DNA from: Saccharopolyspora shandongensis
GTDB lineage: Bacteria > Actinomycetota > Actinomycetes > Mycobacteriales > Pseudonocardiaceae
DNA length: 64,000 nucleotides
Direction: 5' to 3'
Assembly: GCF_900106995.1 (NCBI RefSeq)
Contig: NZ_FNOK01000013.1
Location: 1-64,000 of the forward strand
A program made the translations under genes and the position numbers. How positions within the stretch are numbered: the first letter of the stretch is position 1; the number at the start of each line of letters is the position of its first letter. Under the pieces are notes generated by a model that was not told where the DNA came from, did not search any database, and saw only the letters and a list, made by a program, of their open reading frames with translations. Below, piece after piece: positions 1 to 64,000 of the stretch.

Positions 1-327
1 CTCAAACGGCTCATCCGCCAGCTCGACCGCAAGATCCACCTCATCGCCGACCGTCACCCCGTGCACCGGGCGAGACTGCTCAAAGACTGGCTGGCCCGCC
101 ACCACGACCGGATCGAGATGCATTTCCTGCCCGGATACTGCCCCGAACTCAACCCCGTCGAACTGCTCAACGGTGACATCAAACATCACGTGACCGCAAC
201 GACAAGCCCTCGCACCAAGTCCGAGCTGGCCGCAGCGACACGCACCCACCTGCGCCGTCGCCAGAACCAGCCCGACCACGTGCGTGCCTTGTTCGGCAAG
301 GAAGAAGTCCGCTACGCCGCCGACTAG
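1..327 (+). CDS. IS630-type transposase, C-terminal part (runs in from the window edge)
   Basis: The reading frame is open from base 1, so the gene begins outside the window; 108 residues are visible. The segment FLPGYCPELNPVE followed by a basic stretch is the C-terminal DDE_3 motif of IS630/Tc1-type transposases, where the Glu of LNPVE is the last acidic catalytic residue. The usual Trp after it (xxW) reads LLNGD here. The protein ends ...EVRYAAD at 327. Whether the upstream part is intact cannot be seen. No terminal inverted repeat was recognised in the following 50 bases. Confidence 0.85.
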   Translation, partial: LKRLIRQLDRKIHLIADRHPVHRARLLKDWLARHHDRIEMHFLPGYCPELNPVELLNGDIKHHVTATTSPRTKSELAAATRTHLRRRQNQPDHVRALFGKEEVRYAAD

Positions 328-635
328 ACACGCCACAATTGCCCTACCCCCCAATAAATAGTGATCTGACCCCTTCGTCTGGACCAAACCCGCCGACGAA
401 AGTCGCCCGCGGAAAAGCCACCCTCGACGGGATCACCAAATCCGCGACACACCACTAGCTCGCAGGCGCGTCGGCGGCACTCGGCCACAGGAGTGCTTGG
501 GCGACGATCACGCGGTCGCCGTTGAAGGTCACCGCCGGGCCTTCGTGCAAGCGGCAGCCGAGCGCGATCGCCTCGCTGACCCGGCGTCGGAAAGGCTCCG
601 CCCAATTCGTCCCGAAGGCGATCGGGCCGGACACC

Positions 636-700
636 GGCGGCGATTTCGCGCGAAATCGCCGCCCCTCCCCCACGGCGAATGTCGATTTCGCGCGAAATCG
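636..700. repeat. Two copies of the TTTCGCGCGAAA palindromic repeat
   Basis: The first copy (636-663) is a perfect 28-bp palindrome centred on TTTCGCGCGAAA. The second (683-700) is a perfect 18-bp palindrome with the same CGATTTCGCGCGAAATCG core. They lie in the 485-bp spacer between the convergent transposase tail and the acyl-CoA dehydrogenase. Nothing else in 328-810 looks coding. Related copies sit at 13953-14056 and 44738-44765. Confidence 0.9.
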
Positions 701-810
701 CCGCTCTGCGTCCACCGCGTCACGTCGCGTGCGTGCCAACATCCTCAGCCCGAAAGCGCCCCTAGGCAGCTTCGGCCGGTCTGTTCTGGCGGAGGCGCCA
801 TTAGCCGGGA

Positions 811-1941
811 TCAGCGGTAGAGGTCGCGGGCGATGATGGTGCGTTGGACTTCCGAGGCTCCTTCGTAGATTCGGGGTGCTCGGACCTCTCGGTAGAGGTG
901 TTCCAGCAGGTGTCCTTTGTGGAGCGCTCGGGCTCCGTGGATCTGGACCGCCGCGTCCACCACGTACTGGGCCGTCTCCGTGGCGAAGAGCTTCGCCATC
1001 GCCGAGCGCCCGGCCAGGTTCTGCTCGCCCGCGTCGTAGGCCGACGCCGCCGAGTAGACCAGCAGGCGGGCCGCTTCGGTGCGGGTGGCCATCTCCGCCA
1101 GCGGGTGCGACACGGCTTGGAGGTCCTTGAGCGTTCCGCCGAAGGCGCGGCGCGCTCCGGCGTGCTCGACCGCCGCGTCCAGGGCCGCTTGCGCCATGCC
1201 CACCGCGAAGGCGCCGACGCTGGGGCGGAACAGGTCCAGGGTGCGCATCGCCACCCGGAAGCCCCGATCCTGCTCCCCCAGCAGCTCCGCGCGGTGCACC
1301 CGGACCCCGTCGAAGACCAGCCGGCCGATCGGGTGCGGGCTGATCATGTCCAGGTGCTCGCCGGAGAGCCCCGGGCGGTCGGCGGGCACCACGAACGCGC
1401 TCACACCCCTGGCACCGGCACCGGCCGTCGTGCGGGCGAACACCGCGTAGAAGTCGGCTTCCGGCGCGTTGGAGATCCAGACCTTCTCCCCGGTCAGCCG
1501 CCAGCCGTCGCCGTCCGGCTCGGCGACCAGTTCCAGCGCTGCAGCGTCGGACCCGGCCTCGGGCTCGGTGAGCGCGAACGCCGCGACCGCATCCCCGGCC
1601 GCGACAGCCGGAATCCAGCGCCGCACCTGCTCGTCCTGGCCGGACTGCAGGACCGGGTAGCTGCCCAGGCCCTGCAGCGCCAGCGCGGTCTCGGCCTCGG
1701 TGCACACTCGCGCCAGCGACTCGCGCAGCAGGCAGAGGTCCAGCGAGGCCGCCTCCCGCGATCCCGCACCGCCGGGGAAGAGCTTGGCCAGCAGGCCCTG
1801 CTCCCCCATCGCCTTGATCAGGTCCCGGTTGACCGAGCCGGGCGCGCCGGCCTCGGCCAAGGGGCGCAGCTGTTCCGCGGCGACCCGGCCCACCCGTTCG
1901 GCGAACTCGCGCTGCTGCGCGGTGAGTGCGAAGGCGCTCAT
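811..1941 (-). CDS. acyl-CoA dehydrogenase of the aromatic-CoA island
   Basis: A 376-residue FAD-dependent acyl-CoA dehydrogenase. Visible hallmarks are the FAD-binding ALTEPEAGSD and EKVWISNA stretches in the middle domain and RIYEGASEVQR near the C-terminus; the Glu of YEG is at the usual catalytic-base position of one subgroup. Its ATG overlaps the stop of the upstream two-domain monooxygenase by four bases (ATGA), so the two are translationally coupled and probably act in one pathway. It probably oxidises an alicyclic or ring-opened CoA thioester made after ring attack. The substrate is inferred from context only. Confidence 0.9.
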   Translation of the reverse strand: MSAFALTAQQREFAERVGRVAAEQLRPLAEAGAPGSVNRDLIKAMGEQGLLAKLFPGGAGSREAASLDLCLLRESLARVCTEAETALALQGLGSYPVLQSGQDEQVRRWIPAVAAGDAVAAFALTEPEAGSDAAALELVAEPDGDGWRLTGEKVWISNAPEADFYAVFARTTAGAGARGVSAFVVPADRPGLSGEHLDMISPHPIGRLVFDGVRVHRAELLGEQDRGFRVAMRTLDLFRPSVGAFAVGMAQAALDAAVEHAGARRAFGGTLKDLQAVSHPLAEMATRTEAARLLVYSAASAYDAGEQNLAGRSAMAKLFATETAQYVVDAAVQIHGARALHKGHLLEHLYREVRAPRIYEGASEVQRTIIARDLYR

Positions 1942-4307
1942 TGCATCCCTTCCGGTTCTGCGGGGTTCCAGCGCGCGTGGGCGGTGCCCCGGCCGCCGCT
2001 GCGGATCAGCTCCAGGCGGGGTTTCGGCCCGTCGGTGCGCCCGGTCTGCGGCTTGCGCCGACCGGCCCGGAACTGCTTCGGCCACGCCGCACCCGGGCCG
2101 TCGTAGTCCTGCTCGATCGCCGCATGCAAAGTCCACTGTGGATCGTAGAGATGGGTCCGGCCGACCGCGCACAGATCGGCGCGGCCCGCCAGGATCAGCG
2201 AGTTGACGTCGTCGTAGGAGGAGATGGCGCCGACCGCGATCACCGCGATGTCGTGCTCGCGCGCGACCTCGTTGCGGATCCGGTCGGCGAACGGCGTCTG
2301 GTAGCTCCGGCCGAACGCCGGGCGCTCGGCCTTGACCACCTGCCCGGTGGAGACGTCGATGCCCGCCGCGCCGTGCTCGGCGAACGCGCGCGCGACGCGC
2401 ACCGCCTCGTCGGCGTCCACCCCGCCCTCGTGCCAGTCGGTGGCCGAGATCCGCACCGTCATCGGCCGGTCGGCCGGCCACACCTCGCGGACCGCGTCGA
2501 AGACCTCCAGCGGGAACCGCAGCCTGCCCGCCAGATCGCCGCCGTAGTCGTCGGTGCGCTGGTTGGCCAGCGGGGAGATGAAGGACGACAGCAGGTAGCC
2601 GTGTGCGCAGTGCAGTTCGAGCACGTCGAACCCGGCCCGCGCGGCGGCTTGCGCGGCAGCGACGAACTGCTGCTTGATCTCGGCGAGCTCGGCCGCGGTG
2701 AGCTCGCGCGGCGTCTGGTTCGCGGGCGAGTACGGCAGCGGCGAGGGGCCGACGACCTCCCAGTTCCCCTCGTCCAGCGGGTCGTCGATGCCGTCCCACA
2801 TCAGCTTCGTCGACCCCTTGCGGCCCGAGTGCCCCAGCTGGACGCCGATCTTCGCGGCGGTGTTCCCGTGCACGAAGTCCACCACCCGCCGCCAGGCCGC
2901 CTCCTGCTCCGGGGTGCACAGGCAGGCGCAGCCCGGCGTGATCCGCCCCTGCTCGGACACGCACAACATCTCGGTCATCACCAGCCCGGCCCCGCCGAGG
3001 GCCTTGCTGCCGAGGTGCACGAGGTGGAAGTCGTCCGGCACGCCATCGACCGCGCTGTACATGTCCATCGGCGAAACGACGACGCGGTTGGGCAGCTCCA
3101 GCGGGCCGAGCCGCACCGGCTGGAACATCGGCGGCCGGACCTCGCCCGCGCCGGCGAACCAGGAGTCGATCCCGGCCACGAACTCCGGGTCGCGCAGCCG
3201 CAGGTTGTCGTAGGTGACGCGGCGGCTGCGGGTCAGCAGGTTGAAGGCGAACTGCTCGGGATCCTGGTGCACGTACTGGCCGATGTTCTCGAACCACTCC
3301 AGGCTGGCCTGCGCCGCTCGCTGCGTGGAGGTCACCACCGCACGCCGCTCCGCTTCGTACGCCTCCAAGGCTTCCTCGACCGAGGGCCGCTCCTGCAGGC
3401 AGGCCACCAGCGCCAGCGCATCCTCCATGGCCAGCTTCGTGCCGGAGCCGATGGAGAAGTGCGCGGTGTGCGCGGCATCGCCGAGGAGCACGACGTTGCC
3501 GCGCCGCCACGAGTCGCAGCGCACGGTCCGGAAGTTCAGCCACTTCGAGTTGTTGGCGAAGACCTCGTGGCCGGCCAGGGTGTCGGCGAACAGCTCCCGG
3601 ATCAGCTCGATGGACTTCTCGTCGCTGTCGCCGGGCCTGGTCGAAGCCGAGGCGGCGAAGTCGGCGAATCCGGCGCGCCGCCAGACGTCCTCGTGCATCT
3701 CGACGATGAAGGTGCTGGCGTCGCGGCTGTAGGGGTAGCCGTGCAGCTGCATGATGCCGTGCGGCGTGTCCTGGATGACGAACTTGAACGCGTCGAAGAC
3801 CAGGTCGGTGCCCAGCCAGATGTACTTGCAGCGCCCGGTTTCCACGCCGGGCCGGAAGGCCTCCGGGTATCGCGCGCGCACCGCCGAGTTCGCGCCGTCG
3901 GCCGCGACCACCAGGTCGTAGTCGGCGGACAGCCGCTCGACGTCCGGCGCCTCGGCCTGGAAGTGCAGCGCCACGTCCAGTTCGCGGCACCGGTCCTGCA
4001 GGATGCGCAGCAGCCGCTTGCGGCTCATCGCGGCGAAGCCGTGGCCGCCGGAGGTGGCCGAGGCGCCCCGGTGGTGCACGTCGATGTCGTCCCACCTGGC
4101 GAATTCCCGTTGCATGGCGCGGAAGATCCCGGCGTCGGCGTGCTCGATGCCGCCGAGGGTCTCGTCGGAGAACACCACGCCGAATCCGAAGGTGTCGTCC
4201 GGCGCGTTGCGCTCCCACACCGCGATCTCGTGCTCCGGGCCGAGCTGCCGCAGCAGCGCGGAGAAGTACAGACCGCCTGGACCGCCACCGATGACCGCGA
4301 TGCGCAC
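1938..4307 (-). CDS. anthraniloyl-/salicylyl-CoA monooxygenase-reductase (fused flavoprotein)
   Basis: A 789-residue fusion. Residues 1 to ~365 are a PHBH-like flavin monooxygenase with the dinucleotide motif VIGGGPGGLY at the extreme N-terminus and LLGDAAHTAHFSIGSG further on. Residues ~390-765 are an old-yellow-enzyme-type reductase barrel (PNRVVVSPMDMYS, GVQLGHSGRKGS). This order is that of 2-aminobenzoyl-CoA monooxygenase/reductase of Azoarcus and of SdgC-type salicylyl-CoA 5-hydroxylases; both attack an aromatic CoA thioester. Coupling to an acyl-CoA dehydrogenase, and a RidA and SDR divergently beside it, favours the anthraniloyl-CoA route. No CoA ligase is present in the window. Confidence 0.85.
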   Translation of the reverse strand: MRIAVIGGGPGGLYFSALLRQLGPEHEIAVWERNAPDDTFGFGVVFSDETLGGIEHADAGIFRAMQREFARWDDIDVHHRGASATSGGHGFAAMSRKRLLRILQDRCRELDVALHFQAEAPDVERLSADYDLVVAADGANSAVRARYPEAFRPGVETGRCKYIWLGTDLVFDAFKFVIQDTPHGIMQLHGYPYSRDASTFIVEMHEDVWRRAGFADFAASASTRPGDSDEKSIELIRELFADTLAGHEVFANNSKWLNFRTVRCDSWRRGNVVLLGDAAHTAHFSIGSGTKLAMEDALALVACLQERPSVEEALEAYEAERRAVVTSTQRAAQASLEWFENIGQYVHQDPEQFAFNLLTRSRRVTYDNLRLRDPEFVAGIDSWFAGAGEVRPPMFQPVRLGPLELPNRVVVSPMDMYSAVDGVPDDFHLVHLGSKALGGAGLVMTEMLCVSEQGRITPGCACLCTPEQEAAWRRVVDFVHGNTAAKIGVQLGHSGRKGSTKLMWDGIDDPLDEGNWEVVGPSPLPYSPANQTPRELTAAELAEIKQQFVAAAQAAARAGFDVLELHCAHGYLLSSFISPLANQRTDDYGGDLAGRLRFPLEVFDAVREVWPADRPMTVRISATDWHEGGVDADEAVRVARAFAEHGAAGIDVSTGQVVKAERPAFGRSYQTPFADRIRNEVAREHDIAVIAVGAISSYDDVNSLILAGRADLCAVGRTHLYDPQWTLHAAIEQDYDGPGAAWPKQFRAGRRKPQTGRTDGPKPRLELIRSGGRGTAHARWNPAEPEGMQ

Positions 4308-4390
4308 CGCGGGCTCCTTCCGTCGGTTCCGCTCCCGGCAGCGTATGCCGCATTGCGCACGACCGTCAATTTTACGTAATATCGCTTCCC
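4308..4390. promoter_or_regulatory. divergent promoter region of the aromatic-CoA island
   Basis: An 83-bp spacer between the leftward monooxygenase-dehydrogenase pair and the rightward SDR-RidA pair. It is locally AT-rich at its right end and contains the 8-bp palindrome TTACGTAA at 4372-4379, a candidate operator. The PaaX-type regulator downstream is the nearest candidate to bind here (inference). Confidence 0.5.
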
Positions 4391-5146
4391 GTGACGACGA
4401 GAAACTGCCTGGTCACCGGAGCCGGTAGGGGCATCGGTCGCGCCATCGCCCAGCGACTTTCCGAGTCCGGCAACCGCGTCGCGCTCACCGCGCGAAGCGC
4501 CGGGGAGCTCGCCGAGGCCGCCACACAGCTACCCGGGCCGGCGCTCGACCTGCCCGCCGACCTCGCCGACCCACAGGCCCCGAACCGGGTTTTCGACGCG
4601 GTCGAACGCGACTGGGGGCCGGTCGAGGTCTTGGTGCTCAACGCGGGCACCGCGACCTCGGCGCCGCTGACCGCGACGACCGATGAGGACTGGGAACGCG
4701 CGCTGCAGATCAACCTGACCGCGCCGTTCCGCTTCCTGCGCCGCGCGGTTCCGCCGATGGTCGAACGCGGCTTCGGCCGGATCGTGGTGATCGCGTCGAT
4801 GGCCGCCAAGCGCGGCGACCCCTACGTCAGCGCCTACACCGCCAGCAAGCACGGCGTGCTCGGGCTGGTGCGCTCGGCCGCCGCGGAGCTGGCCAGGACG
4901 GGTGTCACGGTCAACGCCGTGTGCCCCGGCTTCGTCGACACGCCGATGACCGAACGCACCATCGACAACATCACCGCCAAGACCGGGCGGAGCGCGCAAC
5001 AGGCCCGCAGCGCGTTGGAGGGCAAGCAACCCATCGGCCGGCTGATCAGCCCGGACGAGGTCGCCGACGTCGTGGAGCTGTGCGTGCGCAACGCCGCGAT
5101 CAACGGGCAAGGGATCACTGTGGACGGAGGAGCGGTGCAATCATGA
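4391..5146 (+). CDS. short-chain dehydrogenase/reductase (3-hydroxyacyl-CoA dehydrogenase-like)
   Basis: A 251-residue classical SDR. The N-terminal cofactor motif is TGAGRGIG, followed by NAG in strand 4, the catalytic Ser in the IVVIASMAA region and YTASK for the Tyr/Lys pair. The C-terminus ends in the VDGGA motif typical of FabG-like enzymes. The GTG start is 84 bp from the divergent monooxygenase, and its stop overlaps the ATG of the RidA gene (ATGA). In this setting it could oxidise a hydroxyacyl-CoA intermediate formed after ring cleavage; the substrate is not visible from sequence. Confidence 0.9.
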   Translation: MTTRNCLVTGAGRGIGRAIAQRLSESGNRVALTARSAGELAEAATQLPGPALDLPADLADPQAPNRVFDAVERDWGPVEVLVLNAGTATSAPLTATTDEDWERALQINLTAPFRFLRRAVPPMVERGFGRIVVIASMAAKRGDPYVSAYTASKHGVLGLVRSAAAELARTGVTVNAVCPGFVDTPMTERTIDNITAKTGRSAQQARSALEGKQPIGRLISPDEVADVVELCVRNAAINGQGITVDGGAVQS

Positions 5147-5562
5147 CCATCGAACGGATCAACCCCGCGGAACTGGCCCGCCCGGCGGGTTTCTCCCACG
5201 CCGTGGTGGCCTCGGACTGCCGCCTGGTGTTCCTGGCCGGGCAGACCGCGCTCGACGCCGACGGCAAGATCGCCGGGGACGGCGTCGTCGCGCAGTTCCG
5301 GCAGGCGCTGGGCAACCTGCTCACCGCGCTGCGCGCCGCCGGGGGCAGCCCCGAGCAGGTGACCGAGCTGACCGTCTACATCGTGGACGTGGACGACTAC
5401 CGCGCGCACGCCCGGGAAATCGGCGCGGTGTGGCGCGAACTCGCCGGACGGGACTACCCGGCGATGGCCGGGATCGGCGTGCAGCGCCTCTGGGACGCCG
5501 AGGCGCTGGTCGAGATCAAGGGCACCGCCGCGATCCCCGCCGAAGCGGTCAGCGCGCCGTGA
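5143..5562 (+). CDS. RidA-family enamine/imine deaminase
   Basis: 139 residues, the normal RidA (YjgF/YER057c) length. VFLAGQTALDADGKI near the N-terminus and the C-terminal ALVEIKGTAAIP are family signatures. A typical RidA has a substrate-carboxylate-binding Arg late in the protein (often CxxR or IEIxA); that Arg is not obvious here, so the substrate may differ. GGAGG at 5126-5130 precedes the ATG, which overlaps the SDR stop. The product of anthraniloyl-CoA monooxygenase/reductase is a cyclic enamine, so a RidA that removes the amino group would fit this pathway well (inference). Confidence 0.85.
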   Translation: MTIERINPAELARPAGFSHAVVASDCRLVFLAGQTALDADGKIAGDGVVAQFRQALGNLLTALRAAGGSPEQVTELTVYIVDVDDYRAHAREIGAVWRELAGRDYPAMAGIGVQRLWDAEALVEIKGTAAIPAEAVSAP

Positions 5563-6424
5563 CGGCGTCGACGTGGTCGTGGGCCTGCCGCTCCAGCAGG
5601 GCCTTCAGCTCGAAGAACACCTCCGCGGCCACCGCCCCGTTCCAGTCCTTCGGCAGCAGCTCGGCGGGCAGCCCGGGGTCCAGGTAAGGCAAGCGGCGCC
5701 AGTCGGTGAGCACGCGCACGTAGTCGGCGAAGGCCTCCGGCCCGCGCGGCGACCGGCGGCGCCGCCACCGCCGCAGCACCGGCTGGTGCACCCCGATGAA
5801 CTCGCCGTAGAGCTCCTGCAGCTGCTCCAAGTCCCACCACTGGGCAACCTTGGTCCGCAGATCGCCGAAGGCGAGGTGCTCGGCGTGGAACAGATCCGCG
5901 TAACCGGCCAGCTCGTAGCGCTGCAGGACGCTGCTCGCCGCTTCGCGCAGGTCGGCCGGGGCGATCCACACCCCCGGCGCGGCGGTGCCGAAGCCCAGGC
6001 GCGTCAGTTGGGTGCGCAGCACGTGCCGCTTCTGCCGTTCGGACTCCGGGACCGAGAACACCGCCAGCACCCACCCATCGGTGAGGGTGGCGCGCTCGCG
6101 GCGGAAGATCCGCTCGTCGCCTTCGCGCAGGATCTCCAGCGCGGCACCGGACAGCTCGTAGCCCGCCGCCCCGCCGCGCCGCTCGGCCAGCAGGATGCCG
6201 CGCCGCTTCAGCCGCGAGATCGACGAGCGCACCGCGGGCTCGTCGACGCCGAGATCGGCGAGCAGCCGCACCAACGACGCCACCGACAGCCAGCCACCGG
6301 CCTCCCGCGCGTACAGGCCGTAGAGGGTGACGATCAGCTGCCTGGGCTGCATGCCGCGGCCGGTCATCTCGCTCACCACGGCATCGCCCACCGATGCGCC
6401 ATCCGTCACGATGTCCGTCGTCAC
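5549..6424 (-). CDS. PaaX-family transcriptional regulator
   Basis: A 291-residue protein with the PaaX layout: an N-terminal winged helix (PRQLIVTLYGLYAR... VRSSISRLKRRGIL), a central region with GWVLAVFSVPE, and a C-terminal PaaX_C domain. PaaX proteins are repressors of phenylacetyl-CoA and related aromatic-CoA pathways, often released by the CoA thioester. The chosen GTG sits in the palindrome TCACGTGA (6421-6428) and has no clear ribosome site; a shorter start at an internal ATG (MTGRGMQ) is possible. The 3' end overlaps the RidA gene tail-to-tail by 14 bp. Confidence 0.85.
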   Translation of the reverse strand: MTTDIVTDGASVGDAVVSEMTGRGMQPRQLIVTLYGLYAREAGGWLSVASLVRLLADLGVDEPAVRSSISRLKRRGILLAERRGGAAGYELSGAALEILREGDERIFRRERATLTDGWVLAVFSVPESERQKRHVLRTQLTRLGFGTAAPGVWIAPADLREAASSVLQRYELAGYADLFHAEHLAFGDLRTKVAQWWDLEQLQELYGEFIGVHQPVLRRWRRRRSPRGPEAFADYVRVLTDWRRLPYLDPGLPAELLPKDWNGAVAAEVFFELKALLERQAHDHVDAVTAR

Positions 6425-6584
6425 GTGAACACGATAACAGCGGTCGCGCGGGCCGACTCGATCCACAGTGCCGCACCCGAATTCCCCGCCGTACCGGACG
6501 AAATCCCGGCGCATTGGCAACGCCCCGGGCGCGAAGTAGGATCCCGCACGTCGTCGAAGTTCCCGGAATCCGGAGGCGAAGAAC
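6421..6584. promoter_or_regulatory. divergent spacer between paaX-like gene and cyclase operon
   Basis: A 160-bp region that must hold the promoters of the leftward regulator and of the rightward cyclase-decarboxylase pair. TCACGTGA (6421-6428) is a perfect palindrome overlapping the regulator start, a natural place for autoregulation. The ribosome site CGGAGG for the cyclase lies at 6571-6576. No clear -10/-35 pair was picked out. Confidence 0.4.
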
Positions 6585-7361
6585 GTGGCCGTCCTCGACG
6601 AACTGCTGCGGGCGCTGACGTCCGGCCGGATCAGCGTCATCGACCTGACCGCGCCCCTGACGTCCGACGTGCCCGTCCTGCGGCTACCGGAGCCGTTCGC
6701 CAACACCATCGGCTTCAGCCTGGAGGAGATCAGCCGGTTCGACGACCGCGGTCCCGCCTGGTACTGGAACAACATCCACACCGGGGAGCACACCGGCACC
6801 CACTTCGACGCGCCGGTGCACTGGATCACCGGCCGCGACGGCCTCGACGTCGCCTCGGTCCCGCCCCGGCAGATGATCGGCCCGGCCGCGGTGCTGGACT
6901 GCTCCGCGCAAGTCGCCGACGACCCGGACTTCCTGCTGGAGACCGAGCACATCCGCGAGTGGGAATCCGCGCACGGCCCCCTGCCCGAGGGCGGCTGGTT
7001 GCTGATGCGGACCGGCTGGGACGCGCGCAGCGGCGATCAGGCGGAGTTCCTCAACGCCGACGACAGCGGCTCGCACACCCCGGGGATCTCGCCGGACTGC
7101 GCCCGCTGGCTGGCCGAGGAGAGCGCCCTGATCGGCATCGGCGTGGAGACGGTGGGCACCGACGCCGGGCTGGCGCCCACCTTCGAACCGGCCTTCCCTT
7201 GCCACTCGTTGCTGCTCGGCGCCGGCAAGTACGGACTCACCCAGCTGCAGAACCTCGCGCTGCTGCCACCCACCGGAGTGGTACTGATCGCCGCGCCGCT
7301 GCCGATCGTCAACGGCTCCGGCAGCCCGACGCGGGTCCTGGCGCTGATCGAGCAGGACTGA
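6585..7361 (+). CDS. cyclase-family metal hydrolase (isatin hydrolase / kynurenine formamidase type)
   Basis: 258 residues with the diagnostic HTGTHFDAPVH motif: His69, His73 and Asp75 are the expected metal ligands and His79 the next conserved His. The family includes kynurenine formamidase (KynB) and isatin hydrolase (Mn2+, opening isatin to isatinate); both lead to anthranilate. The start is GTG with CGGAGG upstream. The gene is followed after 22 bp by a ThDP-dependent decarboxylase, the partner expected for isatinate to anthranilate, so isatin hydrolase is preferred here over kynurenine formamidase. No tryptophan dioxygenase or kynureninase is nearby. Confidence 0.8.
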   Translation: MAVLDELLRALTSGRISVIDLTAPLTSDVPVLRLPEPFANTIGFSLEEISRFDDRGPAWYWNNIHTGEHTGTHFDAPVHWITGRDGLDVASVPPRQMIGPAAVLDCSAQVADDPDFLLETEHIREWESAHGPLPEGGWLLMRTGWDARSGDQAEFLNADDSGSHTPGISPDCARWLAEESALIGIGVETVGTDAGLAPTFEPAFPCHSLLLGAGKYGLTQLQNLALLPPTGVVLIAAPLPIVNGSGSPTRVLALIEQD

Positions 7362-7383
7362 CCCACCGGTAGGAGGGAACGCG

Positions 7384-9027
7384 ATGAACGTCGCCGAGGT
7401 CGTCGGCCGCACGGTGGCCGCGCTGGGTGCCGACCACGTCTTCGGCGTCGTCGGCAGCGGCAACTTCCACGTCACCAACGCGCTGGTCGCCGCGGGTGCG
7501 CGGTTCGTGGCCGCCCGCCACGAGGGCGGCGCGGCGACGATGGCCGACGCATATGCGCGCACCAGTGGCCGCCTCGGGGTGCTCTCGGTGCACCAGGGCT
7601 GCGGGCTGACCAATGCGCTCACCGGCATCACCGAAGCGGCCAAGAGCCGGACCCCGCTGCTCGTGCTCGCCGCGGAAACGGCCTCCGCCGCCATCCGCTC
7701 GAACTTCCGGATCGACCAGGATGCGCTGGCCACCGCCGTCGGCGCCCGCGCGGAGCGGGTGCACGGCGCGGCCACCGCCGTCGACGACGTGGTGCGGGCG
7801 TTCCGGCTGGCCACCGAGTGCAGGCGGACCGTGGTGCTGAACCTGCCGCTGGACGTCCAGGCGGCGGAGTTCGACGGCGAGCCGCACGTCCCGCAGCCCC
7901 CGGCGCTGAACCCGGTCGCGCCGTCCGCCGCCGCGGTGCGGGAGCTGGCCGACCGGCTGGTCGCCGCGCAACGCCCGGTCTTCATCGCCGGTCGCGGTGC
8001 CCGGCACGCCGGCCCCGAGCTGCGGGCGCTGGCCGAGGACTGCGGGGCGCTGCTGGCCACCTCGGCGGTGGCGCGGGGCCTGTTCCACGACGACCCGTGG
8101 TCGCTGGACGTCTCCGGCGGTTTCGCCACGCCGCTGACCGCCGAGCTGATCTCCGGTGCGGACCTCATCGTCGGTTGGGGCACCGCGCTGAACATGTGGA
8201 CCACGCGGCACGGCAACCTGATCGGCCCCGGGTCCGCGCTGGTGCAGGTCGACGTCGAGAGCGAGGCGATCGGCGCGCACCGCCCGGTCGACCTCGGGGT
8301 GCTCGGCGACGTCGCCGCGACCGCCGAGGCGGCCCGGGCCGAACTCACCGACCGCGGCACCCGGCTCGCCGGTTACCGCGATCCCGGGGTGCGGGAACGG
8401 ATCGCGAGCGCCGGTTCCTGGCGCGACGTGGCATTCGCCGACGAGTCCACACCGGACGCCATCGACCCGCGCGCGCTGACCATCGCCCTGGACGCGCTGC
8501 TGCCCGAAGAGCGGGTGCTGGCGGTGGATTCCGGCAACTTCATGGGCTACCCGAGCATGTTCCTGCGGGTCCCCGACGAGCAGGGCTTCTGCTTCACCCA
8601 GGCCTTCCAGTCCATCGGCCTCGGCCTGGCCACCGCCATCGGCGCCGCGCTGGCCCGCCCGGACCGGCTGCCGGTCGCCGCGCTCGGCGACGGCGGCGCG
8701 CTGATGGGCATCGCCGAACTCGAAACGGCGGCCCGGCTGGGACTGCCGATGGTGATCGTGGTCTACAACGACCACGCCTACGGCGCGGAAGTCCACCACT
8801 TCGGCCCGGACGGCCACCGGTTGGACACCGTCGAGTTCCCGGACACCGACCTCGCCGCCGCCGCGCGCGGCTTCGGCTGCACCGGGCTCACGGTGCGCTC
8901 CGAAGCCGACCTCGCGCCGGTGCGCGACTGGCTGAACGGACCGCGTGCCACGCCGCTGCTGATCGACGCCAAGATCGCCCCGGGCGAAGGCGCCTGGTGG
9001 CTCGTCGAAGCATTCCGCGGCCACTGA
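7384..9027 (+). CDS. thiamine-diphosphate-dependent decarboxylase/lyase
   Basis: 547 residues with the acetolactate synthase/pyruvate decarboxylase fold. The N-terminal PYR domain carries the cofactor-activating Glu47 in RHEGGAA. A central domain of the sulfolactate/benzoylformate decarboxylase type follows, then the PP domain with GDGGALM ... VVYND for Mg-ThDP binding near residue 436. It starts with ATG behind AGGAGG and is co-transcribed with the cyclase. The substrate cannot be read off. By context it is a candidate isatinate (2-aminophenylglyoxylate) decarboxylase, chemically equivalent to benzoylformate decarboxylation. Confidence 0.85.
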   Translation: MNVAEVVGRTVAALGADHVFGVVGSGNFHVTNALVAAGARFVAARHEGGAATMADAYARTSGRLGVLSVHQGCGLTNALTGITEAAKSRTPLLVLAAETASAAIRSNFRIDQDALATAVGARAERVHGAATAVDDVVRAFRLATECRRTVVLNLPLDVQAAEFDGEPHVPQPPALNPVAPSAAAVRELADRLVAAQRPVFIAGRGARHAGPELRALAEDCGALLATSAVARGLFHDDPWSLDVSGGFATPLTAELISGADLIVGWGTALNMWTTRHGNLIGPGSALVQVDVESEAIGAHRPVDLGVLGDVAATAEAARAELTDRGTRLAGYRDPGVRERIASAGSWRDVAFADESTPDAIDPRALTIALDALLPEERVLAVDSGNFMGYPSMFLRVPDEQGFCFTQAFQSIGLGLATAIGAALARPDRLPVAALGDGGALMGIAELETAARLGLPMVIVVYNDHAYGAEVHHFGPDGHRLDTVEFPDTDLAAAARGFGCTGLTVRSEADLAPVRDWLNGPRATPLLIDAKIAPGEGAWWLVEAFRGH

Positions 9028-9208
9028 CACCAACTGATTCTTGACGGACGTCAAATAGACGGCATATCGGTTGGTCACCGGGGACCGATGGCTCCTCAAC
9101 CCAGCGCTCTGCTCCAGCTCGAGCAAATCTCCCGCTATCGGGCGAATCGACCTCCATTGTGCCCAACGCCGTGAGCAGCACGCCACTTCCTGGTATCGGT
9201 GACCGTTC
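9028..9208. other. non-coding spacer left of the IS605 element
   Basis: Follows the decarboxylase stop. No gene was recognised and no N-terminal permease remnant was found here. The CTGAGC/GCTCAG stem at 9220-9245 on the right-hand side is probably part of the insertion element's end. Confidence 0.4.
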
Positions 9209-9344
9209 CTAAAGACTGAGCATGAGTTGTTCAGGCTCAGCCGCCTGCCCCGACCGGTGGTGGGCACACTGGTTCCCCGCGTTCGCTCCGCATCCGGCGT
9301 CGACGCATCGTGTGTGTGGTCCGGTGATGTGAGGTCGGGGTTCC

Positions 9345-10454
9345 TCACGCCCCGGGATCCCGCGGTCGGACCTGGACGGTCCGATGCCCGCATCCATCGC
9401 TCTGGTGGATGCGAGGCGGTGCCGTCCGTCGCCGGATCGGGTATCTGTGCTTCGGATCGACAAGCACCACCAGTCGGCCGTGCTTGCGCCCCATCATGAT
9501 CAGTTCGTTTTTCGTGGCCGAGATCGCAGCATCAGCCGCTTTCTTGGCCATCGCGGTCTTCGCGAGAAATTTCGGGCGGAAGTCCTCCACCGCGATCGCA
9601 TCGTGGTCGGTCACCACGCGCATGGCCCATTTACGGGCCGTGTCCTGACGCTGGCGGGCGACCTTCGCGTGCGCTTTCGCGGCCTGGCGTTTGGCTTTGC
9701 GATATCCCTGTGAAGCGGGCTTTCCCTTCGCCGGCCGACGCCGGGCCATCATCCGCTGGTAGCGGGCCAGCTTCACCGCCGCGCGCTTGCCGTGCTCGAC
9801 ATGCGGAAGATCGTGGGCAACGGATGTGGTCGTAGCGATCTCGGCCACACCCCAGTCGACGCCGATCACCTGACCGGTTTCCGGCAACGACTGCACCTCG
9901 GTCGCGACCACGAACGAGCAATACCAGTGCCCCTGGGCGTCCTGGTACACACGCACCGACGACGGTGCGGAGGGAAGCTCGCGGGACCACACCACCGTGC
10001 ACACGATGCCACCCGCCAGGTGCAGGCGACCGTCCTTGATCCGGAACCCGCGCAGCGTGTAGTTCAAGCTCGGACGCGCCAGCTCCTTTTTCTTGAACTG
10101 CGGCATCCCCACCCGCTGCCGGATCGGCAACCGGGCCTTGACGTCCTTCAACGCCTTGGCGCGGGACTTGGCAAAGTCACGAATGATCTGCTGCTGCGGA
10201 ACCGAACCGCCAGCACTCAGCCAGTCGTGTTCCCTCCGCCATCCAGTCAGCAGCTTGTCCAGGTGCGCGGGACCGCATTCCTCGCCCGCACGGTGCGCCT
10301 GACGGGAGGTGGCCACGCACTGGTTCCATAACCACCGGCACCGATCCCACTCGGCCAGCAGCGCACGCCGGGAGGTCGGCGATAAGCGAAGTCGATAGGC
10401 GTACCGAGCGTGCCCGGCCTCCTCGGTCTTCGCTGCCACTGCCATGTGGATCAT
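9345..10454 (-). pseudogene. tnpB: tnpB (IS605 OrfB) with its zinc ribbon deleted
   Basis: 369 residues. The N-terminal region (YAYRLRLS, RCRWLWNQCV) and RuvC segments are recognisable: the first catalytic Asp in VIGVDWGV and the Glu in IAVEDFRPK. After VDPKH the usual TTMTC..CG....C..CG..RDxN zinc ribbon, with the third catalytic Asp, is missing; the frame instead runs through a short unrelated tail and stops. Another frame (9209-9463) continues to a plausible native C-terminus ending LMLSL. So a deletion with frame change has removed about 45 codons, and the RNA-guided nuclease is presumably dead. The start could be ATG 10454 or 10445. Confidence 0.75.
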
Positions 10455-10469
10455 CACAGCATTTGATTT

Positions 10470-10889
10470 ATGACTACCGACGGCGAATTCCGTACAGGCA
10501 GACACGTAGTTTTCCTCATGCATGCTCACTTGGTTTTCGTCACGAAGTACCGGCACCTCGCCTTCACCAACACACACCTGACCCGCATGGAAGAAATCAT
10601 GCGGGAGGTGTGCGGCGACTTCGAAACCAAACTCGAGGGGTTCAACGGCGAAGCCAACCACGTGCATCTGCTCGTCAGCTTCCCACCCAAGGTCGCGGTG
10701 TCGAAACTGGTCAACTCCCTCGATGGAGTATCCTCCCGGTTGTTGCGCAAGGAGTGCGAAGACCTGCGGTTCGCTTACTGGAAAGGTGCCCGGTTGTGGT
10801 CGGGCTCGTACTTCGCCGGGTCGGTCAGTGGCACACCGATTTCCGTGGTGCGCCAGTACATCGAACAGCAAGCCCGCCCCGCAGTTTGA
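10470..10889 (+). CDS. tnpA: IS200-type Y1 transposase TnpA
   Basis: 139 residues, normal length. The HUH metal-binding motif is visible as NHVHLL and the catalytic tyrosine as the Tyr of VVRQYIEQQ near the C-terminus; FVTKYRH is the usual first strand. The enzyme cuts and rejoins single-stranded IS ends at subterminal hairpins. Nothing in the sequence suggests inactivation, so the element may still move, or mobilise related copies, even though its tnpB is damaged. Confidence 0.92.
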   Translation: MTTDGEFRTGRHVVFLMHAHLVFVTKYRHLAFTNTHLTRMEEIMREVCGDFETKLEGFNGEANHVHLLVSFPPKVAVSKLVNSLDGVSSRLLRKECEDLRFAYWKGARLWSGSYFAGSVSGTPISVVRQYIEQQARPAV

Positions 10890-10964
10890 CCGGTCGACTC
10901 AAACACAGAGTCGATTTCCTTCCCCCCGCCGTAAAGAACGGGGCATCCGCGCTACGTTTCTTCC

Positions 10965-11540
10965 GTGACGGTCTTCGGCGCGGCGGGAATCCCGTTCGCC
11001 GCGCTGGTGATGAACTTCGTGGTGCTGACCGCGGCGCTCTCCAGCGCGAACACGAACCTCTACCTGTGCACCAGGATGCTGCACTCCCTCGCCGGGCACG
11101 GCTACGCGCCGCGCTGGACCGCCAAGTTGAGCAAGGGCGGCGTGCCGCGCAACGCGCTGCTGCTCAGCGCGGCCGGGCTGCTCGTCGCCACCGCGCTGTC
11201 GGCCGCGCAGGGCAACGCCGCGTACCTGGTGCTGTTCGGGTTGTCCATCTTCGGCGCCCTGGCGGTGTGGATCCTCATCCTCGTCACGCACCTGGCGTTC
11301 CGGCGAACCCGCGCCGCTGCGGGCCTACCGCTGCCGAAGGTCCGCCTGCGCGGCGCACCGGTCACTGCGATCGCAGCGATCCTGTTCCTGGCGGCGGTCC
11401 TGGTGTCCACGGCGTTCATCGACGACCTGGCGGTCGCCTGGTGGGCGGGCGTGCCGTTCTTCATCGTGCTGAGCGCGATCTACTTCGCGGTCGGCCGGAA
11501 GTCACGCAGAGGGTCATCCGCGCACCCGGAGCGCAGATGA
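10965..11540 (+). pseudogene. APC-family amino-acid permease, C-terminal half only
   Basis: About 190 residues that match the last five or so membrane segments of an amino-acid/polyamine permease: a helix with SSANTNLYLCTRMLHSLA (typical of TM8 of APC permeases), then RNALLLS..., two long hydrophobic helices and a short basic tail. The first half, including the substrate-binding TM1 and TM6, is absent and the IS605 end lies immediately upstream. The insertion, or a rearrangement at it, truncated the gene. No start with a ribosome site is present. Confidence 0.8.
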
Positions 11541-11601
11541 GTCCCGCGCCGGATGCCTTTACACTGAAGGTGCAGGCAAGTTCTTCTCGTGAGGAGCGGT
11601 C

Positions 11602-12534
11602 ATTCCAACCGACGGTTCCACCACGCGAGCAGCCCTGGTGGTCAATGCACGGGCCCGCACGGGCGCCAAGGCATACGTGCGGGCGGTCGAGAACCTGCGC
11701 AGCCTGGGCATGCCCCTGCACTCGACCTTTCCGCTGCACGATCCGGCCCGGCTCCCGGAAACCGTGAACTCGGCCGTGGACGCGGGCCACGATCTGATCA
11801 TCCTCGGTGGCGGTGACGGCAGCGTCAGCTCGGTGGTCGACGTGCTCGCACACCGCGGAGTGCCGTTGGGCCTGCTGCCGCTGGGCACCGCCAACGACTT
11901 CGCACGCACCCTGCACATTCCCACGGACCTCGACCACGCGTGCCGCACCATCGCACACGGCAAAGTGGTCGACATCGACCTCGGCCTCTGCGGAAACAAC
12001 TACTACGTCAACCGCGCATCGGTCGGTCTCGGCGCGGGCGTGGCCGAGGCGATGTCGCCGACGCTGAAGAGATGGACCGGCGTACTGGCATACCCGGTGG
12101 CTACTGTCAAGGCACTGCTGCGACACCGACCGTTCTCGGCGCATCTGACGTTCCCCGACGGAGACCACGAGCCGCAGGAACACCACGGATTGCTGCAACT
12201 CTCGATCGCCAACGGCCGCTACTTCGGCGGCGGGCAGCTCGCGGCGCACGACGCCGGGATCGACGACGCGACGCTGGACATATCCGTCATGCGGCACGGC
12301 AGCCTCCACGACCTGATCGTCGCCGCGCGTGATCTCAAACGCGGTGCGCTCGACAGCGAGCACGTCCGTCACTTCCGCACCAAGCGGGTCGACGTGTCGA
12401 CCGGACCCGACCTCCCGATCAACGTCGATGGTGAACTCGTCGATAGCACGCCGCAACGCTTCTCGGTCGCGCGCAACGCTCTCCACGTCGTCGTTCCTCG
12501 AACCTGGAAGGACGCCAGCAACCCGGACTTCTAG
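11602..12534 (+). CDS. diacylglycerol/lipid kinase (YegS/DAGK family), possible ATT start
   Basis: A DAGK-catalytic-domain protein. The nucleotide-binding loop LGGGDGSVSS and LPLGTANDFAR are visible, followed by the C-terminal lipid-kinase domain ending in DGELVD and a short tail. It phosphorylates a lipid such as diacylglycerol. The only good ribosome site, GAGGAG at 11591-11596, is followed by an in-frame ATT at 11602 (310 residues). The first normal start, GTG 11638, has no ribosome site and would cut into the first strand (AALVVNARA). Conventional annotation would use 11638. Confidence 0.85.
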   Translation: MPTDGSTTRAALVVNARARTGAKAYVRAVENLRSLGMPLHSTFPLHDPARLPETVNSAVDAGHDLIILGGGDGSVSSVVDVLAHRGVPLGLLPLGTANDFARTLHIPTDLDHACRTIAHGKVVDIDLGLCGNNYYVNRASVGLGAGVAEAMSPTLKRWTGVLAYPVATVKALLRHRPFSAHLTFPDGDHEPQEHHGLLQLSIANGRYFGGGQLAAHDAGIDDATLDISVMRHGSLHDLIVAARDLKRGALDSEHVRHFRTKRVDVSTGPDLPINVDGELVDSTPQRFSVARNALHVVVPRTWKDASNPDF

Positions 12535-12561
12535 GACGGCGGAAGTCGTTGCCCGGCAGCA

Positions 12562-12855
12562 GTGATGGCGCGCCGCTTCAATGCCCGTCCAGATCGCGTT
12601 CCGCGCAGCCTGGTAGGCCGGATCCGCGGCCGCACCCGCCGAGCGGCCTACCGGATGCCCGGCTGGCCGCTGCCCCCGCTGCTGCTCCTGGCGATGATGG
12701 TGGTGGTCGTCTACGAAAACCTGGTCAGCGACCGGATCCTGGTATCGATCACGCTCGCCATCCTCGCGATCGGCTACGCCTACTACTACGGATACATCCA
12801 ACCCTGCCGAGAAGACCGCTGGACACTACCCGACCCGGCCGACGAGGAGCCCTGA
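12562..12855 (+). CDS. small two-helix membrane protein
   Basis: 97 residues (GTG 12562, or ATG 12565). A basic N-terminus of about 35 residues is followed by two hydrophobic segments (PLPPLLLLAMMVVVVY and ISITLAILAIGYAYYYGY-like) and a short acidic C-terminus (PDPADEEP). It lies 27 bp after the lipid kinase in the same direction and may be co-transcribed. No family was recognised. The ribosome site is weak. Confidence 0.6.
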   Translation: MMARRFNARPDRVPRSLVGRIRGRTRRAAYRMPGWPLPPLLLLAMMVVVVYENLVSDRILVSITLAILAIGYAYYYGYIQPCREDRWTLPDPADEEP

Positions 12856-12900
12856 TCAGTCCACTTGGGACATGCCGCCGGCATCTCGACTCACCAGCGG

Positions 12901-13866
12901 TCAGCCAGGTCTGCACGAGATGGAGTCGTCCGGGAGCGGGTTCGGGTCGGCCAGTTGCACCAGCACCGCGCCGGCGAGCAGTACCGCCGCTCCGGCCAGT
13001 TGCGTCGGGCTGAGCTCTTGGCCGAGCAGCAGCCAGGCGAGTCCTGCGGCGACCAGCGGTTCCACCAGGGCCAGCACGCTGGCCAGGGCCGAAGGCAGAT
13101 AGCGCAGCGCCCGCAGCCCGGCCAGGTAGGGCAGCGCGGTGCCGACCACTGCCAGCACCAGCAGTGCCAGCCACACCGGAGCCTGCAGCCCGCCGAGCAC
13201 CGCGGGGGCGGTGAGCGAGCTCAAGTGCAACGTCCACGGCGCGGCGACCACGGCCACCACCACCGCCCCGATCGCCAGCCCGGCCGCGGTCAGGCCGAAC
13301 GAGTCGTACCTGCTCGCGCCGCGCTCGCCGAGCAGGAAGTACCCGGCCGAGCAGATCGCCGCGGCCAGCCCGGCGGCGACACCGAGCAGGTCCAACTCGG
13401 ATCCCTGCCAGATCTCCGCGACCAGGACCAATCCGGCCACGGCCAGCCCGATGCCCAGCCACACCAGCCCCGGCAACCGGGTGCGCCGCACCACCCGCAC
13501 CCACAGCGCGACCAGCGCGGGAGCCAGGTTGACCAGCACCATCGCCACCCCGACCGGGACCCGGGCCACGGCCAGGAAGAAGAACAGCTGCACCCCGGCG
13601 ACGCCGAGCAGGCCGTAGCCGAGCAGCAGCCACAGGTCGGCGCGGCGGAACCGCAGCGCCCGCGGCCGCAGCACCGCGACCACCGGCACCAGCAGCACCG
13701 CAGCCAGCGCGATCCGCACCGAGGTCACCGCGGCCGGGGACCAGCCCGCCGCCATCACCGCCTTGGCCAGCGGGCCGGAACTCGCGAACAGCACCCACGA
13801 GGTCAGGCTCAGACCCGTCGCCCACGCCCGGCCCGGCGCCCGCGCGCTCTCCTCCAGTACGACCAC
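12901..13866 (-). CDS. EamA/DMT-family transporter
   Basis: A 321-residue integral membrane protein with about ten hydrophobic helices in two repeats, the drug/metabolite transporter (EamA, RhaT/YdcZ-like) pattern. Typical features are SSGPLAKAVMAAGWSPAAVTSVRIALAA in the first repeat and a second-repeat helix with LASVLALVEPLVAAGLAWLLLGQ. These proteins usually export small metabolites or amino acids. The chosen GTG start (VVVLEES) leaves a short cytoplasmic N-terminus; a longer version would read through the palindromic repeats and is unlikely. Confidence 0.88.
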   Translation of the reverse strand: MVVLEESARAPGRAWATGLSLTSWVLFASSGPLAKAVMAAGWSPAAVTSVRIALAAVLLVPVVAVLRPRALRFRRADLWLLLGYGLLGVAGVQLFFFLAVARVPVGVAMVLVNLAPALVALWVRVVRRTRLPGLVWLGIGLAVAGLVLVAEIWQGSELDLLGVAAGLAAAICSAGYFLLGERGASRYDSFGLTAAGLAIGAVVVAVVAAPWTLHLSSLTAPAVLGGLQAPVWLALLVLAVVGTALPYLAGLRALRYLPSALASVLALVEPLVAAGLAWLLLGQELSPTQLAGAAVLLAGAVLVQLADPNPLPDDSISCRPG

Positions 13867-13952
13867 GCCTGCAGTCTGGCCGCACGACGACCACCCCGGC
13901 CAGCGGTTTTCCGGCGCACGAGCCCAGGTCTCGACATGCGCCCGGCGCCGAC

Positions 13953-14056
13953 GGCGATTTCGCGCGAAACCGCCATCCCTCCCCCACATGAAGCGCCGGT
14001 TTCGCGCGAAAACGTCATCCAGCCCTCACGCAGAGCGCCGGTTTCGCGCGAAAACG
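13953..14056. repeat. three more TTTCGCGCGAAA palindromic repeats in tandem
   Basis: Cores at about 13959-13970, 14000-14011 and 14042-14053, spaced about 41 bp. The first has GGCGATTTCGCG/CGCGAAACCGCC arms with one mismatch; the other two share CCGG-TTTCGCGCGAAA-ACG and about 10 bp of following sequence with each other. They lie between the desaturase 3' end and the transporter start. The spacer holds no gene. Confidence 0.88.
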
Positions 14057-14169
14057 ACGCCCCGTGTCCCAGACGCCACGCTCCGCACCTGTCCGCGCAC
14101 GATTCTGAAAAGACCCCCAGGGCCGGTGAAAGTTCAGATCCGCAGCGACGGTCCACACAGGACGTTGAT

Positions 14170-15105
14170 TCAGCGGTCGGCCGCCAGGCGGGCGAGGCGT
14201 CGCGGGGTCGGCCAGCGGACGTGGGAGGCCCAGCCGAGCCTTTCGAAGATCCAGATCACCCGGGCCGAGATGTCGATCTCGCCGCGCCGGACCCCGTGCC
14301 GGGCGCACGTCGGGTCGGCGTGGTGCAGGTTGTGCCACGACTCCCCCATGCTCAGCACCGCTAGCGGCCAGAAGTTGCCCGCCTTGTCGCGGCTGCGGAA
14401 CGGGCGATCCCCGACCAGGTGGCAGATCGAGTTCACCGACCACGTCACGTGGTGCAGGAGGGCCACCCGCACCAGCCCGGCCCAGAAGAACGCCGTCGCG
14501 GCGCCCCACCAGGTCCCCGTGATCACGCCGCCGCACAGCGCGGGCAGGGCGAACGTCGCCACCGTCAGCGGCCCGAACAACCGGTGCACCAACCGGATGT
14601 CGGAGTCGGCCAGCAGGTCGGGCGCGAACCGCCGCTGGTTCGTCAGGTCCCGCTCGAAGATCCAGCCCATGTGCGCGTGCCAGAACCCGCGCGCCAGCGC
14701 GGCGGGAGACGTGCCGAACGCCCACGGCGAGTGCGGATCGCCTTCCCTGTCGGCGAAAGCGTGGTGGCGGCGGTGATCGGCCACCCAGTGCAGGATCGGC
14801 CCCTGGACCGCCATGCTGCCCGCGACCGCCAGCGCGATGCGCAACCAGCGCTTGGCGCGGAACGCGCCGTGCGTGAAGTAGCGGTGGTAGCCCACCGTCA
14901 CGCCGAGGATGGTGAACGCGTACCAGCCGGCCGCGAGCAGCGCGTCCCACCAGCGCAGCCCCCACCCCCACGCCAGCGGCACCGCCGCCACCAGCGCCAG
15001 GAACGGCAGGAGAATGAATACGTACACCGACAGGTGCGGGGCCAGCGGCCTGCGGCCGGCCAGCAGCGGTTGGGGCGTCGACCCGGACGGTTCGGTGGCG
15101 ACCAT
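14170..15105 (-). CDS. membrane acyl-CoA/fatty acid desaturase
   Basis: 311 residues with the three histidine boxes of membrane di-iron desaturases: HRYFTH, HRRHH and HNLHH. The four expected membrane segments flank them. It is of the stearoyl-CoA delta-9 desaturase group (GYHRYFTHGAF, SWHNLHHADPTCARHG). It introduces a double bond into a long acyl chain at the cytoplasmic membrane and needs an electron donor that is not encoded nearby. The start ATG (MVATEP) was chosen because the residues before it are not family-like; a GAGG lies upstream. Confidence 0.93.
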   Translation of the reverse strand: MVATEPSGSTPQPLLAGRRPLAPHLSVYVFILLPFLALVAAVPLAWGWGLRWWDALLAAGWYAFTILGVTVGYHRYFTHGAFRAKRWLRIALAVAGSMAVQGPILHWVADHRRHHAFADREGDPHSPWAFGTSPAALARGFWHAHMGWIFERDLTNQRRFAPDLLADSDIRLVHRLFGPLTVATFALPALCGGVITGTWWGAATAFFWAGLVRVALLHHVTWSVNSICHLVGDRPFRSRDKAGNFWPLAVLSMGESWHNLHHADPTCARHGVRRGEIDISARVIWIFERLGWASHVRWPTPRRLARLAADR

Positions 15106-15526
15106 CGCAGCGGGAACCTCGAATCTGCGTCTCAGGAAGTTCTGCCACCACACAACCGGTATCGCGCCCTGAGCACAACGAATCGGCCCGCAAGGATGGG
15201 TGAACGTCAGACGAGGGCGCGGTGTCGGTCCCCCGTCAGTCGGCGGGCTCAGGCCTCGATCCCGGCCGCTTTTGAGTAGGCAGCCGAGGTATTCGAAGTG
15301 CTGCTCGTCGGCCGCCACAACGGTGACCTCGTGGTAGCGACGACAGGTAGCGCGTCGCCGCACCGAGGATGTCCTCGCGGGCCTAGTCGTCGAGGTCGGT
15401 CATGCTTCGCCACCAGCTCATGCCGAAGCTCTTGTCAGGCCAGGTGTGCGGGATCGCCGACTTCGTCGTCGTAGCCTCCGGCCGGGCTCGCCCGACGCGG
15501 GATGCGGTGCTGCGTCGTCGGCGGTC
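15106..15526. other. 420-bp spacer without a recognised gene
   Basis: Between the desaturase start and the M1 peptidase stop. Reading frames here lack ribosome sites and family features. It must hold the desaturase promoter at its left end. No strong hairpin was seen. Confidence 0.4.
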
Positions 15527-16867
15527 TCAGCGCGGCAGCGGCGGCAACTCGGTGCTGTCCAGCCAGCTCGTGAATAACCCGGCGAGCGACCGGTCCGCGA
15601 ATTCGTCGGCCAGCGCCCTGAAGTCCGCCGTGGTCGCCGTGCCGTGCCGGTGGTCGGCGACCCACTTACGCAGCAGCTCGAAGAACGGCTCGTCGCCCAG
15701 TTCGCGGCGCAGCGCGTGCAGCGTCAGCGCGCCGCGCTTGTAGACCTGTTCGTCGAACATCCTGGCCACGCCCGGATCGGCGATCCGGAGATCCGGCGGA
15801 CCTGCGGCGATGTGCGCGTGCCAGTTCGCCGCGTGCTGCTGGGCCGACGGGCCGCCCGAGTACTCCGACCACAACCATTCGGCGTAGGTGGCGAAACCCT
15901 CGTTGAGCCAGATGTGCCGCCAGTCCGCGATCGTGACGCTGTTGCCGAACCACTGGTGCGCCAGCTCGTGCACGACGAGCCGCTCGTTCGTGCGCCGGCC
16001 GTCCAGGTGGCCCGCGCCGAAGATCGACATGCCCTGCGCCTCGACCGGTTCGTCCAGGTCGTCGTCGGTGACCACGACGACGTACTCGCCGAACGGGTAA
16101 GGGCCGAACAGCCGCTGCAGCACGTCCATGATCTGGCCGTGCCGCGCGAAATCCGCGGCGAAGAGCTCGCCCAGCCGCGCGGGGATCGCCGCCCGCTGCG
16201 GCGCCGGCCCACCGGCCAGCTCCACGTCGGTGTACTGGCCGACCTGGATGCTCATCAGGTACGTCGCGGTAGGTTCCGGCCGCTCGTAGACCCAGGTCGT
16301 GGTGCTGCCGCGGCGTTGCCGCGACACCATGTTCCCGGTCACCTGCACCGAGTACGGCGAGGCCGTGGTGAACGAGATCCGGTAGGCCGCCTTGTCCGCG
16401 AGGTGATCGTTGCAGGGAAACCACGACGGCGCGCCGACCGGCTGGGCGGCGACCAGGGAGCCATCGGTCAGCTCGTCCCAGCCGATCTCGCCCCACCGGC
16501 CGGAAATCGGCCGCGGATTGCCCGAATACCGGACGTCCACCCGGAATTCCGCCGCCGCGGCGACGGGACGCGCCGGTTTGATCCGGAGCTTCCCGCCGCC
16601 GTGCGTGAACTTGGCGGGCCGGCCGTCCACGAGCACCCGGCGAACCCGCAGGTCGGCGAGGTCCAGGCTGAACCGCGACAGGGCCTGCGTCGCCACCGCC
16701 GAGATCGTCGCCTGCCCGGCGAGCCGGTTCGGGCCGACCTGGTACTCCAGGTCCAGGTCGTAGTGCTCGACGCGATAGCCGCCGTTGCCGTGCTCGGGCA
16801 GGTAGGAATCCGTCGACCGATCCGCTCCCGGTGCCGCCGCACCCGACTGGTCAGCACCAGGCTTCAC
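15527..16867 (-). CDS. M1-family zinc metallopeptidase (aminopeptidase N-like)
   Basis: 446 residues. The zinc site is HELAHQW with the third ligand in NEGFA downstream, the M1 signature. The exopeptidase motif normally read GxMEN is EAQGM here, as in the short actinobacterial M1 branch. There is no signal peptide, and the length is about half that of full aminopeptidase N (the C-terminal ARM domain is missing). The start GTG 16867 overlaps the stop of the upstream synthetase (GTGA) and has GGGAGGA eight bases before it, so it is translationally coupled. It probably trims or degrades the synthetase product (inference). Longer starts upstream are less likely. Confidence 0.88.
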   Translation of the reverse strand: MKPGADQSGAAAPGADRSTDSYLPEHGNGGYRVEHYDLDLEYQVGPNRLAGQATISAVATQALSRFSLDLADLRVRRVLVDGRPAKFTHGGGKLRIKPARPVAAAAEFRVDVRYSGNPRPISGRWGEIGWDELTDGSLVAAQPVGAPSWFPCNDHLADKAAYRISFTTASPYSVQVTGNMVSRQRRGSTTTWVYERPEPTATYLMSIQVGQYTDVELAGGPAPQRAAIPARLGELFAADFARHGQIMDVLQRLFGPYPFGEYVVVVTDDDLDEPVEAQGMSIFGAGHLDGRRTNERLVVHELAHQWFGNSVTIADWRHIWLNEGFATYAEWLWSEYSGGPSAQQHAANWHAHIAAGPPDLRIADPGVARMFDEQVYKRGALTLHALRRELGDEPFFELLRKWVADHRHGTATTADFRALADEFADRSLAGLFTSWLDSTELPPLPR

Positions 16868-19800
16868 CGGCGACGTCCTCCCGCTTTCCGCCACGTCGAG
16901 ATCGGGTTGCCGAGCCACCGCGAGTGCGCGGGCACCTCGTCTCCCCGGGTCACCAGCGACCCGGGGCCGATGGTGGTGTGCGCGCCGATGCTCGCACCGG
17001 GCAGCACGATTCCGTGCGGGCCCAGCGTAGCGCCGGCGTCCAGGCGCACCTCGTCCAACCGCATGACCCGATCATGGAAGAGGTGGGTCTGCACCACGCA
17101 ACCGCGGTTGACCGATGCGCCGTCGCCGAGCCGCACCAGGTCCGACTCGGGCAGCCAGTAGGTCTCCAGCCACACCCCGCGGCCGATCTTCGCGCCCATG
17201 CTGCGCTGCCACGCCGTCAGCAGCGGCGTCCCGCCGACCGAGCCGATCAGCCACGGGACGGCCAGCACCTCCACGAACATGTCCGCGAGCTCGGTCCGCC
17301 ACACGAAGGAGCTCCACAGCGGGCGTTCGTCCGCCCGGTAGCGCCCGACCAGCAGCCACTTCACGGCGGTCGTGACGGCGCACGCCAGCAGGCCCGCGGC
17401 GAGCAATACCGGCCCGGCCAGCAACGCCGCCAGCCACAGCCCGCCTTCGGCGTGCAGGAACGCCAGCGCCCCCAGCACCAGCACCGCCAGCGCCACGCTG
17501 AGAGCCACCGGCACGAACCGGAACAGCTCGACCACCGCGCGGGCGATCTTCAGCCGCAGCGGCGGGGCGAACGTCCGGCTCGCGTCGGCCTCGTCGATGG
17601 AACGGCGCAGCGGCATCGGCGGCATGCCCAGCCAGGACGAGCCCTTCTTGGCCTTGCGCGGCGTCGAGGACAGCACCCCGACCAGGCCGCGCTTGGGCAC
17701 CGAACGCCCTGCCGCGGTCATGCCCGAGTTCCCGAGGAAGGCCTGCTTGCCGATGCGGGCCGGGGCCACGTGCAGCCAGCCACCGCCGAGCTCGTAGGTG
17801 GCGACCATGGTGTCGTCGGCGAGGAAGGCGCCGTCGGCGACCTTCGTCATCTTCGGCAGCGCCAGCACGGTGGAGGCTTCCACGTCGCGACCGACCTTGG
17901 CACCGAGCAGCCGCAGCCACACCGGCGTGAACAGGCTGGCGTACAACGGGAACAGGCCGATGCGGGCCATGTCCATCAGGCGTTCGGTCGCCCACACCTG
18001 CCACGCCATGCGGCCGTGCACCGGGTGGTAGCCCTCGCGCATGCCGATGCTCAGCGCGCGCACGCTCACCAGCACCAGCACCGCGTAGGCAACGAGGTAG
18101 CACGCGCTCGCCAGGGGCACCGCCAGCAGCGCCCGGGTCAGCGCCGAGCCGAGATCGGGTGCACCACCGAGCGCGAGGCCGAGCACCACGACGCCAGGCA
18201 GTGCCGCCAGCGCCGGCAGCAGCCCGAGCAGCACCGAGGTGATCCCGTAGACCGAGGCCCACACCTGCGAGCGGGGCGGCCGGCTCGACGGCCAGGTGCG
18301 GCCCGCTTCGCGCACCGGGACGGCCGGTGAGCCGGCCCACCGCTGCTCCGCCGGCACCGAGCCGCGCACCGTGGAGCCGGCCGCGATCTCCGCGGACTTG
18401 CCGATCCGGGCGCCGGGGATCAGCGTGCTGCGCGCGCCGACGCGCGCACCGGCCCCAATCCGGAGCTTGCCGATGTGCACCTCGTCGCCGTCGACCCAGT
18501 GACCGGCGAGGTCGACCTCGGGTTCGACGGCCGCGCCCTTGCCGATCTTGAGCATGCCGGTGACCGGCGGCGGCGAGTGCAGGTCGACGTCCTTGGCGAC
18601 CTTGGCGCCCAGCGCCCGCGCGTAGTGGGTCATCCAGGAGGCGCCGGACACGCCCGCCGCGCCGCTGAACTCGGCGAGCCGCTCGGCGGTCCACAGTCTC
18701 AAGTGGACATTTCCGCCGCGCGGGTAGGTGCCCGGGCGAACCCCGGCGAGCAGCAGTCGCGCGCCACCGGCCGACAACGCGATCCGGCCCGCGGGGCTGA
18801 ACAGGACCAGCCACGCCGCGGCGATCCACCACCACGACACCGTCGGCGCGAACGACGCGGATCCGGTCCACGCCAGCACGTTGGTCAGCGCCGCCAGCAC
18901 CGTAGTCCAGCGCAGCCCGACGATGGCCAGCAGCGGCAGCATGATCAGGGCCTGCCACAGCCCGGTCAGCCGCGGCGTCGGCCGGACGACGCGCCGTGAG
19001 GTCTCGGTCATCGCCTCCAGCGCGTCGAGGTGCGCGGCCAGCGCACCGAGCGTCGGGTGCTGGTAGATGTCGGCGACCGACACCTGGGCGTGGCGCATCC
19101 GGATGCGCGCGATCAGCTGGGCGGCGGTGAGGCTGCCGCCGCCGGTCGCGAAGAAGTCCGCGGCGGGGTCGGTCACCTCCACGCCGAGGATCTCCGCCCA
19201 GCCCTCCGCGAGCCACGCCTCGGTCGACGACATCGCCGACCTCGCGGCCGGATCGCCGCCGGCGGTGGGCAGCGGCCACGGCAGCGCGGCCCGATCCACC
19301 TTCCCGGAGGTGCGAGTCGGCAGGTCGGACACGACCGCGAGCAGCGGCACCAGCGCGGCGGGCAGCTGCTCCTGCAGCCGCCGCACCGCGTGGTCGTGGT
19401 CGAACGTCGCCTCGGACTCGGCACGGGGCACCACGTAGCCGACGAGGATCTGGTTCCCGGCGGCGGTGGTCTGCACGGCGGAGGCCGCCCCGGCAACGCC
19501 GGGCAGGGCCTGCAGCACCGCGTCCACCTCACCGAGTTCGATGCGGCGGCCACCGAGCTTGATCTGTTCGTCGGCCCGACCGACGAACAGCAGCCCTTCG
19601 GGCTCGGCCCGCACCACGTCACCGCTGCGGTAGGCCCGCGACCAGCCGAGCGACGGCAGCGGCGCGAACTTCTCGGCGTCCTTGCCCGCGTCCAGGTACC
19701 GGGCGAGGCCGACGCCACCGATGATCAGCTCGCCGGTGTCGCCCATCGCGACCGGCTCGCCGCGCTCGTCGACGACCGCGAGTTGCCAGCCCGCCAACGG

Positions 19801-20832
19801 CAATCCGATCCGCACCGGCCCTTCGCCGGTGAGCCGGGCGGCGCAGGCGACGACGGTCGCTTCCGTGGGCCCGTAGGTGTTCCAGACCTCGCGGCCTTCG
19901 ACGGCGAGTCGTTCGGCGAGCTCCGGCGGGCACGCCTCGCCGCCGAAGATGAGCAGCCGAACCTCTTCCAGCGCTTCGACCGGCCACAGCGCGGCCAGCG
20001 TCGGCACCGTCGACACGATGCTGATGTGCCGCGCCACCAGCCAGGGACCGAGGTCGACACCGGTGCGCACCAGGGCGCGCGGCGCGGGCACCAGGCAGGC
20101 CCCGTGCCGCCAGGCCAGCCACATCTCTTCGCACGAGGCGTCGAACGCCACGGACAGCCCGGCCAGCACCCGGTCCCCGGGGCCGATGGGTTCCTCGGTG
20201 CGGAACAGGCCGGCTTCGGCGTCGACGAAGGCCGCGGCGGCGGCGTGGCTCACCGCCACGCCCTTCGGCTTCCCGGTCGAACCGGAGGTGAAGATGATCC
20301 AGGCGTCGTCGGCGGGCGATGGTTCGCCCGGGCGCCCGAGCGGCTCGCGGCGCAGCGCGAACGAGCCCTCGTCGGAGAGCACGGCGCAGACCTCGGCTTC
20401 GCCGAACACGAGTTCGGCACGCTCGTAGGGGTCGTCCGCGTCCACCGGAACGTAGGCGGCGCCGGCGGCCAGCACGCCCAAGATCGAGACGTAGAGTTCC
20501 GCGGTGCCGGAGGAAATCCGGATTCCGACCCGGTCGCCGACGCCGATGCCGGCTTCGGCGAGCCGCCGCCGCACGACGTCGATCTCGGCGGTCAGGCGGC
20601 CGTAGCTGAGCACCGTGGTGCCGTCGTCGATCGCCGGGGCGTCCGGGAATCGACGGGCCGTGCTGTCGAGAACTTCGACCAGGGTGCGCTGATCGGGTGC
20701 GAAGTCCGACCAGAACACCGCGCTGGCAGCGGTTTCCGGAGATGCGGACGGGACGAGCTGTTCACCTGCTGCTGTCAGAGTCACCGAAGGCGCCGCCCTG
20801 CCGACGATCCGTTGCCCTGTGCCCCGCCGCAT
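16864..20832 (-). CDS. Pls/PosA-family single-module peptide synthetase with membrane and hexapeptide domains
   Basis: About 1,322 residues. The adenylation domain (~40-540) has FTSGSTGKPKG, FDASCEEMW, NTYGPTEAT and the final SGKVDRAALP motif. A carrier domain follows with the phosphopantetheine Ser in GGGSLTAAQ. Then come six membrane helices in three pairs interleaved with left-handed beta-helix (LbH) hexapeptide repeats of TIGR02353 type. This is the architecture and length of epsilon-poly-L-lysine synthetase Pls (1,319 aa), which iterates one amino acid into a linear cationic polymer. Which amino acid is used cannot be read reliably. The start is uncertain: TTG 20856, ATG 20832 or a GTG at 20784. 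Confidence 0.88.
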   Translation of the reverse strand: MRRGTGQRIVGRAAPSVTLTAAGEQLVPSASPETAASAVFWSDFAPDQRTLVEVLDSTARRFPDAPAIDDGTTVLSYGRLTAEIDVVRRRLAEAGIGVGDRVGIRISSGTAELYVSILGVLAAGAAYVPVDADDPYERAELVFGEAEVCAVLSDEGSFALRREPLGRPGEPSPADDAWIIFTSGSTGKPKGVAVSHAAAAAFVDAEAGLFRTEEPIGPGDRVLAGLSVAFDASCEEMWLAWRHGACLVPAPRALVRTGVDLGPWLVARHISIVSTVPTLAALWPVEALEEVRLLIFGGEACPPELAERLAVEGREVWNTYGPTEATVVACAARLTGEGPVRIGLPLAGWQLAVVDERGEPVAMGDTGELIIGGVGLARYLDAGKDAEKFAPLPSLGWSRAYRSGDVVRAEPEGLLFVGRADEQIKLGGRRIELGEVDAVLQALPGVAGAASAVQTTAAGNQILVGYVVPRAESEATFDHDHAVRRLQEQLPAALVPLLAVVSDLPTRTSGKVDRAALPWPLPTAGGDPAARSAMSSTEAWLAEGWAEILGVEVTDPAADFFATGGGSLTAAQLIARIRMRHAQVSVADIYQHPTLGALAAHLDALEAMTETSRRVVRPTPRLTGLWQALIMLPLLAIVGLRWTTVLAALTNVLAWTGSASFAPTVSWWWIAAAWLVLFSPAGRIALSAGGARLLLAGVRPGTYPRGGNVHLRLWTAERLAEFSGAAGVSGASWMTHYARALGAKVAKDVDLHSPPPVTGMLKIGKGAAVEPEVDLAGHWVDGDEVHIGKLRIGAGARVGARSTLIPGARIGKSAEIAAGSTVRGSVPAEQRWAGSPAVPVREAGRTWPSSRPPRSQVWASVYGITSVLLGLLPALAALPGVVVLGLALGGAPDLGSALTRALLAVPLASACYLVAYAVLVLVSVRALSIGMREGYHPVHGRMAWQVWATERLMDMARIGLFPLYASLFTPVWLRLLGAKVGRDVEASTVLALPKMTKVADGAFLADDTMVATYELGGGWLHVAPARIGKQAFLGNSGMTAAGRSVPKRGLVGVLSSTPRKAKKGSSWLGMPPMPLRRSIDEADASRTFAPPLRLKIARAVVELFRFVPVALSVALAVLVLGALAFLHAEGGLWLAALLAGPVLLAAGLLACAVTTAVKWLLVGRYRADERPLWSSFVWRTELADMFVEVLAVPWLIGSVGGTPLLTAWQRSMGAKIGRGVWLETYWLPESDLVRLGDGASVNRGCVVQTHLFHDRVMRLDEVRLDAGATLGPHGIVLPGASIGAHTTIGPGSLVTRGDEVPAHSRWLGNPISTWRKAGGRRR

Positions 20833-21039
20833 GGCAGGTCCCGTGAGATGTCGCAACTCCGAACAGGACGTGAAATCACTGTCTCGCTCCGCAGTAGTCC
20901 GGGCGCGTACTCCGATGACCCGCCCAGGGCAGACAGACCAGCTTACGGGTCGAACGAGTCATCGCATCCCGAAGCCCCTCGGGGAGTGCTTGCCATCACG
21001 CCTGGAGACGGCGCTCGAGGCCGACCGGTACCGAGATCT

Positions 21040-21059
21040 GCTCACCTGCGCCGGTGAGC
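21040..21059. terminator. hairpin, possible terminator of the glucose-dehydrogenase-like gene
   Basis: GCTCACC-TGCGCC-GGTGAGC, a 7-bp perfect stem with a 6-nt loop, in the 338-bp spacer between the synthetase start and the dehydrogenase stop. No T-run follows on either strand. Nothing else was recognised in 20833-21170, which must also contain the synthetase promoter. Confidence 0.4.
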
Positions 21060-21170
21060 AGCGACCGTCCAGCCATGCAAGCAGTTTCCGCTCGACGCAT
21101 CGCCGATCGGATCCACAGTCGACAGAGCGGACGCGTGCCGGCTGTTCGGCCCCTCCGTCCCGGACGGGTG

Positions 21171-22217
21171 TCAGGCTTGGAGATCTACGACGACCTTCAC
21201 CTCGTCAGGTCCCGTGTCGAAGACGTCGGTCCAGTTGCGCAACGGGATCCGGCGGCTGATCAAGGATTCCAGCCAGTTCCGATCTGCGGCGGCCAACGCC
21301 TGCACGGCCTGTTTGTAGTGGCGCAGGTTGGCGTTCACGCTGCTCACAACGACGTCGTTGTCCAGCATCAACTCGTTGTCGATCGCTGCCTCCGCGGGGA
21401 AGGGCATGGTGCGGTGGTGGCCCGCGAGACCGGTCAGCACGGTGATGGCGTTGCGCGCGGTGTGCTGCAGCACCTCGAACACCAGCCTGCCGGATCCGGT
21501 CGTCTCGATCACGACGTCCGGTTCGCAACGCAGATCGTCCAGCGAGGTGTGGTAGGTGGCGCCCAGTGCACGGACCAGATCGGGTCTCGGTCCCTCGGCG
21601 ACCTGGTCGAGGACATGCACCTCCAAGCCGCGCTGGACGCCTAGCAGCGCGGCGAGCAGGCCGATCGGTCCAGCCCTGGTCACCAGCGCGCGGTGGGGAG
21701 CGAAGTAGGCGCGTCGACCGATCATGTCGACCTGCTCCCACGCCTTGGCCACCACCGATGCGGGCTCGGTCAGCACGCCCAGAGCGCCGAGCCCAGGACT
21801 GACCTTGATCGCGAACTGGGGCTCGACGGTCCATAGCTGAGCACCGAATCCGTCCAGGCCCCGGATGCCGCGTTCGGTGTACTCACCGTTGAGGCAGAAG
21901 TCCCACTGCCCGGCGGCGCACGCCTCGCACGGCTCCGGGTCCGGACGCCGGACGACACCGACCACGTAGTCGCCATCCTGGAATCCGCTGATCGCAGGAG
22001 CGTGGACCGCCTGGCCGACGGATTCGTGGAAGAGGACCATGCGGTCTTGCCCCGGTGGCAAGGCACCATGCGCGTGTTCGGTGACATCACGATCAATGCG
22101 GCAGAACCCCACCAGCAGTCCTCGCACGAGTAGCTCGCCCGGCTGTGGAACGGGATCGGGCAGCTCGGTGACCGCCGACAGCTCCGGCTTTCCGGGCACC
22201 ACGGTGGCAGCCTTCAC
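21171..22217 (-). CDS. zinc-type glucose dehydrogenase-like oxidoreductase (MDR superfamily)
   Basis: 348 residues. The catalytic-domain zinc ligands appear as Cys in GFCRID and His-Glu in LFHESVG. A structural-zinc lobe remains as PCEACAAGQWDFC with three cysteines. The Rossmann segment (VTRAGPIGLLAALLGVQRGLEVHVLD) has AGPIGL. The C-terminal half resembles the archaeal-type glucose 1-dehydrogenase C-terminal domain. It probably oxidises an aldose to the lactone with NAD(P)+. The GTG start has GGAGG upstream. A single gene with no operon partner. Confidence 0.8.
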   Translation of the reverse strand: MKAATVVPGKPELSAVTELPDPVPQPGELLVRGLLVGFCRIDRDVTEHAHGALPPGQDRMVLFHESVGQAVHAPAISGFQDGDYVVGVVRRPDPEPCEACAAGQWDFCLNGEYTERGIRGLDGFGAQLWTVEPQFAIKVSPGLGALGVLTEPASVVAKAWEQVDMIGRRAYFAPHRALVTRAGPIGLLAALLGVQRGLEVHVLDQVAEGPRPDLVRALGATYHTSLDDLRCEPDVVIETTGSGRLVFEVLQHTARNAITVLTGLAGHHRTMPFPAEAAIDNELMLDNDVVVSSVNANLRHYKQAVQALAAADRNWLESLISRRIPLRNWTDVFDTGPDEVKVVVDLQA

Positions 22218-22494
22218 CGGAACGCTCCTCCCTCACAGCGTTGGCCGGGAACAAGCGGACCCCCCGGTCAGCAAGTCGTATCAACGCCGGCGAACCCGTA
22301 CTGCAGGAGCTGGTTCGCTTGCCCCGCCTGTGCTGCAGGACACAGCCCCCACGTACAACTGTCAATGGTCTGCGGACGAATCGCAGGACACGAACCGCTC
22401 CCGTCAGTGTCATTCGAGGACGGCCGGCGCCACGCGCGCCCTTCCAGGTGGTCGTCAGTCCCTGTGTTCTGTGCTCCCGGCCCGACGGATGTCG

Positions 22495-22992
22495 TCACTC
22501 GACTCGGGTGGGCGCGGGGGCTTTCTCCTCACCGGGCAGGCGGATGTCGGTGACTGCGATGTTGACCTCCACGACCTGCAGTCCGGTCATGCGCTCCACC
22601 GCGGTGATGATGTTGCGGCGCACCGCCCGCGCCAGATCCACCAGCGCGGACCCGTACTCCACGGTGATGTCCAGGTCGATGGCAGCCTGCTTCCCCCCGA
22701 CCTCCACCGCCACCCCCGACGTTTGCGAAGCGCTCGAGCCAGGGATCCGTTCCCGGATCGCGCCGAATGCCCGGGCCGCTCCCCCACCGAGTGCCGCCAC
22801 TCCCGAGACTTCGCGAGTGGCGATTGCAGCGATCTTCTGCACCACCCCAGCGGCGATCGTCGTGCGACCGTGCTCGGTCTCGGCGACCTCAGCTGTCGGT
22901 GCAGCCTCTCTGGCTCGTCCCGACGTGGTTGCCCAGCTCCCTTCCGTGCTGACGTCCTCTCGACTCCGCTTCCCGGTCTCTTTCTTGGCCAT
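22495..22992 (-). CDS. Asp23/Gls24-family envelope stress protein
   Basis: 165 residues. After a charged, low-complexity N-terminus, TTIAAGVVQKIAAIATREVSGV starts the Asp23 domain and continues to ...VVEVNIAVTDIRLP. In Gram-positives these proteins sit under the membrane and respond to alkaline or cell-wall stress. A GGAGG-rich site (GGAGGGGAGG) precedes the ATG. The gene opens a region rich in general-stress proteins (CsbD, GlsB, gas vesicles), suggesting shared stress-sigma control, though no promoter was identified. Confidence 0.9.
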   Translation of the reverse strand: MAKKETGKRSREDVSTEGSWATTSGRAREAAPTAEVAETEHGRTTIAAGVVQKIAAIATREVSGVAALGGGAARAFGAIRERIPGSSASQTSGVAVEVGGKQAAIDLDITVEYGSALVDLARAVRRNIITAVERMTGLQVVEVNIAVTDIRLPGEEKAPAPTRVE

Positions 22993-23106
22993 CAACACCG
23001 CCTCCCCTCCTCCTTTCCTTCGCCGGCCGACCTCCTCGACTTCACGATCACGGAAACGGCGCGCCGCGGCGGTGTTGATGATCGCAGCCGCGGGTATGGC
23101 GTGGTC

Positions 23107-23358
23107 ATGGCCAAGGACAACAAGACCAGCAAGATCGTCACCGATCCGGACCGAGCTCTTGCCCGGGCACGAGCGGCCGCCGAACAGATCAAGCCGAAGG
23201 ATGAAGCGCTGTACTGGGCGACGATGGCGCAAGCCCTGCTCTTGAGCGAGATCCGCGACATGATTCGTGAAACCCGCACTCACCAAGGCGGGAGTGTGGA
23301 ACTACCCGAACAAGCGCCGCCACGAGAAACAGCCAGGGTCACCGTCGTCGAGAAGTAG
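23107..23358 (+). CDS. small soluble protein of unknown function
   Basis: 83 residues (ATG 23107; a GTG at 23101 is also possible), divergent from the asp23-like gene. The visible sequence is charged and helical (AKDNKTSKIVTDPDRALARA), with a central WATMAQALLLSEIRDMI stretch like an amphipathic helix and a Pro/Arg-rich end. No family recognised. Its ribosome site is weak. A conserved partner of the stress cluster is possible. Confidence 0.6.
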   Translation: MAKDNKTSKIVTDPDRALARARAAAEQIKPKDEALYWATMAQALLLSEIRDMIRETRTHQGGSVELPEQAPPRETARVTVVEK

Positions 23359-23481
23359 CACGGCGTGGCGTCGCTGGGCTTCTGCCGGTCTCATCCGATG
23401 GCAGCCGCACCGTGATCGCGTAGGCGTCTCGGTAGCACTGGTCGAACGCGTGGTTCCTGCAAGGTCGGCAATCGCCGGCCG

Positions 23482-23943
23482 TCAGCGGGAACCACGAAGC
23501 CGGGCCAGCCGACCTCGCTTCCCAGCACCAGTCGTTTCGGCTGCCCTGGCTGCCGGGATGGCGTCCTCGGGTGGGAACGTCTCCCCGGCCGGCCCAGCAC
23601 CCTCGTCAGTCGATGCTTCGGCCTCTTCGGGGACTTCCTCCCGCCCGAGCGGACGTTCCTCCGGTTCCTTCGACGAACGCACCATGCGGTAAACGACGTA
23701 CGCCATGGCAGCCGCCGCTGTGCTCCCCGCTGCCACCATGCTCGTGCGCCGCAAAAGCATCATCCGCCGCTCGTGGACCTTTGACCTCCGGGTAAACCTG
23801 CGCTTGCCGTGACGCCTCGACGCACGGGTTTTAAGCACGTCCTGGACAACCTTTCGAACGGGGCGCAATGCGATCTTGGCCATGCCCCAGAAGCGCAGCA
23901 AATAGCCAAGGAGCGTGGCCAGATAAGCCTTGATCTTTATCAT
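23482..23943 (-). CDS. small amphipathic/membrane protein, paralogue of the gene at 24729
   Basis: 153 residues. It begins with IKIKAYLATLLGYLLRFWG and a basic patch (ALRPVRKVV), then a very basic stretch (RHGKRRFTRRSK), a hydrophobic helix (MVAAGSTAAAAMAYVVYRMV) and an acidic Glu/Pro-rich tail. The first ~33 residues align with the protein at 24729-25052 at about half identity. Likely membrane-attached. No family recognised. It is near, but not within, the gvp operon and runs in the same direction. Confidence 0.65.
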   Translation of the reverse strand: MIKIKAYLATLLGYLLRFWGMAKIALRPVRKVVQDVLKTRASRRHGKRRFTRRSKVHERRMMLLRRTSMVAAGSTAAAAMAYVVYRMVRSSKEPEERPLGREEVPEEAEASTDEGAGPAGETFPPEDAIPAARAAETTGAGKRGRLARLRGSR

Positions 23944-24083
23944 GTCTCGAGCTCCAAATCAGCGATGCCACCACGCGGGCTAACGGTTGCAACCCATTCT
24001 TCTGCCGCAGGGAGCCGGACGCCATTCGCGAGTTCATACCTTCAAGCATCGCTCGATCCGGTGAGGCACGATCAAGCAGTGCC

Positions 24084-24662
24084 TCAACCTCTCTGCGTTG
24101 CCGCGCGGAACGCCACCACAACGGCACGCACGATCAGCACCAACAGGAGGACCACGCCCAACACGACCAGCAGGATGGGAAACAAGATCATTCCGGCCAC
24201 CAAGATGAGTTTGGTCTGCCAGCTCATTCCGGCTATTGCACCCTTGATCGCCGCCCAGACCGGACTCTTCCCGAGGAGCGCTGCCCGCACCGCCCGAAGG
24301 GCAGCCCCAGGCACCGCCCCGGACTTGTCCGCGCGTTCGGCGAGTTTGCCGACCACTCTCTCGATCTTCGTCGAGATGAGCTGTACGCAGGCTTCGACCG
24401 CGGCGCGGACGAGGCGCAAGAGGCTGTTTTCCAACCGCTCCAGCGCAACTGCCATGCCCTCGCCGACCTCAGCGGGCGCACCACTGCGATCGGCCACGTC
24501 TCCGGCGGTCGACTCCGCCGACGCTATCGCCGGCAACCTACGGGCTCGCCCGGACGATGCGAGATCTCGGTGCGATCGGGACTCATCCCGCCCACTTCGA
24601 TCGCCGATGACTTCCCCGGGCTGTTTCTTTCGCCGCCCCGGAGGGGCGCTTGCTTCTCTCAC
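24084..24662 (-). CDS. hypothetical membrane protein with C-terminal hydrophobic helix
   Basis: 192 residues from GTG 24662. An N-terminal ~75-residue polar, probably disordered part is followed by an amphipathic helical region (ALERLENSLLRLVRAAVEA) and one long C-terminal membrane segment (LILVAGMILFPILLVVLG and LLLVLIVRAVVVAF, perhaps two helices). No family recognised. The same-direction neighbours are the two small amphipathic proteins. Confidence 0.6.
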   Translation of the reverse strand: MREASAPPGRRKKQPGEVIGDRSGRDESRSHRDLASSGRARRLPAIASAESTAGDVADRSGAPAEVGEGMAVALERLENSLLRLVRAAVEACVQLISTKIERVVGKLAERADKSGAVPGAALRAVRAALLGKSPVWAAIKGAIAGMSWQTKLILVAGMILFPILLVVLGVVLLLVLIVRAVVVAFRAATQRG

Positions 24663-24728
24663 ATCAACCCCGTTTTTCAGAATCGCCTCCGCCCTGGATT
24701 CCTCGGCCGATCGGAGGCGAACACGCGA

Positions 24729-25052
24729 CTATCTCTTGCCGCCCAGGAGTTTCATTCGCTTCCCGTGATTCGCACCTGCCCCACCCGCGCCCCTTCCGCG
24801 ACTGGAACGACGCCCGGGAACGTTTCCCGCTTTCTTGGCGCGCCCGGAGAATCCGAACCTTCGCCCGCGCACCACACCTGGCACTGCCTGTGAAAGCTTT
24901 CCGAAAGCACCCGCGAGTGTCGCGGACAACGTTCGAAGCCGTTGGAATGCTTTGCGACCGAGGCGCCCCAAGGCCGATTTCGCCCCACCCCACCAGCCGA
25001 GCAAGATCCTGACGAGGTTCGCCAGTGCCACCTTGATCCGAATCACGGCCAT
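24729..25052 (-). CDS. small amphipathic protein, paralogue of the gene at 23482
   Basis: 107 residues starting AVIRIKVALANLVRILLGWWG, then a basic Lys/Arg-rich region and a glycine/arginine-rich tail. The N-terminal 33 residues match the protein at 23482-23943 (shared I-x-IK, LA-x-L, LL, WG-x-AK-x-AL and RK positions). AAGG lies upstream of the ATG; a longer start upstream is not supported. It may be a surface or membrane-interface peptide-like protein. Unknown function. Confidence 0.6.
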   Translation of the reverse strand: MAVIRIKVALANLVRILLGWWGGAKSALGRLGRKAFQRLRTLSATLAGAFGKLSQAVPGVVRGRRFGFSGRAKKAGNVPGRRSSRGRGAGGAGANHGKRMKLLGGKR

Positions 25053-25344
25053 CACCGAGCCTTCAGTTCCCATCGGGTACCCGGGATCGCACAACCGGAA
25101 TCGTCGGTCAGTCCGGGCAATGGACGAGTATCCGAATAGGTTGTCGAGCGACAACCTATTGCCTACTTCCGGCCTCGTAGCAATCCGTACACAACAGCAG
25201 TGTCACACGTCACATTGAAACAAGTACCTTCAGGTGTACGGATAACGCGTCGCGGGTAAGCGTGAAGCGACTTCGCAAGACCATCGGGTTGAGCTTTACG
25301 CGAAGGCGAGCGGGGTCTCAGCAGCCGCACCGAGGGAGCATGAC

Positions 25345-25548
25345 ATGGGCACAGGCGACAAGGCCAAGCACAAGGCCGAAGAAATTGCCGGCAAGGCGAA
25401 GGAGAAGCTCGGTCAAGCCACCGGCGACAAGGAGAAAGAAGCCGCGGGCAAGAGCGAACAGACCAAGGGTGCGCTGAAGCAGGCGGCGGACAAGGTAAAG
25501 GATGCCGTCACCGGGCACAAGGACAAGAAACCCGACCAAGACGGCTAG
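25345..25548 (+). CDS. CsbD-family stress protein
   Basis: 67 residues, the normal CsbD length. It is almost entirely Lys/Glu/Ala/Gly with the KAKHKAEEIAGKAKEKLGQ and DKEKEAAGKSEQTKG repeats typical of the family. CsbD proteins are general-stress, SigB-controlled small hydrophilic proteins of unknown mechanism. The ATG is preceded by GAGGGAG. The gene is divergent from the leftward small-protein genes and converges on the gvp operon. Confidence 0.9.
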   Translation: MGTGDKAKHKAEEIAGKAKEKLGQATGDKEKEAAGKSEQTKGALKQAADKVKDAVTGHKDKKPDQDG

Positions 25549-25645
25549 CCACAAGTTTCGTGGGCCGCGCACCCCCGCTGGTGTGCGGCCCACTTCGCTG
25601 TGTCCACACGAACGCGCTGCAACGACATCACAACGGAGGTGACCA

Positions 25646-25972
25646 TCACTGGTCGTCCCGCGGCAGCAGGGGGCCGAGCGGACCGAGGTCGAGGTTGAGA
25701 TCGTCGGTGGAGAGCTCAAATCGATCGCGCAGTTCCGTCATCGCCTGTTCCAGCTTCATGAGGGCCAGACCCAGCTCTTCGACCTGCTCATCATCGAGCG
25801 TGCCTTGGTCGACTCGGCGCAAGGCCTGGCGCTCCATGAGCTGGCGCAGCAACTCGACGATGGTCAGCACGAGCCGGACCAGATCGCGCTGGACCGACTC
25901 CGCATCGGTTTCGATGCGGTGCTGCAGTCTTCCCGACCTGCCGATCCGTTGTTCTCCGGACGGTTCACCCAT
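25646..25972 (-). CDS. gvpK: gas vesicle protein GvpK
   Basis: 108 residues. LVRLVLTIVELLRQLMERQALRR, split by charge, and the C-terminal DDLNLDLGPLG are GvpK hallmarks. It is the last gene of the gvp operon. Its ATG overlaps the gvpS stop by eight bases. GvpK is needed for vesicle assembly in several hosts. Confidence 0.93.
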   Translation of the reverse strand: MGEPSGEQRIGRSGRLQHRIETDAESVQRDLVRLVLTIVELLRQLMERQALRRVDQGTLDDEQVEELGLALMKLEQAMTELRDRFELSTDDLNLDLGPLGPLLPRDDQ

Positions 25973-26204
25973 CGCTGCCCCGCTCCCAGGAGTCGACGTT
26001 CATCGTGCTCTCTTGGATCGATGTGATGATGGCCCGCAACGAGACCCGCACCAGGTCTACTCCAGCCAAGGAGATGGTGACGTCTCCGGTGAGCACCACT
26101 CCGCCGGCCAACAGCCGGTCGAGAAGGTCGACGAGCGCGATCTCACGAGCATCCCGAACAGTTCGCGTGCTGACGTCGTGTCCTGTGGTCATCGCCGCGC
26201 TCAC
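25965..26204 (-). CDS. gvpS: gas vesicle GvpA/J-type protein (GvpS)
   Basis: 79 residues of the GvpA/J family: LVDLLDRLLAGGVVLTGDV, then ISLAGVDLVRVSLRAIITSI. The short DRLL-x-GGVV-x-GDV pattern and position between gvpL and gvpK match GvpS of actinobacterial clusters. GTG overlaps the gvpL stop (GTGA); ATG 26192 is an alternative start. Confidence 0.88.
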   Translation of the reverse strand: MSAAMTTGHDVSTRTVRDAREIALVDLLDRLLAGGVVLTGDVTISLAGVDLVRVSLRAIITSIQESTMNVDSWERGSDG

Positions 26205-26977
26205 TGCCTCTCCGCGGATACCACCGCGAACGAGTACGGTGCCCAAGGTCCCGTGAGCTCGATCTGCAGGGAGCTTCCGCTCTTGATTTCGTCGATCGCG
26301 GAGGTGAACTCCTCGGTCCGCGAGTCGTCGACCAGGTAGGCACCGTTGAGCACCATCAAGCCTCGATAGGCCGCGAGGTCGCGATTCTGCGGCGGGTGCA
26401 CGCGGTTCGCGTGAGCGAGCTTGCTCAAGGCATCGTGGATCTCGCTTGCTCGCTCCACTGCTTCATGCTCTGCCTCGGCTCGCCCCTTCCTCTGCTCTCG
26501 GATCTTGCGGAGGTAAGCCTGTCCCGGACGTTCACCCTCGCCGGTCTCCGGCTCAGCAGGTTCCCCGGACGTGCTCTTGACGAGGTCCGCGTATGCCTTG
26601 ACTCCCCACTCCGTGCGGCCGGCTATCAGCGCCAGAACGTCGAGGAACATGGGCGCTTGTTCGGTCAATGCAGCCTGAACCCGAGCGTCGTTGTAGTAGA
26701 CCGTGGCCAACGCCAGTGGCGCGACGGTCGAGGTGGCAGCTGCTGCGTCGACGACGCGATTGTGCTCGCGCACCGTTCTTTCCAGCCACCGCAGGTCTTC
26801 CAAGTTCTTCCGCAGCCCTTGCTCGCCGAACTCCTCAGCGGACACCGTGCTGACCAGCGCCGCCAACTCACCAGAGCTGACCAGCCGAACCCCCGACCCG
26901 GCGATCCCCGCGGCGCCGGGCTGCAGGTCGGCGTCCTTCCGGGAGATCGCGTAGACGTAGGACAGGGTTTCAGCCAC
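26201..26977 (-). CDS. gvpL: gas vesicle protein GvpL (GvpF/L family)
   Basis: 258 residues. LSYVYAISRKD at the start and the C-terminal ELTGPWAPYSF are GvpF/L signatures. The middle has the usual REHNRVVDAAAA and ATVYYNDARV segments. GAGGAG lies seven bases upstream of GTG 26977, which overlaps the gvpJ end by eight bases. It is the second GvpF/L-type protein of the operon; these act as assembly chaperones or accessory shell proteins. Confidence 0.92.
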   Translation of the reverse strand: MAETLSYVYAISRKDADLQPGAAGIAGSGVRLVSSGELAALVSTVSAEEFGEQGLRKNLEDLRWLERTVREHNRVVDAAAATSTVAPLALATVYYNDARVQAALTEQAPMFLDVLALIAGRTEWGVKAYADLVKSTSGEPAEPETGEGERPGQAYLRKIREQRKGRAEAEHEAVERASEIHDALSKLAHANRVHPPQNRDLAAYRGLMVLNGAYLVDDSRTEEFTSAIDEIKSGSSLQIELTGPWAPYSFAVVSAERQ

Positions 26978-27440
26978 GGTCCTGCTCCTCAGAGGTGCGC
27001 CGAGGAGGTGCGCTTCGACGACGCTCACGGCGTTGTTCGTCTTCGCCTTGCTCTATCGCACCCTGCGGTGTGCTGCGTTCGGACTCGAGCTCTCGGACCT
27101 GAGAGCGCAGCTGCCGGTTCTCTTCAGCCAGATCGCGGTGGCCGGACGAGAGAGTGGGGTCGTGCTCCCACCAGTCGATCCCCATCTCGCGGGCGCGTTC
27201 CACCGAGGCGACCACGAGCCGGAGTTTGATGGTCAGCAGCTCGATGTCGAGCAGGTTCACCTGGATGTCACCGGCGATGACGATTCCCTTGTCCAAGACG
27301 CGTTCGAGGATGTCCGCGAGGTTCGCGGACTCCTGCCTGGCAGGTGGTGCCGCGCGCTGTCCGTACCAGGCGGGTGCCCGCGCCCCGCCGCCTCGAACCT
27401 CCGGTGCCGTCATCCGCTCCTCGCGATCGTGTCCATTCAT
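26970..27440 (-). CDS. gvpJ: gas vesicle GvpJ-type structural protein
   Basis: 156 residues. ANLADILERVLDKGIVIAGDI and LLTIKLRLVVASVERAREMG form the GvpA/J core; the GDIQVNLLDIELLTIKL variant and the following WWEHDP mark the GvpJ-type branch. A charged, coiled C-terminal tail (LAEENRQLRSQVRELESER) follows. Its ATG overlaps the gvpO stop (ATGA). GvpJ is a minor, tip-nucleating relative of GvpA. Confidence 0.9.
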   Translation of the reverse strand: MNGHDREERMTAPEVRGGGARAPAWYGQRAAPPARQESANLADILERVLDKGIVIAGDIQVNLLDIELLTIKLRLVVASVERAREMGIDWWEHDPTLSSGHRDLAEENRQLRSQVRELESERSTPQGAIEQGEDEQRRERRRSAPPRRTSEEQDRG

Positions 27441-27901
27441 CGTTCGTCGCCTCGTCCCCTGGAGTAGCGATCGACCCGGCGGTAGGAAAGGAGGTCGCCG
27501 TCCTGGTCCAGCTCCGCTTCATACACCGCCAGGATGTCCGCCGTGTCCGGAACCCGGTGGCTCTCGACCACCTCGACGCTCACACGCCAACCGTTTTCCG
27601 CACGCTCGAGCGAGGTGACACCCTCTGGCTGCCTGCCCGTCAGTTCATGCACCTGGCGGACGGCCAGCTGCGCGGCCTCGGCGGCCTTGAGCGAACGTCC
27701 CCCATCATCACTACCTCGCCGGTCCTCTTCACCTTCCGGTTCCCGACGCACTCGCGGCGGCTTGCGGTCTTTCTCGGCACGATCGTCGCGTGGCGCCGAC
27801 GCCTTCGATCCCGTTGGCCGTGGCCGAGGTCGCCGAGGGCGATCGGCAGGTGGCTCGCGGTCCCTGGCGTCGTCGTCCCGCGTGGTGGCCACCGGATTCA
27901 C
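27437..27901 (-). CDS. gvpO: gas vesicle protein GvpO
   Basis: 154 residues. The first ~70 are charged and disordered. The domain follows from AAEAAQLAVRQVHELTGR through WRVSVEVVESHRVPDT and DILAVYEAELDQDGDLLSY to RVDRYSRGR, which is GvpO. GTG overlaps the gvpG stop (GTGA). In many actinobacteria gvpO leads the operon; here it lies in the middle. Confidence 0.92.
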   Translation of the reverse strand: MNPVATTRDDDARDREPPADRPRRPRPRPTGSKASAPRDDRAEKDRKPPRVRREPEGEEDRRGSDDGGRSLKAAEAAQLAVRQVHELTGRQPEGVTSLERAENGWRVSVEVVESHRVPDTADILAVYEAELDQDGDLLSYRRVDRYSRGRGDER

Positions 27902-28149
27902 ATCTCCCCAGCTTCACGTCGGCGTTGCGCTTCGAACAGCCTGGCCAGCAGGTCCGCTTGCAGCTCGTCGCGCTCGTGATCGGTCAGCTCGCCGGCGGCG
28001 TGCGCGTCATCGACGTCGGCTATCTGCCGCTGGATCAGGGCAGGGTCGTAGTACTGCTGCTCCGCGTGCTGCTTGATCTGCTCAGCCACCCATACGGCAC
28101 CTCGAACCGGTGCCAGTGGAAGCGTGAGCAGTCCGGTGATGAGCCCCAT
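27898..28149 (-). CDS. gvpG: gas vesicle protein GvpG
   Basis: 83 residues. LLTLPLAPVRGAVWVAEQI and AHAAGELTDHERDELQADLLARL match the GvpG family, which is helical. One base separates its ATG from the gvpF stop. Accessory protein of vesicle assembly. Confidence 0.93.
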   Translation of the reverse strand: MGLITGLLTLPLAPVRGAVWVAEQIKQHAEQQYYDPALIQRQIADVDDAHAAGELTDHERDELQADLLARLFEAQRRREAGEM

Positions 28150-28150
28150 G

Positions 28151-28948
28151 TCAGGTCTCCGGCAAGAAATCGTAGGGAGCGAGAGGCCCGATCAACCGCA
28201 AGTTGACGCGCCCATCCCACTGCCGTCCGAGATCATCCACTGATTGCTCGAACTGCGCTACCGCCTCGCGATCAACGAGAAACGCGACGTGCATGGCGTC
28301 GTCCTCACCCGCGACCGCATGTGAAGCGGAAGCAGCGGAGGACTTCCCGAGAGAGCTGATCAGCGTCTCGGCATCAATTTCACGTTTCCTGACCACCGCG
28401 TTGTTGACCAGCTCTCCTAGCCTCAAGCGCTCGGCGTAGCCCGCATCCTCGGGCAGCCCTTGAACGGCCGCGCGGAGTTCCTGGATCTCGGGCTCTTCGG
28501 AAACGATTTCACGGAGGTGTGCGTTGTTCGCGTACCGGCCGCGAACGGTGAACTGCACCAGCCCGGCAAGCTCTGCGAGCACTTCCTCGAAATGCCCCTG
28601 ATGGGGCGCCAAGAGCTCGTCGACGACAGCTTCCCTGGTTCTCACGACGGATCCGAAACGCATTGGTATCACTGTCGCTTCCGCCGCTAAGGTGTCGAGT
28701 ACCCGTTCATGTGCGAGCAAATCCTCGCGTGTCCCGAGCGGACGAGCGAGCTGCACCTCGCTGACCAAGGCGGAGAGCTTGCCGTACGAGGCCAGGTCCA
28801 CCTCTTCCTTTCCATCTCCAACCGAGGGCAGATCGTCCGGAAGCTTCTCCCGGTGGTCGACGATCCCATACACGTACACGCCGCGATCGACGCCGTCTTG
28901 CTGTCCCGATTGGACCTGATCGCCTCGTTCTGCGCGTGTGGCCATCAT
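28151..28948 (-). CDS. gvpF: gas vesicle protein GvpF (GvpF/L family)
   Basis: 265 residues. [37 protein letters not shown] and the C-terminal [11 protein letters not shown] are GvpF/L motifs. The first of two adjacent ATGs (28948) overlaps the gvpA stop (ATGA), so that start is preferred. GvpF binds GvpA and is thought to keep it soluble before assembly. Confidence 0.93.
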
Positions 28949-29364
28949 TCACGCTCCCGACTGCGTGATTCCCTGCGCCGCACGGGTTGCTTCTCTCTCT
29001 TGTCTCCCGCGTCGGCGCCGCGGAACTCGTCGAACTTGTCCTTGGCCGCGTCGATCACTCCCTTGGTCTTGCCTTTCGCGCCGCTCTCCGTCATGCCCTG
29101 CATCAGCTCCGGAAGGTCCTTGCCGCCCTTCTGATCCAGGTCCAGCCTGTTGGTCGCTTCGGCGAAACGCAGGTAGGTGTCCACACTGGCCACGACGACG
29201 CGCGCATCGACCGTGAGGATCTCGATCCCCACGAGCGAGACACGCACGAACAGGTCGATGACCAGACCCTTGTCGAGGATGAGCTCGACTACGTCTGCAA
29301 GAGTCCCTCCAGTTCCCCGCTGTACCGGGGACCCACCGCCGCCTTGCATGCTTGCGACGGTCAT
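28945..29364 (-). CDS. gvpA: gas vesicle major shell protein GvpA (with long C-terminal tail)
   Basis: 139 residues. [20 protein letters not shown], then [29 protein letters not shown], is the GvpA signature; this core forms the ribbed hydrophobic shell. The ~60-residue tail after the core ([13 protein letters not shown]... Lys/Glu-rich, basic end) is longer than in cyanobacterial GvpA but usual in actinobacteria. An ATG start; it lies 4 bp after the SRPBCC gene. It is the only GvpA-like gene of classical type in the window. Confidence 0.93.
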
Positions 29365-29368
29365 GCGA

Positions 29369-30538
29369 TCACCTTCTCCGGCTGGATGTCACACGTTCAC
29401 TTCGACGCCCTCCGCGTTCCTCCTCATCTTCTTCGTCGCCCTCGTCACCTTCCCGGTACTCCTGGTCCTCGTCTCCGTACTCCTCTTCGTCCTCGTACCC
29501 TTCGTCCTCTTCGGCTTCGGCCCCTTCATCCGCTTCGCCGTAGTCCTCGTCTCGCTCGGCCTCGTCTTCCTCGTCGCCGTAACCTTCTTCTTCGCCCTCT
29601 TCTCCTTCGGGCTCCTCATCCACTTCGGCGCGCTCGCCTTCGTACTCCTCTTCTTCCTCGGCGGGTTCGCGGCCGTATCCTTCCTCCTCCTCGCGCAGGG
29701 CGTCCTCGTGAGTCCGGACGACCTCCCTGTCGCGGATCTCGCCGCGCCATCCTTCGATCTTGTCCTGTTCCAAGATCGTCCGCGTCATCATGTGGCGTTT
29801 GATGTACTTGAAGTCCGCTCGCACACGCCGCCCTTGCGCACGCCACATGTACGCCGTCTTCTCGAAGAATCCTTGCGGATAGTATTCGAGGACAAGCAGA
29901 ATTCGCGTCATGTTCGGCGCGAGCTCGTGGAACGTGACCGATCCATCCACGGTCCCCTTCGCGCCTGTCGAAGTCCAGATGATTCTGTCGTCGGGCACCT
30001 GTTCGACGATAGTGGCTTCCCAGCTTCGCTTCGACAGGAAGATCTGCGCCTTCCAGTTGATCTTCTCGTCGGATTCCTGGTCCACGCTGAGAACTTTCTT
30101 CGTCATGTCAGGAAAATCTTCAAACCTGGTCCACTGGTCGTACACAACGCGAAGCGGCAATCCCACATCATTGTGCTCGATGATGTTGACAACCTTGGCC
30201 TTGCCCTTCTTCCCCCCTTTGCCTCCACCCATACCTAGCTTCTCTTTCGCCTTTTCCTTCAATCCGGAGAAGCCGGCCTTCAGCGCCGACTTGACCGGGG
30301 ACCCTCCCGCAGCCAATTCCCTACCCCCCGTCACTGCGGCCATCAACCCGGCACCACCGTTTTCAGCTGACTCCACAAGCTTTTCGGTCATGCCCTCGAC
30401 CTTGTCGCTGACGAAACCAGCCGCCCGCTCCCCGGCTGCGGTCAACAAATCCTGGAGCCCCGCTTTCAACGGTTCGAGCGGCAGCTCGCTCAACAACCCA
30501 CCAGAACCGGAACGACGCCCATCGGGCTGCTCCGCCAT
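29369..30538 (-). CDS. SRPBCC-domain protein with extremely acidic C-terminal tail, gvp operon
   Basis: 389 residues. The N-terminal ~120 residues are helical ([31 protein letters not shown]). Residues ~120-270 form a polyketide-cyclase/START-like SRPBCC domain ([29 protein letters not shown]). The last ~110 residues are mostly Glu, Asp, Gly and Tyr with few other residues. Such SRPBCC proteins (sometimes called GvpY/Z-like) recur beside actinobacterial gvp genes. ATG 30538 has GAGG eight bases upstream; a TTG at 30562 overlaps the previous stop. Function unknown. Confidence 0.8.
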
Positions 30539-30558
30539 GTTCATCACCTCAGCCACGC

Positions 30559-31311
30559 TCAAGACGACTTCTTAGTGGTGGACGACTTGGAACTCGTTCC
30601 CGACTTGTGCTGAGCCGACGTTCCAGAGCCGGTTCTGCTCCCTGCCCCTTCGCTCGAGCGGCCCGCAGCCTTGGCCGATGCCCCACTGCTGGCCGTCGAC
30701 CTGGCGCGCTCGGTGGCCTTCGACCGTGACTCGGGTTCCTCATGCGCCGTGCCTTTCCGGCCACTCGGGTCAGAACGACGCGTGCTCGCGCGAGCCGATG
30801 CCGAACGTTCATCGGTCCGGCTGCGGGCATGTCGCGGTGACGGCACCGCAGCTCGCTCTTCCGCCTGCTCCTCGGTCGCCGTTTCACCCTCGTCCACGTC
30901 TTCCTCGGGAGTTTCTCCGGCGGCCCGCTTACCGAGGCCAGACGCTCGCTTGCCGAGTCCAGCGGCTTGCTCACCAAGACCAGACGCCTGTTCCCCGACG
31001 TTGGGAGTCCGCAAACCGGCGGCCCGCTTGGTCAGATTGTCGCCAATCGAGTCGATCTTGTTCGTCGCCGCCGCAATGGCAGCGGATTTCGCCGCATCCA
31101 TCAGGCGTTCACGCGCCTCACCCGTCAACTTCTTCAACTCGGGGGACCCGGCGATCAGTTTGCCCCCCTGCGCGAGGAGATCCTTGGGATTGACCCCGAG
31201 GCGCCGCCCTGCCATCACCCCGGCGGTCGCGATCGCGAGCTTCATCTTCCGACTGCGCCCGAGGACGTAACCGATCGCAACTGCGAGCGCGATCTGAGGT
31301 CCAGATTTCAT
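30559..31311 (-). CDS. gvp-operon leader protein with repeated heptads and charged tail
   Basis: 250 residues, the first gene of the operon. It starts with a hydrophobic helix (QIALAVAIGYVLGRSRKMKLAIATAGVMAG, split by RSRK), then a helical part, then four near-identical 7-residue units (GEQASGL, GEQAAGL, GKRASGL, GKRAAGE) around residues 120-150. The tail is rich in Ser, Arg, Glu, Lys and Thr and is probably disordered. AGGAGG precedes the ATG. This gvp-linked family is commonly called GvpT-like; I cannot confirm that. Likely membrane-anchored. Confidence 0.75.
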   Translation of the reverse strand: MKSGPQIALAVAIGYVLGRSRKMKLAIATAGVMAGRRLGVNPKDLLAQGGKLIAGSPELKKLTGEARERLMDAAKSAAIAAATNKIDSIGDNLTKRAAGLRTPNVGEQASGLGEQAAGLGKRASGLGKRAAGETPEEDVDEGETATEEQAEERAAVPSPRHARSRTDERSASARASTRRSDPSGRKGTAHEEPESRSKATERARSTASSGASAKAAGRSSEGAGSRTGSGTSAQHKSGTSSKSSTTKKSS

Positions 31312-31632
31312 GATCAACCTCCTGCGGGCGTCTCCGGCGGGCCGGTCGCCCTTAAACGCAAACGGCTCACGAAGCTCCTGAGGCCAGCCAACGGCTATCA
31401 CCACTCGCCCTCGTGTTGACCTATTACCGAGCCGCTACGGCAATTATTTTGAGTGGCTACCCTCCTACTAGTCGACCAAAACCCTTGCCACGGGACAATT
31501 TCGTGATCGACCGGGCTTCCCGCGAAAACAAGATCAAGCACCACGCCGAGGCATCCGAGATCGTTTTCCACGGCACGCGAAGCGTGACTTTCCAGTTCCA
31601 TGAACAGCTTCGAGCGCAAACGTCGAGCGAGG
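31312..31632. promoter_or_regulatory. gvp operon promoter region
   Basis: 321 bp between the operon's first gene and the next leftward gene at 31633. It contains the gvp promoter and a locally AT-rich stretch (31430-31460) in an otherwise GC-rich setting. I could not assign -10 and -35 elements or a clear operator. No coding sequence is evident. Confidence 0.45.
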
Positions 31633-32154
31633 TCAGTCGACCAAGTCCGCATCTCGAAGCTCCTCCTCGACAATCTCGCTCACCCAGCGCCGCAGGGGAG
31701 ACATCCGGTCGGTCGCGCGCCCCTCTCGGTGACCTCTTCTCCACACGTAGGTCTGCTGGTCGTCTGCCGACTTCACGACTTCTTCGTCCGCTGCGTCCGA
31801 ACGAATGGTCAGGCCGCTCAGCGCGCACAGCACACCGCGGCCGGCTGCCAACGTGGCCGCGATGCTTCGCGCCTGCGAATCGCCGGGCAGAAGGACCGCT
31901 GCGTCACCGAAGTCGGCCGTCGCACGGGCCACGACGGCCAGCCGCAGCGTGTCCGGACTCGGCGCAAAGGTCATTGCCAACCCGGAAAGTACGTCTCGTA
32001 CACCGATGCCACGGCAGAGAACCGCGGTGGTCGGCGCGACGTTCCCGTCCGAATCACCCATCCCACAGGCACTCGCGAGGGCCTCTGGGCGTAGCACGAC
32101 GACTGCGCCGGCCGCGGCCGTTCCGATGCCGAGCAGGCGAGGAAACCACGTCAT
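31633..32154 (-). CDS. hypothetical membrane protein
   Basis: 173 residues from ATG 32154, which has GGAGGAGAGG upstream. A hydrophobic N-terminal helix (LLGIGTAAAGAVVVLRPEAL) and further hydrophobic stretches (GVRDVLSGLAMTFA, ARATADFGDAAVLL, ALSGLTI) suggest three to four membrane segments in the style of a DUF4267-like protein, ending in a basic/acidic cytoplasmic tail. No assignment. Lies between the gvp operon and the stress-protein genes. Confidence 0.65.
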   Translation of the reverse strand: MTWFPRLLGIGTAAAGAVVVLRPEALASACGMGDSDGNVAPTTAVLCRGIGVRDVLSGLAMTFAPSPDTLRLAVVARATADFGDAAVLLPGDSQARSIAATLAAGRGVLCALSGLTIRSDAADEEVVKSADDQQTYVWRRGHREGRATDRMSPLRRWVSEIVEEELRDADLVD

Positions 32155-32389
32155 GGCGCTGCACCTCTCCTCCAAGGATGTCGATGCCCTCCGGGCATCA
32201 TCCTTGATCACTAGCGCCTCGCGGTGTCTACCACATCACGGACACCGCGCCCGCCACCAGTATTGCGCCCAACCCTGCATGCGGAAAGTTTCTCCTGCCG
32301 CTCCGATATGGTCACTTCCCCAAGGGGTATGCCCACGGTGGAATCGCTCGCACGATCCGGCAGCGCCAGGGCCTCGGAGGCGGCAGATC

Positions 32390-32707
32390 ATGTCAAGCAC
32401 GCACGACTCTGAGCATGTTCCAGAGCAGCCTCACGAGTACGAGACCGTTCAAATCGTGCTGGTCGCCCAGATCAACGCGCCCTGGGTGAGCCGAAGCCTG
32501 GTCGACGTTGGCGCACTGATCCGCACCCCGAACGTGGCAGCAGGCATCCGTGGGGGCCTGCACGCGATCGCAGACATCGTTAGAGCAACGGCGAAGATCC
32601 TCGCTGACGACCGCCTGGAGGATGTCTCGCCCGAGGAGCGTCCACGGTTGGTGGTCACCGCAGAACGTGCAGACATGTCGAAACCTGACGCGCGCCGGCA
32701 GCATTGA
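32390..32707 (+). CDS. hypothetical small protein
   Basis: 105 residues. A good ribosome site (GGAGG 32376-32380) precedes ATG 32390. A polar N-terminus (SSTHDSEHVPEQPHEYETV) leads into a probable alpha-beta region (IVLVAQINAPWVSRSL, GIRGGLHAIADIVRATAKIL) and a charged end. No family recognised. Divergent from the gene at 31633. Confidence 0.6.
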   Translation: MSSTHDSEHVPEQPHEYETVQIVLVAQINAPWVSRSLVDVGALIRTPNVAAGIRGGLHAIADIVRATAKILADDRLEDVSPEERPRLVVTAERADMSKPDARRQH

Positions 32708-32866
32708 CAACCCGTGCCCGTCCCGGCAGCCGCGAGCGTGTACTGCACCAACACCAACGCGAAGCTGCAGGGAGCGCGACAGTCACACGAGGATCACCAG
32801 CATCAGAGCAACGACGCGCAACTTCAGCGAGAGATGATTTCAGCATGGGTTTGCGTGGCGGTGCGG

Positions 32867-32900
32867 AATGGGCCGCCCACCTGGTCACGGGCGGCCCATT
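32867..32900. terminator. strong intrinsic-type hairpin
   Basis: A perfect 12-bp stem AATGGGCCGCCC/GGGCGGCCCATT with a 10-nt loop. It lies between the rightward gene ending at 32707 and the leftward GlsB gene ending at 33095, so it may terminate both. It follows a GGTTTGCGTGGCGGTGCGG segment also found at 59689-59707. Confidence 0.75.
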
Positions 32901-33094
32901 GAGAAATCCCGGCTGACGATCGTCCATTCAGGACCAGGAATGATCGAACAGCTCCCCGTTGCCCCGCTCGGGTGGATGCCATGTCCGCCTGGCAACCCGG
33001 TGGCGATGCTGTCGTCCGGTCGCTCGGTCGTTTGCCCTGGGGCAACGGGGTTGTTCCGGCAGACATGGCGACGAGCAACCCTGCACCTTCGGCG

Positions 33095-33367
33095 TCAGCC
33101 CCTGATTCCGCGGGTCTTGTGGAACGCCAGCCGGTAGACGGCCAGCAGGATCAGCGCCCCGATCACCGCCCACACGAAACTCATCAGGTTGAACCCGGAG
33201 ATGCCCGCGCTGCCGAACACCGAGCTGCCCAGCCAGCCCCCGAGCAGGCCGCCTGCGATGCCGATGAGGATGGTGACGATGATGCCGCCCGGATCCTTTC
33301 CGGGCAGGATGAACTTCGCGATAGCGCCCGCGATGAGGCCGAACAGGATCCAACTGAGAATGCCCAT
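33095..33367 (-). CDS. GlsB/YeaQ/YmgE-family membrane stress protein
   Basis: 90 residues with the glycine-rich hydrophobic helices of the transglycosylase-associated (GlsB/YeaQ) family: GILSWILFGLIAGAIAKF, then GGIIVTILIGIAGGLLGGWLG and a third helix. AAGGAG precedes the ATG. A small inner-membrane protein often under general-stress control; mechanism unknown. Confidence 0.92.
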   Translation of the reverse strand: MGILSWILFGLIAGAIAKFILPGKDPGGIIVTILIGIAGGLLGGWLGSSVFGSAGISGFNLMSFVWAVIGALILLAVYRLAFHKTRGIRG

Positions 33368-34006
33368 GTGCCGCTCCTTCGGTTGCGCTCCGCCGATGGG
33401 TCGCGCGCTGTTGTTTCGAATGAAGAACCCGCACGGCCAGGACTTGGGCCGATCAGCATTATGATGCTCGCGCTCGGTGACCACGTCAACGCAGGTCGCT
33501 CGTCGCTCCGCCGACGGCTCCACGCCTTCCTCGTTCGACCCGCCCGCCAATCCGCGGCACCCCGGAGATGATCGTGCTCCCCGGTCTTGCGGCCCGCTTC
33601 TCCACGCGTGCAGGTCACTCCAGCGCAATTCGTGCAGTCGGACAACGAAGCCGAACACCTTGCTCACCAGCAACGAATTTCCCGGCGAGCAGAGGCTCCG
33701 GCGACCTCGTCCTGAACATCCAGCCGTGCACAACGCCTCGGCCGTAGGCGTGCCCATGCCGTCGGTTCATTGTTCGCGGAGGGCGTTGCTCCAGCTCCGC
33801 TGCGCATCTCGTTGCCTCTCTGCAACCTCCGGCGGACGCTTCACCTCGTCATTGCACGGGACTCTCCCGGGCCTTCGCGTGAGACAATGGATGCCTCACC
33901 TGAGTGATCGTGTGCTGAAGCAAGGGAGACGACCCTGGTACGTCAACCTGATCTACCACCAGCCGATCTCCTCGACGAGATCGAGACTGCAGCCCGGGCG
34001 CTCGTC
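33368..34006. other. 640-bp spacer without a clear gene
   Basis: Between the GlsB start and the MarR regulator. Open frames here lack ribosome sites and family features. At its right end an AAGGGAGA ribosome site (33921-33928) and a CTG (33935) form a possible real N-terminus for the MarR protein. Confidence 0.4.
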
Positions 34007-34405
34007 GTGGTCTGGGCACGCAGTGCGGAACGCGTCCGGCCGAAGGTTTCGGCGTCGCAACTGCGCGCTCTGATCGTGGTGGATCGTCACTCTTCGATCA
34101 ATCTCGCCGGGCTTTCCGACGAGCTCGGCTCGATCCCCTCTGTCACGAGTCGCTTGTGCGATCGCCTTCAGGCAGCCGGTCTGCTCGTACGTCGAAGCAG
34201 CGCCATCGACCGTCGTGAGATCGTCCTGCAGCTCTCCCCTGACGGACGGCGTTTCGTGCAGCGCTTCCGGCGTGCTCGGAAAGCTGACCTCGCCGCAGTA
34301 CTTCAGCAGATGAGCGCGCGGAGCCGCAATGCCCTGCTCATGGGCTTGAACGCCTTCTACTCGGCGGCGATGGAACTCGGTCACGCAGACGAAGAGCTCG
34401 CTTGA
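34007..34405 (+). CDS. MarR-family transcriptional regulator
   Basis: 132 residues from the first conventional start, GTG. The winged helix reads KVSASQLRALIVVDRHSSINLAGLSDELGSIPSVTSRLCDRLQ, then the wing RRSSAIDRREIVLQLS and C-terminal dimer helices. The frame is open upstream with family-like sequence (PPADLLDEIETAARALVVVWA), and an AAGGGAGA lies six bases before an in-frame CTG at 33935. The true protein may be ~24 residues longer with a CTG start. Nearest target candidates are the SpoIIE phosphatase and GlsB genes. Confidence 0.82.
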   Translation: MVWARSAERVRPKVSASQLRALIVVDRHSSINLAGLSDELGSIPSVTSRLCDRLQAAGLLVRRSSAIDRREIVLQLSPDGRRFVQRFRRARKADLAAVLQQMSARSRNALLMGLNAFYSAAMELGHADEELA

Positions 34406-34452
34406 GCGACCAGGTCAAGGTGTAGCGCTATCGACAGCCGGTGTCCGAGCTT

Positions 34453-35676
34453 TCACGACGTGGACGGCGGCAGGACCAGTTCCTCCGCCACGCGATGGGG
34501 ACCGAGCCAGTCGAGGCACACCGCCACGGCGTCGTCGTCCAGTTCTTGATCACGCAGGAAAGCGCGCAGATCGCTCATCAGTGCCCGTACGGCTTCGGCC
34601 GGCGGCAGCAGGCGGCTGGATTGAAGTGCCCGTCTGAGCGAGGTCATGGTGTAGTTGCGATCCGCGAGAACGGCGCCGTATATGCCATCGGTGAGGATGA
34701 AGAGCCGATCGCCTGCCTCGAGCTCGAATTCTTGCGCCACGTACTCGGTGCCGTCGAACATCCCGAGCGGGAGCTGAGCCTCCAGCGAGATGGGGGTGAC
34801 GCCGTCCTGGCGAACACGCCAGATCCGCGGGGAACCCGCGTCGATGGCGAGGACGCTGCCGCTCTGGAGGTCCAACTGGATCAGCAGGGTCGCGACGTAC
34901 TCCGCGCCCGTGTGGTGCGACCAGACGGCTTGATCTGCCAATGCTGCCTGTTCGACCAGATCCGCACCGCTTCGACGAGCGTTGCGCAGAGCCGTGATCG
35001 CCAAGGTCGTCAGCATCGACGCCGTGACGCCTTCCCCCATGCCGTTGGTGACCGCGACGGTCAGGGTCTCCGCCTCCTGCGACCAGTCGAAGTTGTCACC
35101 TCGCACCGCGTAGGCAGGTTCGAGCTGGCCGGCCAGCCGGTAGGACTTGCCGTCGACGGCCCGCACCGGCAGCAGCTGCCATTGCATTTCCGCCGCGAGG
35201 GTCACCCGTTCAGGCCGTCGGGCTCGCCGGTATCGGTCCGTGGCCACCTCCGCGAGGGTGATCGCGTGCGCGGCCGTCCCGGCCAAGGCGACCAGTTCGT
35301 CCGTCCCGGTGGCATCCGGCAGTTCTGGCAAGCGAACGTTCAGCACGCCGATGCGGTCACCGCGGACCGCCATGGGGAGGTTCAGCACAACTCCGCCACC
35401 GGCGGCTTCCCGCACGGGGACTTGATCGCGGTAGGCCCGACCTGCGGGAGTCCCCACCAACGGCACCCCCGGTGCCGTCGATGCGAGCACCGGTTCCAGA
35501 AGTGCGAGCCGGAGGTCGATCAAGTAGATCTCCGAAGAGATGGCGAAGTAGTGCTTCCGAAGCACTTCGTCGAGAACTTCGGCCAGCTCGTGCGCTGGGG
35601 CCTCCTTCAAGGCACGGTCCACCAGCGCCAGTCGGGCGGGCTCAGTCACGATTGCTCCAGCGTTCATAGCCGCCAC
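34453..35676 (-). CDS. GAF-SpoIIE-type PP2C phosphatase with altered metal motif
   Basis: 407 residues. The N-terminal ~150 form a GAF-like sensor. The C-terminal PP2C_SIG/SpoIIE domain has a RGDNFDWS motif in place of GGDWYD, and VAVTNGMGEGVTAS where the family has GDxxGHGxxA. The Asp normally supplying a metal ligand is Asn there. The later LFILTDGIYGA retains its Asp. Such enzymes dephosphorylate anti-sigma-factor antagonists. Reduced activity is possible. The start may be GTG 35676 or ATG 35667. Confidence 0.85.
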   Translation of the reverse strand: MAAMNAGAIVTEPARLALVDRALKEAPAHELAEVLDEVLRKHYFAISSEIYLIDLRLALLEPVLASTAPGVPLVGTPAGRAYRDQVPVREAAGGGVVLNLPMAVRGDRIGVLNVRLPELPDATGTDELVALAGTAAHAITLAEVATDRYRRARRPERVTLAAEMQWQLLPVRAVDGKSYRLAGQLEPAYAVRGDNFDWSQEAETLTVAVTNGMGEGVTASMLTTLAITALRNARRSGADLVEQAALADQAVWSHHTGAEYVATLLIQLDLQSGSVLAIDAGSPRIWRVRQDGVTPISLEAQLPLGMFDGTEYVAQEFELEAGDRLFILTDGIYGAVLADRNYTMTSLRRALQSSRLLPPAEAVRALMSDLRAFLRDQELDDDAVAVCLDWLGPHRVAEELVLPPSTS

Positions 35677-36221
35677 AGGACGTCGACGGGATCACCTGCG
35701 CGCGCCTTGACCTGCGCCATGGCGGACCCCTTCCTGTTGGTCATCCGGTCGGTCCGGTTCTGGTAGCACCTGATTGCCCGGGAGACGCAGATCGGCAAAC
35801 CGCTAGCCCGGTTCGGCCCGCCGCGGTGGCGTCGACCTGGACACCTCCTTTCCCGTTCTTTCAGTCCTGGCATGCCCGGAACCCGACATGCACAGCCATC
35901 CGCGGCTTCAGCGGGCGACGACCGGGCGACTCGACGTGACTGTGAACGGAAGAGCTCAGCGGTTGTCCGAGATCGTCCGGATGCGCACCGCGTTCTGCTT
36001 CAAACCGGACGCCGTCGAAGGATTCCTCCACGGCTTGCGGGAAGCCGTAGGCGGCAGAACCCCGCCTCTCGCGCCGCGCGTCCCGGGAGGCCGCCTGCAC
36101 GAGCTCGCCACGGGCGTCGGTCAACGCCCCTGAGCACCACGACGACGTGTGGTTGACGTCCGTTCCGGCGGGTAGCCGGTGGGTGTTCGGCCTGGCAGAA
36201 CAGATCCTAAGAGGTGGCCCG
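35677..36221. other. 545-bp spacer with one doubtful ORF
   Basis: Contains an 81-codon frame at 35888-36133 (MHSHPRLQRATTGRLDVTVN...) with no ribosome site and no family features; I do not call it a gene. The region also holds the promoters of the flanking genes. Confidence 0.35.
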
Positions 36222-36719
36222 GTGTCACATTCCCAGCACTCGAAGACCCGAGACCTGGTCCGCGCCGGGGCGCGGGGACTCGTCGGTGCCATGGCGATGA
36301 CCGGCATCCGGACCCTCACCGGGAACGTCGGCCTCGTCGAGGAAACACCTCCGGAAGCGATAGTCGGCAAGCACGCACCGGAGTCCGTCCAGCAACTGCC
36401 CGTGGAAAGCCGCACCGCGCTCACCGAGGCCGCGCACTGGTCCTACGGCGCAGTCGCCGGGCTCGGGTACAATGTCCTGCCGCGGAAGATCAGGTCGCTC
36501 CCCTGGTCCGGCCCGGCGTACGGCCTGATCATCTGGCTGGCGTTCGAGGCCGTCATCGCGCCGTTGCTGGCCGTGCGTCCGACCCGTCGGCGGCTGCTCG
36601 GTCGTCTCGTCATCGCGCTCGACCACGCCGTCTACGGCATCGTGGTGGCCGGTCGGCTCGCGCCCGATCCCGATGCGGTCAAGCGGCCGGCCGATGAGCG
36701 GGGCACCGCCACGTCATGA
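36222..36719 (+). CDS. hypothetical membrane protein
   Basis: 165 residues from GTG 36222 (GAGGTGG upstream; a longer start at 36147 is possible). A hydrophobic N-terminal segment (GARGLVGAMAMTGIRTLTG), VEETPPEAIVG, and three further segments (SYGAVAGLGYNVLP, GLIIWLAFEAVIAPLLAV, LDHAVYGIVVAGRL) suggest a four-helix membrane protein of the YagU/DUF1440 style. Followed directly by a terminator hairpin. Confidence 0.7.
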   Translation: MSHSQHSKTRDLVRAGARGLVGAMAMTGIRTLTGNVGLVEETPPEAIVGKHAPESVQQLPVESRTALTEAAHWSYGAVAGLGYNVLPRKIRSLPWSGPAYGLIIWLAFEAVIAPLLAVRPTRRRLLGRLVIALDHAVYGIVVAGRLAPDPDAVKRPADERGTATS

Positions 36720-36720
36720 G

Positions 36721-36750
36721 CGCGGTCCGTTGTAAAAGCAACGGGCCGCG
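36721..36750 (+). terminator. terminator of the membrane-protein gene
   Basis: CGCGGTCCGTTG and CAACGGGCCGCG pair over 12 positions with one G-U wobble around a TAAAAG loop. It begins two bases after the TGA. Confidence 0.8.
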
Positions 36751-36896
36751 GCCGTCCCGGCTTGAAACCTAGGCGACCGCCGGGCGGGACTTGCGCCTTC
36801 CTGCGCGCACACCCCATGCCGACTACCCGCGGACGGCACGAAGAACACCTTCCGGGCACCTCAACAGGCCACATTGGATTCCGGCCGCCGCCATCG

Positions 36897-37295
36897 TCAG
36901 CTGCAGAACCGCACGAGTCGTTGCTCCAAGTCGTCACACGCGTTCGGCAGCCGGAACGCGGGTGAGGCGAGCACGCCGGGGCTGTTCCCGCGGACCGCGT
37001 CCCAAAGGAACCGCCGCACCGACGCGGAGTCCGGCAGGATGTCCTCGCCCAAGAACTCCAGCGTCGCGGCCCCGCCGCCGGTGTCGATCCGCAGCGCCCA
37101 CCCGCTCACCTCGTCCCAGGTCAGCAGGAGCGGGAACTCCTCGAACACCGGTACTTGGGAATCAACGAGAATGATCACGGTCGCGAGATCGACATCGAGG
37201 TTGATGTCGATCTCGAAGACGTCGACGCCGAGATCTTCCGCCACGGAGGTGGCGTAGCCGACCAATCCGTCTGCCGCGAGGCTCATCGTGTCCAT
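36897..37295 (-). CDS. DUF6292-like protein
   Basis: 132 residues. LVGYATSVAEDLG at the start and DEVSGWALRIDTGGGAATL followed by LGEDILPDSASV match the DUF6292 family pattern known from actinomycetes. GGGAGG is seven bases before the ATG. Unknown function; soluble. A single gene. Confidence 0.7.
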   Translation of the reverse strand: MDTMSLAADGLVGYATSVAEDLGVDVFEIDINLDVDLATVIILVDSQVPVFEEFPLLLTWDEVSGWALRIDTGGGAATLEFLGEDILPDSASVRRFLWDAVRGNSPGVLASPAFRLPNACDDLEQRLVRFCS

Positions 37296-37619
37296 CACCG
37301 ATCCTCCCGCCCGACCTCACTTCCCGTTCGACATCAACAGGCTGCTGCCCACTGGGTAACCGGTATCGCGCCGGCCTAGTCCAGCCGGCGACGTGCCCGG
37401 CGGCCGTCGCGGGACGAGCCGGTAACCGCCGACTCGCCGGGCGTCCGCGAGTTGTGATCACGCTTCCCCGCAACGCCTCCGTGCGGAGATCGCGTTCCAG
37501 GGCGTCCACTCATGAGGGGAACCTCGTGCGGGGCCATCTCTCCTCCTTTGCAACGGCTACAGGCGTTCCCCGTTCCCGACCGGATCATGCTTGGCCCGGA
37601 CTCCGCGGCGTGATGCCGC

Positions 37620-37784
37620 TCAGCGCACGGCCTTCCACCGGGAACGCCGAGATCTCCGGTGGGACGACCTGCTGCCGGTCCACGACCAGGGCCCCAGCCG
37701 CAGGGACCACGTCATCGCACCGCGTCGTCCGCGATGCCAGCTCAGCGGGCCGATCTTCCCGCGCCGGGCAACCGAGTTCTTCAT
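37620..37784 (-). CDS. possible small basic protein
   Basis: 54 residues (MKNSVARRGKIGPLSWHRG...) with a strong GGGGGGAGG site just upstream of the ATG and two repeated LGPWSW/GPLSW motifs. It is highly basic and tryptophan-rich. The double GPxSW motif resembles short DUF4236-type proteins. The gene call rests on the ribosome site and motif. No other gene was recognised in 37296-37925. Confidence 0.4.
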   Translation of the reverse strand: MKNSVARRGKIGPLSWHRGRRGAMTWSLRLGPWSWTGSRSSHRRSRRSRWKAVR

Positions 37785-37925
37785 CTCCTCCCCCCTTCCG
37801 ATCGCGATGCTCCGACCGCCGACGCGCACCAGCGGCAGATGGTCTCCCCAATCCTGGTGCGGCGCCGATTTCTCCGGAGCAGGAACACTTCTCGGCCAAG
37901 GCGAGGAATCCCTCCGGCACTACCG

Positions 37926-38566
37926 CTAGCCCTGCTCGCGCGACTCCCCGCGGCGTTCGCGTTCCCGCCGGCTGCAGGTCGCCCGCCGGACGGCCGTCTC
38001 CGTTTCGAGGCTGGACCCCAGCGCACCCGTCACCGTGCCCATGGAACTCGCCAGCCAGGACAGGTTGACGTAGTCGATGAACGTCGCCGCATGCCCCAAC
38101 TTCTTCCCCAGGTAGTCCACGCTGATCACGGCGGTGGACCCGATCGGGGTGATCACGAACAGCAGGGCGTACATGCAGGCCACCCCGATGGTCGGGGTGA
38201 TCAGCGTGGTCGCGTTGTACAGCACGACCTTGTTGCGGTCCTCGCTGTTGCGCGGCCTTTCCCACAGGCTGTTGTGCAGCGTGATCCACGTGACCATGGC
38301 GAAGACCGCGACCAGGTTGATCACGACCAGGCGGACGGCGCTGAGGTTGTCCGCCAGCGACCAGATGGTCGGGAAGAAGATGCCGAACGCGGCGGTCGCG
38401 GTGGCGGCCGCGATCGCCTGCGAAAGCTCCGGTCACGATCAACTCGCGCGCAGAACTCGTCCGGGAGCCCGTCGGCGATCCGGTGCGCGATCTCCGTGGG
38501 CACGCCGGGGCCGGCGACCACGCCCACCGTGATCGCGCGGTTGCTGCCTCTCCCGGCCGACGACAT
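37926..38566 (-). pseudogene. deleted actinobacterial membrane protein (N- and C-terminal parts joined out of frame)
   Basis: The 5' part (from ATG 38566) reads SSAGRGSNRAITVGVVAGPGVPTEIAHRIADGLPDEFCARVD, the start of a large actinobacterial family with a TVGVVAxPGxPxELAxRLA N-terminus. About 38415-38440 the frame shifts into its C-terminal membrane half (AIAAATATAAFGIFFPTIWSLADN... LWERP... YALLFVITPIG... SSMGTVTGALGSSLETE). Roughly 150-200 middle codons are missing. The joint carries a deletion plus a frame change, so no normal product can be made. Functions proposed for this family are uncertain. Confidence 0.78.
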
Positions 38567-38724
38567 GTCACCTCCCACTCAGGCACCACCCTTGCCATTC
38601 CCGGGGCGAGGCGGTTCCGAAACAACCGCCACCCGACGAGTTGCTCTCCACCATCGCGGGAGGCTGGCAGCGGCACGGGGTACTTCAGCGTTACCAGGCC
38701 TTCCGAGCCGAGGAGGCACCCGCC

Positions 38725-39114
38725 ATGCCCGAGCACGAACACCCCTTGGAAGCTCTGCACCGCGGACGCGACGCCGTGGCGGAGGCCGTGAGCAAGCAGG
38801 CCCGGACGCTACAACCGTCCTTGACGGAGCTCCACGCCTTCGGCTCGGCGATCGTGTCCACGATCGCCCAGCTCAGCCAGCTGAGCGCCGTGCTGGTCGA
38901 CCAGGTGGGACGCTTCGACGAACGCGAGCTGGAACGGGCCAAGACCAGCGATCACCCCGCCGACACGCTGAAGGTCGCCGGCACCCACCTGGCCAGGCTG
39001 AGCGATCAGCTGGACATGGCCGTCACGGATGCCATCCGGTACTGGACGGCGATCGAAAGAGTGGACCTGCACACCAGGGGCGACCTCAGAGCACGACCCG
39101 AACCCGAGGCGTAG
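38725..39114 (+). CDS. hypothetical helical protein
   Basis: 129 residues. AGGAGG (38711-38716) is eight bases before the ATG, deciding this start. The sequence is helical and charged: PLEALHRGRDAVAEAVSKQ, FGSAIVSTIAQLSQLSAVLVDQVGRFDERELERA, HPADTLKVAGTHLARLSDQLDMAVTDAI. It looks like a soluble helical bundle. No family recognised. Converges on the GGDEF-EAL gene. Confidence 0.7.
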   Translation: MPEHEHPLEALHRGRDAVAEAVSKQARTLQPSLTELHAFGSAIVSTIAQLSQLSAVLVDQVGRFDERELERAKTSDHPADTLKVAGTHLARLSDQLDMAVTDAIRYWTAIERVDLHTRGDLRARPEPEA

Positions 39115-39146
39115 CGATCACGAACGCCCCTGGCCCGCATAAGCCG

Positions 39147-41252
39147 TCACCGGAGCGCGGGACCAGGCGTGCTGAGGAGTGCGCGGAACTCCGGCGCCGG
39201 CAGGGGCCGCGAGAACAGGAACCCCTGGCAGGCGTCGACGCCGAGGCCTTCGAGCAGGCGGCGTTGGGTGGTGTTCTCGACGCCTTCGGCGATGCAGGTC
39301 CGCCGCATGGCCCTGGCGAGTTCGACCACGGCGCGGACGATCCCGAGGTCGGCCGGATCGCTCCCCATGCCGGAGACGAAGCGCTGGTCGAGCTTGACGA
39401 TCTGGGTGGGCAGGTCCTTGAGGCGGGCTAGCGAGGAATAGCCCGTTCCGAAGTCGTCCATCGCGAACCGCACCCCGGTGCTGGCCAGGTCGCGCATCGT
39501 CTTGCAGGGCTTCGACGGCAGGTCCACCAGGGACGTCTCCACCACCTCGACGACGACCCGGTCCGGCGCGATGCCGGTGTCGCTGATCGCGGCGGAGATC
39601 TCGTCGGCGAAGTCCGGGGCCTCGGGGCGCAGGCCGGAGACGTTCACCGTCACGCCCACGGGATGGCCGTCGTACGACTCCCAGGTGGTCGCCTCGGCCA
39701 GCGCGGTGCGCAGGACCCAGCGGTCCAGCTCGGGCAGCAGCCCGCCCTTCTCCGCTACCGGCAGGATCACGTCCGGCGCCAGCGGTCCGAGCTCCCGGTG
39801 CGGCCACCGAACGAGCGCTTCCGCCAGAACGATGGACTGATCCCGGGTGACGATCGGCTGGTAGTGCAGCCGGAGCCGGTTGTGGCGCAGTGCATCGCGG
39901 AGGTCTTCCTCCAGGGCCATCTGCACCCCGCTGGTGGTCGGCGCGGTCCGCGTGTAGCGGCCGTGGCCGCGTTTGGCGTCGAACATCGCCGCGTCCGCGG
40001 CGCTGATGATCTCGTCGATCGTGGCACCGCCCTGGACGGTGACCGCTCCGATGGAGGCCATGATGGAGACCAGCCGGTCTCGCAGTGGGATGAGCGCGCT
40101 CAGGAGGTCCGAGACCGTCGTGGTGAGCGCGTCGATCCCGCCGCAGTCGGCCACGTCGGAGCAGACCACGAGGAATTCGTCCCCGTAGAGCCGGGCCGGT
40201 GTGCAAGATGCCGGGAGCTCGGTGGCCAGGCGCTGGGCCAAGGCCACGAGCAGCTCGTCGCCCGCGTCGTGGCCGAGCGAGTCGTTCACGCGCTTGAAGT
40301 TGTCCAGATCGCAGAACAGCACAGCCGCTTGGCCGGTGCCTCCACAGCCGGCGAGCATGGGGGCCAGCAGCTCGTTGACGCCCTGCCGGTTGAGCAGCCC
40401 GGTCGTCTGGTCATGCGTCGCCTGGAAGTGCAAGGTCTCGGCGTGCCGGACCTGCTCGGTGACGTCCTGGAACACCGCCAACCAGAACCGGTTCCCGTCG
40501 TCGTTCACCGACGCCGCGCACCGCACGTCGCAGAACACCGGTTGCCCATCGGAGCGGGCCAGAACGCGGGGCGGTACCGGCTCTCGGTCCGGTTCGGCCG
40601 GGTCCGCGGGACGCGAGATCAGTCCCGCCCCGGAATCGCTGGGGTGCATCAGGTCGGCGGCGCACTTGCCGTGCAGGCGGTCGCCCAGCAGGTCGCACAG
40701 GGCACCGTTGGCGTCCAGGATCCGTTCGTCCTGGTCGAGGAGGGCGATGCCCACCGGAGCGAGTTCGAAGAGGTCGGCGAATCGCCGTTCCGAGCGCTGC
40801 CGCTGGGCATGCGCCTCGGTCTCGTCGCGAACCACCTTGATGAAGCCCTCCGGGCTGCCGTCCGGCGCCCGCTGTGCCGTGATCACCACGTGCGCCCAGA
40901 ACCGGGTCCCGTCCTTGCGTAGCCGCCATCCCCGGTCGATGAAGAACCCGTGTGCGATGGCTTGGCCCAGTTCCCAGTCCGGATACCCGGACTCGACCTG
41001 CTCGGGCGGGTAGAACACCGAGAAGTGCCGCCCGATGATCTCCTCGCTGTCGTAGCCCTTGACCCGCTGAGCGCCGGCGCTCCAGCTGCTCACCCGGCCG
41101 TCGGCGTCAAGGGCGAAGATGGCGTACTCGCGCAGGTCGGCGACGAGCTCCCCGATCAACTGATCTCGGGGCAGCGCCGCTGCCGGTCGCAGGAAGCCGC
41201 TGTCGGGCCGACCGCCGACCGCGCCCGTCACATGGCTGTCGGTGATGTCCAC
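39147..41252 (-). CDS. PAS-PAS-GGDEF-EAL c-di-GMP signalling protein
   Basis: 701 residues. PAS domain 1 lies at ~30-145 (REYAIFALDADGRVSSWSAGAQRVKGY) and PAS 2 at ~155-270. The GGDEF domain (~275-440) has LYGDEF in place of GGDEF: the first Gly is Tyr, so diguanylate cyclase activity may be altered or lost. The EAL domain (~455-695) keeps AEALVRW, DDFGTGYSSL and KLDQRFV, so phosphodiesterase activity is plausible. No membrane segment. The GTG start was chosen because GGAG lies six bases upstream. Turnover of c-di-GMP in response to a PAS-sensed signal. Confidence 0.9.
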   Translation of the reverse strand: MDITDSHVTGAVGGRPDSGFLRPAAALPRDQLIGELVADLREYAIFALDADGRVSSWSAGAQRVKGYDSEEIIGRHFSVFYPPEQVESGYPDWELGQAIAHGFFIDRGWRLRKDGTRFWAHVVITAQRAPDGSPEGFIKVVRDETEAHAQRQRSERRFADLFELAPVGIALLDQDERILDANGALCDLLGDRLHGKCAADLMHPSDSGAGLISRPADPAEPDREPVPPRVLARSDGQPVFCDVRCAASVNDDGNRFWLAVFQDVTEQVRHAETLHFQATHDQTTGLLNRQGVNELLAPMLAGCGGTGQAAVLFCDLDNFKRVNDSLGHDAGDELLVALAQRLATELPASCTPARLYGDEFLVVCSDVADCGGIDALTTTVSDLLSALIPLRDRLVSIMASIGAVTVQGGATIDEIISAADAAMFDAKRGHGRYTRTAPTTSGVQMALEEDLRDALRHNRLRLHYQPIVTRDQSIVLAEALVRWPHRELGPLAPDVILPVAEKGGLLPELDRWVLRTALAEATTWESYDGHPVGVTVNVSGLRPEAPDFADEISAAISDTGIAPDRVVVEVVETSLVDLPSKPCKTMRDLASTGVRFAMDDFGTGYSSLARLKDLPTQIVKLDQRFVSGMGSDPADLGIVRAVVELARAMRRTCIAEGVENTTQRRLLEGLGVDACQGFLFSRPLPAPEFRALLSTPGPALR

Positions 41253-41619
41253 CAGATCTCCGTCCTGAGCTGCACCGCGGCGATCAGCCGACTCGCGCGG
41301 CGAGAAACCGCACAACGCTCCCGCAGCACAACCCGGGCGCCGACCCAACGCGCATGGGCGCTGAGCCACTCGAGCAACGAATGCCACGCACTGTACATCC
41401 CTCGAACGCGAAGACCGCTATTCGTCACCCACGTGGACCCTGGTCCATCACAGCAGGCACTCGCGAGGACAGAGGCCGTCGCCATCGGGTGCCGAGTCCG
41501 CTCGGCGACTGGACAGGTTGCCGAGCGCCGATCATCGGACGAGGCTTGCCCGGACGTATCGCCGCACCTGGGCACTCCGGGCGGCGAGCAGCGCACCCGA
41601 CTGGACAGGAAGGCACTCG
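41253..41619. other. divergent spacer, GGDEF-EAL gene / lipase
   Basis: 367 bp that must hold both promoters. No gene or palindromic operator was recognised. Confidence 0.4.
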
Positions 41620-42477
41620 ATGACGCAGTCCCACGACGACGCGCGGCCGAAGACCTCGCACTTCGAAGGCACCCTGCCCTCGGGGCAGTACTGGCAGAGC
41701 TGGGCGGTCGAGCGGCCCGTCGGCGCGGTCGTGCTCGTCCACGGCGTGCACGAGCACAGCGGTCGATACCGCCACGTCGCGGAGCGGCTCAACGCGGCCG
41801 GCTACGCCGTGTACGCCCTCGACCACCCCGGCCACGGCCGTTCGCCGGGGAAGCGCGGCAACATCGGCACCATGGCCGACGCCGTCGCGGGAGTCGACCT
41901 CCTGGCCCGGCTGGCCGGCGAGCGCCACGACGACGTGCCGATGTTCGTCTACGGGCACAGCCTCGGCGGGCTGATCTCCCTGCAGTACCTCACCGGGACG
42001 CCGCTCGACCGGATCGCCGGTGCCGTGATCTCCGCCCCCGCGCTCAACACCGGCGCGGTGTCGGCCGTCGAGCGGGCCGCCGCACCGCTGCTGTCCAAGC
42101 TGCTGCCCGACCTCGGCGTGCGCAGCCTCGACGCGAGCACCATCAGCCGCGATCCCGCGGTCGTCCGGGCCTACCTCACCGACCCGCTCTGCCACGACGG
42201 GAAGATGCGGGCGCGGACCGCGACCGAGATCATGCTGACGGTCGAAGCGATGCCGCAACGCCTGAAGTCGCTGACCATGCCGCTGTTCGTCCTGCACGGC
42301 GGCGCGGACCGGCTGATGCCGCCGGCCGCCAGCGAGCTGGTCCACGCCCACGCCGGATCGCCGGACCTCACCCTGCGGATCCACGAAGGGCTCTACCACG
42401 AGCCGCACAACGAACCGGAGCAGGACCGCGTGCTCGACGAGATCGTGGACTGGCTCGACGCCCATCTGAAGGCCTGA
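41620..42477 (+). CDS. monoacylglycerol lipase-like alpha/beta hydrolase
   Basis: 285 residues. The oxyanion/HG motif is VLVHGVHEHSGRY and the nucleophile elbow GHSLGG (Ser at ~120). Asp in LHGGADRLMPP and His in EGLYHEPHNEP complete the triad. The DHPGHGRSPG and cap region are typical of Hydrolase_4/monoacylglycerol lipases such as Rv0183. Releases glycerol and a fatty acid. AGGAAGG precedes the ATG. Confidence 0.92.
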   Translation: MTQSHDDARPKTSHFEGTLPSGQYWQSWAVERPVGAVVLVHGVHEHSGRYRHVAERLNAAGYAVYALDHPGHGRSPGKRGNIGTMADAVAGVDLLARLAGERHDDVPMFVYGHSLGGLISLQYLTGTPLDRIAGAVISAPALNTGAVSAVERAAAPLLSKLLPDLGVRSLDASTISRDPAVVRAYLTDPLCHDGKMRARTATEIMLTVEAMPQRLKSLTMPLFVLHGGADRLMPPAASELVHAHAGSPDLTLRIHEGLYHEPHNEPEQDRVLDEIVDWLDAHLKA

Positions 42478-42576
42478 AACGCCGATCGGGACCGGCGGTG
42501 ATGTTTCCCCGATCCTGCGGGCGTAAACCCTCGTGCCGAGGCAGCTGAACCCGCGCACGAGGAGGTCTTGGATCTC

Positions 42577-42741
42577 ATGTGGAACAGGCGAATTCGGAGC
42601 ATCTCGGCGCAGCTCCGCGAGCGGTTCGGACGATCGCGCACCGGGCCGGTGCCGGTGCCCGGCCGCGAATCCGATCCGCTGCTGCACAAGGGCCCCAGAG
42701 TTCCGCCGGAAGGGCTGCGCCGTGGGCGACGGCTGGGGTGA
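42577..42741 (+). CDS. small ORF with ribosome site and own terminator
   Basis: 54 codons, MWNRRIRSISAQLRERFGRS followed by a Pro/Arg-rich end. GAGGAGG lies upstream of the ATG, and a 14-bp perfect terminator follows 10 bases after the stop. It is basic, with an amphipathic first helix. Unknown function. The gene call rests on the signals around it. Confidence 0.45.
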   Translation: MWNRRIRSISAQLRERFGRSRTGPVPVPGRESDPLLHKGPRVPPEGLRRGRRLG

Positions 42742-42750
42742 GGACCACGC

Positions 42751-42783
42751 GGGGGCCGGCGAACCGGGAGTTCGCCGGCCCCC
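42751..42783 (+). terminator. strong terminator
   Basis: GGGGGCCGGCGAAC-CGGGA-GTTCGCCGGCCCCC, a 14-bp perfect stem with a 5-nt loop. It lies between the rightward small ORF and the leftward AraC regulator and may serve both. Confidence 0.85.
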
Positions 42784-42860
42784 GCTCAGTTGTCGTTGTG
42801 CCATCACGGAAAACGGCCGCTCGATCATTGCTGACCGCAAGATCGCACCCGCTCCAGTGG

Positions 42861-43877
42861 TCAGCCCGGATCCGGGTTCGCGTTGTGCGAAGCCGAAAAC
42901 CCGGACTGGCCGGGAGCGTCGCGGTGCCGGTGCGTGGTGGCGAACCGCCGGCGGTAGTGGGTCGGTGTCGTGCCCAGGTGGCGTGCGAAGGCGCGGCGGA
43001 GGGATTCGTCGGTGCCCAGTCCGCTGTGGCGTGCGGCCGAGGTGACGCTGTGCCCGTCGAGGAGGAGTTGCTGGGCGCGGTCGAGCCGGACGCGTTCGAC
43101 CCAGCGGGCCGGTGTGGTGCCGAGTTCGGCGCTGAACAGGCGGGTCAGGTGCCGGGTGCTGACGGCCGCCGCGACGGCCATGGCCGGCAGGCTGTGGTCG
43201 GCGGCCGGGTCGGCGACCACAGACGCGATCACCGAGCGCAGCACGTCGCTTCGCGCCGGCGGGGTGGCGAGGGCCGTGGAGAACTGCGACTGGCCGCCCG
43301 GGCGTTGCAGGAACACGACCATTTCCCGGGCGATGTCCCGGGCCACGCCCGCGCCGTGGTCGTCTTCCACGAGCGCGAGGGTCAGATCGATTCCCGCGCT
43401 GATGCCGGCCGAGGTGACGTAGCGGCCGTCGCGGATGTGGATGGCGTCCGGCTCGACGCGCACCCGGGGATAGCGGCGGGCTAGCGCTTCGGCGTGCCGC
43501 CAGTGCGTGGTCGCGCGGCGGCCGTCGAGCAGCCCCAGTTCGGCGAGGGCGAAGGCGCCGGTGCAGACCGACGCGACCCGTTTCGCCTGCGCGGCGAGCG
43601 TGCGCACGGCCGCCAGCAGGTCGTCTTCGGGCCGCTGCTCGGCGAGCCGATCGCCGCCGGCGACCACCACCGTGTCGACGGCACCAGCGTCCGCCGCCGC
43701 GACGGTGCCTGCCAGCCCCAGCCCGGCGGACGTGGCGACTTGCGCACCGCGCGGCGAGACCAGCACCAACTCGTACGGGTGGCCTAGCCGACCCGCCTGG
43801 TGCAGCACCTCCGAAGGGCCGCTGACATCGAGCATCGTCACACCGTCGAACACCACGACGGCCACCCGGTGCGTCAT
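42861..43877 (-). CDS. GlxA-family AraC-type regulator (DJ-1/PfpI + HTH)
   Basis: 338 residues. The N-terminal DJ-1/PfpI-like half (VAVVVFDGVTMLDVSGPSEVL) has CTGAF at the nucleophile-elbow position, then TTHWRHAE. The C-terminal AraC double helix-turn-helix runs from MAVAAAVSTRHLTRLFSAELG to SAARHSGLGTDESLRRAFARHLG. Divergent from the HD-domain gene with ~100 bp between them. The usual target is the neighbour it faces. Confidence 0.92.
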   Translation of the reverse strand: MTHRVAVVVFDGVTMLDVSGPSEVLHQAGRLGHPYELVLVSPRGAQVATSAGLGLAGTVAAADAGAVDTVVVAGGDRLAEQRPEDDLLAAVRTLAAQAKRVASVCTGAFALAELGLLDGRRATTHWRHAEALARRYPRVRVEPDAIHIRDGRYVTSAGISAGIDLTLALVEDDHGAGVARDIAREMVVFLQRPGGQSQFSTALATPPARSDVLRSVIASVVADPAADHSLPAMAVAAAVSTRHLTRLFSAELGTTPARWVERVRLDRAQQLLLDGHSVTSAARHSGLGTDESLRRAFARHLGTTPTHYRRRFATTHRHRDAPGQSGFSASHNANPDPG

Positions 43878-43975
43878 GTCCGGATCTGTGGTTCTTCTGG
43901 CCGGAAGGACATGGCACCAGGGTAGCCGCCGGGGCGAACCTGGAACCCGTCACAACCGAGCAGGAGGCAGTGGAG

Positions 43976-44614
43976 ATGAAGGAATCCATCGCAGGCGTGC
44001 AGATCCCGGACAGCGCCCTGGCGCGGGAGGCCACCGAGCTGGTGCGCGAGGCCGCGTCGCCGTTGCTGTTCGACCACTCCCGGCGGGTGTTCCTGTGGGG
44101 CTCGTTGCGCGGCCGGGAGCAGGGGCTGCGGTTCGATCCCGAGCTGCTGTACGTGGGCGCCATGTTCCACGACCTGGGGCTGACCGAGCGGTTCCGCCGC
44201 GCGGACCAGCGCTTCGAGATCGACGGCGCCGACGAGGCCCGCAGGTTCCTGCAGGCCCACGGCATCGGCGGCGAGCCCGCCGACCGGGTCTGGACCGCCA
44301 TCGCCCTGCACACCACGCCCGAGATCCCGCTGCACATGGCACCCGAGGTCGCCCTGGTCACCCGCGGTGTCGAGCTCGACGTCCTGGGCATCGGCTACCA
44401 CGCGGTCTCCGACGAGCAGCGCGACGCCGTGGTCGCGGCGCACCCGCGCCCGGACTTCAAGAACCGGATCCTCGCGGCGTTCACCGAAGGCATCGAGGAC
44501 CGGCCCGAGACGACGTTCGGCAACGTCAAGGCGGACGTGCTGGCCTACTACGTCCCGGGCTTCGTGCGCGGCGACTTCGTCGAGGTAATCAAGAACTCCG
44601 ACTGGCCGGAGTGA
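43976..44614 (+). CDS. HD-domain metal-dependent phosphohydrolase-like protein
   Basis: 212 residues. The HD motif is FHDLGL, preceded by the first His in FDHSRRVFLWG and followed by ALHTTPEIPLHMAPEVALV. GGAGG eight bases upstream fixes ATG 43976. Proteins of this group next to GlxA-type regulators resemble cyanamide hydratase-like enzymes. The substrate cannot be decided from the sequence. Probably controlled by the divergent GlxA-type regulator. Confidence 0.87.
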   Translation: MKESIAGVQIPDSALAREATELVREAASPLLFDHSRRVFLWGSLRGREQGLRFDPELLYVGAMFHDLGLTERFRRADQRFEIDGADEARRFLQAHGIGGEPADRVWTAIALHTTPEIPLHMAPEVALVTRGVELDVLGIGYHAVSDEQRDAVVAAHPRPDFKNRILAAFTEGIEDRPETTFGNVKADVLAYYVPGFVRGDFVEVIKNSDWPE

Positions 44615-44737
44615 TCCCCCAACGAAGGGCGGACAACACCGCCGATTCGACGCTGGAATGCTCGCCCGTGCTTGTCCAAGAGTCGTTTCAGAACGACTCC
44701 GCCCGACTCGTCCCGAAGACACCCGGCGCCTGACACC

Positions 44738-44765
44738 GGCGGCGATTTCGCGCGAAATCGCCGCC
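44738..44765. repeat. sixth copy of the TTTCGCGCGAAA palindrome
   Basis: Identical over the full 28-bp palindrome to the copy at 636-663, and with a shared GACACC flank on the left. Upstream flanks of both copies also share CTCCGCCC and TCGTCCCGAAG. It lies between the convergent HD and TetR genes. Confidence 0.92.
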
Positions 44766-44882
44766 CGCGTCCCGGACGGCCACATCCCGAGCACGCCCTC
44801 GCACCGCTCCGAAACGCTCTCCAAGTCCGGTTCAGCGCATCGCCAGGGCAGCGCGAGCATCAGTCCAAAGTGGAGCTCGGCG

Positions 44883-45626
44883 TCACGCGCCGGGTTCGAG
44901 AGCGAAGCGGGCCGCTAGGCCGTGCACGACGCAGTCCAGCCCGATGGCGAACTCGTCGTCGCGGGCGCCGCGCAGGTTCTGACCTCGCTGCGCGGCGTAC
45001 AGCTCGCGCTGCCGCGGAAATTCCTGCACCGCTCGTTCGGCGGCGGGCCACAGGCGCTCGGCCCATTCCTGCTCGCCCTGCCCGCTGCGCGCGAGCATGG
45101 TCAGCCAGGCTGCCTCGCTGGTCGACACCCCGATGACGTAGGCGAAGACCGTCTTCAGCGCGCGGTCGGCCGCGTCCAGCGGGAAGCCCCCTTCCTCGAA
45201 CACGGCGAGGATGGCCTCGTTCAGCCGCATCATGTTCGGCCCGAGGTAGGCCACGCCCGCCTCGCCGAGCACGGAGACGATCCACGGGTGGCGCAGCAGC
45301 GTCGACCGGATGCTGTGCGCGCAGCCGGTGATGGCCGCCTGCCAGCCCGCGGCGTCGCCGGGGACCGGCGCCTCGATCTCGCCGTAGACCTCGTCCACGA
45401 CCAGTTCGATCAGCTCGTCCTTGTTGGCCACGTGCGTGTACATCGAGGTCGCCCCGGCGTTGAGCTGGGCGCCGAGCTTGCGCATGCTCAACGCCCCGAT
45501 GCCCTCGGTGTCCAGCAGGCGCAGCGCCGCAGCCACGATCTGCTCCCGGCTCAGCGCCGGCTGCTCCCGCCGCTGTCGCTGCGGGCGGGCCCACACCGAG
45601 GGGAACGACTGCTCGTCGGCTGGCAT
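44883..45626 (-). CDS. TetR-family regulator of the adjacent serine hydrolase
   Basis: 247 residues. The N-terminal HTH reads LSREQIVAAALRLLDTEGIGALSMRKLGAQLNAGATSMYTHVANKDEL; the C-terminal ligand domain is of TetR_C_11-like type (LRHPWIVSVLGEAGVAY). It is divergent from the serine hydrolase gene across a spacer with two inverted repeats. Likely repressor of that gene and itself. Confidence 0.9.
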   Translation of the reverse strand: MPADEQSFPSVWARPQRQRREQPALSREQIVAAALRLLDTEGIGALSMRKLGAQLNAGATSMYTHVANKDELIELVVDEVYGEIEAPVPGDAAGWQAAITGCAHSIRSTLLRHPWIVSVLGEAGVAYLGPNMMRLNEAILAVFEEGGFPLDAADRALKTVFAYVIGVSTSEAAWLTMLARSGQGEQEWAERLWPAAERAVQEFPRQRELYAAQRGQNLRGARDDEFAIGLDCVVHGLAARFALEPGA

Positions 45627-45650
45627 GCGGTCTCCTCGCTCGCGATCTGC

Positions 45651-45721
45651 CCGAACAGTGTACGTCCTTGCGAACGACGCACGGTCTCAGTACGGTGTGC
45701 GGACATCCGCACACTGTTCGG
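45651..45721. promoter_or_regulatory. TetR operator region
   Basis: A 20-bp perfect palindrome GTGTGCGGAC/ATCCGCACAC spans 45695-45714. In addition, CCGAACAGTGT (45651-45661) and its exact reverse complement ACACTGTTCGG (45711-45721) form a second, widely spaced inverted repeat. Both lie between the divergent TetR and serine hydrolase genes. Confidence 0.7.
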
Positions 45722-45743
45722 TTCGCAGGTCAGAGGGGATCCA

Positions 45744-47111
45744 ATGCCAGTAACGCACTTCGACGCCGACCGGTGGCAGGCCAGGCTCGACGAGCTGCGC
45801 GCCGCCCACCACGTCCCGGCAGCCACGCTCGCCGTGCTGGCCGACGGCCATGTCCACGAGCTGGCGAGCGGTGTTCTGCACCGGGGAACCGGGGTGTCCG
45901 CCACGCCCGATTCGGTGTTCCTGGCCGGATCGCTCGCCAAGGCCTACACCGCCACGCTGGTGATGCAGCTGGTCGACTCCGGCGGGCTGGACCTGGATGC
46001 GCCGGTGGTGGGCGTGCTGCCGGAGTTCGCGACCCCGGACCCGGAGGCCACCAGGACGATCACCGCCCGCCAGCTCCTGTCGCACACCGGCGGGGTGACC
46101 AACGACTTCTTCCACGACTCCGGCCGCGGCGACGACTGCCTGGCGAAGTACGTCGAGGCCGCCGGGGACGTAGCGCTGGACTGCCCGCCGGGCACGGCGT
46201 TCTCCTACGGGAGCCTCGGCTACGTCGTGCTGGGCCGCATCGTCGAGGTGCTCACCGGGCAGACCTGGGACCAGGCGCTTCGGGACCGACTGTTCGCCCC
46301 GCTAGGGCTGGAGCACTCGATGACGCTGCCGGAGGAAGCGCTGCGGTTCCGCACGGCCATGGGCCACGTGGGCCGGGAACCGGCGGCCGTCTGGGACATG
46401 ATGCCGCGCTCGGCGGGGCCGTACGGCCGGGTGATCGTCTCGGCCGGCGACGTCGCCCGCTTCGCCAAGATGCACCTGGACGGCGGCATCGCCGCGGACG
46501 GCACCCGGGTCCTGTCCGCCGATGCGGTCGCCGCGATGCAGCGCCGCGAGGTGGACAGCCCGGACAAGTGGAGCATGTCCGCGGACGGCTGGGGTCTCGG
46601 CTGGACCTTGCACGACTGGAACGGCGTCTTCGGCTTCGGCCACGACGGCAACGCGGGCGCGCAGCAGTCCTACCTGCGCGTCATCCCGCAGGCGGGCGTG
46701 GCGGTCGTGCTGCTCACCAACGGCGGCAACTTCGCCCGGCTCTACGCCGATCTGTTCCGGGAACTGCTGGCCGAACTGGCCGACGCGCGCATGCCGGCCC
46801 CGTTCGCCCCGCCCGCGAACCCGCCCGAGGTGGATCTGACACCGCTGCTAGGCAGCTACCGGCGCGCCGGAACCATCACGACCATCAGCCGGGACGACGC
46901 GGGCGGCGCCCGGATCCGCTACGAGTTCGTCGACGAGCTGGAAGGCATTGCCCCGCCGATGGAAGCGAGCCTGGTGCCGGTATCGCCGACGGTCTTCGCC
47001 GCACCGTTCAACCTCGGCGGCGAGGCGTACAGCCCGGTGGTATTCGCCACGCTGGCCAACGGCACCCCGTGCGTGTACGTCAGCATGCGCGCCGCCCCCA
47101 AGGCCGCCTGA
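45744..47111 (+). CDS. beta-lactamase-family serine hydrolase (class C-like/esterase)
   Basis: 455 residues. The SxxK nucleophile is GSLAKAY; the YxN motif reads FSYGSLGY (Tyr-Gly-Ser). The N-terminal 340 residues are the catalytic domain (TARQLLSHTGGV, YGRVIVSAGDVARF, GFGHDGNAG in the HTG-like position); the C-terminal ~110 residues are an accessory domain. No signal peptide. An esterase, amidase or D-peptidase is more likely than a true resistance beta-lactamase. Start ATG 45744 behind AGAGGGG. Confidence 0.88.
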   Translation: MPVTHFDADRWQARLDELRAAHHVPAATLAVLADGHVHELASGVLHRGTGVSATPDSVFLAGSLAKAYTATLVMQLVDSGGLDLDAPVVGVLPEFATPDPEATRTITARQLLSHTGGVTNDFFHDSGRGDDCLAKYVEAAGDVALDCPPGTAFSYGSLGYVVLGRIVEVLTGQTWDQALRDRLFAPLGLEHSMTLPEEALRFRTAMGHVGREPAAVWDMMPRSAGPYGRVIVSAGDVARFAKMHLDGGIAADGTRVLSADAVAAMQRREVDSPDKWSMSADGWGLGWTLHDWNGVFGFGHDGNAGAQQSYLRVIPQAGVAVVLLTNGGNFARLYADLFRELLAELADARMPAPFAPPANPPEVDLTPLLGSYRRAGTITTISRDDAGGARIRYEFVDELEGIAPPMEASLVPVSPTVFAAPFNLGGEAYSPVVFATLANGTPCVYVSMRAAPKAA

Positions 47112-47213
47112 TCGCGGGTTCGCCCGCGATCAGCAAGGTCGCTCCGGCGAGGGCGGTCGGGTGCCGAGCAGATTGATGCCGGGCTTGGCCAAGTAGTTCA
47201 TCACACCGTGGGG

Positions 47214-47759
47214 TCATTTCTCGGGGAGGGGCGGGGTGGAGGCGTGTCCATGGACACGCTCCAGCACGACAACGGGGATCTGCCTGCCCGCCGCTGCCTC
47301 GAACTCGGCGAACTTCGGGACGAGCGCTACCTCTTTCGCCCAGAGTCGCTCGCGCTCCGCGCCCCGCGCGAGCCGAGCTACGACCGGCACTATCTCCGTG
47401 CCCACTTCGACGGTGGCCCGCGGGTTCGCCACGAGATTGCGATACCAGACCGGATGCCGCGGACTGCCACCGTGGGTTCCGAAGACGGCCCAGCTATCGC
47501 CGACCGGCTGGTAGAACAACGGGCTGATCCGCTCGCGCCCGGTCTTGGCCCCGATGTGGTGCACCAAGATCAGCGGCATGCCTCGCTCGTCGAACCCGGG
47601 AATCCGGGGCGGGACGGGGCGACCCGCAGCGAAATCCTCTTCGCTACTCCAAGACACGTACCCGGCGTTCGCCCGGAACTCGGCGATGATCCGGTCGTTC
47701 CAGCTGCCGACGGCAGGGGCCTTGGCCTCGGTCGCGGTGGTCGTGGTCGGGTCGGACAT
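47214..47759 (-). CDS. deazaflavin (F420)-dependent nitroreductase-family protein
   Basis: 181 residues. GMPLILVHHIGAKTGRERISPL, then VFGTHGGSPRHPVWYRNLVANPRATVEVG is the Ddn/DUF385 signature of F420-dependent quinone or nitro reductases. No signal peptide. AAGGGG precedes ATG 47759. Divergent from a TetR gene with two near-identical operators between them, so that TetR probably represses it. Confidence 0.93.
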   Translation of the reverse strand: MSDPTTTTATEAKAPAVGSWNDRIIAEFRANAGYVSWSSEEDFAAGRPVPPRIPGFDERGMPLILVHHIGAKTGRERISPLFYQPVGDSWAVFGTHGGSPRHPVWYRNLVANPRATVEVGTEIVPVVARLARGAERERLWAKEVALVPKFAEFEAAAGRQIPVVVLERVHGHASTPPLPEK

Positions 47760-47778
47760 GACATCCCCTTCACTATCC

Positions 47779-47824
47779 GGAGCACTTGCTCCCAAAAAGT
47801 AGCACAGAGCGGAGCATGTGCTCC
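47779..47824. promoter_or_regulatory. paired TetR operators GGAGCANNTGCTCC
   Basis: Two copies of the same 14-bp palindrome: GGAGCACTTGCTCC at 47779-47792 and GGAGCATGTGCTCC at 47811-47824. The first is preceded by ATCC and the second followed by GGAT. They lie between the divergent F420-enzyme and TetR genes, centred 32 bp apart (about three turns). Confidence 0.85.
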
Positions 47825-47848
47825 GGATAAGGAGGTACACTCGGCCGC

Positions 47849-48505
47849 ATGGCAGTGGCTGAACCGGAAAACACCGCCCGGCGCCGCGCGCCGCGCGTGG
47901 ACGCGATCCGCAACCGGGAAGCGATCGTCGAGGCCGCCGCCGAAGTGCTGGCCGAGCAGGGCACCGCGGTGGACGTGCGCGAGATCGCCCGCCGCAGCGG
48001 GGTGGGCATGGGCACCCTCTACCGGCACTTCCCGAAGAAGGAAGATCTCGTCCACACGGTCCTGCGCCAGGACTTCTCGAGGTGGGCGGAATCCGCGCAC
48101 CAGGCGGCGATCGACGCCGAGGACCCCTGGGCGGCACTGACCGACTTCTACCAGCAGGCCCTGACCGGCTACGCACGCCACCGCGCGATCATGGAGAACT
48201 TCGCGCTGACCTGGTCGGTCCCCGATCTGGAGGGCATCCAGCAGCTTCGCCTCGTCATCGAGGAACTGTGCGCCCGCGCGGGCGCCACGGGCCTGCTGCG
48301 CCCCGGCGTGACCACCGACGACCTGCTGCTCCTGCTGGTCTCACTGGGCCATGCCGTCCAGATCACCGACGAGTGCCGCCCACAGATGTGGAACAGGCTG
48401 CTGCGCATCTCCCTCGACGGCCTGCGCGCCGACCACCGCGAACCACTTCCCACCGACACCGCACCGGACGTTCCTACGACTCACGATGGTCTCTCTCCTA
48501 ATTGA
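47849..48505 (+). CDS. TetR-family transcriptional regulator
   Basis: 218 residues. HTH: IVEAAAEVLAEQGTAVDVREIARRSGVGMGTLYRHFPKKEDLV. The C-terminal domain includes ALTGYARHRAIMENFALTWS and resembles the SCO-type TetR_C group. It starts 24 bp after the second operator, with GGAGG upstream. Likely represses itself and the divergent F420-dependent enzyme gene. Confidence 0.92.
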   Translation: MAVAEPENTARRRAPRVDAIRNREAIVEAAAEVLAEQGTAVDVREIARRSGVGMGTLYRHFPKKEDLVHTVLRQDFSRWAESAHQAAIDAEDPWAALTDFYQQALTGYARHRAIMENFALTWSVPDLEGIQQLRLVIEELCARAGATGLLRPGVTTDDLLLLLVSLGHAVQITDECRPQMWNRLLRISLDGLRADHREPLPTDTAPDVPTTHDGLSPN

Positions 48506-48516
48506 GGACCGACCGC

Positions 48517-49308
48517 TTAGGTGAGATCGGCGAGTTCCGCGGCCACGGCGGTGAGCTTGCCGCTGATGCGGGCGACGGCGTCGGCGCCGAGCGGCAACCG
48601 CAGCGGCGGGTTCGTCCGGTCCACGACGGCGACGAGCCGGGTGGCGGCCCACGCCGGGTCGCCACCCGGCTCGCCGTCGTCGTACTCGGCGAGCGTCTCT
48701 TCCACCTGGCGGTAGTCGTCGATGGACCGGCCGGCCTGCGCCGAGCCGACCGACGCGAAGTCGGTCTGGAAGACCCCGGGTTCGGCGATCGTGACCGCGA
48801 TCCCGAACGGCGCGAGCTCCTCCCGCAACGCCTCGGCCAGTCCTTCGACCGCGAACTTGCTCGCCGCGTAGACGCCGAACCCCGCCCCGGACGCGAACCC
48901 ACCCATCGAACTCATCATCAGCACGTGCCCCGACCGCTGCGCGCGCATCACCGGCAGCACCTCGTTCGTCACCGACAACACCCCGAAAACATTGGTGTCG
49001 AACAGGGTTCTCGCCTCGTCCACGGAGGTTTCCTCGACGGCACCGAGGAGTCCGCTCGCGGCGTTGTTGACCAGCACGTCGATCCGGCCGAACCGCTCGA
49101 CCGCGGCCGCGACCGCCCGCCGCACGGTGTCCGGATCGGTGACGTCGAGGCGATACCTGAGCAGACGCTCCTCGTGCTCCGGCCCGACACCGGCGATGCG
49201 CTCGGGAACCCGGGCTGTGGCCACCACTGCGTCCCCGCGCGCCAGCACCGCGGCGACGAGCGCCGCCCCCAACCCGCGTGACGCGCCGGTAACCAGCCAA
49301 ATCCGCAT
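48517..49308 (-). CDS. short-chain dehydrogenase/reductase
   Basis: 263 residues. Motifs TGASRGLG, NNAA, a Ser in LMMSSMGG, and YAASK. The C-terminal portion (YAASKFAVEGLAEALREEL, EPGVFQTDF) matches the common oxidoreductase group YdaD/MimM-like. Converges on the TetR gene. Substrate unknown. ATG with AAGGGA upstream. Confidence 0.9.
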   Translation of the reverse strand: MRIWLVTGASRGLGAALVAAVLARGDAVVATARVPERIAGVGPEHEERLLRYRLDVTDPDTVRRAVAAAVERFGRIDVLVNNAASGLLGAVEETSVDEARTLFDTNVFGVLSVTNEVLPVMRAQRSGHVLMMSSMGGFASGAGFGVYAASKFAVEGLAEALREELAPFGIAVTIAEPGVFQTDFASVGSAQAGRSIDDYRQVEETLAEYDDGEPGGDPAWAATRLVAVVDRTNPPLRLPLGADAVARISGKLTAVAAELADLT

Positions 49309-49527
49309 GTCCCATCCCTTCTCGCCGGCCCGCCCATCGGGCTCCGGCATCACGGTAGGCCGTCGATGAGCCCGGGCGGGGTTCGAGGACCGCATTTCAC
49401 CACTCCTTCGCAATGAACTGTCCACAGTGGCCATTCTGCGACGATGATCGCCGCGCCACGGGTCGTCGCCGCTGGACAGGGCGCTCGGATGCCGTTGTCT
49501 TGGGTGGGGCCCAGAGCGGCGGGGCGG

Positions 49528-49698
49528 TCATTCCGCCCTACTCGTTCCTGCGAGGAGGGTTTCGGACAGGTTCCACAGCCGTTCGGCGTTGTCCGGGTCG
49601 AGGGCGTAGCGGGCCACGCCGTGCAGGGGTCGTGCGTCGCCTCTCCGATCGATGGTCTCGGCCTCGTTGCAGTCGACGAAGTAGCGGCCGCCGACACC
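49528..49698 (-). pseudogene. C-terminal remnant of another SDR-family oxidoreductase
   Basis: A 56-codon frame reading GVGGRYFVDCNEAETIDRRG ... HGVARYALDPDNAERLWNLSETLL then a stop. The GGRYFxDCNEA and ALDPxxAxRLWxxSxxLL pattern is the end of an SDR of the light-dependent protochlorophyllide-reductase-like group. An in-frame TAA lies just before it and no N-terminal domain is present. So only the tail remains. Confidence 0.75.
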
Positions 49699-49802
49699 TT
49701 AGAGCCGGGGCGAGGTGGCGAGCAGCGTCGCGGTGGCCGCTCCCCGATGTGAACCCAACGTCCGAAGTGGCGTGTCGCTTCGGACGACCGGCATCCCTCG
49801 GA

Positions 49803-50024
49803 TCATCTCCCGCGAGCGGCGCTTCGGCCGCTGCGCTTGGCGTACGACAGCGCGAACATGTACAGGCCGCTGAGCAGGAGCAGGGCGAGCGGGAGCAGCG
49901 GCACGTAGGACACCCAGACGACCGGCTCTTCCTGCGCCAGGGCGACGAAGGTGACGATCACGGTCACCGTGAAGGCGATGGCAAGCCAGCGGTGGCTCTG
50001 CCGAACCCACTTGTTCCAGTTCAT
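49803..50024 (-). CDS. small two-helix membrane protein
   Basis: 73 residues. WVRQSHRWLAIAFTVTVIVTFVAL is the first helix and LLPLALLLLSGLYMFALSYA the second, with a basic end. AGGAGG precedes the ATG. The QSHRWL start resembles PepSY-type membrane helices, but the protein is too short to be one. Unknown function. Confidence 0.75.
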   Translation of the reverse strand: MNWNKWVRQSHRWLAIAFTVTVIVTFVALAQEEPVVWVSYVPLLPLALLLLSGLYMFALSYAKRSGRSAARGR

Positions 50025-50432
50025 GCGGACCTCCTGCGAAATCGGGAAACCCCTGGACCAGCCAGGGAAAAACGTTCGTGGTGGTCGGCCGGGTCCGGCC
50101 CGGTGACGCCCATGCCGGTAACGCTAGGTGCGGGCGCGCGGGCGGCGCTTCTCGATTCCTGACCGGTCTCGCCGCCCGCCTCGCGCCGCACGTAGGCGTC
50201 CCCGCCACTCGTTGGGCCGCCGAGGTGGTCGCACTCGGATACCTGACGCAGCGACCGGCAGTGCAGGCCGGTGGCGAGGGGGCCAGCTGACTTCGGAGCA
50301 CTCTCGCACAATCGGCGCGCAGGCTCGGGCACGAGCCAAAGATCCTTCTAGGACACGACGTCGGCCGCATACGAGCCCGCACCGCGAGGAGCTCGGCCAG
50401 GCCTCGATGCGAGACGGCTGGGGGTCGGGGCG
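50025..50432. other. 408-bp spacer without a recognised gene
   Basis: Between the small membrane protein and the zinc-motif protein, both leftward. Frames here lack ribosome sites and families. Confidence 0.35.
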
Positions 50433-50903
50433 TCAGGCCGCCCGGACCTGCTGCGCGGCGCAGGCCCTGCGGCCGTCCAGCGCGACCGCCAGGCTCGCCC
50501 GGCAGGTCCGCAGGATCTGCCGCGTTGCCGCGGTGTCGGGGATGGTGCGGCAACGCGTGCAGACAACGGAAACCGCGCCGCTCACCTCGTCCACCGCCAC
50601 GGACGCCTCGGCTTCGCAACTCCGGCACCACCGGTGCCCGGTGACGGCGATGACGTGCGCCGGGGAGCTGATGCACTCGTGCGCCCACCGCCGGTGGACG
50701 TGGCAGCTGATGCGCTCGTGGGGCGAAAGCTCCTCCCGCTCCACCGCCGCGTCTTCGCGGACCAGCGTGTGCGCGAGGCGGTCGTCACGCAGGTCCTCGT
50801 AGCGTCCGCCGAACCGGAGCGCATCCGCGGGAGCGGGGCTCGGGTGCCCGCGGCGGCGTCGGGGCACGGAAGCGGTTCGTTCGGGGTGGGGCTGGTGGAC
50901 CAT
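50433..50903 (-). CDS. small zinc-ribbon-like hypothetical protein
   Basis: 156 residues. After a disordered ~30-residue start, a helix (LRDDRLAHTLVREDAAVEREEL) leads to WCRSCEAEASVAVDEVSGAVSVVCTRCR: two CxxC pairs that would bind one zinc. A helix (TAATRQILRTCRASLAVALDGRR) follows. GAGG upstream of the ATG. No family name known to me. A tandem pair of palindromes 74 bp upstream may be its operator. Confidence 0.65.
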   Translation of the reverse strand: MVHQPHPERTASVPRRRRGHPSPAPADALRFGGRYEDLRDDRLAHTLVREDAAVEREELSPHERISCHVHRRWAHECISSPAHVIAVTGHRWCRSCEAEASVAVDEVSGAVSVVCTRCRTIPDTAATRQILRTCRASLAVALDGRRACAAQQVRAA

Positions 50904-50976
50904 CGTTTCGCCTCGGATGTTCCGCTCGGCTGGACATGTCCAGTGTCTTTCGTCCCGGTTGCGGAAACATTCGTGG

Positions 50977-51000
50977 CACTACGTAGTTCACTACGTAGTT
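50977..51000. promoter_or_regulatory. tandem palindromes ACTACGTAGT x2
   Basis: The 12-mer CACTACGTAGTT occurs twice back-to-back (50977-50988, 50989-51000), each containing the perfect 10-bp palindrome ACTACGTAGT. It lies 74 bp before the zinc-motif gene. Its 12-bp period and symmetry suggest a cooperative operator. Confidence 0.65.
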
Positions 51001-51192
51001 GTCGAGGCGTAGGTACCGACCGGCCGCGGGCGCCCACCCGGCGCGCAGCTCCGCTGGATCTGTCCGCATGCGACGGTTCGGCTGCCGCGCAGGCGGGCCG
51101 ACCCCGTGGCAGCCGTCGCGAAAAAATCAGTTGCCCGGTTGGTGCGTCGCCCCCTAGCCTCCTCGGTACACAGGAAAGGAGGTGGTCCAACG

Positions 51193-51231
51193 TTGAATAC
51201 CAACTGGACTTGTGAGGTGGCTGTCCGCTAG
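51193..51231 (+). CDS. tiny ORF behind a very strong ribosome site
   Basis: 13 codons, TTG start, encoding MNTNWTCEVAVR. The ribosome site AAAGGAGGTGG (51175-51185) is near-perfect. GGTGGTCC (51181-51188) can pair with GGACCGCC (51231-51238), immediately after the stop, and so could mask the site. No larger gene follows on this strand before a terminator-like structure. It may be a leader peptide or a regulatory RNA element rather than a functional protein. Confidence 0.4.
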   Translation: MNTNWTCEVAVR

Positions 51232-51322
51232 GACCGCCCAGGCACTCCAGCCGACCCGACGTGCGATGCCCCCTGTGGAAGTCGACGCGGGCAAGCGGTC
51301 GGCGAATACCAGGCAGCTACCC

Positions 51323-51399
51323 GACCCCGAAGCCCCGAACTGTGTCCGGTTCGGCCTGAGCGAACATCGCCAGGAAGCGGCTTCGGGGTCGCTGCTTTT
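51323..51399 (+). terminator. long-range stem followed by a T-run
   Basis: GACCCCGAAGCC (51323-51334) pairs perfectly with GGCTTCGGGGTC (51379-51390), followed by GCTGCTTTT. It probably ends a short rightward transcript that contains the tiny ORF at 51193. Confidence 0.6.
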
Positions 51400-51567
51400 C
51401 CGGCCGGGCTTCGGGAATCCCCACAGCGGCCGGGGCGGGAGTCACTGATGGGGCTGCGGAGCACCACTGCGGTCAGCGACGTGGCCCGCTGGGCGGGCGG
51501 GCGTCGAGCAGAACCGCGCAGGTGATCAGCAGGGCGGCCACCACTAGGACGGCCGCGGCGAGTTCGG

Positions 51568-52590
51568 TCAGGATTTCGGTGGACATGGTCGGCCCCCGGG
51601 CGTGGGTTCTTCGACGCCGCGGCGGGCGCGCAGGCTGGTCAGCGTGACGGCCGCCAGGACCACCACGATGACCGCGAGCGAGAGCGGGGTCGGGATTTCC
51701 GGGACGGCGGGCCAGATCCCGTGCGCCCAATGCAGGACCAGCTTCGCCCCGATGAACGCGAGGATGATCGCCAACCCGTGGTTGAGGTGGGTGAGCTTGG
51801 CGAGCGCCGTTGCCAGCACGAAGTACAGGGCGCGCAGTCCGAGCAGGGCGAACGCGTTGGTGGTGAACACCAGGTACGGGTCCGCGGTGATGCCGTAGAC
51901 GGCGGGGACGGAATCGACGGCGAACACCACGTCGGTGGCGAAGACCGCGACGACCACGACCGTCAGCGGGGTCAAGGCGCGTCGGCCGCCCTCGCGAACC
52001 GTGAGCCGGGGGCCGCGGTAGTCGTCGGTGACGGGCATCAGCCGCCGCAGCAGTCGCACCGATCGCATCTGCGACACGTCGCGGTCGAAGCCGGATCCGG
52101 TGAGCGCCTCGTGCAGGATCTTGACGGCGGTGGCGAACAGGATCGCGCCGAAGACCAGGAACGCCCAGGTGCCCGCCTGCAGCAGGGCGGCCCCGGCCGC
52201 GATGAAGACCCCGCGCAGCACCAGAGCCCCGACGATGCCGTACAGCAGCACCCGCTGCTGCAGTTCCGCCGGCACGGCGAAACCCGCCAGCAGCAGCATG
52301 AAGACGAACAGGTTGTCGACGGACAGGGACTTCTCCACCACGAAGCCGGTGATGAACTCCAGCGCCTGGCCGCCGCCGAACGCGCTCCACAGGAAGAGCC
52401 CGAACACCAGCGGCAAGGCGAGGTAGAAGACCGACCAGCCGATGGCCTCGCGCATGGAGACCTCGTGCGGGCGGTGGGTGACCAGGAAATCGGCGCACAG
52501 CAGGGCCAGCAGCACGGCGATGCTGATGCCCCAGAGCCACGGCGAGCCGATCGAGTCCGATGAGGCGGCGAGAACGGCCGGACGAGACAT
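51568..52590 (-). CDS. TerC-family integral membrane protein (metal export)
   Basis: 340 residues, nine or so membrane helices. SLSVDNLFVFMLLLAGFAVP and FATDVVFAVDSVPAVYGIT are the two TerC motifs, with the DN and DS acidic residues in membrane. In bacteria TerC/Alx/MeeF-type proteins export Mn2+ or help load it on extracytoplasmic proteins. GAGGAGCC precedes ATG 52590. Its 5' leader resembles the yybP-ykoY manganese riboswitch, a known association. Confidence 0.93.
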   Translation of the reverse strand: MSRPAVLAASSDSIGSPWLWGISIAVLLALLCADFLVTHRPHEVSMREAIGWSVFYLALPLVFGLFLWSAFGGGQALEFITGFVVEKSLSVDNLFVFMLLLAGFAVPAELQQRVLLYGIVGALVLRGVFIAAGAALLQAGTWAFLVFGAILFATAVKILHEALTGSGFDRDVSQMRSVRLLRRLMPVTDDYRGPRLTVREGGRRALTPLTVVVVAVFATDVVFAVDSVPAVYGITADPYLVFTTNAFALLGLRALYFVLATALAKLTHLNHGLAIILAFIGAKLVLHWAHGIWPAVPEIPTPLSLAVIVVVLAAVTLTSLRARRGVEEPTPGGRPCPPKS

Positions 52591-52610
52591 GGAGGCTCCT
52601 CGAACTCAGT

Positions 52611-52715
52611 CGCGTTCGAGGTCTCCTTCGCCCGCCGAGGGCGGCCTGCCGGGGATGCCGACGGGCATCCGTCCTGACCGGTCAGACCCTGCGGAAGTAC
52701 TCCCCTCGAGCCGAG
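52611..52715 (-). ncRNA. probable yybP-ykoY (Mn2+) riboswitch upstream of terC
   Basis: The leader, read leftward, contains the conserved GGGGAGTA loop (52698-52705), a GGATGCC/GGCATCC hairpin, CCCCGGC, and ends in GAAGGAGACCTCGA near the coding start. yybP-ykoY elements start with GGGGAGUA and occur before terC-like genes. The exact pairing was not computed. Confidence 0.6.
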
Positions 52716-52811
52716 TATCGAGCAGCGCCCGGGCGGCAGCCACCGCAAAGCGCTCGCCGGGCCTCCCGGCGATCGGTGCGGCGTGCGCGCCCCTGCGGTG
52801 CTAGCGCGGGG

Positions 52812-53366
52812 TCAGCCGTTGACCTTGGACCGGAGGCCGTCCAGGACGAGTTCGAGCCCGCGCTCGAAGTCCGCCGGTCCGCCGGGCGCCCGGTCGATCG
52901 CGCCGGCGCTCGCCGCCTGCAGCGCCATCTGCTCTTCCACCGTGTGGCCGAAGACGAGGTGCAGCAGCGCCCTGGTGCCGACGTCGACCAGGTCGTCGGA
53001 CAGGCCGCCGTCGCGCAGGGCCGCCCGCAGCTGGTTCGCGGGCTCGGCGGCACCGAGGCCGAAGGTGTGCGCCGTGACGACCACCTCCGCGCCGTCGCGG
53101 TAGGCGAGCATCGCGTCCCGGAGCTCGGCGCAGACCTCGACCACGCGCCGGTCCCATTCCCGGGCCCGGTGCGCTCGCCGGCCCCTGGTCAGGATCTCGT
53201 CGGCGACCGCCGCCAGCAGCGTCTGCTTGTTCGGCACGTGGTGGTAGAGGGCGCTCGGTTGCACGCCGAGCTCGGCGGCCAGCCGGCGCATCGACAGCGA
53301 CTCCAGCCCGTACTCGTCGAGGACCGCGATCGCGCGATCCACGACGTCGCTCCGGTGATACCGCAC
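52812..53366 (-). CDS. bioQ: BioQ-type TetR repressor of the biotin operon
   Basis: 184 residues. HTH: RAIAVLDEYGLESLSMRRLAAELGVQPSALYHHVPNKQTLL. The C-terminal domain (LRAALRDGGLSDDLVDVG, HLVFGHTVEEQMALQ) matches the TetR group used as BioQ in actinobacteria. GGGAGGGG precedes GTG 53366. It is divergent from bioB with two TGAACN3GTTCA operators between, the BioQ-type site. The signal is probably biotin level through another protein. Confidence 0.88.
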   Translation of the reverse strand: MRYHRSDVVDRAIAVLDEYGLESLSMRRLAAELGVQPSALYHHVPNKQTLLAAVADEILTRGRRAHRAREWDRRVVEVCAELRDAMLAYRDGAEVVVTAHTFGLGAAEPANQLRAALRDGGLSDDLVDVGTRALLHLVFGHTVEEQMALQAASAGAIDRAPGGPADFERGLELVLDGLRSKVNG

Positions 53367-53406
53367 GCAGACCCCTCCCGTTTGACCGATCGCCCCGCCC
53401 AGTTTA

Positions 53407-53437
53407 ACCTGAACGCCGTTCAGGTGAACACTGTTCA
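53407..53437. promoter_or_regulatory. two adjoining BioQ operators
   Basis: TGAACGCCGTTCA (53410-53422) inside the longer palindrome ACCTGAACGCCGTTCAGGT, and TGAACACTGTTCA (53425-53437). Both fit TGAAC-N3-GTTCA, close to the known BioQ box. They lie between bioQ and bioB. Confidence 0.88.
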
Positions 53438-53466
53438 GGTTGCCGCCTGCCGACCCGGGAGAAGCG

Positions 53467-54540
53467 ATGAACACCACCTTCCACCAGCTCGCCGATGCGA
53501 TCCTCGCCGGGGTGCCGGCCACCCCTGAGGACGCCCTCGCGGTGCTGCGCGCCGACGACGCCGAGCTGATGTCCGTCGTCGCTGCCGCCGGCCGGCTGCG
53601 CCGCGCGCACTTCGGCAACGCGGTGAAGGTGAACTACCTGGTGAACCTGAAATCGGGGCTGTGCCCGGAGAACTGCAACTACTGCTCGCAGGCGCTGGGC
53701 TCCGACGCGCCCATCCTGAAGTACTCGTGGCTGTCCAAGGACGAGACCCTCCGGCAGGCCGGTGCCGGGCTCAAGGGCGGCGCCAGCCGGGTGTGCCTGG
53801 TCTCCTCCGGCCGCGGGCCGTCCACCCGGGACATCGACAAGGTCACCGAGATGGTCGGCGCGCTCAAGGAGGAGTACCCGGACGTCGAGGTCTGCGCGTG
53901 CCTGGGGCTGCTCAAGGACGGCCAGGCCGAGCGCCTGAAGGCCGCCGGGGTGGACGCCTACAACCACAACATCAACACCGCCGAGAGCAACCACGACAAC
54001 ATCGTCCAGACCCACACCTACGCGGACCGGGTCGACACCGTGGAGAAGGCGAAGGGCGCGGGGATCTCGCCCTGCTCCGGCCTGATCGCAGGCCTGGGCG
54101 AGACCGACGAGCAGCTCGTCGAGGCGCTGTTCGCGCTGCGGGAGCTGGGCTCGGACTCGATCCCGGTCAACTTCCTGATGCCCTTCGACGGCACGCCGTT
54201 CGAGAACACCTGGGAGCTCTCCCCCACCCGCTGCGTGAAGATCCTGGCGATGGCCCGTTTCGTGTGCCCGGACAAGGAGATCCGGATCGCCGGCGGCCGC
54301 GAGATGCACCTGCGTTCGCTGCAGCCGATCGCGCTGCACGTCGCGAACTCGATCTTCCTCGGCGACTACCTCACCTCGGAGGGCCAGGAAGCCAAGGCGG
54401 ACCTCGAGATGATCCGCGACAACGGCTTCGTCGTCCTGGGTTCCGAGGAGGACATCGCGCAGCAGGCCGGGCGGCTGGAGCCGGTCGATCCGGCGATCCG
54501 GCGCCGCGGTGCGGGCACCGACGTCCTCCCCAACGCCTGA
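53467..54540 (+). CDS. bioB: biotin synthase BioB
   Basis: 357 residues. The radical-SAM cluster is CPENCNYC (CxxxCxxC). Further family residues include [21 protein letters not shown], and CxxxE in the C-terminal part. It inserts sulfur into dethiobiotin in the last step of biotin synthesis. GGAG precedes ATG 53467. First gene of a bioBAFD operon under BioQ control. Confidence 0.97.
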
Positions 54541-54541
54541 C

Positions 54542-55801
54542 ATGGCCGCCGAAACACTGCTCGCGTTCGACCGCGAGCACCTGTGGCACCCGTACACGTC
54601 GATGGCCGACCCGACGCCGACGCGCCTGGTCACCGGTGCCGTGGGCAGCCGGATCACCCTCGACGGCGTCGGCGAGGTGGTCGACGGGATGGCGTCGTGG
54701 TGGTCGGCGATCCACGGCTACCGGCACCCCGCGCTCGACGCGGCGGTGCGCCGGCAGGTCGAGCAGATGTCGCACGTGATGTTCGGCGGGCTCACCCACG
54801 AGCCGGCGGTCGAGCTGGCCCGGCGTCTGGTCGACCTCACGCCCGCCGGTCTCGACCGCGTCTTCCTGGCCGACTCCGGGTCGGTGAGCGTCGAGGTGGC
54901 GATGAAGATGGCGCTGCAGTACCAGCGCGGCGCCGGCCGGCCGGAACGGACCCGGTTCCTCACCGTCCGCGGCGGCTACCACGGCGACACCTTCGACTGC
55001 ATGAGCGTGTGCGACCCCGACGGCGGCATGCACGCCATGTGGTCCGGCGTGCTGCCGGAGCAGGTGTTCGGCGAGCGCCCGCCACGGCAGGACGGCGACG
55101 TCGACGCCTGGGCTACCGGCTTCCGCGCCCTCGCGGCCGAGCACGCGGACCGGCTCGCCGGGCTGATCGTGGAGCCGCTGCTCCAGGGCGCCGGCGGCAT
55201 GCACCCCTACCCGGCCGCATGCCTGCCGGTGTTCCGCGAGATCGCCGACGAGCACGGACTGGTGCTGGTCTTCGACGAGATCGCCACCGGATTCGGCCGC
55301 ACCGGAACCCTTTTCGCCGCCGACGCCGCCGGGGTGACCCCGGACGTGCTGTGCGTCGGCAAGGCGCTCACCGGGGGCTACCTGTCGCTGGCCGCCACGC
55401 TCTGCACGGCGGAGGTCGCCCGTGGTGTGTCCGCCAGCGATTCCGGCGTCCTCATGCACGGCCCCACCTTCATGGGCAACCCGCTGGCCTGCTCGGTCGC
55501 CTCGGCCAGCCTGGATCTGCTGGCCACCGGCGACTGGGCGGCGGACGTGCGCCGGATCAACACCGGTTTGCAGGCGCTGCACGACATCGACGCCGTCGAC
55601 GTGCGGGTCCTCGGCGCGGTCGGCGTGGTCCAGCTCGACCGCCCGGTCGACGTGGTCAAGGCGACCGAAGCCGCCCTGGAGCAGGGCGTGTGGCTGCGCC
55701 CGTTCCGCGACCTGATCTACGCGATGCCGCCGTACGTGTGCACCGACGACGACGTCGCCGCCATCTGCGCCGGGATCGCGGCCGCTGCGGAGGCGGGATG
55801 A
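54542..55801 (+). CDS. bioA: adenosylmethionine-8-amino-7-oxononanoate aminotransferase BioA
   Basis: 419 residues. LWHPYTSM at the start is typical for BioA. The PLP motif is [13 protein letters not shown] (Asp), with the Lys in [11 protein letters not shown]. It uses SAM to aminate KAPA to DAPA. It starts one base after the bioB stop. Confidence 0.97.
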
Positions 55802-56937
55802 GCGGCTGGGAAGCGTGGTTCGCCGAGCAGCGGGCCAAGCGCGAAGACGCCGGGTTGCAGCGAACGCTGCGGCCGCGGGCGGTCGAGGACGACGTCATCG
55901 ACCTCGCCAACAACGACTACCTGGGGTTGAGCTGCGATCCCGAGGTGCGCCGGGCGGCCGCCGATGCCGCCCTCGCCTGGGGCGCCGGGTCGGGTGCCTC
56001 CCGGCTGGTCACCGGCACCACCACGCTGCACGCCGACCTGGAGCGCGAGCTCGCCGAGTTCACCGGCCGCGAGGCGGCGCTGGTCTTCTCGACCGGCTAC
56101 CACGCCAACCTGTCGGCGGTGACCGTGCTGGCGGACAAGCAGACGCTGATCGTCTCGGACGCGCACGTGCACGCTTCGCTGATCGACGCCGCGCGGCTGT
56201 CCCGAGCGGCGATCGAGGTGGTCCCGCACAACGACGTCGCCGCGGTCCGGGCCGCGTTGGCCGAAACCGGTGACCGACGGGCGATCGTGCTGACCGAGTC
56301 GGTCTTCTCGGTGCTCGGCGACGCCGCTCCGCTGGCGGATCTGGCGGCGGCCTGCGCCGATCACGACGCGCTGCTCGTCGTCGACGAGGCGCACGGGCTC
56401 GGCGTGGTCGGTGACGGCGGCCGAGGACTGGTGCACGCCCACGGCCTGGCCGACGACCGGCACGTGGTGATGACCGCGACGCTGTCGAAATCGCTCGGCG
56501 CGATGGGCGGCGCGGTGCTCGGCTCCGCCGCGCTGATCGACCACCTCACCAACCGGGCCCGCCCGTTCATCTTCGACACCGGGCTGGCACCGGCACCCAC
56601 CGCCGGCGCGCTGGCCGCCCTCCGCCGGCTGCGCGGGCGGCCCGGTTTCCCGGCCCGGATCCACCAGCGCGGCGGCGAGCTGGCCGACCGGCTCGGCGTG
56701 CCGCGGTCGGCGGGCGCCGTGCTCTCGGTGCCCATGCCGTCGCCGCAGGTCGCCGTCGCCGCGCAGGCCGCCGCGCTCGCAGCCGGAGTCCGGGTGGGCT
56801 GCTTCCGGCCGCCATCGGTGCCCGACGGGATCTCCCGGCTCCGGATCACCACCCACGTCGGCCTCGACGACGAGCGCTGGGCGCACGCCGTTGACGTGCT
56901 GGCCCGCACCATCGACGACCACGGGCGGCAGGCATGA
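55798..56937 (+). CDS. bioF: 8-amino-7-oxononanoate synthase BioF
   Basis: 379 residues, alpha-oxoamine synthase family. [27 protein letters not shown] and the Lys in [11 protein letters not shown] are all present. Condenses pimeloyl-ACP (or -CoA) with L-alanine. ATG overlaps the bioA stop (ATGA). Confidence 0.97.
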
Positions 56938-57617
56938 TCACCATCATCACGGGCACCGACACCGGTGTCGGCAAGACCGTGGCCACCGCGGCGCTCGCGG
57001 TCCGCTCCGGTCCGGGCACGATCGTCGTGAAGCCCGCGCAGACCGGCATCGGCACCGACGAGCCCGACATCTCCGTCGTGGCGCGGCTGGCGGGCTGCGA
57101 GGTCGCCGAGTTCACCCGGCTCGAAGATCCCCTCGCGCCGGACACGGCCGCCCGGCGGCGCGGCATCGAGATCCCGCCGATCGGCGAGCACGCGGCCCGC
57201 ATCCGCGAGCTCGCCCGGACCCGCGACACCGTCATCGTCGAAGGCGCGGGCGGCCTCCTGGTCCGCCTCGACACCGAAGGCGGCACCCTGCTGGACCTCG
57301 CCACCGGGCTCGCCGTGGACCACCCGGTGCGGGTGTACGTCGTGACCCGGGCCGGGCTCGGCACCCTCAACCACACCGAACTCACGGTCAACGCCCTGCG
57401 TTCGCGACACCTGGAGCCGGCGGGACTCGTGCTCGGCGCGGTGCCGGAAACGCTTGGCCTGGCCGAGGAATGCAACCTCGCCGAGCTGCCCCGCGTCACG
57501 GGAGTTCCGATCGTGGCGGCGATCCCCGACGGCGCCGGCGGTCTCGAACCGGAGCAGTTCCGGGCGCGAGCCGACTCCTGGCTGGCCGGCTTCCGGGCCG
57601 GTTACGCCGTTTCGTAG
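56934..57617 (+). CDS. bioD: dethiobiotin synthetase BioD
   Basis: 227 residues. P-loop GTDTGVGKT, KPAQTG, EGAGGLLV. Closes the ureido ring with CO2 and ATP. Overlaps bioF by four bases. The 3' end overlaps the convergent IclR gene by 16 bp. Confidence 0.97.
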   Translation: MITIITGTDTGVGKTVATAALAVRSGPGTIVVKPAQTGIGTDEPDISVVARLAGCEVAEFTRLEDPLAPDTAARRRGIEIPPIGEHAARIRELARTRDTVIVEGAGGLLVRLDTEGGTLLDLATGLAVDHPVRVYVVTRAGLGTLNHTELTVNALRSRHLEPAGLVLGAVPETLGLAEECNLAELPRVTGVPIVAAIPDGAGGLEPEQFRARADSWLAGFRAGYAVS

Positions 57618-58351
57618 CCGAGCCGGGCGCCGAGGTTCCTCGCCGCCTCGCGCACCGCGGCGCCGAAGACCGCTTCGTTCTCCTCGGTCAGGCGGCTCAT
57701 CGGGATGTTCACGCTGAGGCTGGCGATCGGCTTCTCCGGGCCGTCCAGGACGGCGGCGGCGACCGAGCCGACGTCGGCCCGCCATTCCCCGTGGTTGAGC
57801 GCGAATCCGCGGTCCCGGATCCGGGCCAGCTCGGCGAGCATCTGGTCCGGGTCGGTGATCGTGTTGTCGGTGTAGCGCGGTAGCTCGTCGGCGAACAGGC
57901 GCTTGAGGACTTCCGGGCCGCTGTTGGCGAGGACCGCCTTGCCGTTGGCGGACGCGTGCAGGGGAAGCGCGTGCCCCAGGGCCATGCTGATGCGCAGCGG
58001 CTTGGACGTCTCCAGCCGCTCGATCAGGACGACCCTGTCCTCCTCGGGGACCGTGAGGTGGATCGTCTCCTCGGTGCGGCTGCGCAGGTCCTCCATGATC
58101 GGCCTGGCCGCGTCGCGCAGGCCGAGATCGCCGCTGGCGCGGCCGCCGATCGCGAGCGCCTTGGTGGTCATCACCCACCGCTTGACCTCGCCCGATGCCG
58201 GGCGGATCCACCCGGCCTCGTCGAGGGTGAGCAGCGAGCGCTGGACCGAGCTCTTGGGCATGTCCAGCGCGCGGGCCAGGTCACCGACGCCGATCGGCTG
58301 CCGCGCGGCGACCTCTTCCAGTACCCGCAGCGTGTTCAGGACGTTGCGCAA
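57602..58351 (-). CDS. IclR-family regulator of the aminotransferase/dehydrogenase genes
   Basis: 249 residues. The N-terminal winged helix (LNTLRVLEEVAARQPIGVGDLARALDMPKSSVQRSLLTL) is followed by an IclR ligand domain (HLTVPEEDRVVLIERLET, ALPLHASANGKAVLA). TTG 58351 with GGAG upstream. Divergent from the aminotransferase gene across a spacer with four ACGGCACAG-like sites. Confidence 0.92.
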   Translation of the reverse strand: MRNVLNTLRVLEEVAARQPIGVGDLARALDMPKSSVQRSLLTLDEAGWIRPASGEVKRWVMTTKALAIGGRASGDLGLRDAARPIMEDLRSRTEETIHLTVPEEDRVVLIERLETSKPLRISMALGHALPLHASANGKAVLANSGPEVLKRLFADELPRYTDNTITDPDQMLAELARIRDRGFALNHGEWRADVGSVAAAVLDGPEKPIASLSVNIPMSRLTEENEAVFGAAVREAARNLGARLGYETA

Positions 58352-58398
58352 TGCCTTGACTCCTCAGTCCGCCGTGCCTACTCTCTCGGCGCTTTCAT

Positions 58399-58475
58399 AC
58401 GGCACAGCGTACCACCTCACGGCACAGTGGTTTCACGATACGGCGACTTCCCGGCACAGCTGCTTCACGGCACGG
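58399..58475. promoter_or_regulatory. array of ACGGCACAG half-sites (IclR operator candidate)
   Basis: ACGGCACAG at 58399 and 58419, CCGGCACAG at 58451, ACGGCACGG at 58467; a diverged ACGGCGAC at 58440. All are in the same orientation. The first two lie two helical turns apart. They lie between iclR and the aminotransferase gene. Confidence 0.65.
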
Positions 58476-58508
58476 CTTCGGCTACTCGGCGCAGAAGGGT
58501 TTGGTGCA

Positions 58509-59672
58509 ATGGCCGCCAACAGCGGACGGCATTTCCTGCAGATCCCCGGACCGACCAACGTCCCCGACAGCGTGTTGCGCGCCATGGCGCAACCCACGAT
58601 CGATCACCGCGGGCCGGACTTCGCGGAGCTCGCGCAGGACGTGCTGAGCGGGGTCCGCCCGGTGTTCGGCACCGATCGGCCCGTCGTCATCTACCCGTCC
58701 TCGGGCACCGGGGCCTGGGAGGCGGCGCTCGTCAACACCCTGTCCCCCGGCGATCGCGTGCTCGCGTTCGAAACCGGCCACTTCGCCACCTTGTGGCGCG
58801 ACATGGCCGAAGGCCTCGGGCTGATCGTCGACTTCGTCCCGGGCGACTGGCGGCGAGGCGTCGACCCGGCCGTCGTCGCCGAGCGGCTGGCCGCGGACGA
58901 ACAGCACGGCATCGCCGCGGTGATGGTCGTCCACAACGAGACGTCGACCGGGGCCACCAGCCGCGTGCCGGAGATCCGGGCGGCCATCGACGAAGCGAAC
59001 CACCCCACACTGCTGCTGGTCGACACGATCTCCTCGCTGGGCTCCATCGACTACCGGCACGACGAGTGGGGCGTGGACGTCACGGTCAGCTGCTCGCAGA
59101 AGGGCCTGATGCTGCCGCCGGGACTGGGTTTCAACGCGATCAGCGAGAAGGCGCTCGCCGCCGCCGAAGGGGCGCGGCTGCCGAAGTCGTACTGGAACTG
59201 GGCGCCCATCCTCGAAGCCAACGAACGCAGCTTCTTCCCCTACACCCCGCCCACCAACCTCCTCTACGGACTGCGGGAAGCGCTGTCGCTCCTCGAAGCG
59301 GAGGGAATGCCCAACGTCTTCGCCCGGCACGACCGGCACGCCGGGGCGACCAGGGCCGCCGTGTGGGCCTGGGGCCTGGAAGTGCTGTGCGCCGACGAAC
59401 GCGAGTACTCCAGCTCGCTGACCGCCGTGCGGTTGGGCGAGGAGCACGATGCGAACAAGGTCCGCGAGGTCATCCTCGACCGCTTCGACATGTCGCTGGG
59501 CGCCGGCCTGGGCAAGCTCACCGGTCGCGTGTTCCGCATCGGCCACCTCGGCGACTTCAACGACCTGACGCTGGCCGGCACCCTCGCCGGCGTCCAGATG
59601 GGACTCGAACTGTCCGGGGTGCCCATCGACCCCACCGGCCTCCAAGCAGCGCTGGAGGTGTTGCGCGCCTAG
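58509..59672 (+). CDS. class V aminotransferase (serine/alanine-glyoxylate type)
   Basis: 387 residues. PGPTNVPDSVLRAM, then the Lys in VSCSQKGLMLPPG (PLP-lysine), and YTPPTNLLYGL. This is the serine-glyoxylate/alanine-glyoxylate aminotransferase fold and motif set. It transfers an amino group to glyoxylate or a related oxo-acid. Followed downstream by an FAD/Fe-S hydroxyacid dehydrogenase and an FAH-family protein. Confidence 0.92.
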   Translation: MAANSGRHFLQIPGPTNVPDSVLRAMAQPTIDHRGPDFAELAQDVLSGVRPVFGTDRPVVIYPSSGTGAWEAALVNTLSPGDRVLAFETGHFATLWRDMAEGLGLIVDFVPGDWRRGVDPAVVAERLAADEQHGIAAVMVVHNETSTGATSRVPEIRAAIDEANHPTLLLVDTISSLGSIDYRHDEWGVDVTVSCSQKGLMLPPGLGFNAISEKALAAAEGARLPKSYWNWAPILEANERSFFPYTPPTNLLYGLREALSLLEAEGMPNVFARHDRHAGATRAAVWAWGLEVLCADEREYSSSLTAVRLGEEHDANKVREVILDRFDMSLGAGLGKLTGRVFRIGHLGDFNDLTLAGTLAGVQMGLELSGVPIDPTGLQAALEVLRA

Positions 59673-59689
59673 GGAATGTTTTGAATTCG

Positions 59690-59860
59690 GTTTGCGTGGC
59701 GGTGCGGGTGGCGGAACCTCAGGAGTCTTCTCGCTGTGGGATCCCCGACATCATGAATGACCTATTCACCACGTCGGGGCTGTCCTCGCGAGAAGCCCCC
59801 TGAGAACCCGCGGCGGTGCGAGGTGAGTCCCACACCGCAAGCGGCTACCGCCGCTTATAA
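59690..59860. repeat. structured intergenic repeat, copy 1
   Basis: About 165 bp, homologous to copy 2 at 62900-63070 in the same orientation. Nested inverted repeats: CTCAGG/CCTGAG, CTTCTCGC/GCGAGAAG and CCCCGA/TCGGGG, ending in an AAGCGGC/GCCGCTT hairpin. Lies between the aminotransferase and dehydrogenase genes. Confidence 0.88.
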
Positions 59861-59944
59861 AGCATGGCCTAGGTAAATCAGTGCGGCGCCCTGGCCCGGC
59901 CGGGCGCGGCGACTGCGAAGACGAATCGGTGGAGAGGAATCGCG

Positions 59945-62887
59945 ATGACCGTCCCGACAACTGACGCTTCCGCCGCACAGCACACCCTCGGTTCGCGCCT
60001 GGAACGCGCGCTCCGCGCCGCGCTGGACGGCGAGGTCGCCTTCGACGACTACACCCGCCACCTCTTCTCGCGCGACGCCAGCATGTACTCGATCACGCCG
60101 CTGGGCGTCGCGTTCCCGCGCCACGACGAAGACGTCGCCGCGGCGGTGAAGGCCGCCGCCGAGCTCCGTGTGCCGGTCGTGCCCCGCGGCGCGGGAACGA
60201 GCCTGGTCGGCCAGACCGTGGGGCCCGGCCTGGTGCTCGATATGTCCCGGCACCTGAACCGGATCCTGGAGATCGACCCGGTGGCGCGCACCGCGCTGGT
60301 GGAGGTCGGCGTCGTGCAGGACCAGCTCAACCAGGCCGCCGCCGCGCACGGGCTGATGTTCGGCCCGGACACCTCCACCAGCAACCGGGCCACGATCGGC
60401 GGGATGATCGGGAACAACTCCGCGGGCAGCGGCTCGCTGACCTACGGCATGACGATCGACCACGTGCGGGCGCTGGACGTGGTGCTCGCCGACGGCTCGT
60501 GCACCCGGTTCGAGCCCGTCGACGAAGCCGAGCGGGCGCGCCGGGCTTCGGCGGAGACCCTCGAAGGCCGGATCTACCAAGCACTTCCGGGCCTGGTCAC
60601 CGCCAACGAGCACGTCATCGAGGCGAAGATGCCGGCGTTCTGGCGCCGCGCCTGCGGCTACCGGCTCGACCGGCTGGTGGGCTTCGGGCCGGAAAAACCG
60701 TTCGACCTGGCGAAGTTCGTGGTGGGCGCGGAGGGCACGCTGGTCATCGCCACCCGCGCGCTGGTGGACCTGGTGCCCAAGCCCCGGCGGACGGTCTACG
60801 CCGTCGGTCACTTCACCGACACCGCGAGCGCCATCTCGGCCACCACGGACGCGTTGAGCTGCGATCCGCACCAGGTCGAGCTGATGGACCGGACGATCCT
60901 GGACCTGTCGCGGCAGAAGATCGAGTTCGCCGGCCTCGGGAACGTGCTGGTCGGCGACCCGGGCGCGCTGCTGTTCGTCTCCTTCACCGGCGACGACGAA
61001 GCGGATCTGGTCGCGCAGCTCGACCGGCTCGATGCGCGGTGGCAGCAGAGCGGGCACGGCTACCACACGCTCCGCGCGGTCACGGCCGCCGAGCAGTCGG
61101 CGCTGCTGAAGGTCCGGAAGTCCAGCCTGGGCCTGCTGATGGCCGCCGGTGAGGGGACCCGCCGCCCGCTGGCCTTCGTCGAGGACACCGCCGTGGACCC
61201 GGTGCACCTAGCCGAATACACCAAGCGGTTCAAGGAGATCCTCGACGAGCACCGGATGGAGGCGGGGTTCTACGGCCACTGCTCGGTGGGCTGCCTGCAC
61301 ATCCGCCCGTTCGTCGACCTGACCGACCCCGGCGAGGTCGCCAAGATGCGCGCCGTCGCGGAAGCCGTCAAAGACCTCGTCGCCGAGTACGGCGGTGTGA
61401 ACTCCAGCGAACACGGCGACGGCCTCGCCCGCAGCGAGTTCAACCGGGAGATCTTCGGCGACGAGCTGTACGAGGCCATGCGCGAGGTCAAGCGGCTCTT
61501 CGACCCCGGCGGCGTCATGAACCCCGGCAAGATCGTCGATGCGCCGTCGATGACCGAGAACCTGCGCGACCGCGACGCGCTCCCGCCCGCCCCACCGCTG
61601 CGGACGGCGCTGGAGTTCGAGGTCGTCGGCGGCATGCGCGGCGCCGCCGACCGCTGCATGAACATCGGTGCCTGCCGGAAGTCCACCGCCGGCGTGATGT
61701 GCCCGTCCTACATCGCGACGAAGAACGAGGAGCACTCCACCCGCGGCCGCGCCAACGCGTTGGTGAAGGCGCTGTCCGAACCGGATCCGCACGCGGCGCT
61801 GGGCGGCGAGCGCCTCCACGAAATCCTCGACCTCTGCCTGATGTGCAAGGCGTGCAAGAGCGAATGCCCGATGAGCGTGGACATGGCCTCGCTGAAGGCC
61901 GAAACGCTCGCGCACCACCACGAGATCCACGGGACTCCGCTCCGGTCGCGCGTGTTCTCCTCGATCCGCGCGCTCAACCGGCTCGGCTCGGCCACCGCCC
62001 CGCTGTCCAATCTGCCCGGCCGGATCCCCCTCCTGCGCCGGATCCTGGATCGCACGCTCGGCATCGCGGCGGCCCGCCCGCTGCCCACGTTCCAGCGGGT
62101 CAGCCTGCTCCGCTGGTTCCGCCGCCGAACGCCCGCGCCGCCCGCCGCGCCGCAGGGCGCGGTCACCTGGCTCGCGGACTCGTTCACGACCTTCACCGAA
62201 CCGCACATCGGCCGGGCGGGCATCGAGCTGCTGGAGCGGTCGGGTTGGCGGGTGGATCTCGCGGGCGGCGGCTGCTGCGGGCGGTCGAGCATGTCGAAGG
62301 GAATGCTGGACGACGCGAAGAAGAAGGCGACGGCGCTGGTCACCTCGCTGGAGCGGGACACCGCACCGGATTCGCCGATCGTGGGCTGCGAGCCGTCGTG
62401 CGTGTTGATGCTCCGCGAGGAGCACAAGGCGCTGCTGCCCGATTCCTCGGCGGTGCGCGCCGTGGCGGAGCGGGTCAAGCAGGTGGAGGAACTCCTCGTC
62501 GAGGCGATCGACGCGGGCCGGCTGGCCCTGCGCGGGGATTCGTGGCTCGCGGGGCGCCGCATCGTCTTCCACGGCCACTGCCACCAGAAGGCCGAAGTCG
62601 GCACCGCCGCCACGGTCGCCCTGCTGCGCCGGATCCCGGGGGCGGAGGTCGTGGAGATCGACGCGGGCTGCTGCGGGATGGCAGGCTCGTTCGGCTTCGA
62701 GTCGGAGCACTACGAAACGTCCATGACCGTCGGCGGGGACCGGTTGTTCCCGGCGCTGGCGGCGGAACCCGAGGACACGGTAGTGGCCGCGACCGGGATT
62801 TCGTGCCGGCAGCAGATCTTCCACGGCGCGGGGCGCACCGCGTGGCACCCCGTGGAGCTGGTGCGCGAGGCCCTGTCCGTCGGCTAG
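59945..62887 (+). CDS. FAD-linked D-2-hydroxyacid dehydrogenase with Fe-S and CCG domains
   Basis: 980 residues. Residues ~30-530 are an FAD-binding type 4/FAD-oxidase C fold (PRGAGTSLVGQTVGPGLVLD, GNNSAGSGSLTYG, VVGAEGTLVI, HSEHGDGL). A ferredoxin-type region has CLMCKACKSECP. The C-terminal two-CCG region (GGGCCGRSSM, then DAGCCGMAGSF) is the Fe-S/heterodisulfide-reductase type. This combines GlcD- and GlcF-like functions of glycolate or D-lactate dehydrogenase, transferring electrons from D-2-hydroxyacids to a carrier. GAGAGGAA precedes the ATG. Confidence 0.93.
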   Translation: MTVPTTDASAAQHTLGSRLERALRAALDGEVAFDDYTRHLFSRDASMYSITPLGVAFPRHDEDVAAAVKAAAELRVPVVPRGAGTSLVGQTVGPGLVLDMSRHLNRILEIDPVARTALVEVGVVQDQLNQAAAAHGLMFGPDTSTSNRATIGGMIGNNSAGSGSLTYGMTIDHVRALDVVLADGSCTRFEPVDEAERARRASAETLEGRIYQALPGLVTANEHVIEAKMPAFWRRACGYRLDRLVGFGPEKPFDLAKFVVGAEGTLVIATRALVDLVPKPRRTVYAVGHFTDTASAISATTDALSCDPHQVELMDRTILDLSRQKIEFAGLGNVLVGDPGALLFVSFTGDDEADLVAQLDRLDARWQQSGHGYHTLRAVTAAEQSALLKVRKSSLGLLMAAGEGTRRPLAFVEDTAVDPVHLAEYTKRFKEILDEHRMEAGFYGHCSVGCLHIRPFVDLTDPGEVAKMRAVAEAVKDLVAEYGGVNSSEHGDGLARSEFNREIFGDELYEAMREVKRLFDPGGVMNPGKIVDAPSMTENLRDRDALPPAPPLRTALEFEVVGGMRGAADRCMNIGACRKSTAGVMCPSYIATKNEEHSTRGRANALVKALSEPDPHAALGGERLHEILDLCLMCKACKSECPMSVDMASLKAETLAHHHEIHGTPLRSRVFSSIRALNRLGSATAPLSNLPGRIPLLRRILDRTLGIAAARPLPTFQRVSLLRWFRRRTPAPPAAPQGAVTWLADSFTTFTEPHIGRAGIELLERSGWRVDLAGGGCCGRSSMSKGMLDDAKKKATALVTSLERDTAPDSPIVGCEPSCVLMLREEHKALLPDSSAVRAVAERVKQVEELLVEAIDAGRLALRGDSWLAGRRIVFHGHCHQKAEVGTAATVALLRRIPGAEVVEIDAGCCGMAGSFGFESEHYETSMTVGGDRLFPALAAEPEDTVVAATGISCRQQIFHGAGRTAWHPVELVREALSVG

Positions 62888-62899
62888 AGCCTGTTTCCG

Positions 62900-63070
62900 A
62901 ACTTGCTCTGCTTGGCGGTGCCGGTAGCGGAACCTCAGGCGCCTTCTCGCTGTGGGATCCCCGACTCATGAAAGCCAATTCACCACATCGGGGCTGTCCT
63001 CGCGAGAAGACACCTGAGAACCCGCGGCGGTGCAAGCGGCGAGGGCGGGCTAAGCGGCTGCGCCGCTTCA
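62900..63070. repeat. structured intergenic repeat, copy 2
   Basis: Direct repeat of the element at 59690. It keeps all nested stems of copy 1, with differences mainly in loops and spacers. Lies between the dehydrogenase and the FAH gene. Confidence 0.88.
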
Positions 63071-63134
63071 AAGACAAGACCTCACGTTGCCACGCCGCAC
63101 ACCACGACATTCAAAAGAGCCGCTAGGAGGCACC

Positions 63135-63887
63135 ATGCGAATAGTCCGCTACCGCCTCGGTGACCGGGTCGGCCGCGGCGTCGTCGTCGGCGACCTGGTG
63201 CACGAGCTGCCCGACGGCAACGACGCCCCGGGGCGAGTCGTGGGTCCGCTGTCGGGCGTCACGCTGCTCGCCCCGTGCGAGCCGCGCGTGATCGTCTGCG
63301 CGGGCAGCAATTACGCCGACCAGATCGCAGAGAAGGGCAGGCCCTGGCCGGAGCAGCCGTCGCTGTTCCTCAAGGCTCCCAACGCGATCACCGGTCCGGA
63401 TGCGGAGGTGCTGCGGCCGCCCGAGGTGCGGCGGCTGGAGTACGAAGGCGAACTCGCCGTCGTCATCGGCCGCACCGCGCGCGACGTGCGGGCCGATCGC
63501 TTCGCCGACGTCGTGTTGGGCTACACCTGCGCGAACGACGTCACCGCGCACGACTGGCGCGCCGACGGCCAGTGGACGCGGGCGAAGAGCGCGGATACGT
63601 TCTGCCCGCTGGGCCCCTGGATCGAGACCGAGGTGTCCGACCCGTCCGCCCTGCGGATCACCACGAGGCTGGCCGGGGAGGTCGTCCAGCGGGGATCGGT
63701 CGCGGACATGGTGTTCGGGATCGGGGAACTGCTGGCCTTCGTCACCCGCTGGATCACCCTGGAGTCCGGTGACGTGCTGCTCACCGGCAGCCCGGCCGGG
63801 GTGGGACCGATGGCACCCGGAGACGCCGTCGAGGTCGAGATCTCCGAGGTGGGCGCGCTGCGCAACGTGGTGGCCGACCGGGTGTGA
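63135..63887 (+). CDS. fumarylacetoacetate hydrolase-family protein
   Basis: 250 residues. The metal-binding Glu-Glu is in EYEGELAVVIG, with the Asp in YTCANDVTAHDW. GSPAGVGP and the C-terminal IEV-like strand complete the FAH fold. Such proteins hydrolyse or decarboxylate beta-dicarbonyl or acylpyruvate compounds. TAGGAGG five bases before ATG 63135 fixes the start. Confidence 0.93.
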   Translation: MRIVRYRLGDRVGRGVVVGDLVHELPDGNDAPGRVVGPLSGVTLLAPCEPRVIVCAGSNYADQIAEKGRPWPEQPSLFLKAPNAITGPDAEVLRPPEVRRLEYEGELAVVIGRTARDVRADRFADVVLGYTCANDVTAHDWRADGQWTRAKSADTFCPLGPWIETEVSDPSALRITTRLAGEVVQRGSVADMVFGIGELLAFVTRWITLESGDVLLTGSPAGVGPMAPGDAVEVEISEVGALRNVVADRV

Positions 63888-63972
63888 CCCGGCCAGCCGA
63901 CCGCCAGATTCCGTCGTCGTACCAACGAATCCACCAACCCCTGCGAGCCAACGTCTGCCTCGAGGAGTGTCG

Positions 63973-64000
63973 ATGTCCTTACAGGTAATATCGATCATCG
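63973..64000 (+). CDS. start of a gene running out of the window
   Basis: GAGGAG followed by ATG TCC TTA CAG, reading MSLQVISII up to the window edge. Nothing more can be said. Confidence 0.4.

Follow-up and report, generated by a model that had tools for sequence, protein, structure and literature searches.

A ThDP-dependent enzyme paired with an isatin-hydrolase-like protein beside predicted anthraniloyl-CoA genes in Saccharopolyspora shandongensis

The first genes of a Saccharopolyspora shandongensis contig (C56, whose bases 1 to 64,000 form the stretch of DNA analyzed here, the window) are in our judgment a fairly probable anthranilate degradation set with an isatin entry branch. As read from sequence, the set probably turns isatin, an indole breakdown product, into anthranilate and then degrades the CoA ester. 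The anthraniloyl-CoA part is of a kind already known; the new point is a pair made of a PF04199 cyclase and a ThDP-dependent enzyme, whose role is proposed below. ORF calling and a Pfam scan recovered between positions 811 and 9027 all seven genes named by the first-pass annotation, with its families correct in outline (Table 1). Because the best Pfam E values per protein range from 1.5e-20 (RidA) to 9.5e-63 (OYE domain), and another cluster, L047, contains relatives of every one of them, these ORFs are not chance frames.

Table 1. Features of the cluster and of the linked contig C88; gene starts are ORF-calling predictions
Feature	Position	Strand	Basis and remarks
IS630-family transposase, C-terminal part, cut by contig end	1-356	+	DDE_3; NF033545 positions 213-298
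Acyl-CoA dehydrogenase (ACAD)	811-1941	-	Pfam Acyl-CoA_dh_1/M/N; putative beta-oxidation-like step after ACMR
Two-domain FAD monooxygenase/OYE, ACMR family protein	1938-4307	-	NF006101; Pfam, both domains
SDR dehydrogenase	4391-5146	+	Pfam adh_short
RidA-family enamine/imine deaminase	5143-5562	+	Ribonuc_L-PSP (scan began at 5161)
PaaX-family regulator	5549-6391	-	Three PaaX Pfam domains; divergent from hydrolase-ThDP pair
Isatin-hydrolase-like PF04199 hydrolase, GLTQ subtype	6585-7361	+	phmmer, tree, motifs
ThDP-dependent 2-oxoacid enzyme, candidate isatinate decarboxylase	7384-9027	+	Three TPP_enzyme domains
CoA ligase	C88:2235-3860		Homology to L047 and pAL1 ligases

By sequence, the two-domain flavoprotein is a member of the ACMR family NF006101 (1232 bits; cut-off, 1078), in agreement with its first-pass assignment as an anthraniloyl/salicylyl-CoA monooxygenase-reductase. 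The model is named for a salicylyl-CoA 5-hydroxylase/oxidoreductase; the context bearing on anthraniloyl-CoA versus salicylyl-CoA is a ligase in the genome that is 63% identical to the ligase gene adjoining ACMR on Arthrobacter plasmid pAL1, together with RidA. RidA accompanies ACMR clusters, including those of pAL1 and Tsukamurella, and its suggested fit to ACMR chemistry is supported by its presence with ACMR in 22 kb of pAL1 that contain no annotated cyclase. The ACAD has a 91% identical counterpart in L047, and the SDR probably dehydrogenates the ring or the ring-opened CoA ester. With its three domains and a TIGR02277 score of 164 bits, under the equivalog cut-off of 264.6, the regulator belongs to the PaaX family without being the phenylacetate equivalog; it is 49% identical to each of both pAL1 PaaX proteins. 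No convincing motif for a shared PaaX operator emerged among common 12-mers and palindromes in three intergenic stretches.

Since the window starts at base 1 of C56, nothing lies to its left on the contig, where a ligase had been proposed for search; the ligase was found on contig C88. At its start C88 carries an N-terminal IS630 transposase fragment (NF033545 positions 2-76), followed by an enoyl-CoA hydratase and then the CoA ligase. The element occurs at five places in the genome, four of them the first base of a contig, and it probably caused the break in the assembly by which these two genes were split off. The ligase is 88% identical to that of L047, a syntenic cluster from the same genus, and it is on synteny that the proposed contiguity of C56 and C88 rests. 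The earlier statement that a CoA ligase is missing is thus true of the window and not of the genome. Beyond the ligase lie genes for KynU (TIGR01814, 269.9 bits; cut-off, 246.4) and TDO (TIGR03036, 385.7 bits, just short of 390.7), with a weak amidohydrolase-family gene between them. As the ligase adjoins these kynureninase and tryptophan 2,3-dioxygenase genes, kynurenine may be an additional source of anthranilate in S. shandongensis.

The ThDP gene starts 22 bases after the hydrolase gene, and this pairing recurs across the phylum, bearing out the earlier tie between the two enzymes. Among 80 loci, the best of 563 candidates by likeness to the ThDP query, a cyclase lies near the ThDP gene in 76 (within 200 bases in 73), a rate that applies to near relatives given how the loci were picked. 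Searching from the hydrolase side found a ThDP partner in 13 of 15 genomes; in G400, no ThDP gene lies within 20 kb of the hydrolase. ACMR, counted as present at E ≤ 1e-200, occurs in 14 of 27 ThDP-positive genomes (at least 54% identity, own genome included; 14 of 28 if G363, left out at 47%, is counted) versus 28 of 369 others (Fisher test, 2e-8, relatedness ignored). Thirteen of the 27 are without ACMR at that threshold, and 8 of the 14 genomes with both exceed the ACMR family cut-off. Regions were taken for 22 of the 26 other ThDP-positive genomes, leaving out the short fragments of G058, G184, G259, and G299; with 13 from the hydrolase search they make 35 regions, 6 of which contain the SDR at 45% identity or more.

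Full sets at a single locus were found in L067, L074, L076, and L095, the last from Deinococcus. G409 has the same gene order except for the ThDP gene: the cluster is otherwise 78 to 91% identical, while the ThDP gene, only 60% identical, lies 7.5 kb away and inverted. The arrangement had been put forward as a new catabolic cluster organization around one PaaX. It is not unique, given the gene order of G409 and the full sets with a MarR-type gene in other lineages and on the Deinococcus plasmid, and the combination of ACMR, ligase, RidA, and PaaX was already known from Arthrobacter Rue61a.

The closest solved structures to the cyclase are isatin hydrolase chains (phmmer; 5nmp, 5.7e-83; 5nnb, 4.4e-81), and it is 51% identical to LaIHA and 48% to LaIHB of Labrenzia aggregata, and 50% to RsIHA of Ralstonia solanacearum. 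It shares with these three enzymes the metal-binding motif HxGTHxDAPxH (HxGTHxD in its core form; here HTGTHFDAPVH) and the WxW aromatic pocket motif (here WYW; WxW/FxW as defined in the accessible part of PMC6117287). In place of their GLQC/GLAS signature it carries GLTQ, which may signal a shifted substrate; GLQC was seen in 1 of 41 listed cyclases, that of an Agrobacterium. In a tree that took the 3 of 12 formamidase loci with a usable frame (L198, L206, and L208, of which only L198 exceeds the TIGR03035 cut-off), the cyclase side is separated from these formamidase-like rows with support of 100/100, and under midpoint rooting the three characterized isatin hydrolases (clade 100/99) are nested among ThDP-linked cyclases. 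On sequence grounds, then, the cyclase groups with isatin hydrolases and not with kynurenine formamidases, the comparison that the first-pass annotation had proposed; its reading of the cyclase as an isatin hydrolase is upheld by tree and structure matches and fails on the GLQC/GLAS signature.

We considered whether the cyclase could nonetheless be the kynurenine formamidase of this genome, with the cluster serving a tryptophan-kynurenine-anthranilate pathway. It is the sole PF04199 match in its genome, KynU and TDO genes lie beyond the C88 ligase, and the KynB model TIGR03035 does match it, at 36.4 bits against a cut-off of 223. The placement with isatin hydrolases argues otherwise, as does the absence at the GLQC position of the I(L/I)E motif of KynB. 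Moreover, neither KynU nor TDO was found, at 40% identity, in the 35 regions or the 80 loci, the ThDP enzyme has no role in a kynurenine route, and the amidohydrolase-family gene between TDO and KynU could be the formamidase, for which there is precedent in Streptomyces. Tree, profile, and context rule this out as the main reading of the cyclase, and we regard it as unlikely. Very improbable, too, is a role as a C-C hydrolase acting on the RidA-deaminated ACMR product to open its ring. That product does require ring opening, and the isatin-hydrolase-related dihydrophloroglucinol cyclohydrolase performs a retro-Claisen C-C ring opening, yet it is only 25% identical to isatin hydrolase (both points from excerpts of PMC10470551), as against about 50% plus WxW for the cyclase. 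The cyclase-ThDP pair occurs also in loci and genomes without ACMR, no cyclase is annotated within 22 kb around the pAL1 ACMR, and a crotonase (NF006107, 398.8 bits; cut-off, 330) could carry out the step.

For the ThDP enzyme, benzoylformate decarboxylase is the instructive comparison, the putative substrate being 2-aminobenzoylformate. The residues Ser25, Glu47, and His70 are invariant across 19 aligned rows; they match the catalytic Ser26, Glu47, and His70 of benzoylformate decarboxylase and recur in four of five such enzymes, the fifth having Thr/Glu/His. Seven other ThDP enzymes of the genome were aligned from 15 matches (six not extractable, one the window's own, and one, fragment L224, aligned but left out of the count): the His is found in 0 of 7 and the Ser in 0 of the 6 having a residue there. 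The second His of benzoylformate decarboxylase, at position 281, has no counterpart in the ThDP enzyme. A different 2-oxoacid enzyme or carboligase, with a hydrolase for another substrate pair such as a substituted isatin or a compound released from indole alkaloids on degradation, would fit an identity of only 23 to 26% to benzoylformate decarboxylases (NF005485, 145 bits; cut-off, 493), the GLTQ of the hydrolase, and the nearest solved structures among the matches listed, which are of pyruvate oxidase, HKA synthase, acetolactate synthase, hydroxyacyl-CoA lyase, and benzaldehyde lyase types; the absence of benzoylformate decarboxylase structures among these matches is uninformative. The structure model (pLDDT, 87) is also poor in parts such as 467-477. 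Such a substrate appears rather doubtful in light of the co-occurrence of ACMR with the ThDP enzyme, the single-locus clusters joined with anthraniloyl-CoA genes, and an Agrobacterium in which a GLQC isatin-hydrolase-type gene lies 4.3 kb from a 58% identical ThDP ortholog.

Plasmids bear on the same question. Among 57 with an isatin-hydrolase-type gene, 40 have an IadA-type gene, 5 the ThDP enzyme, none both, and 12 neither, counting only ThDP homologs of at least 46% identity and the best place per record, in a set with many near-copies (19 from Sulfitobacter). Three plasmids carry a 46 to 48% ThDP homolog without the hydrolase, and 10 an IadA-type gene without it. An IadA-type 2-oxoacid oxidoreductase is a likely replacement for the ThDP enzyme in Proteobacteria. 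A Tsukamurella IOR-alpha query matched 0 of 396 genomes at 1e-120, own included; as it had no match anywhere, this search lacks a positive control. Given its pairing with the cyclase, its benzoylformate decarboxylase-like Ser/Glu/His, and its mutual exclusion with the IadA-type gene on these plasmids, we consider the ThDP enzyme the strongest candidate for the isatinate step.

From gene content, synteny, family placement, pairing, and co-occurrence, all observed directly, we infer each substrate, each pathway step, and PaaX repression as follows. PaaX would repress the cluster. The Mn-type hydrolase would open isatin to isatinate (2-aminobenzoylformate), an aryl 2-oxoacid from which the ThDP enzyme would strip CO2. 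Isatinate decarboxylation had been taken to yield anthranilate; decarboxylation alone gives 2-aminobenzaldehyde, so that a two-electron oxidation is needed. The Breslow intermediate would either be protonated to 2-aminobenzaldehyde, to be oxidized to anthranilate elsewhere, or be oxidized to anthranilate on the ThDP enzyme itself. An aldehyde dehydrogenase as recurrent third partner was found in 0 of 115 loci with the R138 enzyme as one query, a single query that misses other subfamilies (neighbors of the 80 loci were also clustered, and among the clusters annotated, a part of the total, none of this kind recurred). The hydrolase does have aldehyde dehydrogenase genes in its neighborhood in R138, Sulfitobacter, and Shinella. 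For FAD binding, PoxB is the best Foldseek match among the matches listed, but non-flavin enzymes tie. Tentatively, the ThDP protein might be a new, self-oxidative (flavin- or oxygen-assisted) isatinate decarboxylase that makes anthranilate directly without free aldehyde and that, with the GLTQ hydrolase, forms a two-gene module replacing the IadAB-type oxidoreductase of Proteobacteria. Downstream, the ligase (separated by the IS630 element) would make anthraniloyl-CoA, ACMR would convert it to 2-amino-5-oxocyclohex-1-enecarbonyl-CoA, RidA would deaminate this product, and ring opening and degradation would fall to SDR, ACAD, and enoyl-CoA hydratase. No isatin-forming gene was identified in this genome, where the best match to the FAD amine-oxidase-like subfamily c11 is only 35% identical. 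Genes of c11 share regions with the hydrolase in L052, L056, L064, L169, L092, and L194, the last also having a styrene/indole-monooxygenase-type gene.

Several known systems resemble parts of this cluster. Azoarcus evansii likewise has an anthranilate-CoA cluster. On pAL1 of Arthrobacter sp. Rue61a, where the upper pathway is that of quinaldine, ACMR is 66%, the ligase 63%, RidA 58%, and PaaX 49% identical; FAA hydrolase, cupin, and thioesterase genes stand in for ACAD, SDR, and enoyl-CoA hydratase, and neither hydrolase nor ThDP enzyme is annotated within 22 kb around ACMR. Anthranilate-CoA ligase activity was shown for a pAL1 gene, which we match to the ligase compared here by its place before ACMR, and the ACMR family product is the compound named above (both from the accessible part of PMC3534580). 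The Deinococcus psychrotolerans plasmid L095, from another phylum, has ACMR, SDR, enoyl-CoA hydratase, ACAD, AMP-binding ligase, hydrolase, ThDP enzyme, and RidA consecutively, in a single gene direction and with a MarR-family regulator.

The isatin-isatinic acid-anthranilic acid route proposed for this cluster is shared with the iad locus of Variovorax and Bradyrhizobium, which starts from indole-3-acetate and whose amidase IadI, which we take to be a PF04199 protein, is annotated as a kynurenine formamidase (excerpts of PMC9613470 and PMC12633357). That locus differs in its MarR control, Rieske oxygenase, and IadA/IadB, and these excerpts name no ThDP decarboxylase. Alphaproteobacterial relatives of the isatin hydrolases often come with an IadA-type gene and adjoin dioxygenase, ligase, thiolase, and SDR genes, whereas the partner of our cyclase is the ThDP enzyme. 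In Variovorax, C7H7NO and C8H7NO3 are given as probable intermediates, which by our assignment fit 2-aminobenzaldehyde and isatinate, respectively, and a strain deleted for the locus regained anthranilic acid with nine genes, iadC-K2, so that another enzyme can perform the isatinate step there (section of PMC12633357). This 2025 preprint describes the single-step genes in Variovorax as previously unidentified, and the section names no gene for C8H7NO3 to anthranilic acid. The literature searched, mostly without subscription papers, names no isatinate decarboxylase gene.

Isatin is an intermediate in indole and auxin breakdown, and our analysis names one protein family for the isatinate step in Actinomycetota together with its likely Proteobacterial substitute. 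If the assignment is true, isatin handling would be predictable in many actinobacteria, including those whose pairs have no anthraniloyl-CoA genes nearby. The two-gene module would then be common in Actinomycetota, present also on Deinococcus plasmids, and would feed indole- or auxin-derived isatin into anthranilate, to be used for making tryptophan or degraded by the CoA-dependent route.

All seven genes claimed by the first-pass annotation were found in the window by gene calling and profile searches, and they form a genuine catabolic cluster that recurs elsewhere and has an already known CoA half. The two-domain flavoprotein (ACMR) scored 1,232 bits against NF006101 (cut-off, 1,078), the family that contains anthraniloyl-CoA monooxygenase/reductase, including the Azoarcus enzyme. 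PF04199 is the sole Pfam domain of the cyclase, hereafter the hydrolase, and this is the single such match across the 10.15-Mb genome. The regulator has three PaaX domains, yet scores under the phenylacetate PaaX cut-off. An IS200/IS605-type pair directly follows the ThDP enzyme gene, and the permease beyond it looks as if cut by insertion.

Coordinates of the cluster genes and of features in the compared regions
Feature	Region	Coordinates
Acyl-CoA dehydrogenase (ACAD)	window (C56)	811-1941(-)
ACMR	window	1938-4307(-)
SDR	window	4391-5146(+)
RidA	window	5143-5562(+)
PaaX-family regulator	window	5549-6391(-)
Hydrolase	window	6585-7361(+)
ThDP enzyme	window	7384-9027(+)
OrfB_IS605 and Y1_Tnp	window	9345-10889
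Amino acid permease, C-terminal piece only	window	10965-11540
CoA ligase	C88 (L090)	2235-3860
Kynureninase, weak amidohydrolase-family protein, tryptophan 2,3-dioxygenase	C88 (L090)	3876-7003
ThDP gene, 60% identity (remaining cluster genes, 78-91%)	L047 (G409)	276-1919
Thiolase and ChsH2-type zinc ribbon, acyl-CoA ligase, aldehyde dehydrogenase, downstream of the pair	L091 (Rhodococcus erythropolis R138 plasmid)	11492-16018
Isatin-hydrolase-type gene between carbon-nitrogen hydrolase and IOR-type oxidoreductase, in ACMR cluster	L092 (Tsukamurella plasmid)	12735-18674
ThDP ortholog without hydrolase, adjoining carboxymuconolactone-decarboxylase-family gene	L159 (Candidatus Leucobacter sulfamidivorax)	9615-11653
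c11 oxidase	L064	11098-12711
c11 oxidase	L169	7540-9156
c11 oxidase	L052	
c11 oxidase	L056	
c11 oxidase	L092	18746-20350
c11 oxidase	L194	7353-8933

The solved structures closest to the hydrolase are isatin hydrolases (5nmp, 5.7e-83; 5nnb, 4.4e-81; 4j0n, 6.2e-72), versus 3.6e-6 or worse for kynurenine formamidases, and its identity is 51% to LaIHA, 50% to RsIHA, and 48% to LaIHB. In a 39-row tree, the isatin-hydrolase-type proteins, this one included, were separated at 100/100 from the formamidase side, which consists of three formamidase-like rows. Both the metal motif and the WxW motif are present, while the GLQC/GLAS signature proposed for isatin hydrolases by Sommer et al. (PMC6117287) is absent, GLTQ standing at that position. 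GLQC occurs in 1 of 41 listed cyclases, that of Agrobacterium. The three characterized isatin hydrolases fall into one clade (100/99) that also takes in Proteobacterial rows, including one with GLSS; under midpoint rooting, this clade is nested in a wider set. Given these motifs and this nesting, we label the window protein, by sequence, isatin-hydrolase-like.

In the ThDP enzyme, Ser25, Glu47, and His70 are invariant in an alignment of 19 diverse orthologs and align with Ser/Glu/His in four of five benzoylformate decarboxylases (Thr/Glu/His in the fifth). The His is missing from each of seven other ThDP enzymes compared from the same genome, and the Ser from each of the six that have a residue at its position. 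Because isatinate is 2-aminobenzoylformate, such a site would fit the proposed substrate. Identity to benzoylformate decarboxylases is 23 to 26%, and the score against their profile, 145 bits, lies below the cut-off of 493, so by profile the enzyme is not one of them. The structure model (pLDDT 87.2, with poor stretches such as 467 to 477) resembles pyruvate oxidase, HKA synthase, acetolactate synthase, and hydroxyacyl-CoA lyase folds to a similar degree.

That isatinate decarboxylation gives anthranilate, as first proposed, is unbalanced: CO2 loss yields 2-aminobenzaldehyde, and anthranilate requires added oxygen and a two-electron loss. The ThDP enzyme may act as a plain or as an oxidative decarboxylase. 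In a 2025 preprint on Variovorax (PMC12633357), the likely intermediates downstream of IadI are given as C7H7NO and C8H7NO3, compositions that match 2-aminobenzaldehyde and isatinate, respectively. This assignment is ours; the word aminobenzaldehyde does not occur in the text. The same preprint shows that a strain deleted for the locus regained anthranilic acid through nine genes, iadC-K2; other enzymes can thus carry out the step in Variovorax.

A likely replacement for the ThDP enzyme is a two-subunit IOR-type 2-oxoacid oxidoreductase. On a Tsukamurella plasmid its genes directly follow the hydrolase inside an ACMR cluster. An isatin-hydrolase-type gene (E ≤ 1e-60) is present on 57 plasmids, many of them near-copies (19 Sulfitobacter); of these, 40 carry IOR alpha, 5 the ThDP enzyme (at least 46% identity), 12 neither, and none both. 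Hydrolase and IOR are separated by 10 bases to 25 kb on 39 of the 40 and by 182 kb along the record on the last (~24 kb should it be circular). Plasmids lacking the hydrolase include 10 with IOR alpha and 3 with a 46 to 48% ThDP homolog. IadA/IadB, annotated as IOR subunits, mark iad loci, which convert indole-3-acetate via isatin and isatinic acid to anthranilic acid (PMC9613470). Thus, two thiamine-type 2-oxoacid enzymes follow the same kind of hydrolase, never together on these plasmids, as expected if both use isatinate.

The CoA ligase reported as missing is indeed absent from the window, but not from the genome. C56 has no sequence left of the window, which comprises its bases 1 to 64000. 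A congeneric genome, G409, has ligase, enoyl-CoA hydratase, ACAD, ACMR, SDR, RidA, PaaX, and hydrolase in this order (L047); searching the window's own genome with the L047 ligase located an 88% match on a second contig, C88. The window opens with the final portion of an IS630 element (356 bases; NF033545 positions 213 to 298), which occurs at five places in the genome, four of which coincide with base 1 of a contig. On C88, the N-terminal part of an IS630 transposase (positions 2 to 76) comes first, followed by a RibD_C fragment, enoyl-CoA hydratase, and the ligase. At the DNA level, L047 aligns with the window end over 14861-15945 and with C88 over 16292-17364; the two ends therefore flank one 346-base interval in the relative, and C56 and C88 are likely contiguous across the IS630 break. 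The adjacent ligase and ACMR of Arthrobacter plasmid pAL1 are 63% and 66% identical to ours. Anthranilate-CoA ligase activity was demonstrated for the pAL1 ligase gene (PMC3534580), which we equate with the compared gene by its place before ACMR.

Kynureninase and tryptophan 2,3-dioxygenase genes lie directly beyond the C88 ligase, so this route is probably also fed by anthranilate from tryptophan. The surroundings of the window cluster yielded no isatin-forming gene. At other loci, hydrolase neighbors include a Rieske-type oxygenase, ligase, thiolase, and SDR, or a styrene/indole-monooxygenase-type gene with an FAD oxidoreductase. In Rhodococcus R138 they are a thiolase, ChsH2-type zinc ribbon, ligase, and ALDH, which look like a retro-aldol side-chain route from an indole acid to isatin. 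A coherent FAD amine-oxidase-like subfamily, c11, occurs in regions with isatin-hydrolase-type genes, some also holding FMO or styrene/indole-monooxygenase-type genes; c11 is a candidate isatin-forming oxidase.

ThDP orthologs (at least 54% identity) occur in 27 of 396 sampled Actinomycetota genomes. Among the best 80 of 563 candidate loci, ranked by likeness to the ThDP query, 76 have the hydrolase, at a distance of up to 200 bases in 73; the four remaining loci comprise two truncated by contig ends (L109, L171) and two that show none (L159, L161). Conversely, the ThDP gene adjoins the hydrolase in 13 of 15 genomes; in G409 it lies 7.5 kb away in inverted orientation, and in G400 none occurs within 20 kb of the hydrolase. 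The pair and the CoA cluster seem to move separately, because the G409 ThDP gene is diverged (60% identity) and displaced, while G413 keeps a pair 83 to 85% identical to the window's without CoA genes. ACMR neighbors the pair or hydrolase in 8 of 35 regions from sampled genomes. Genome-wide, ACMR (E ≤ 1e-200) occurs in 14 of 27 ThDP-positive versus 28 of 369 other genomes (Fisher 2e-8, ignoring relatedness), with matches above the family cut-off in 19 of these 42, including 8 of the 14. What recurs across families beside the pair is the anthraniloyl-CoA set (ACMR, ligase, RidA, PaaX; 4 to 5 of the 80 loci), most other recurring neighbors being common to one genus or family only. The novel part is the conserved hydrolase-ThDP pair, a new and testable candidate for the isatin-to-anthranilate (or aldehyde) step.
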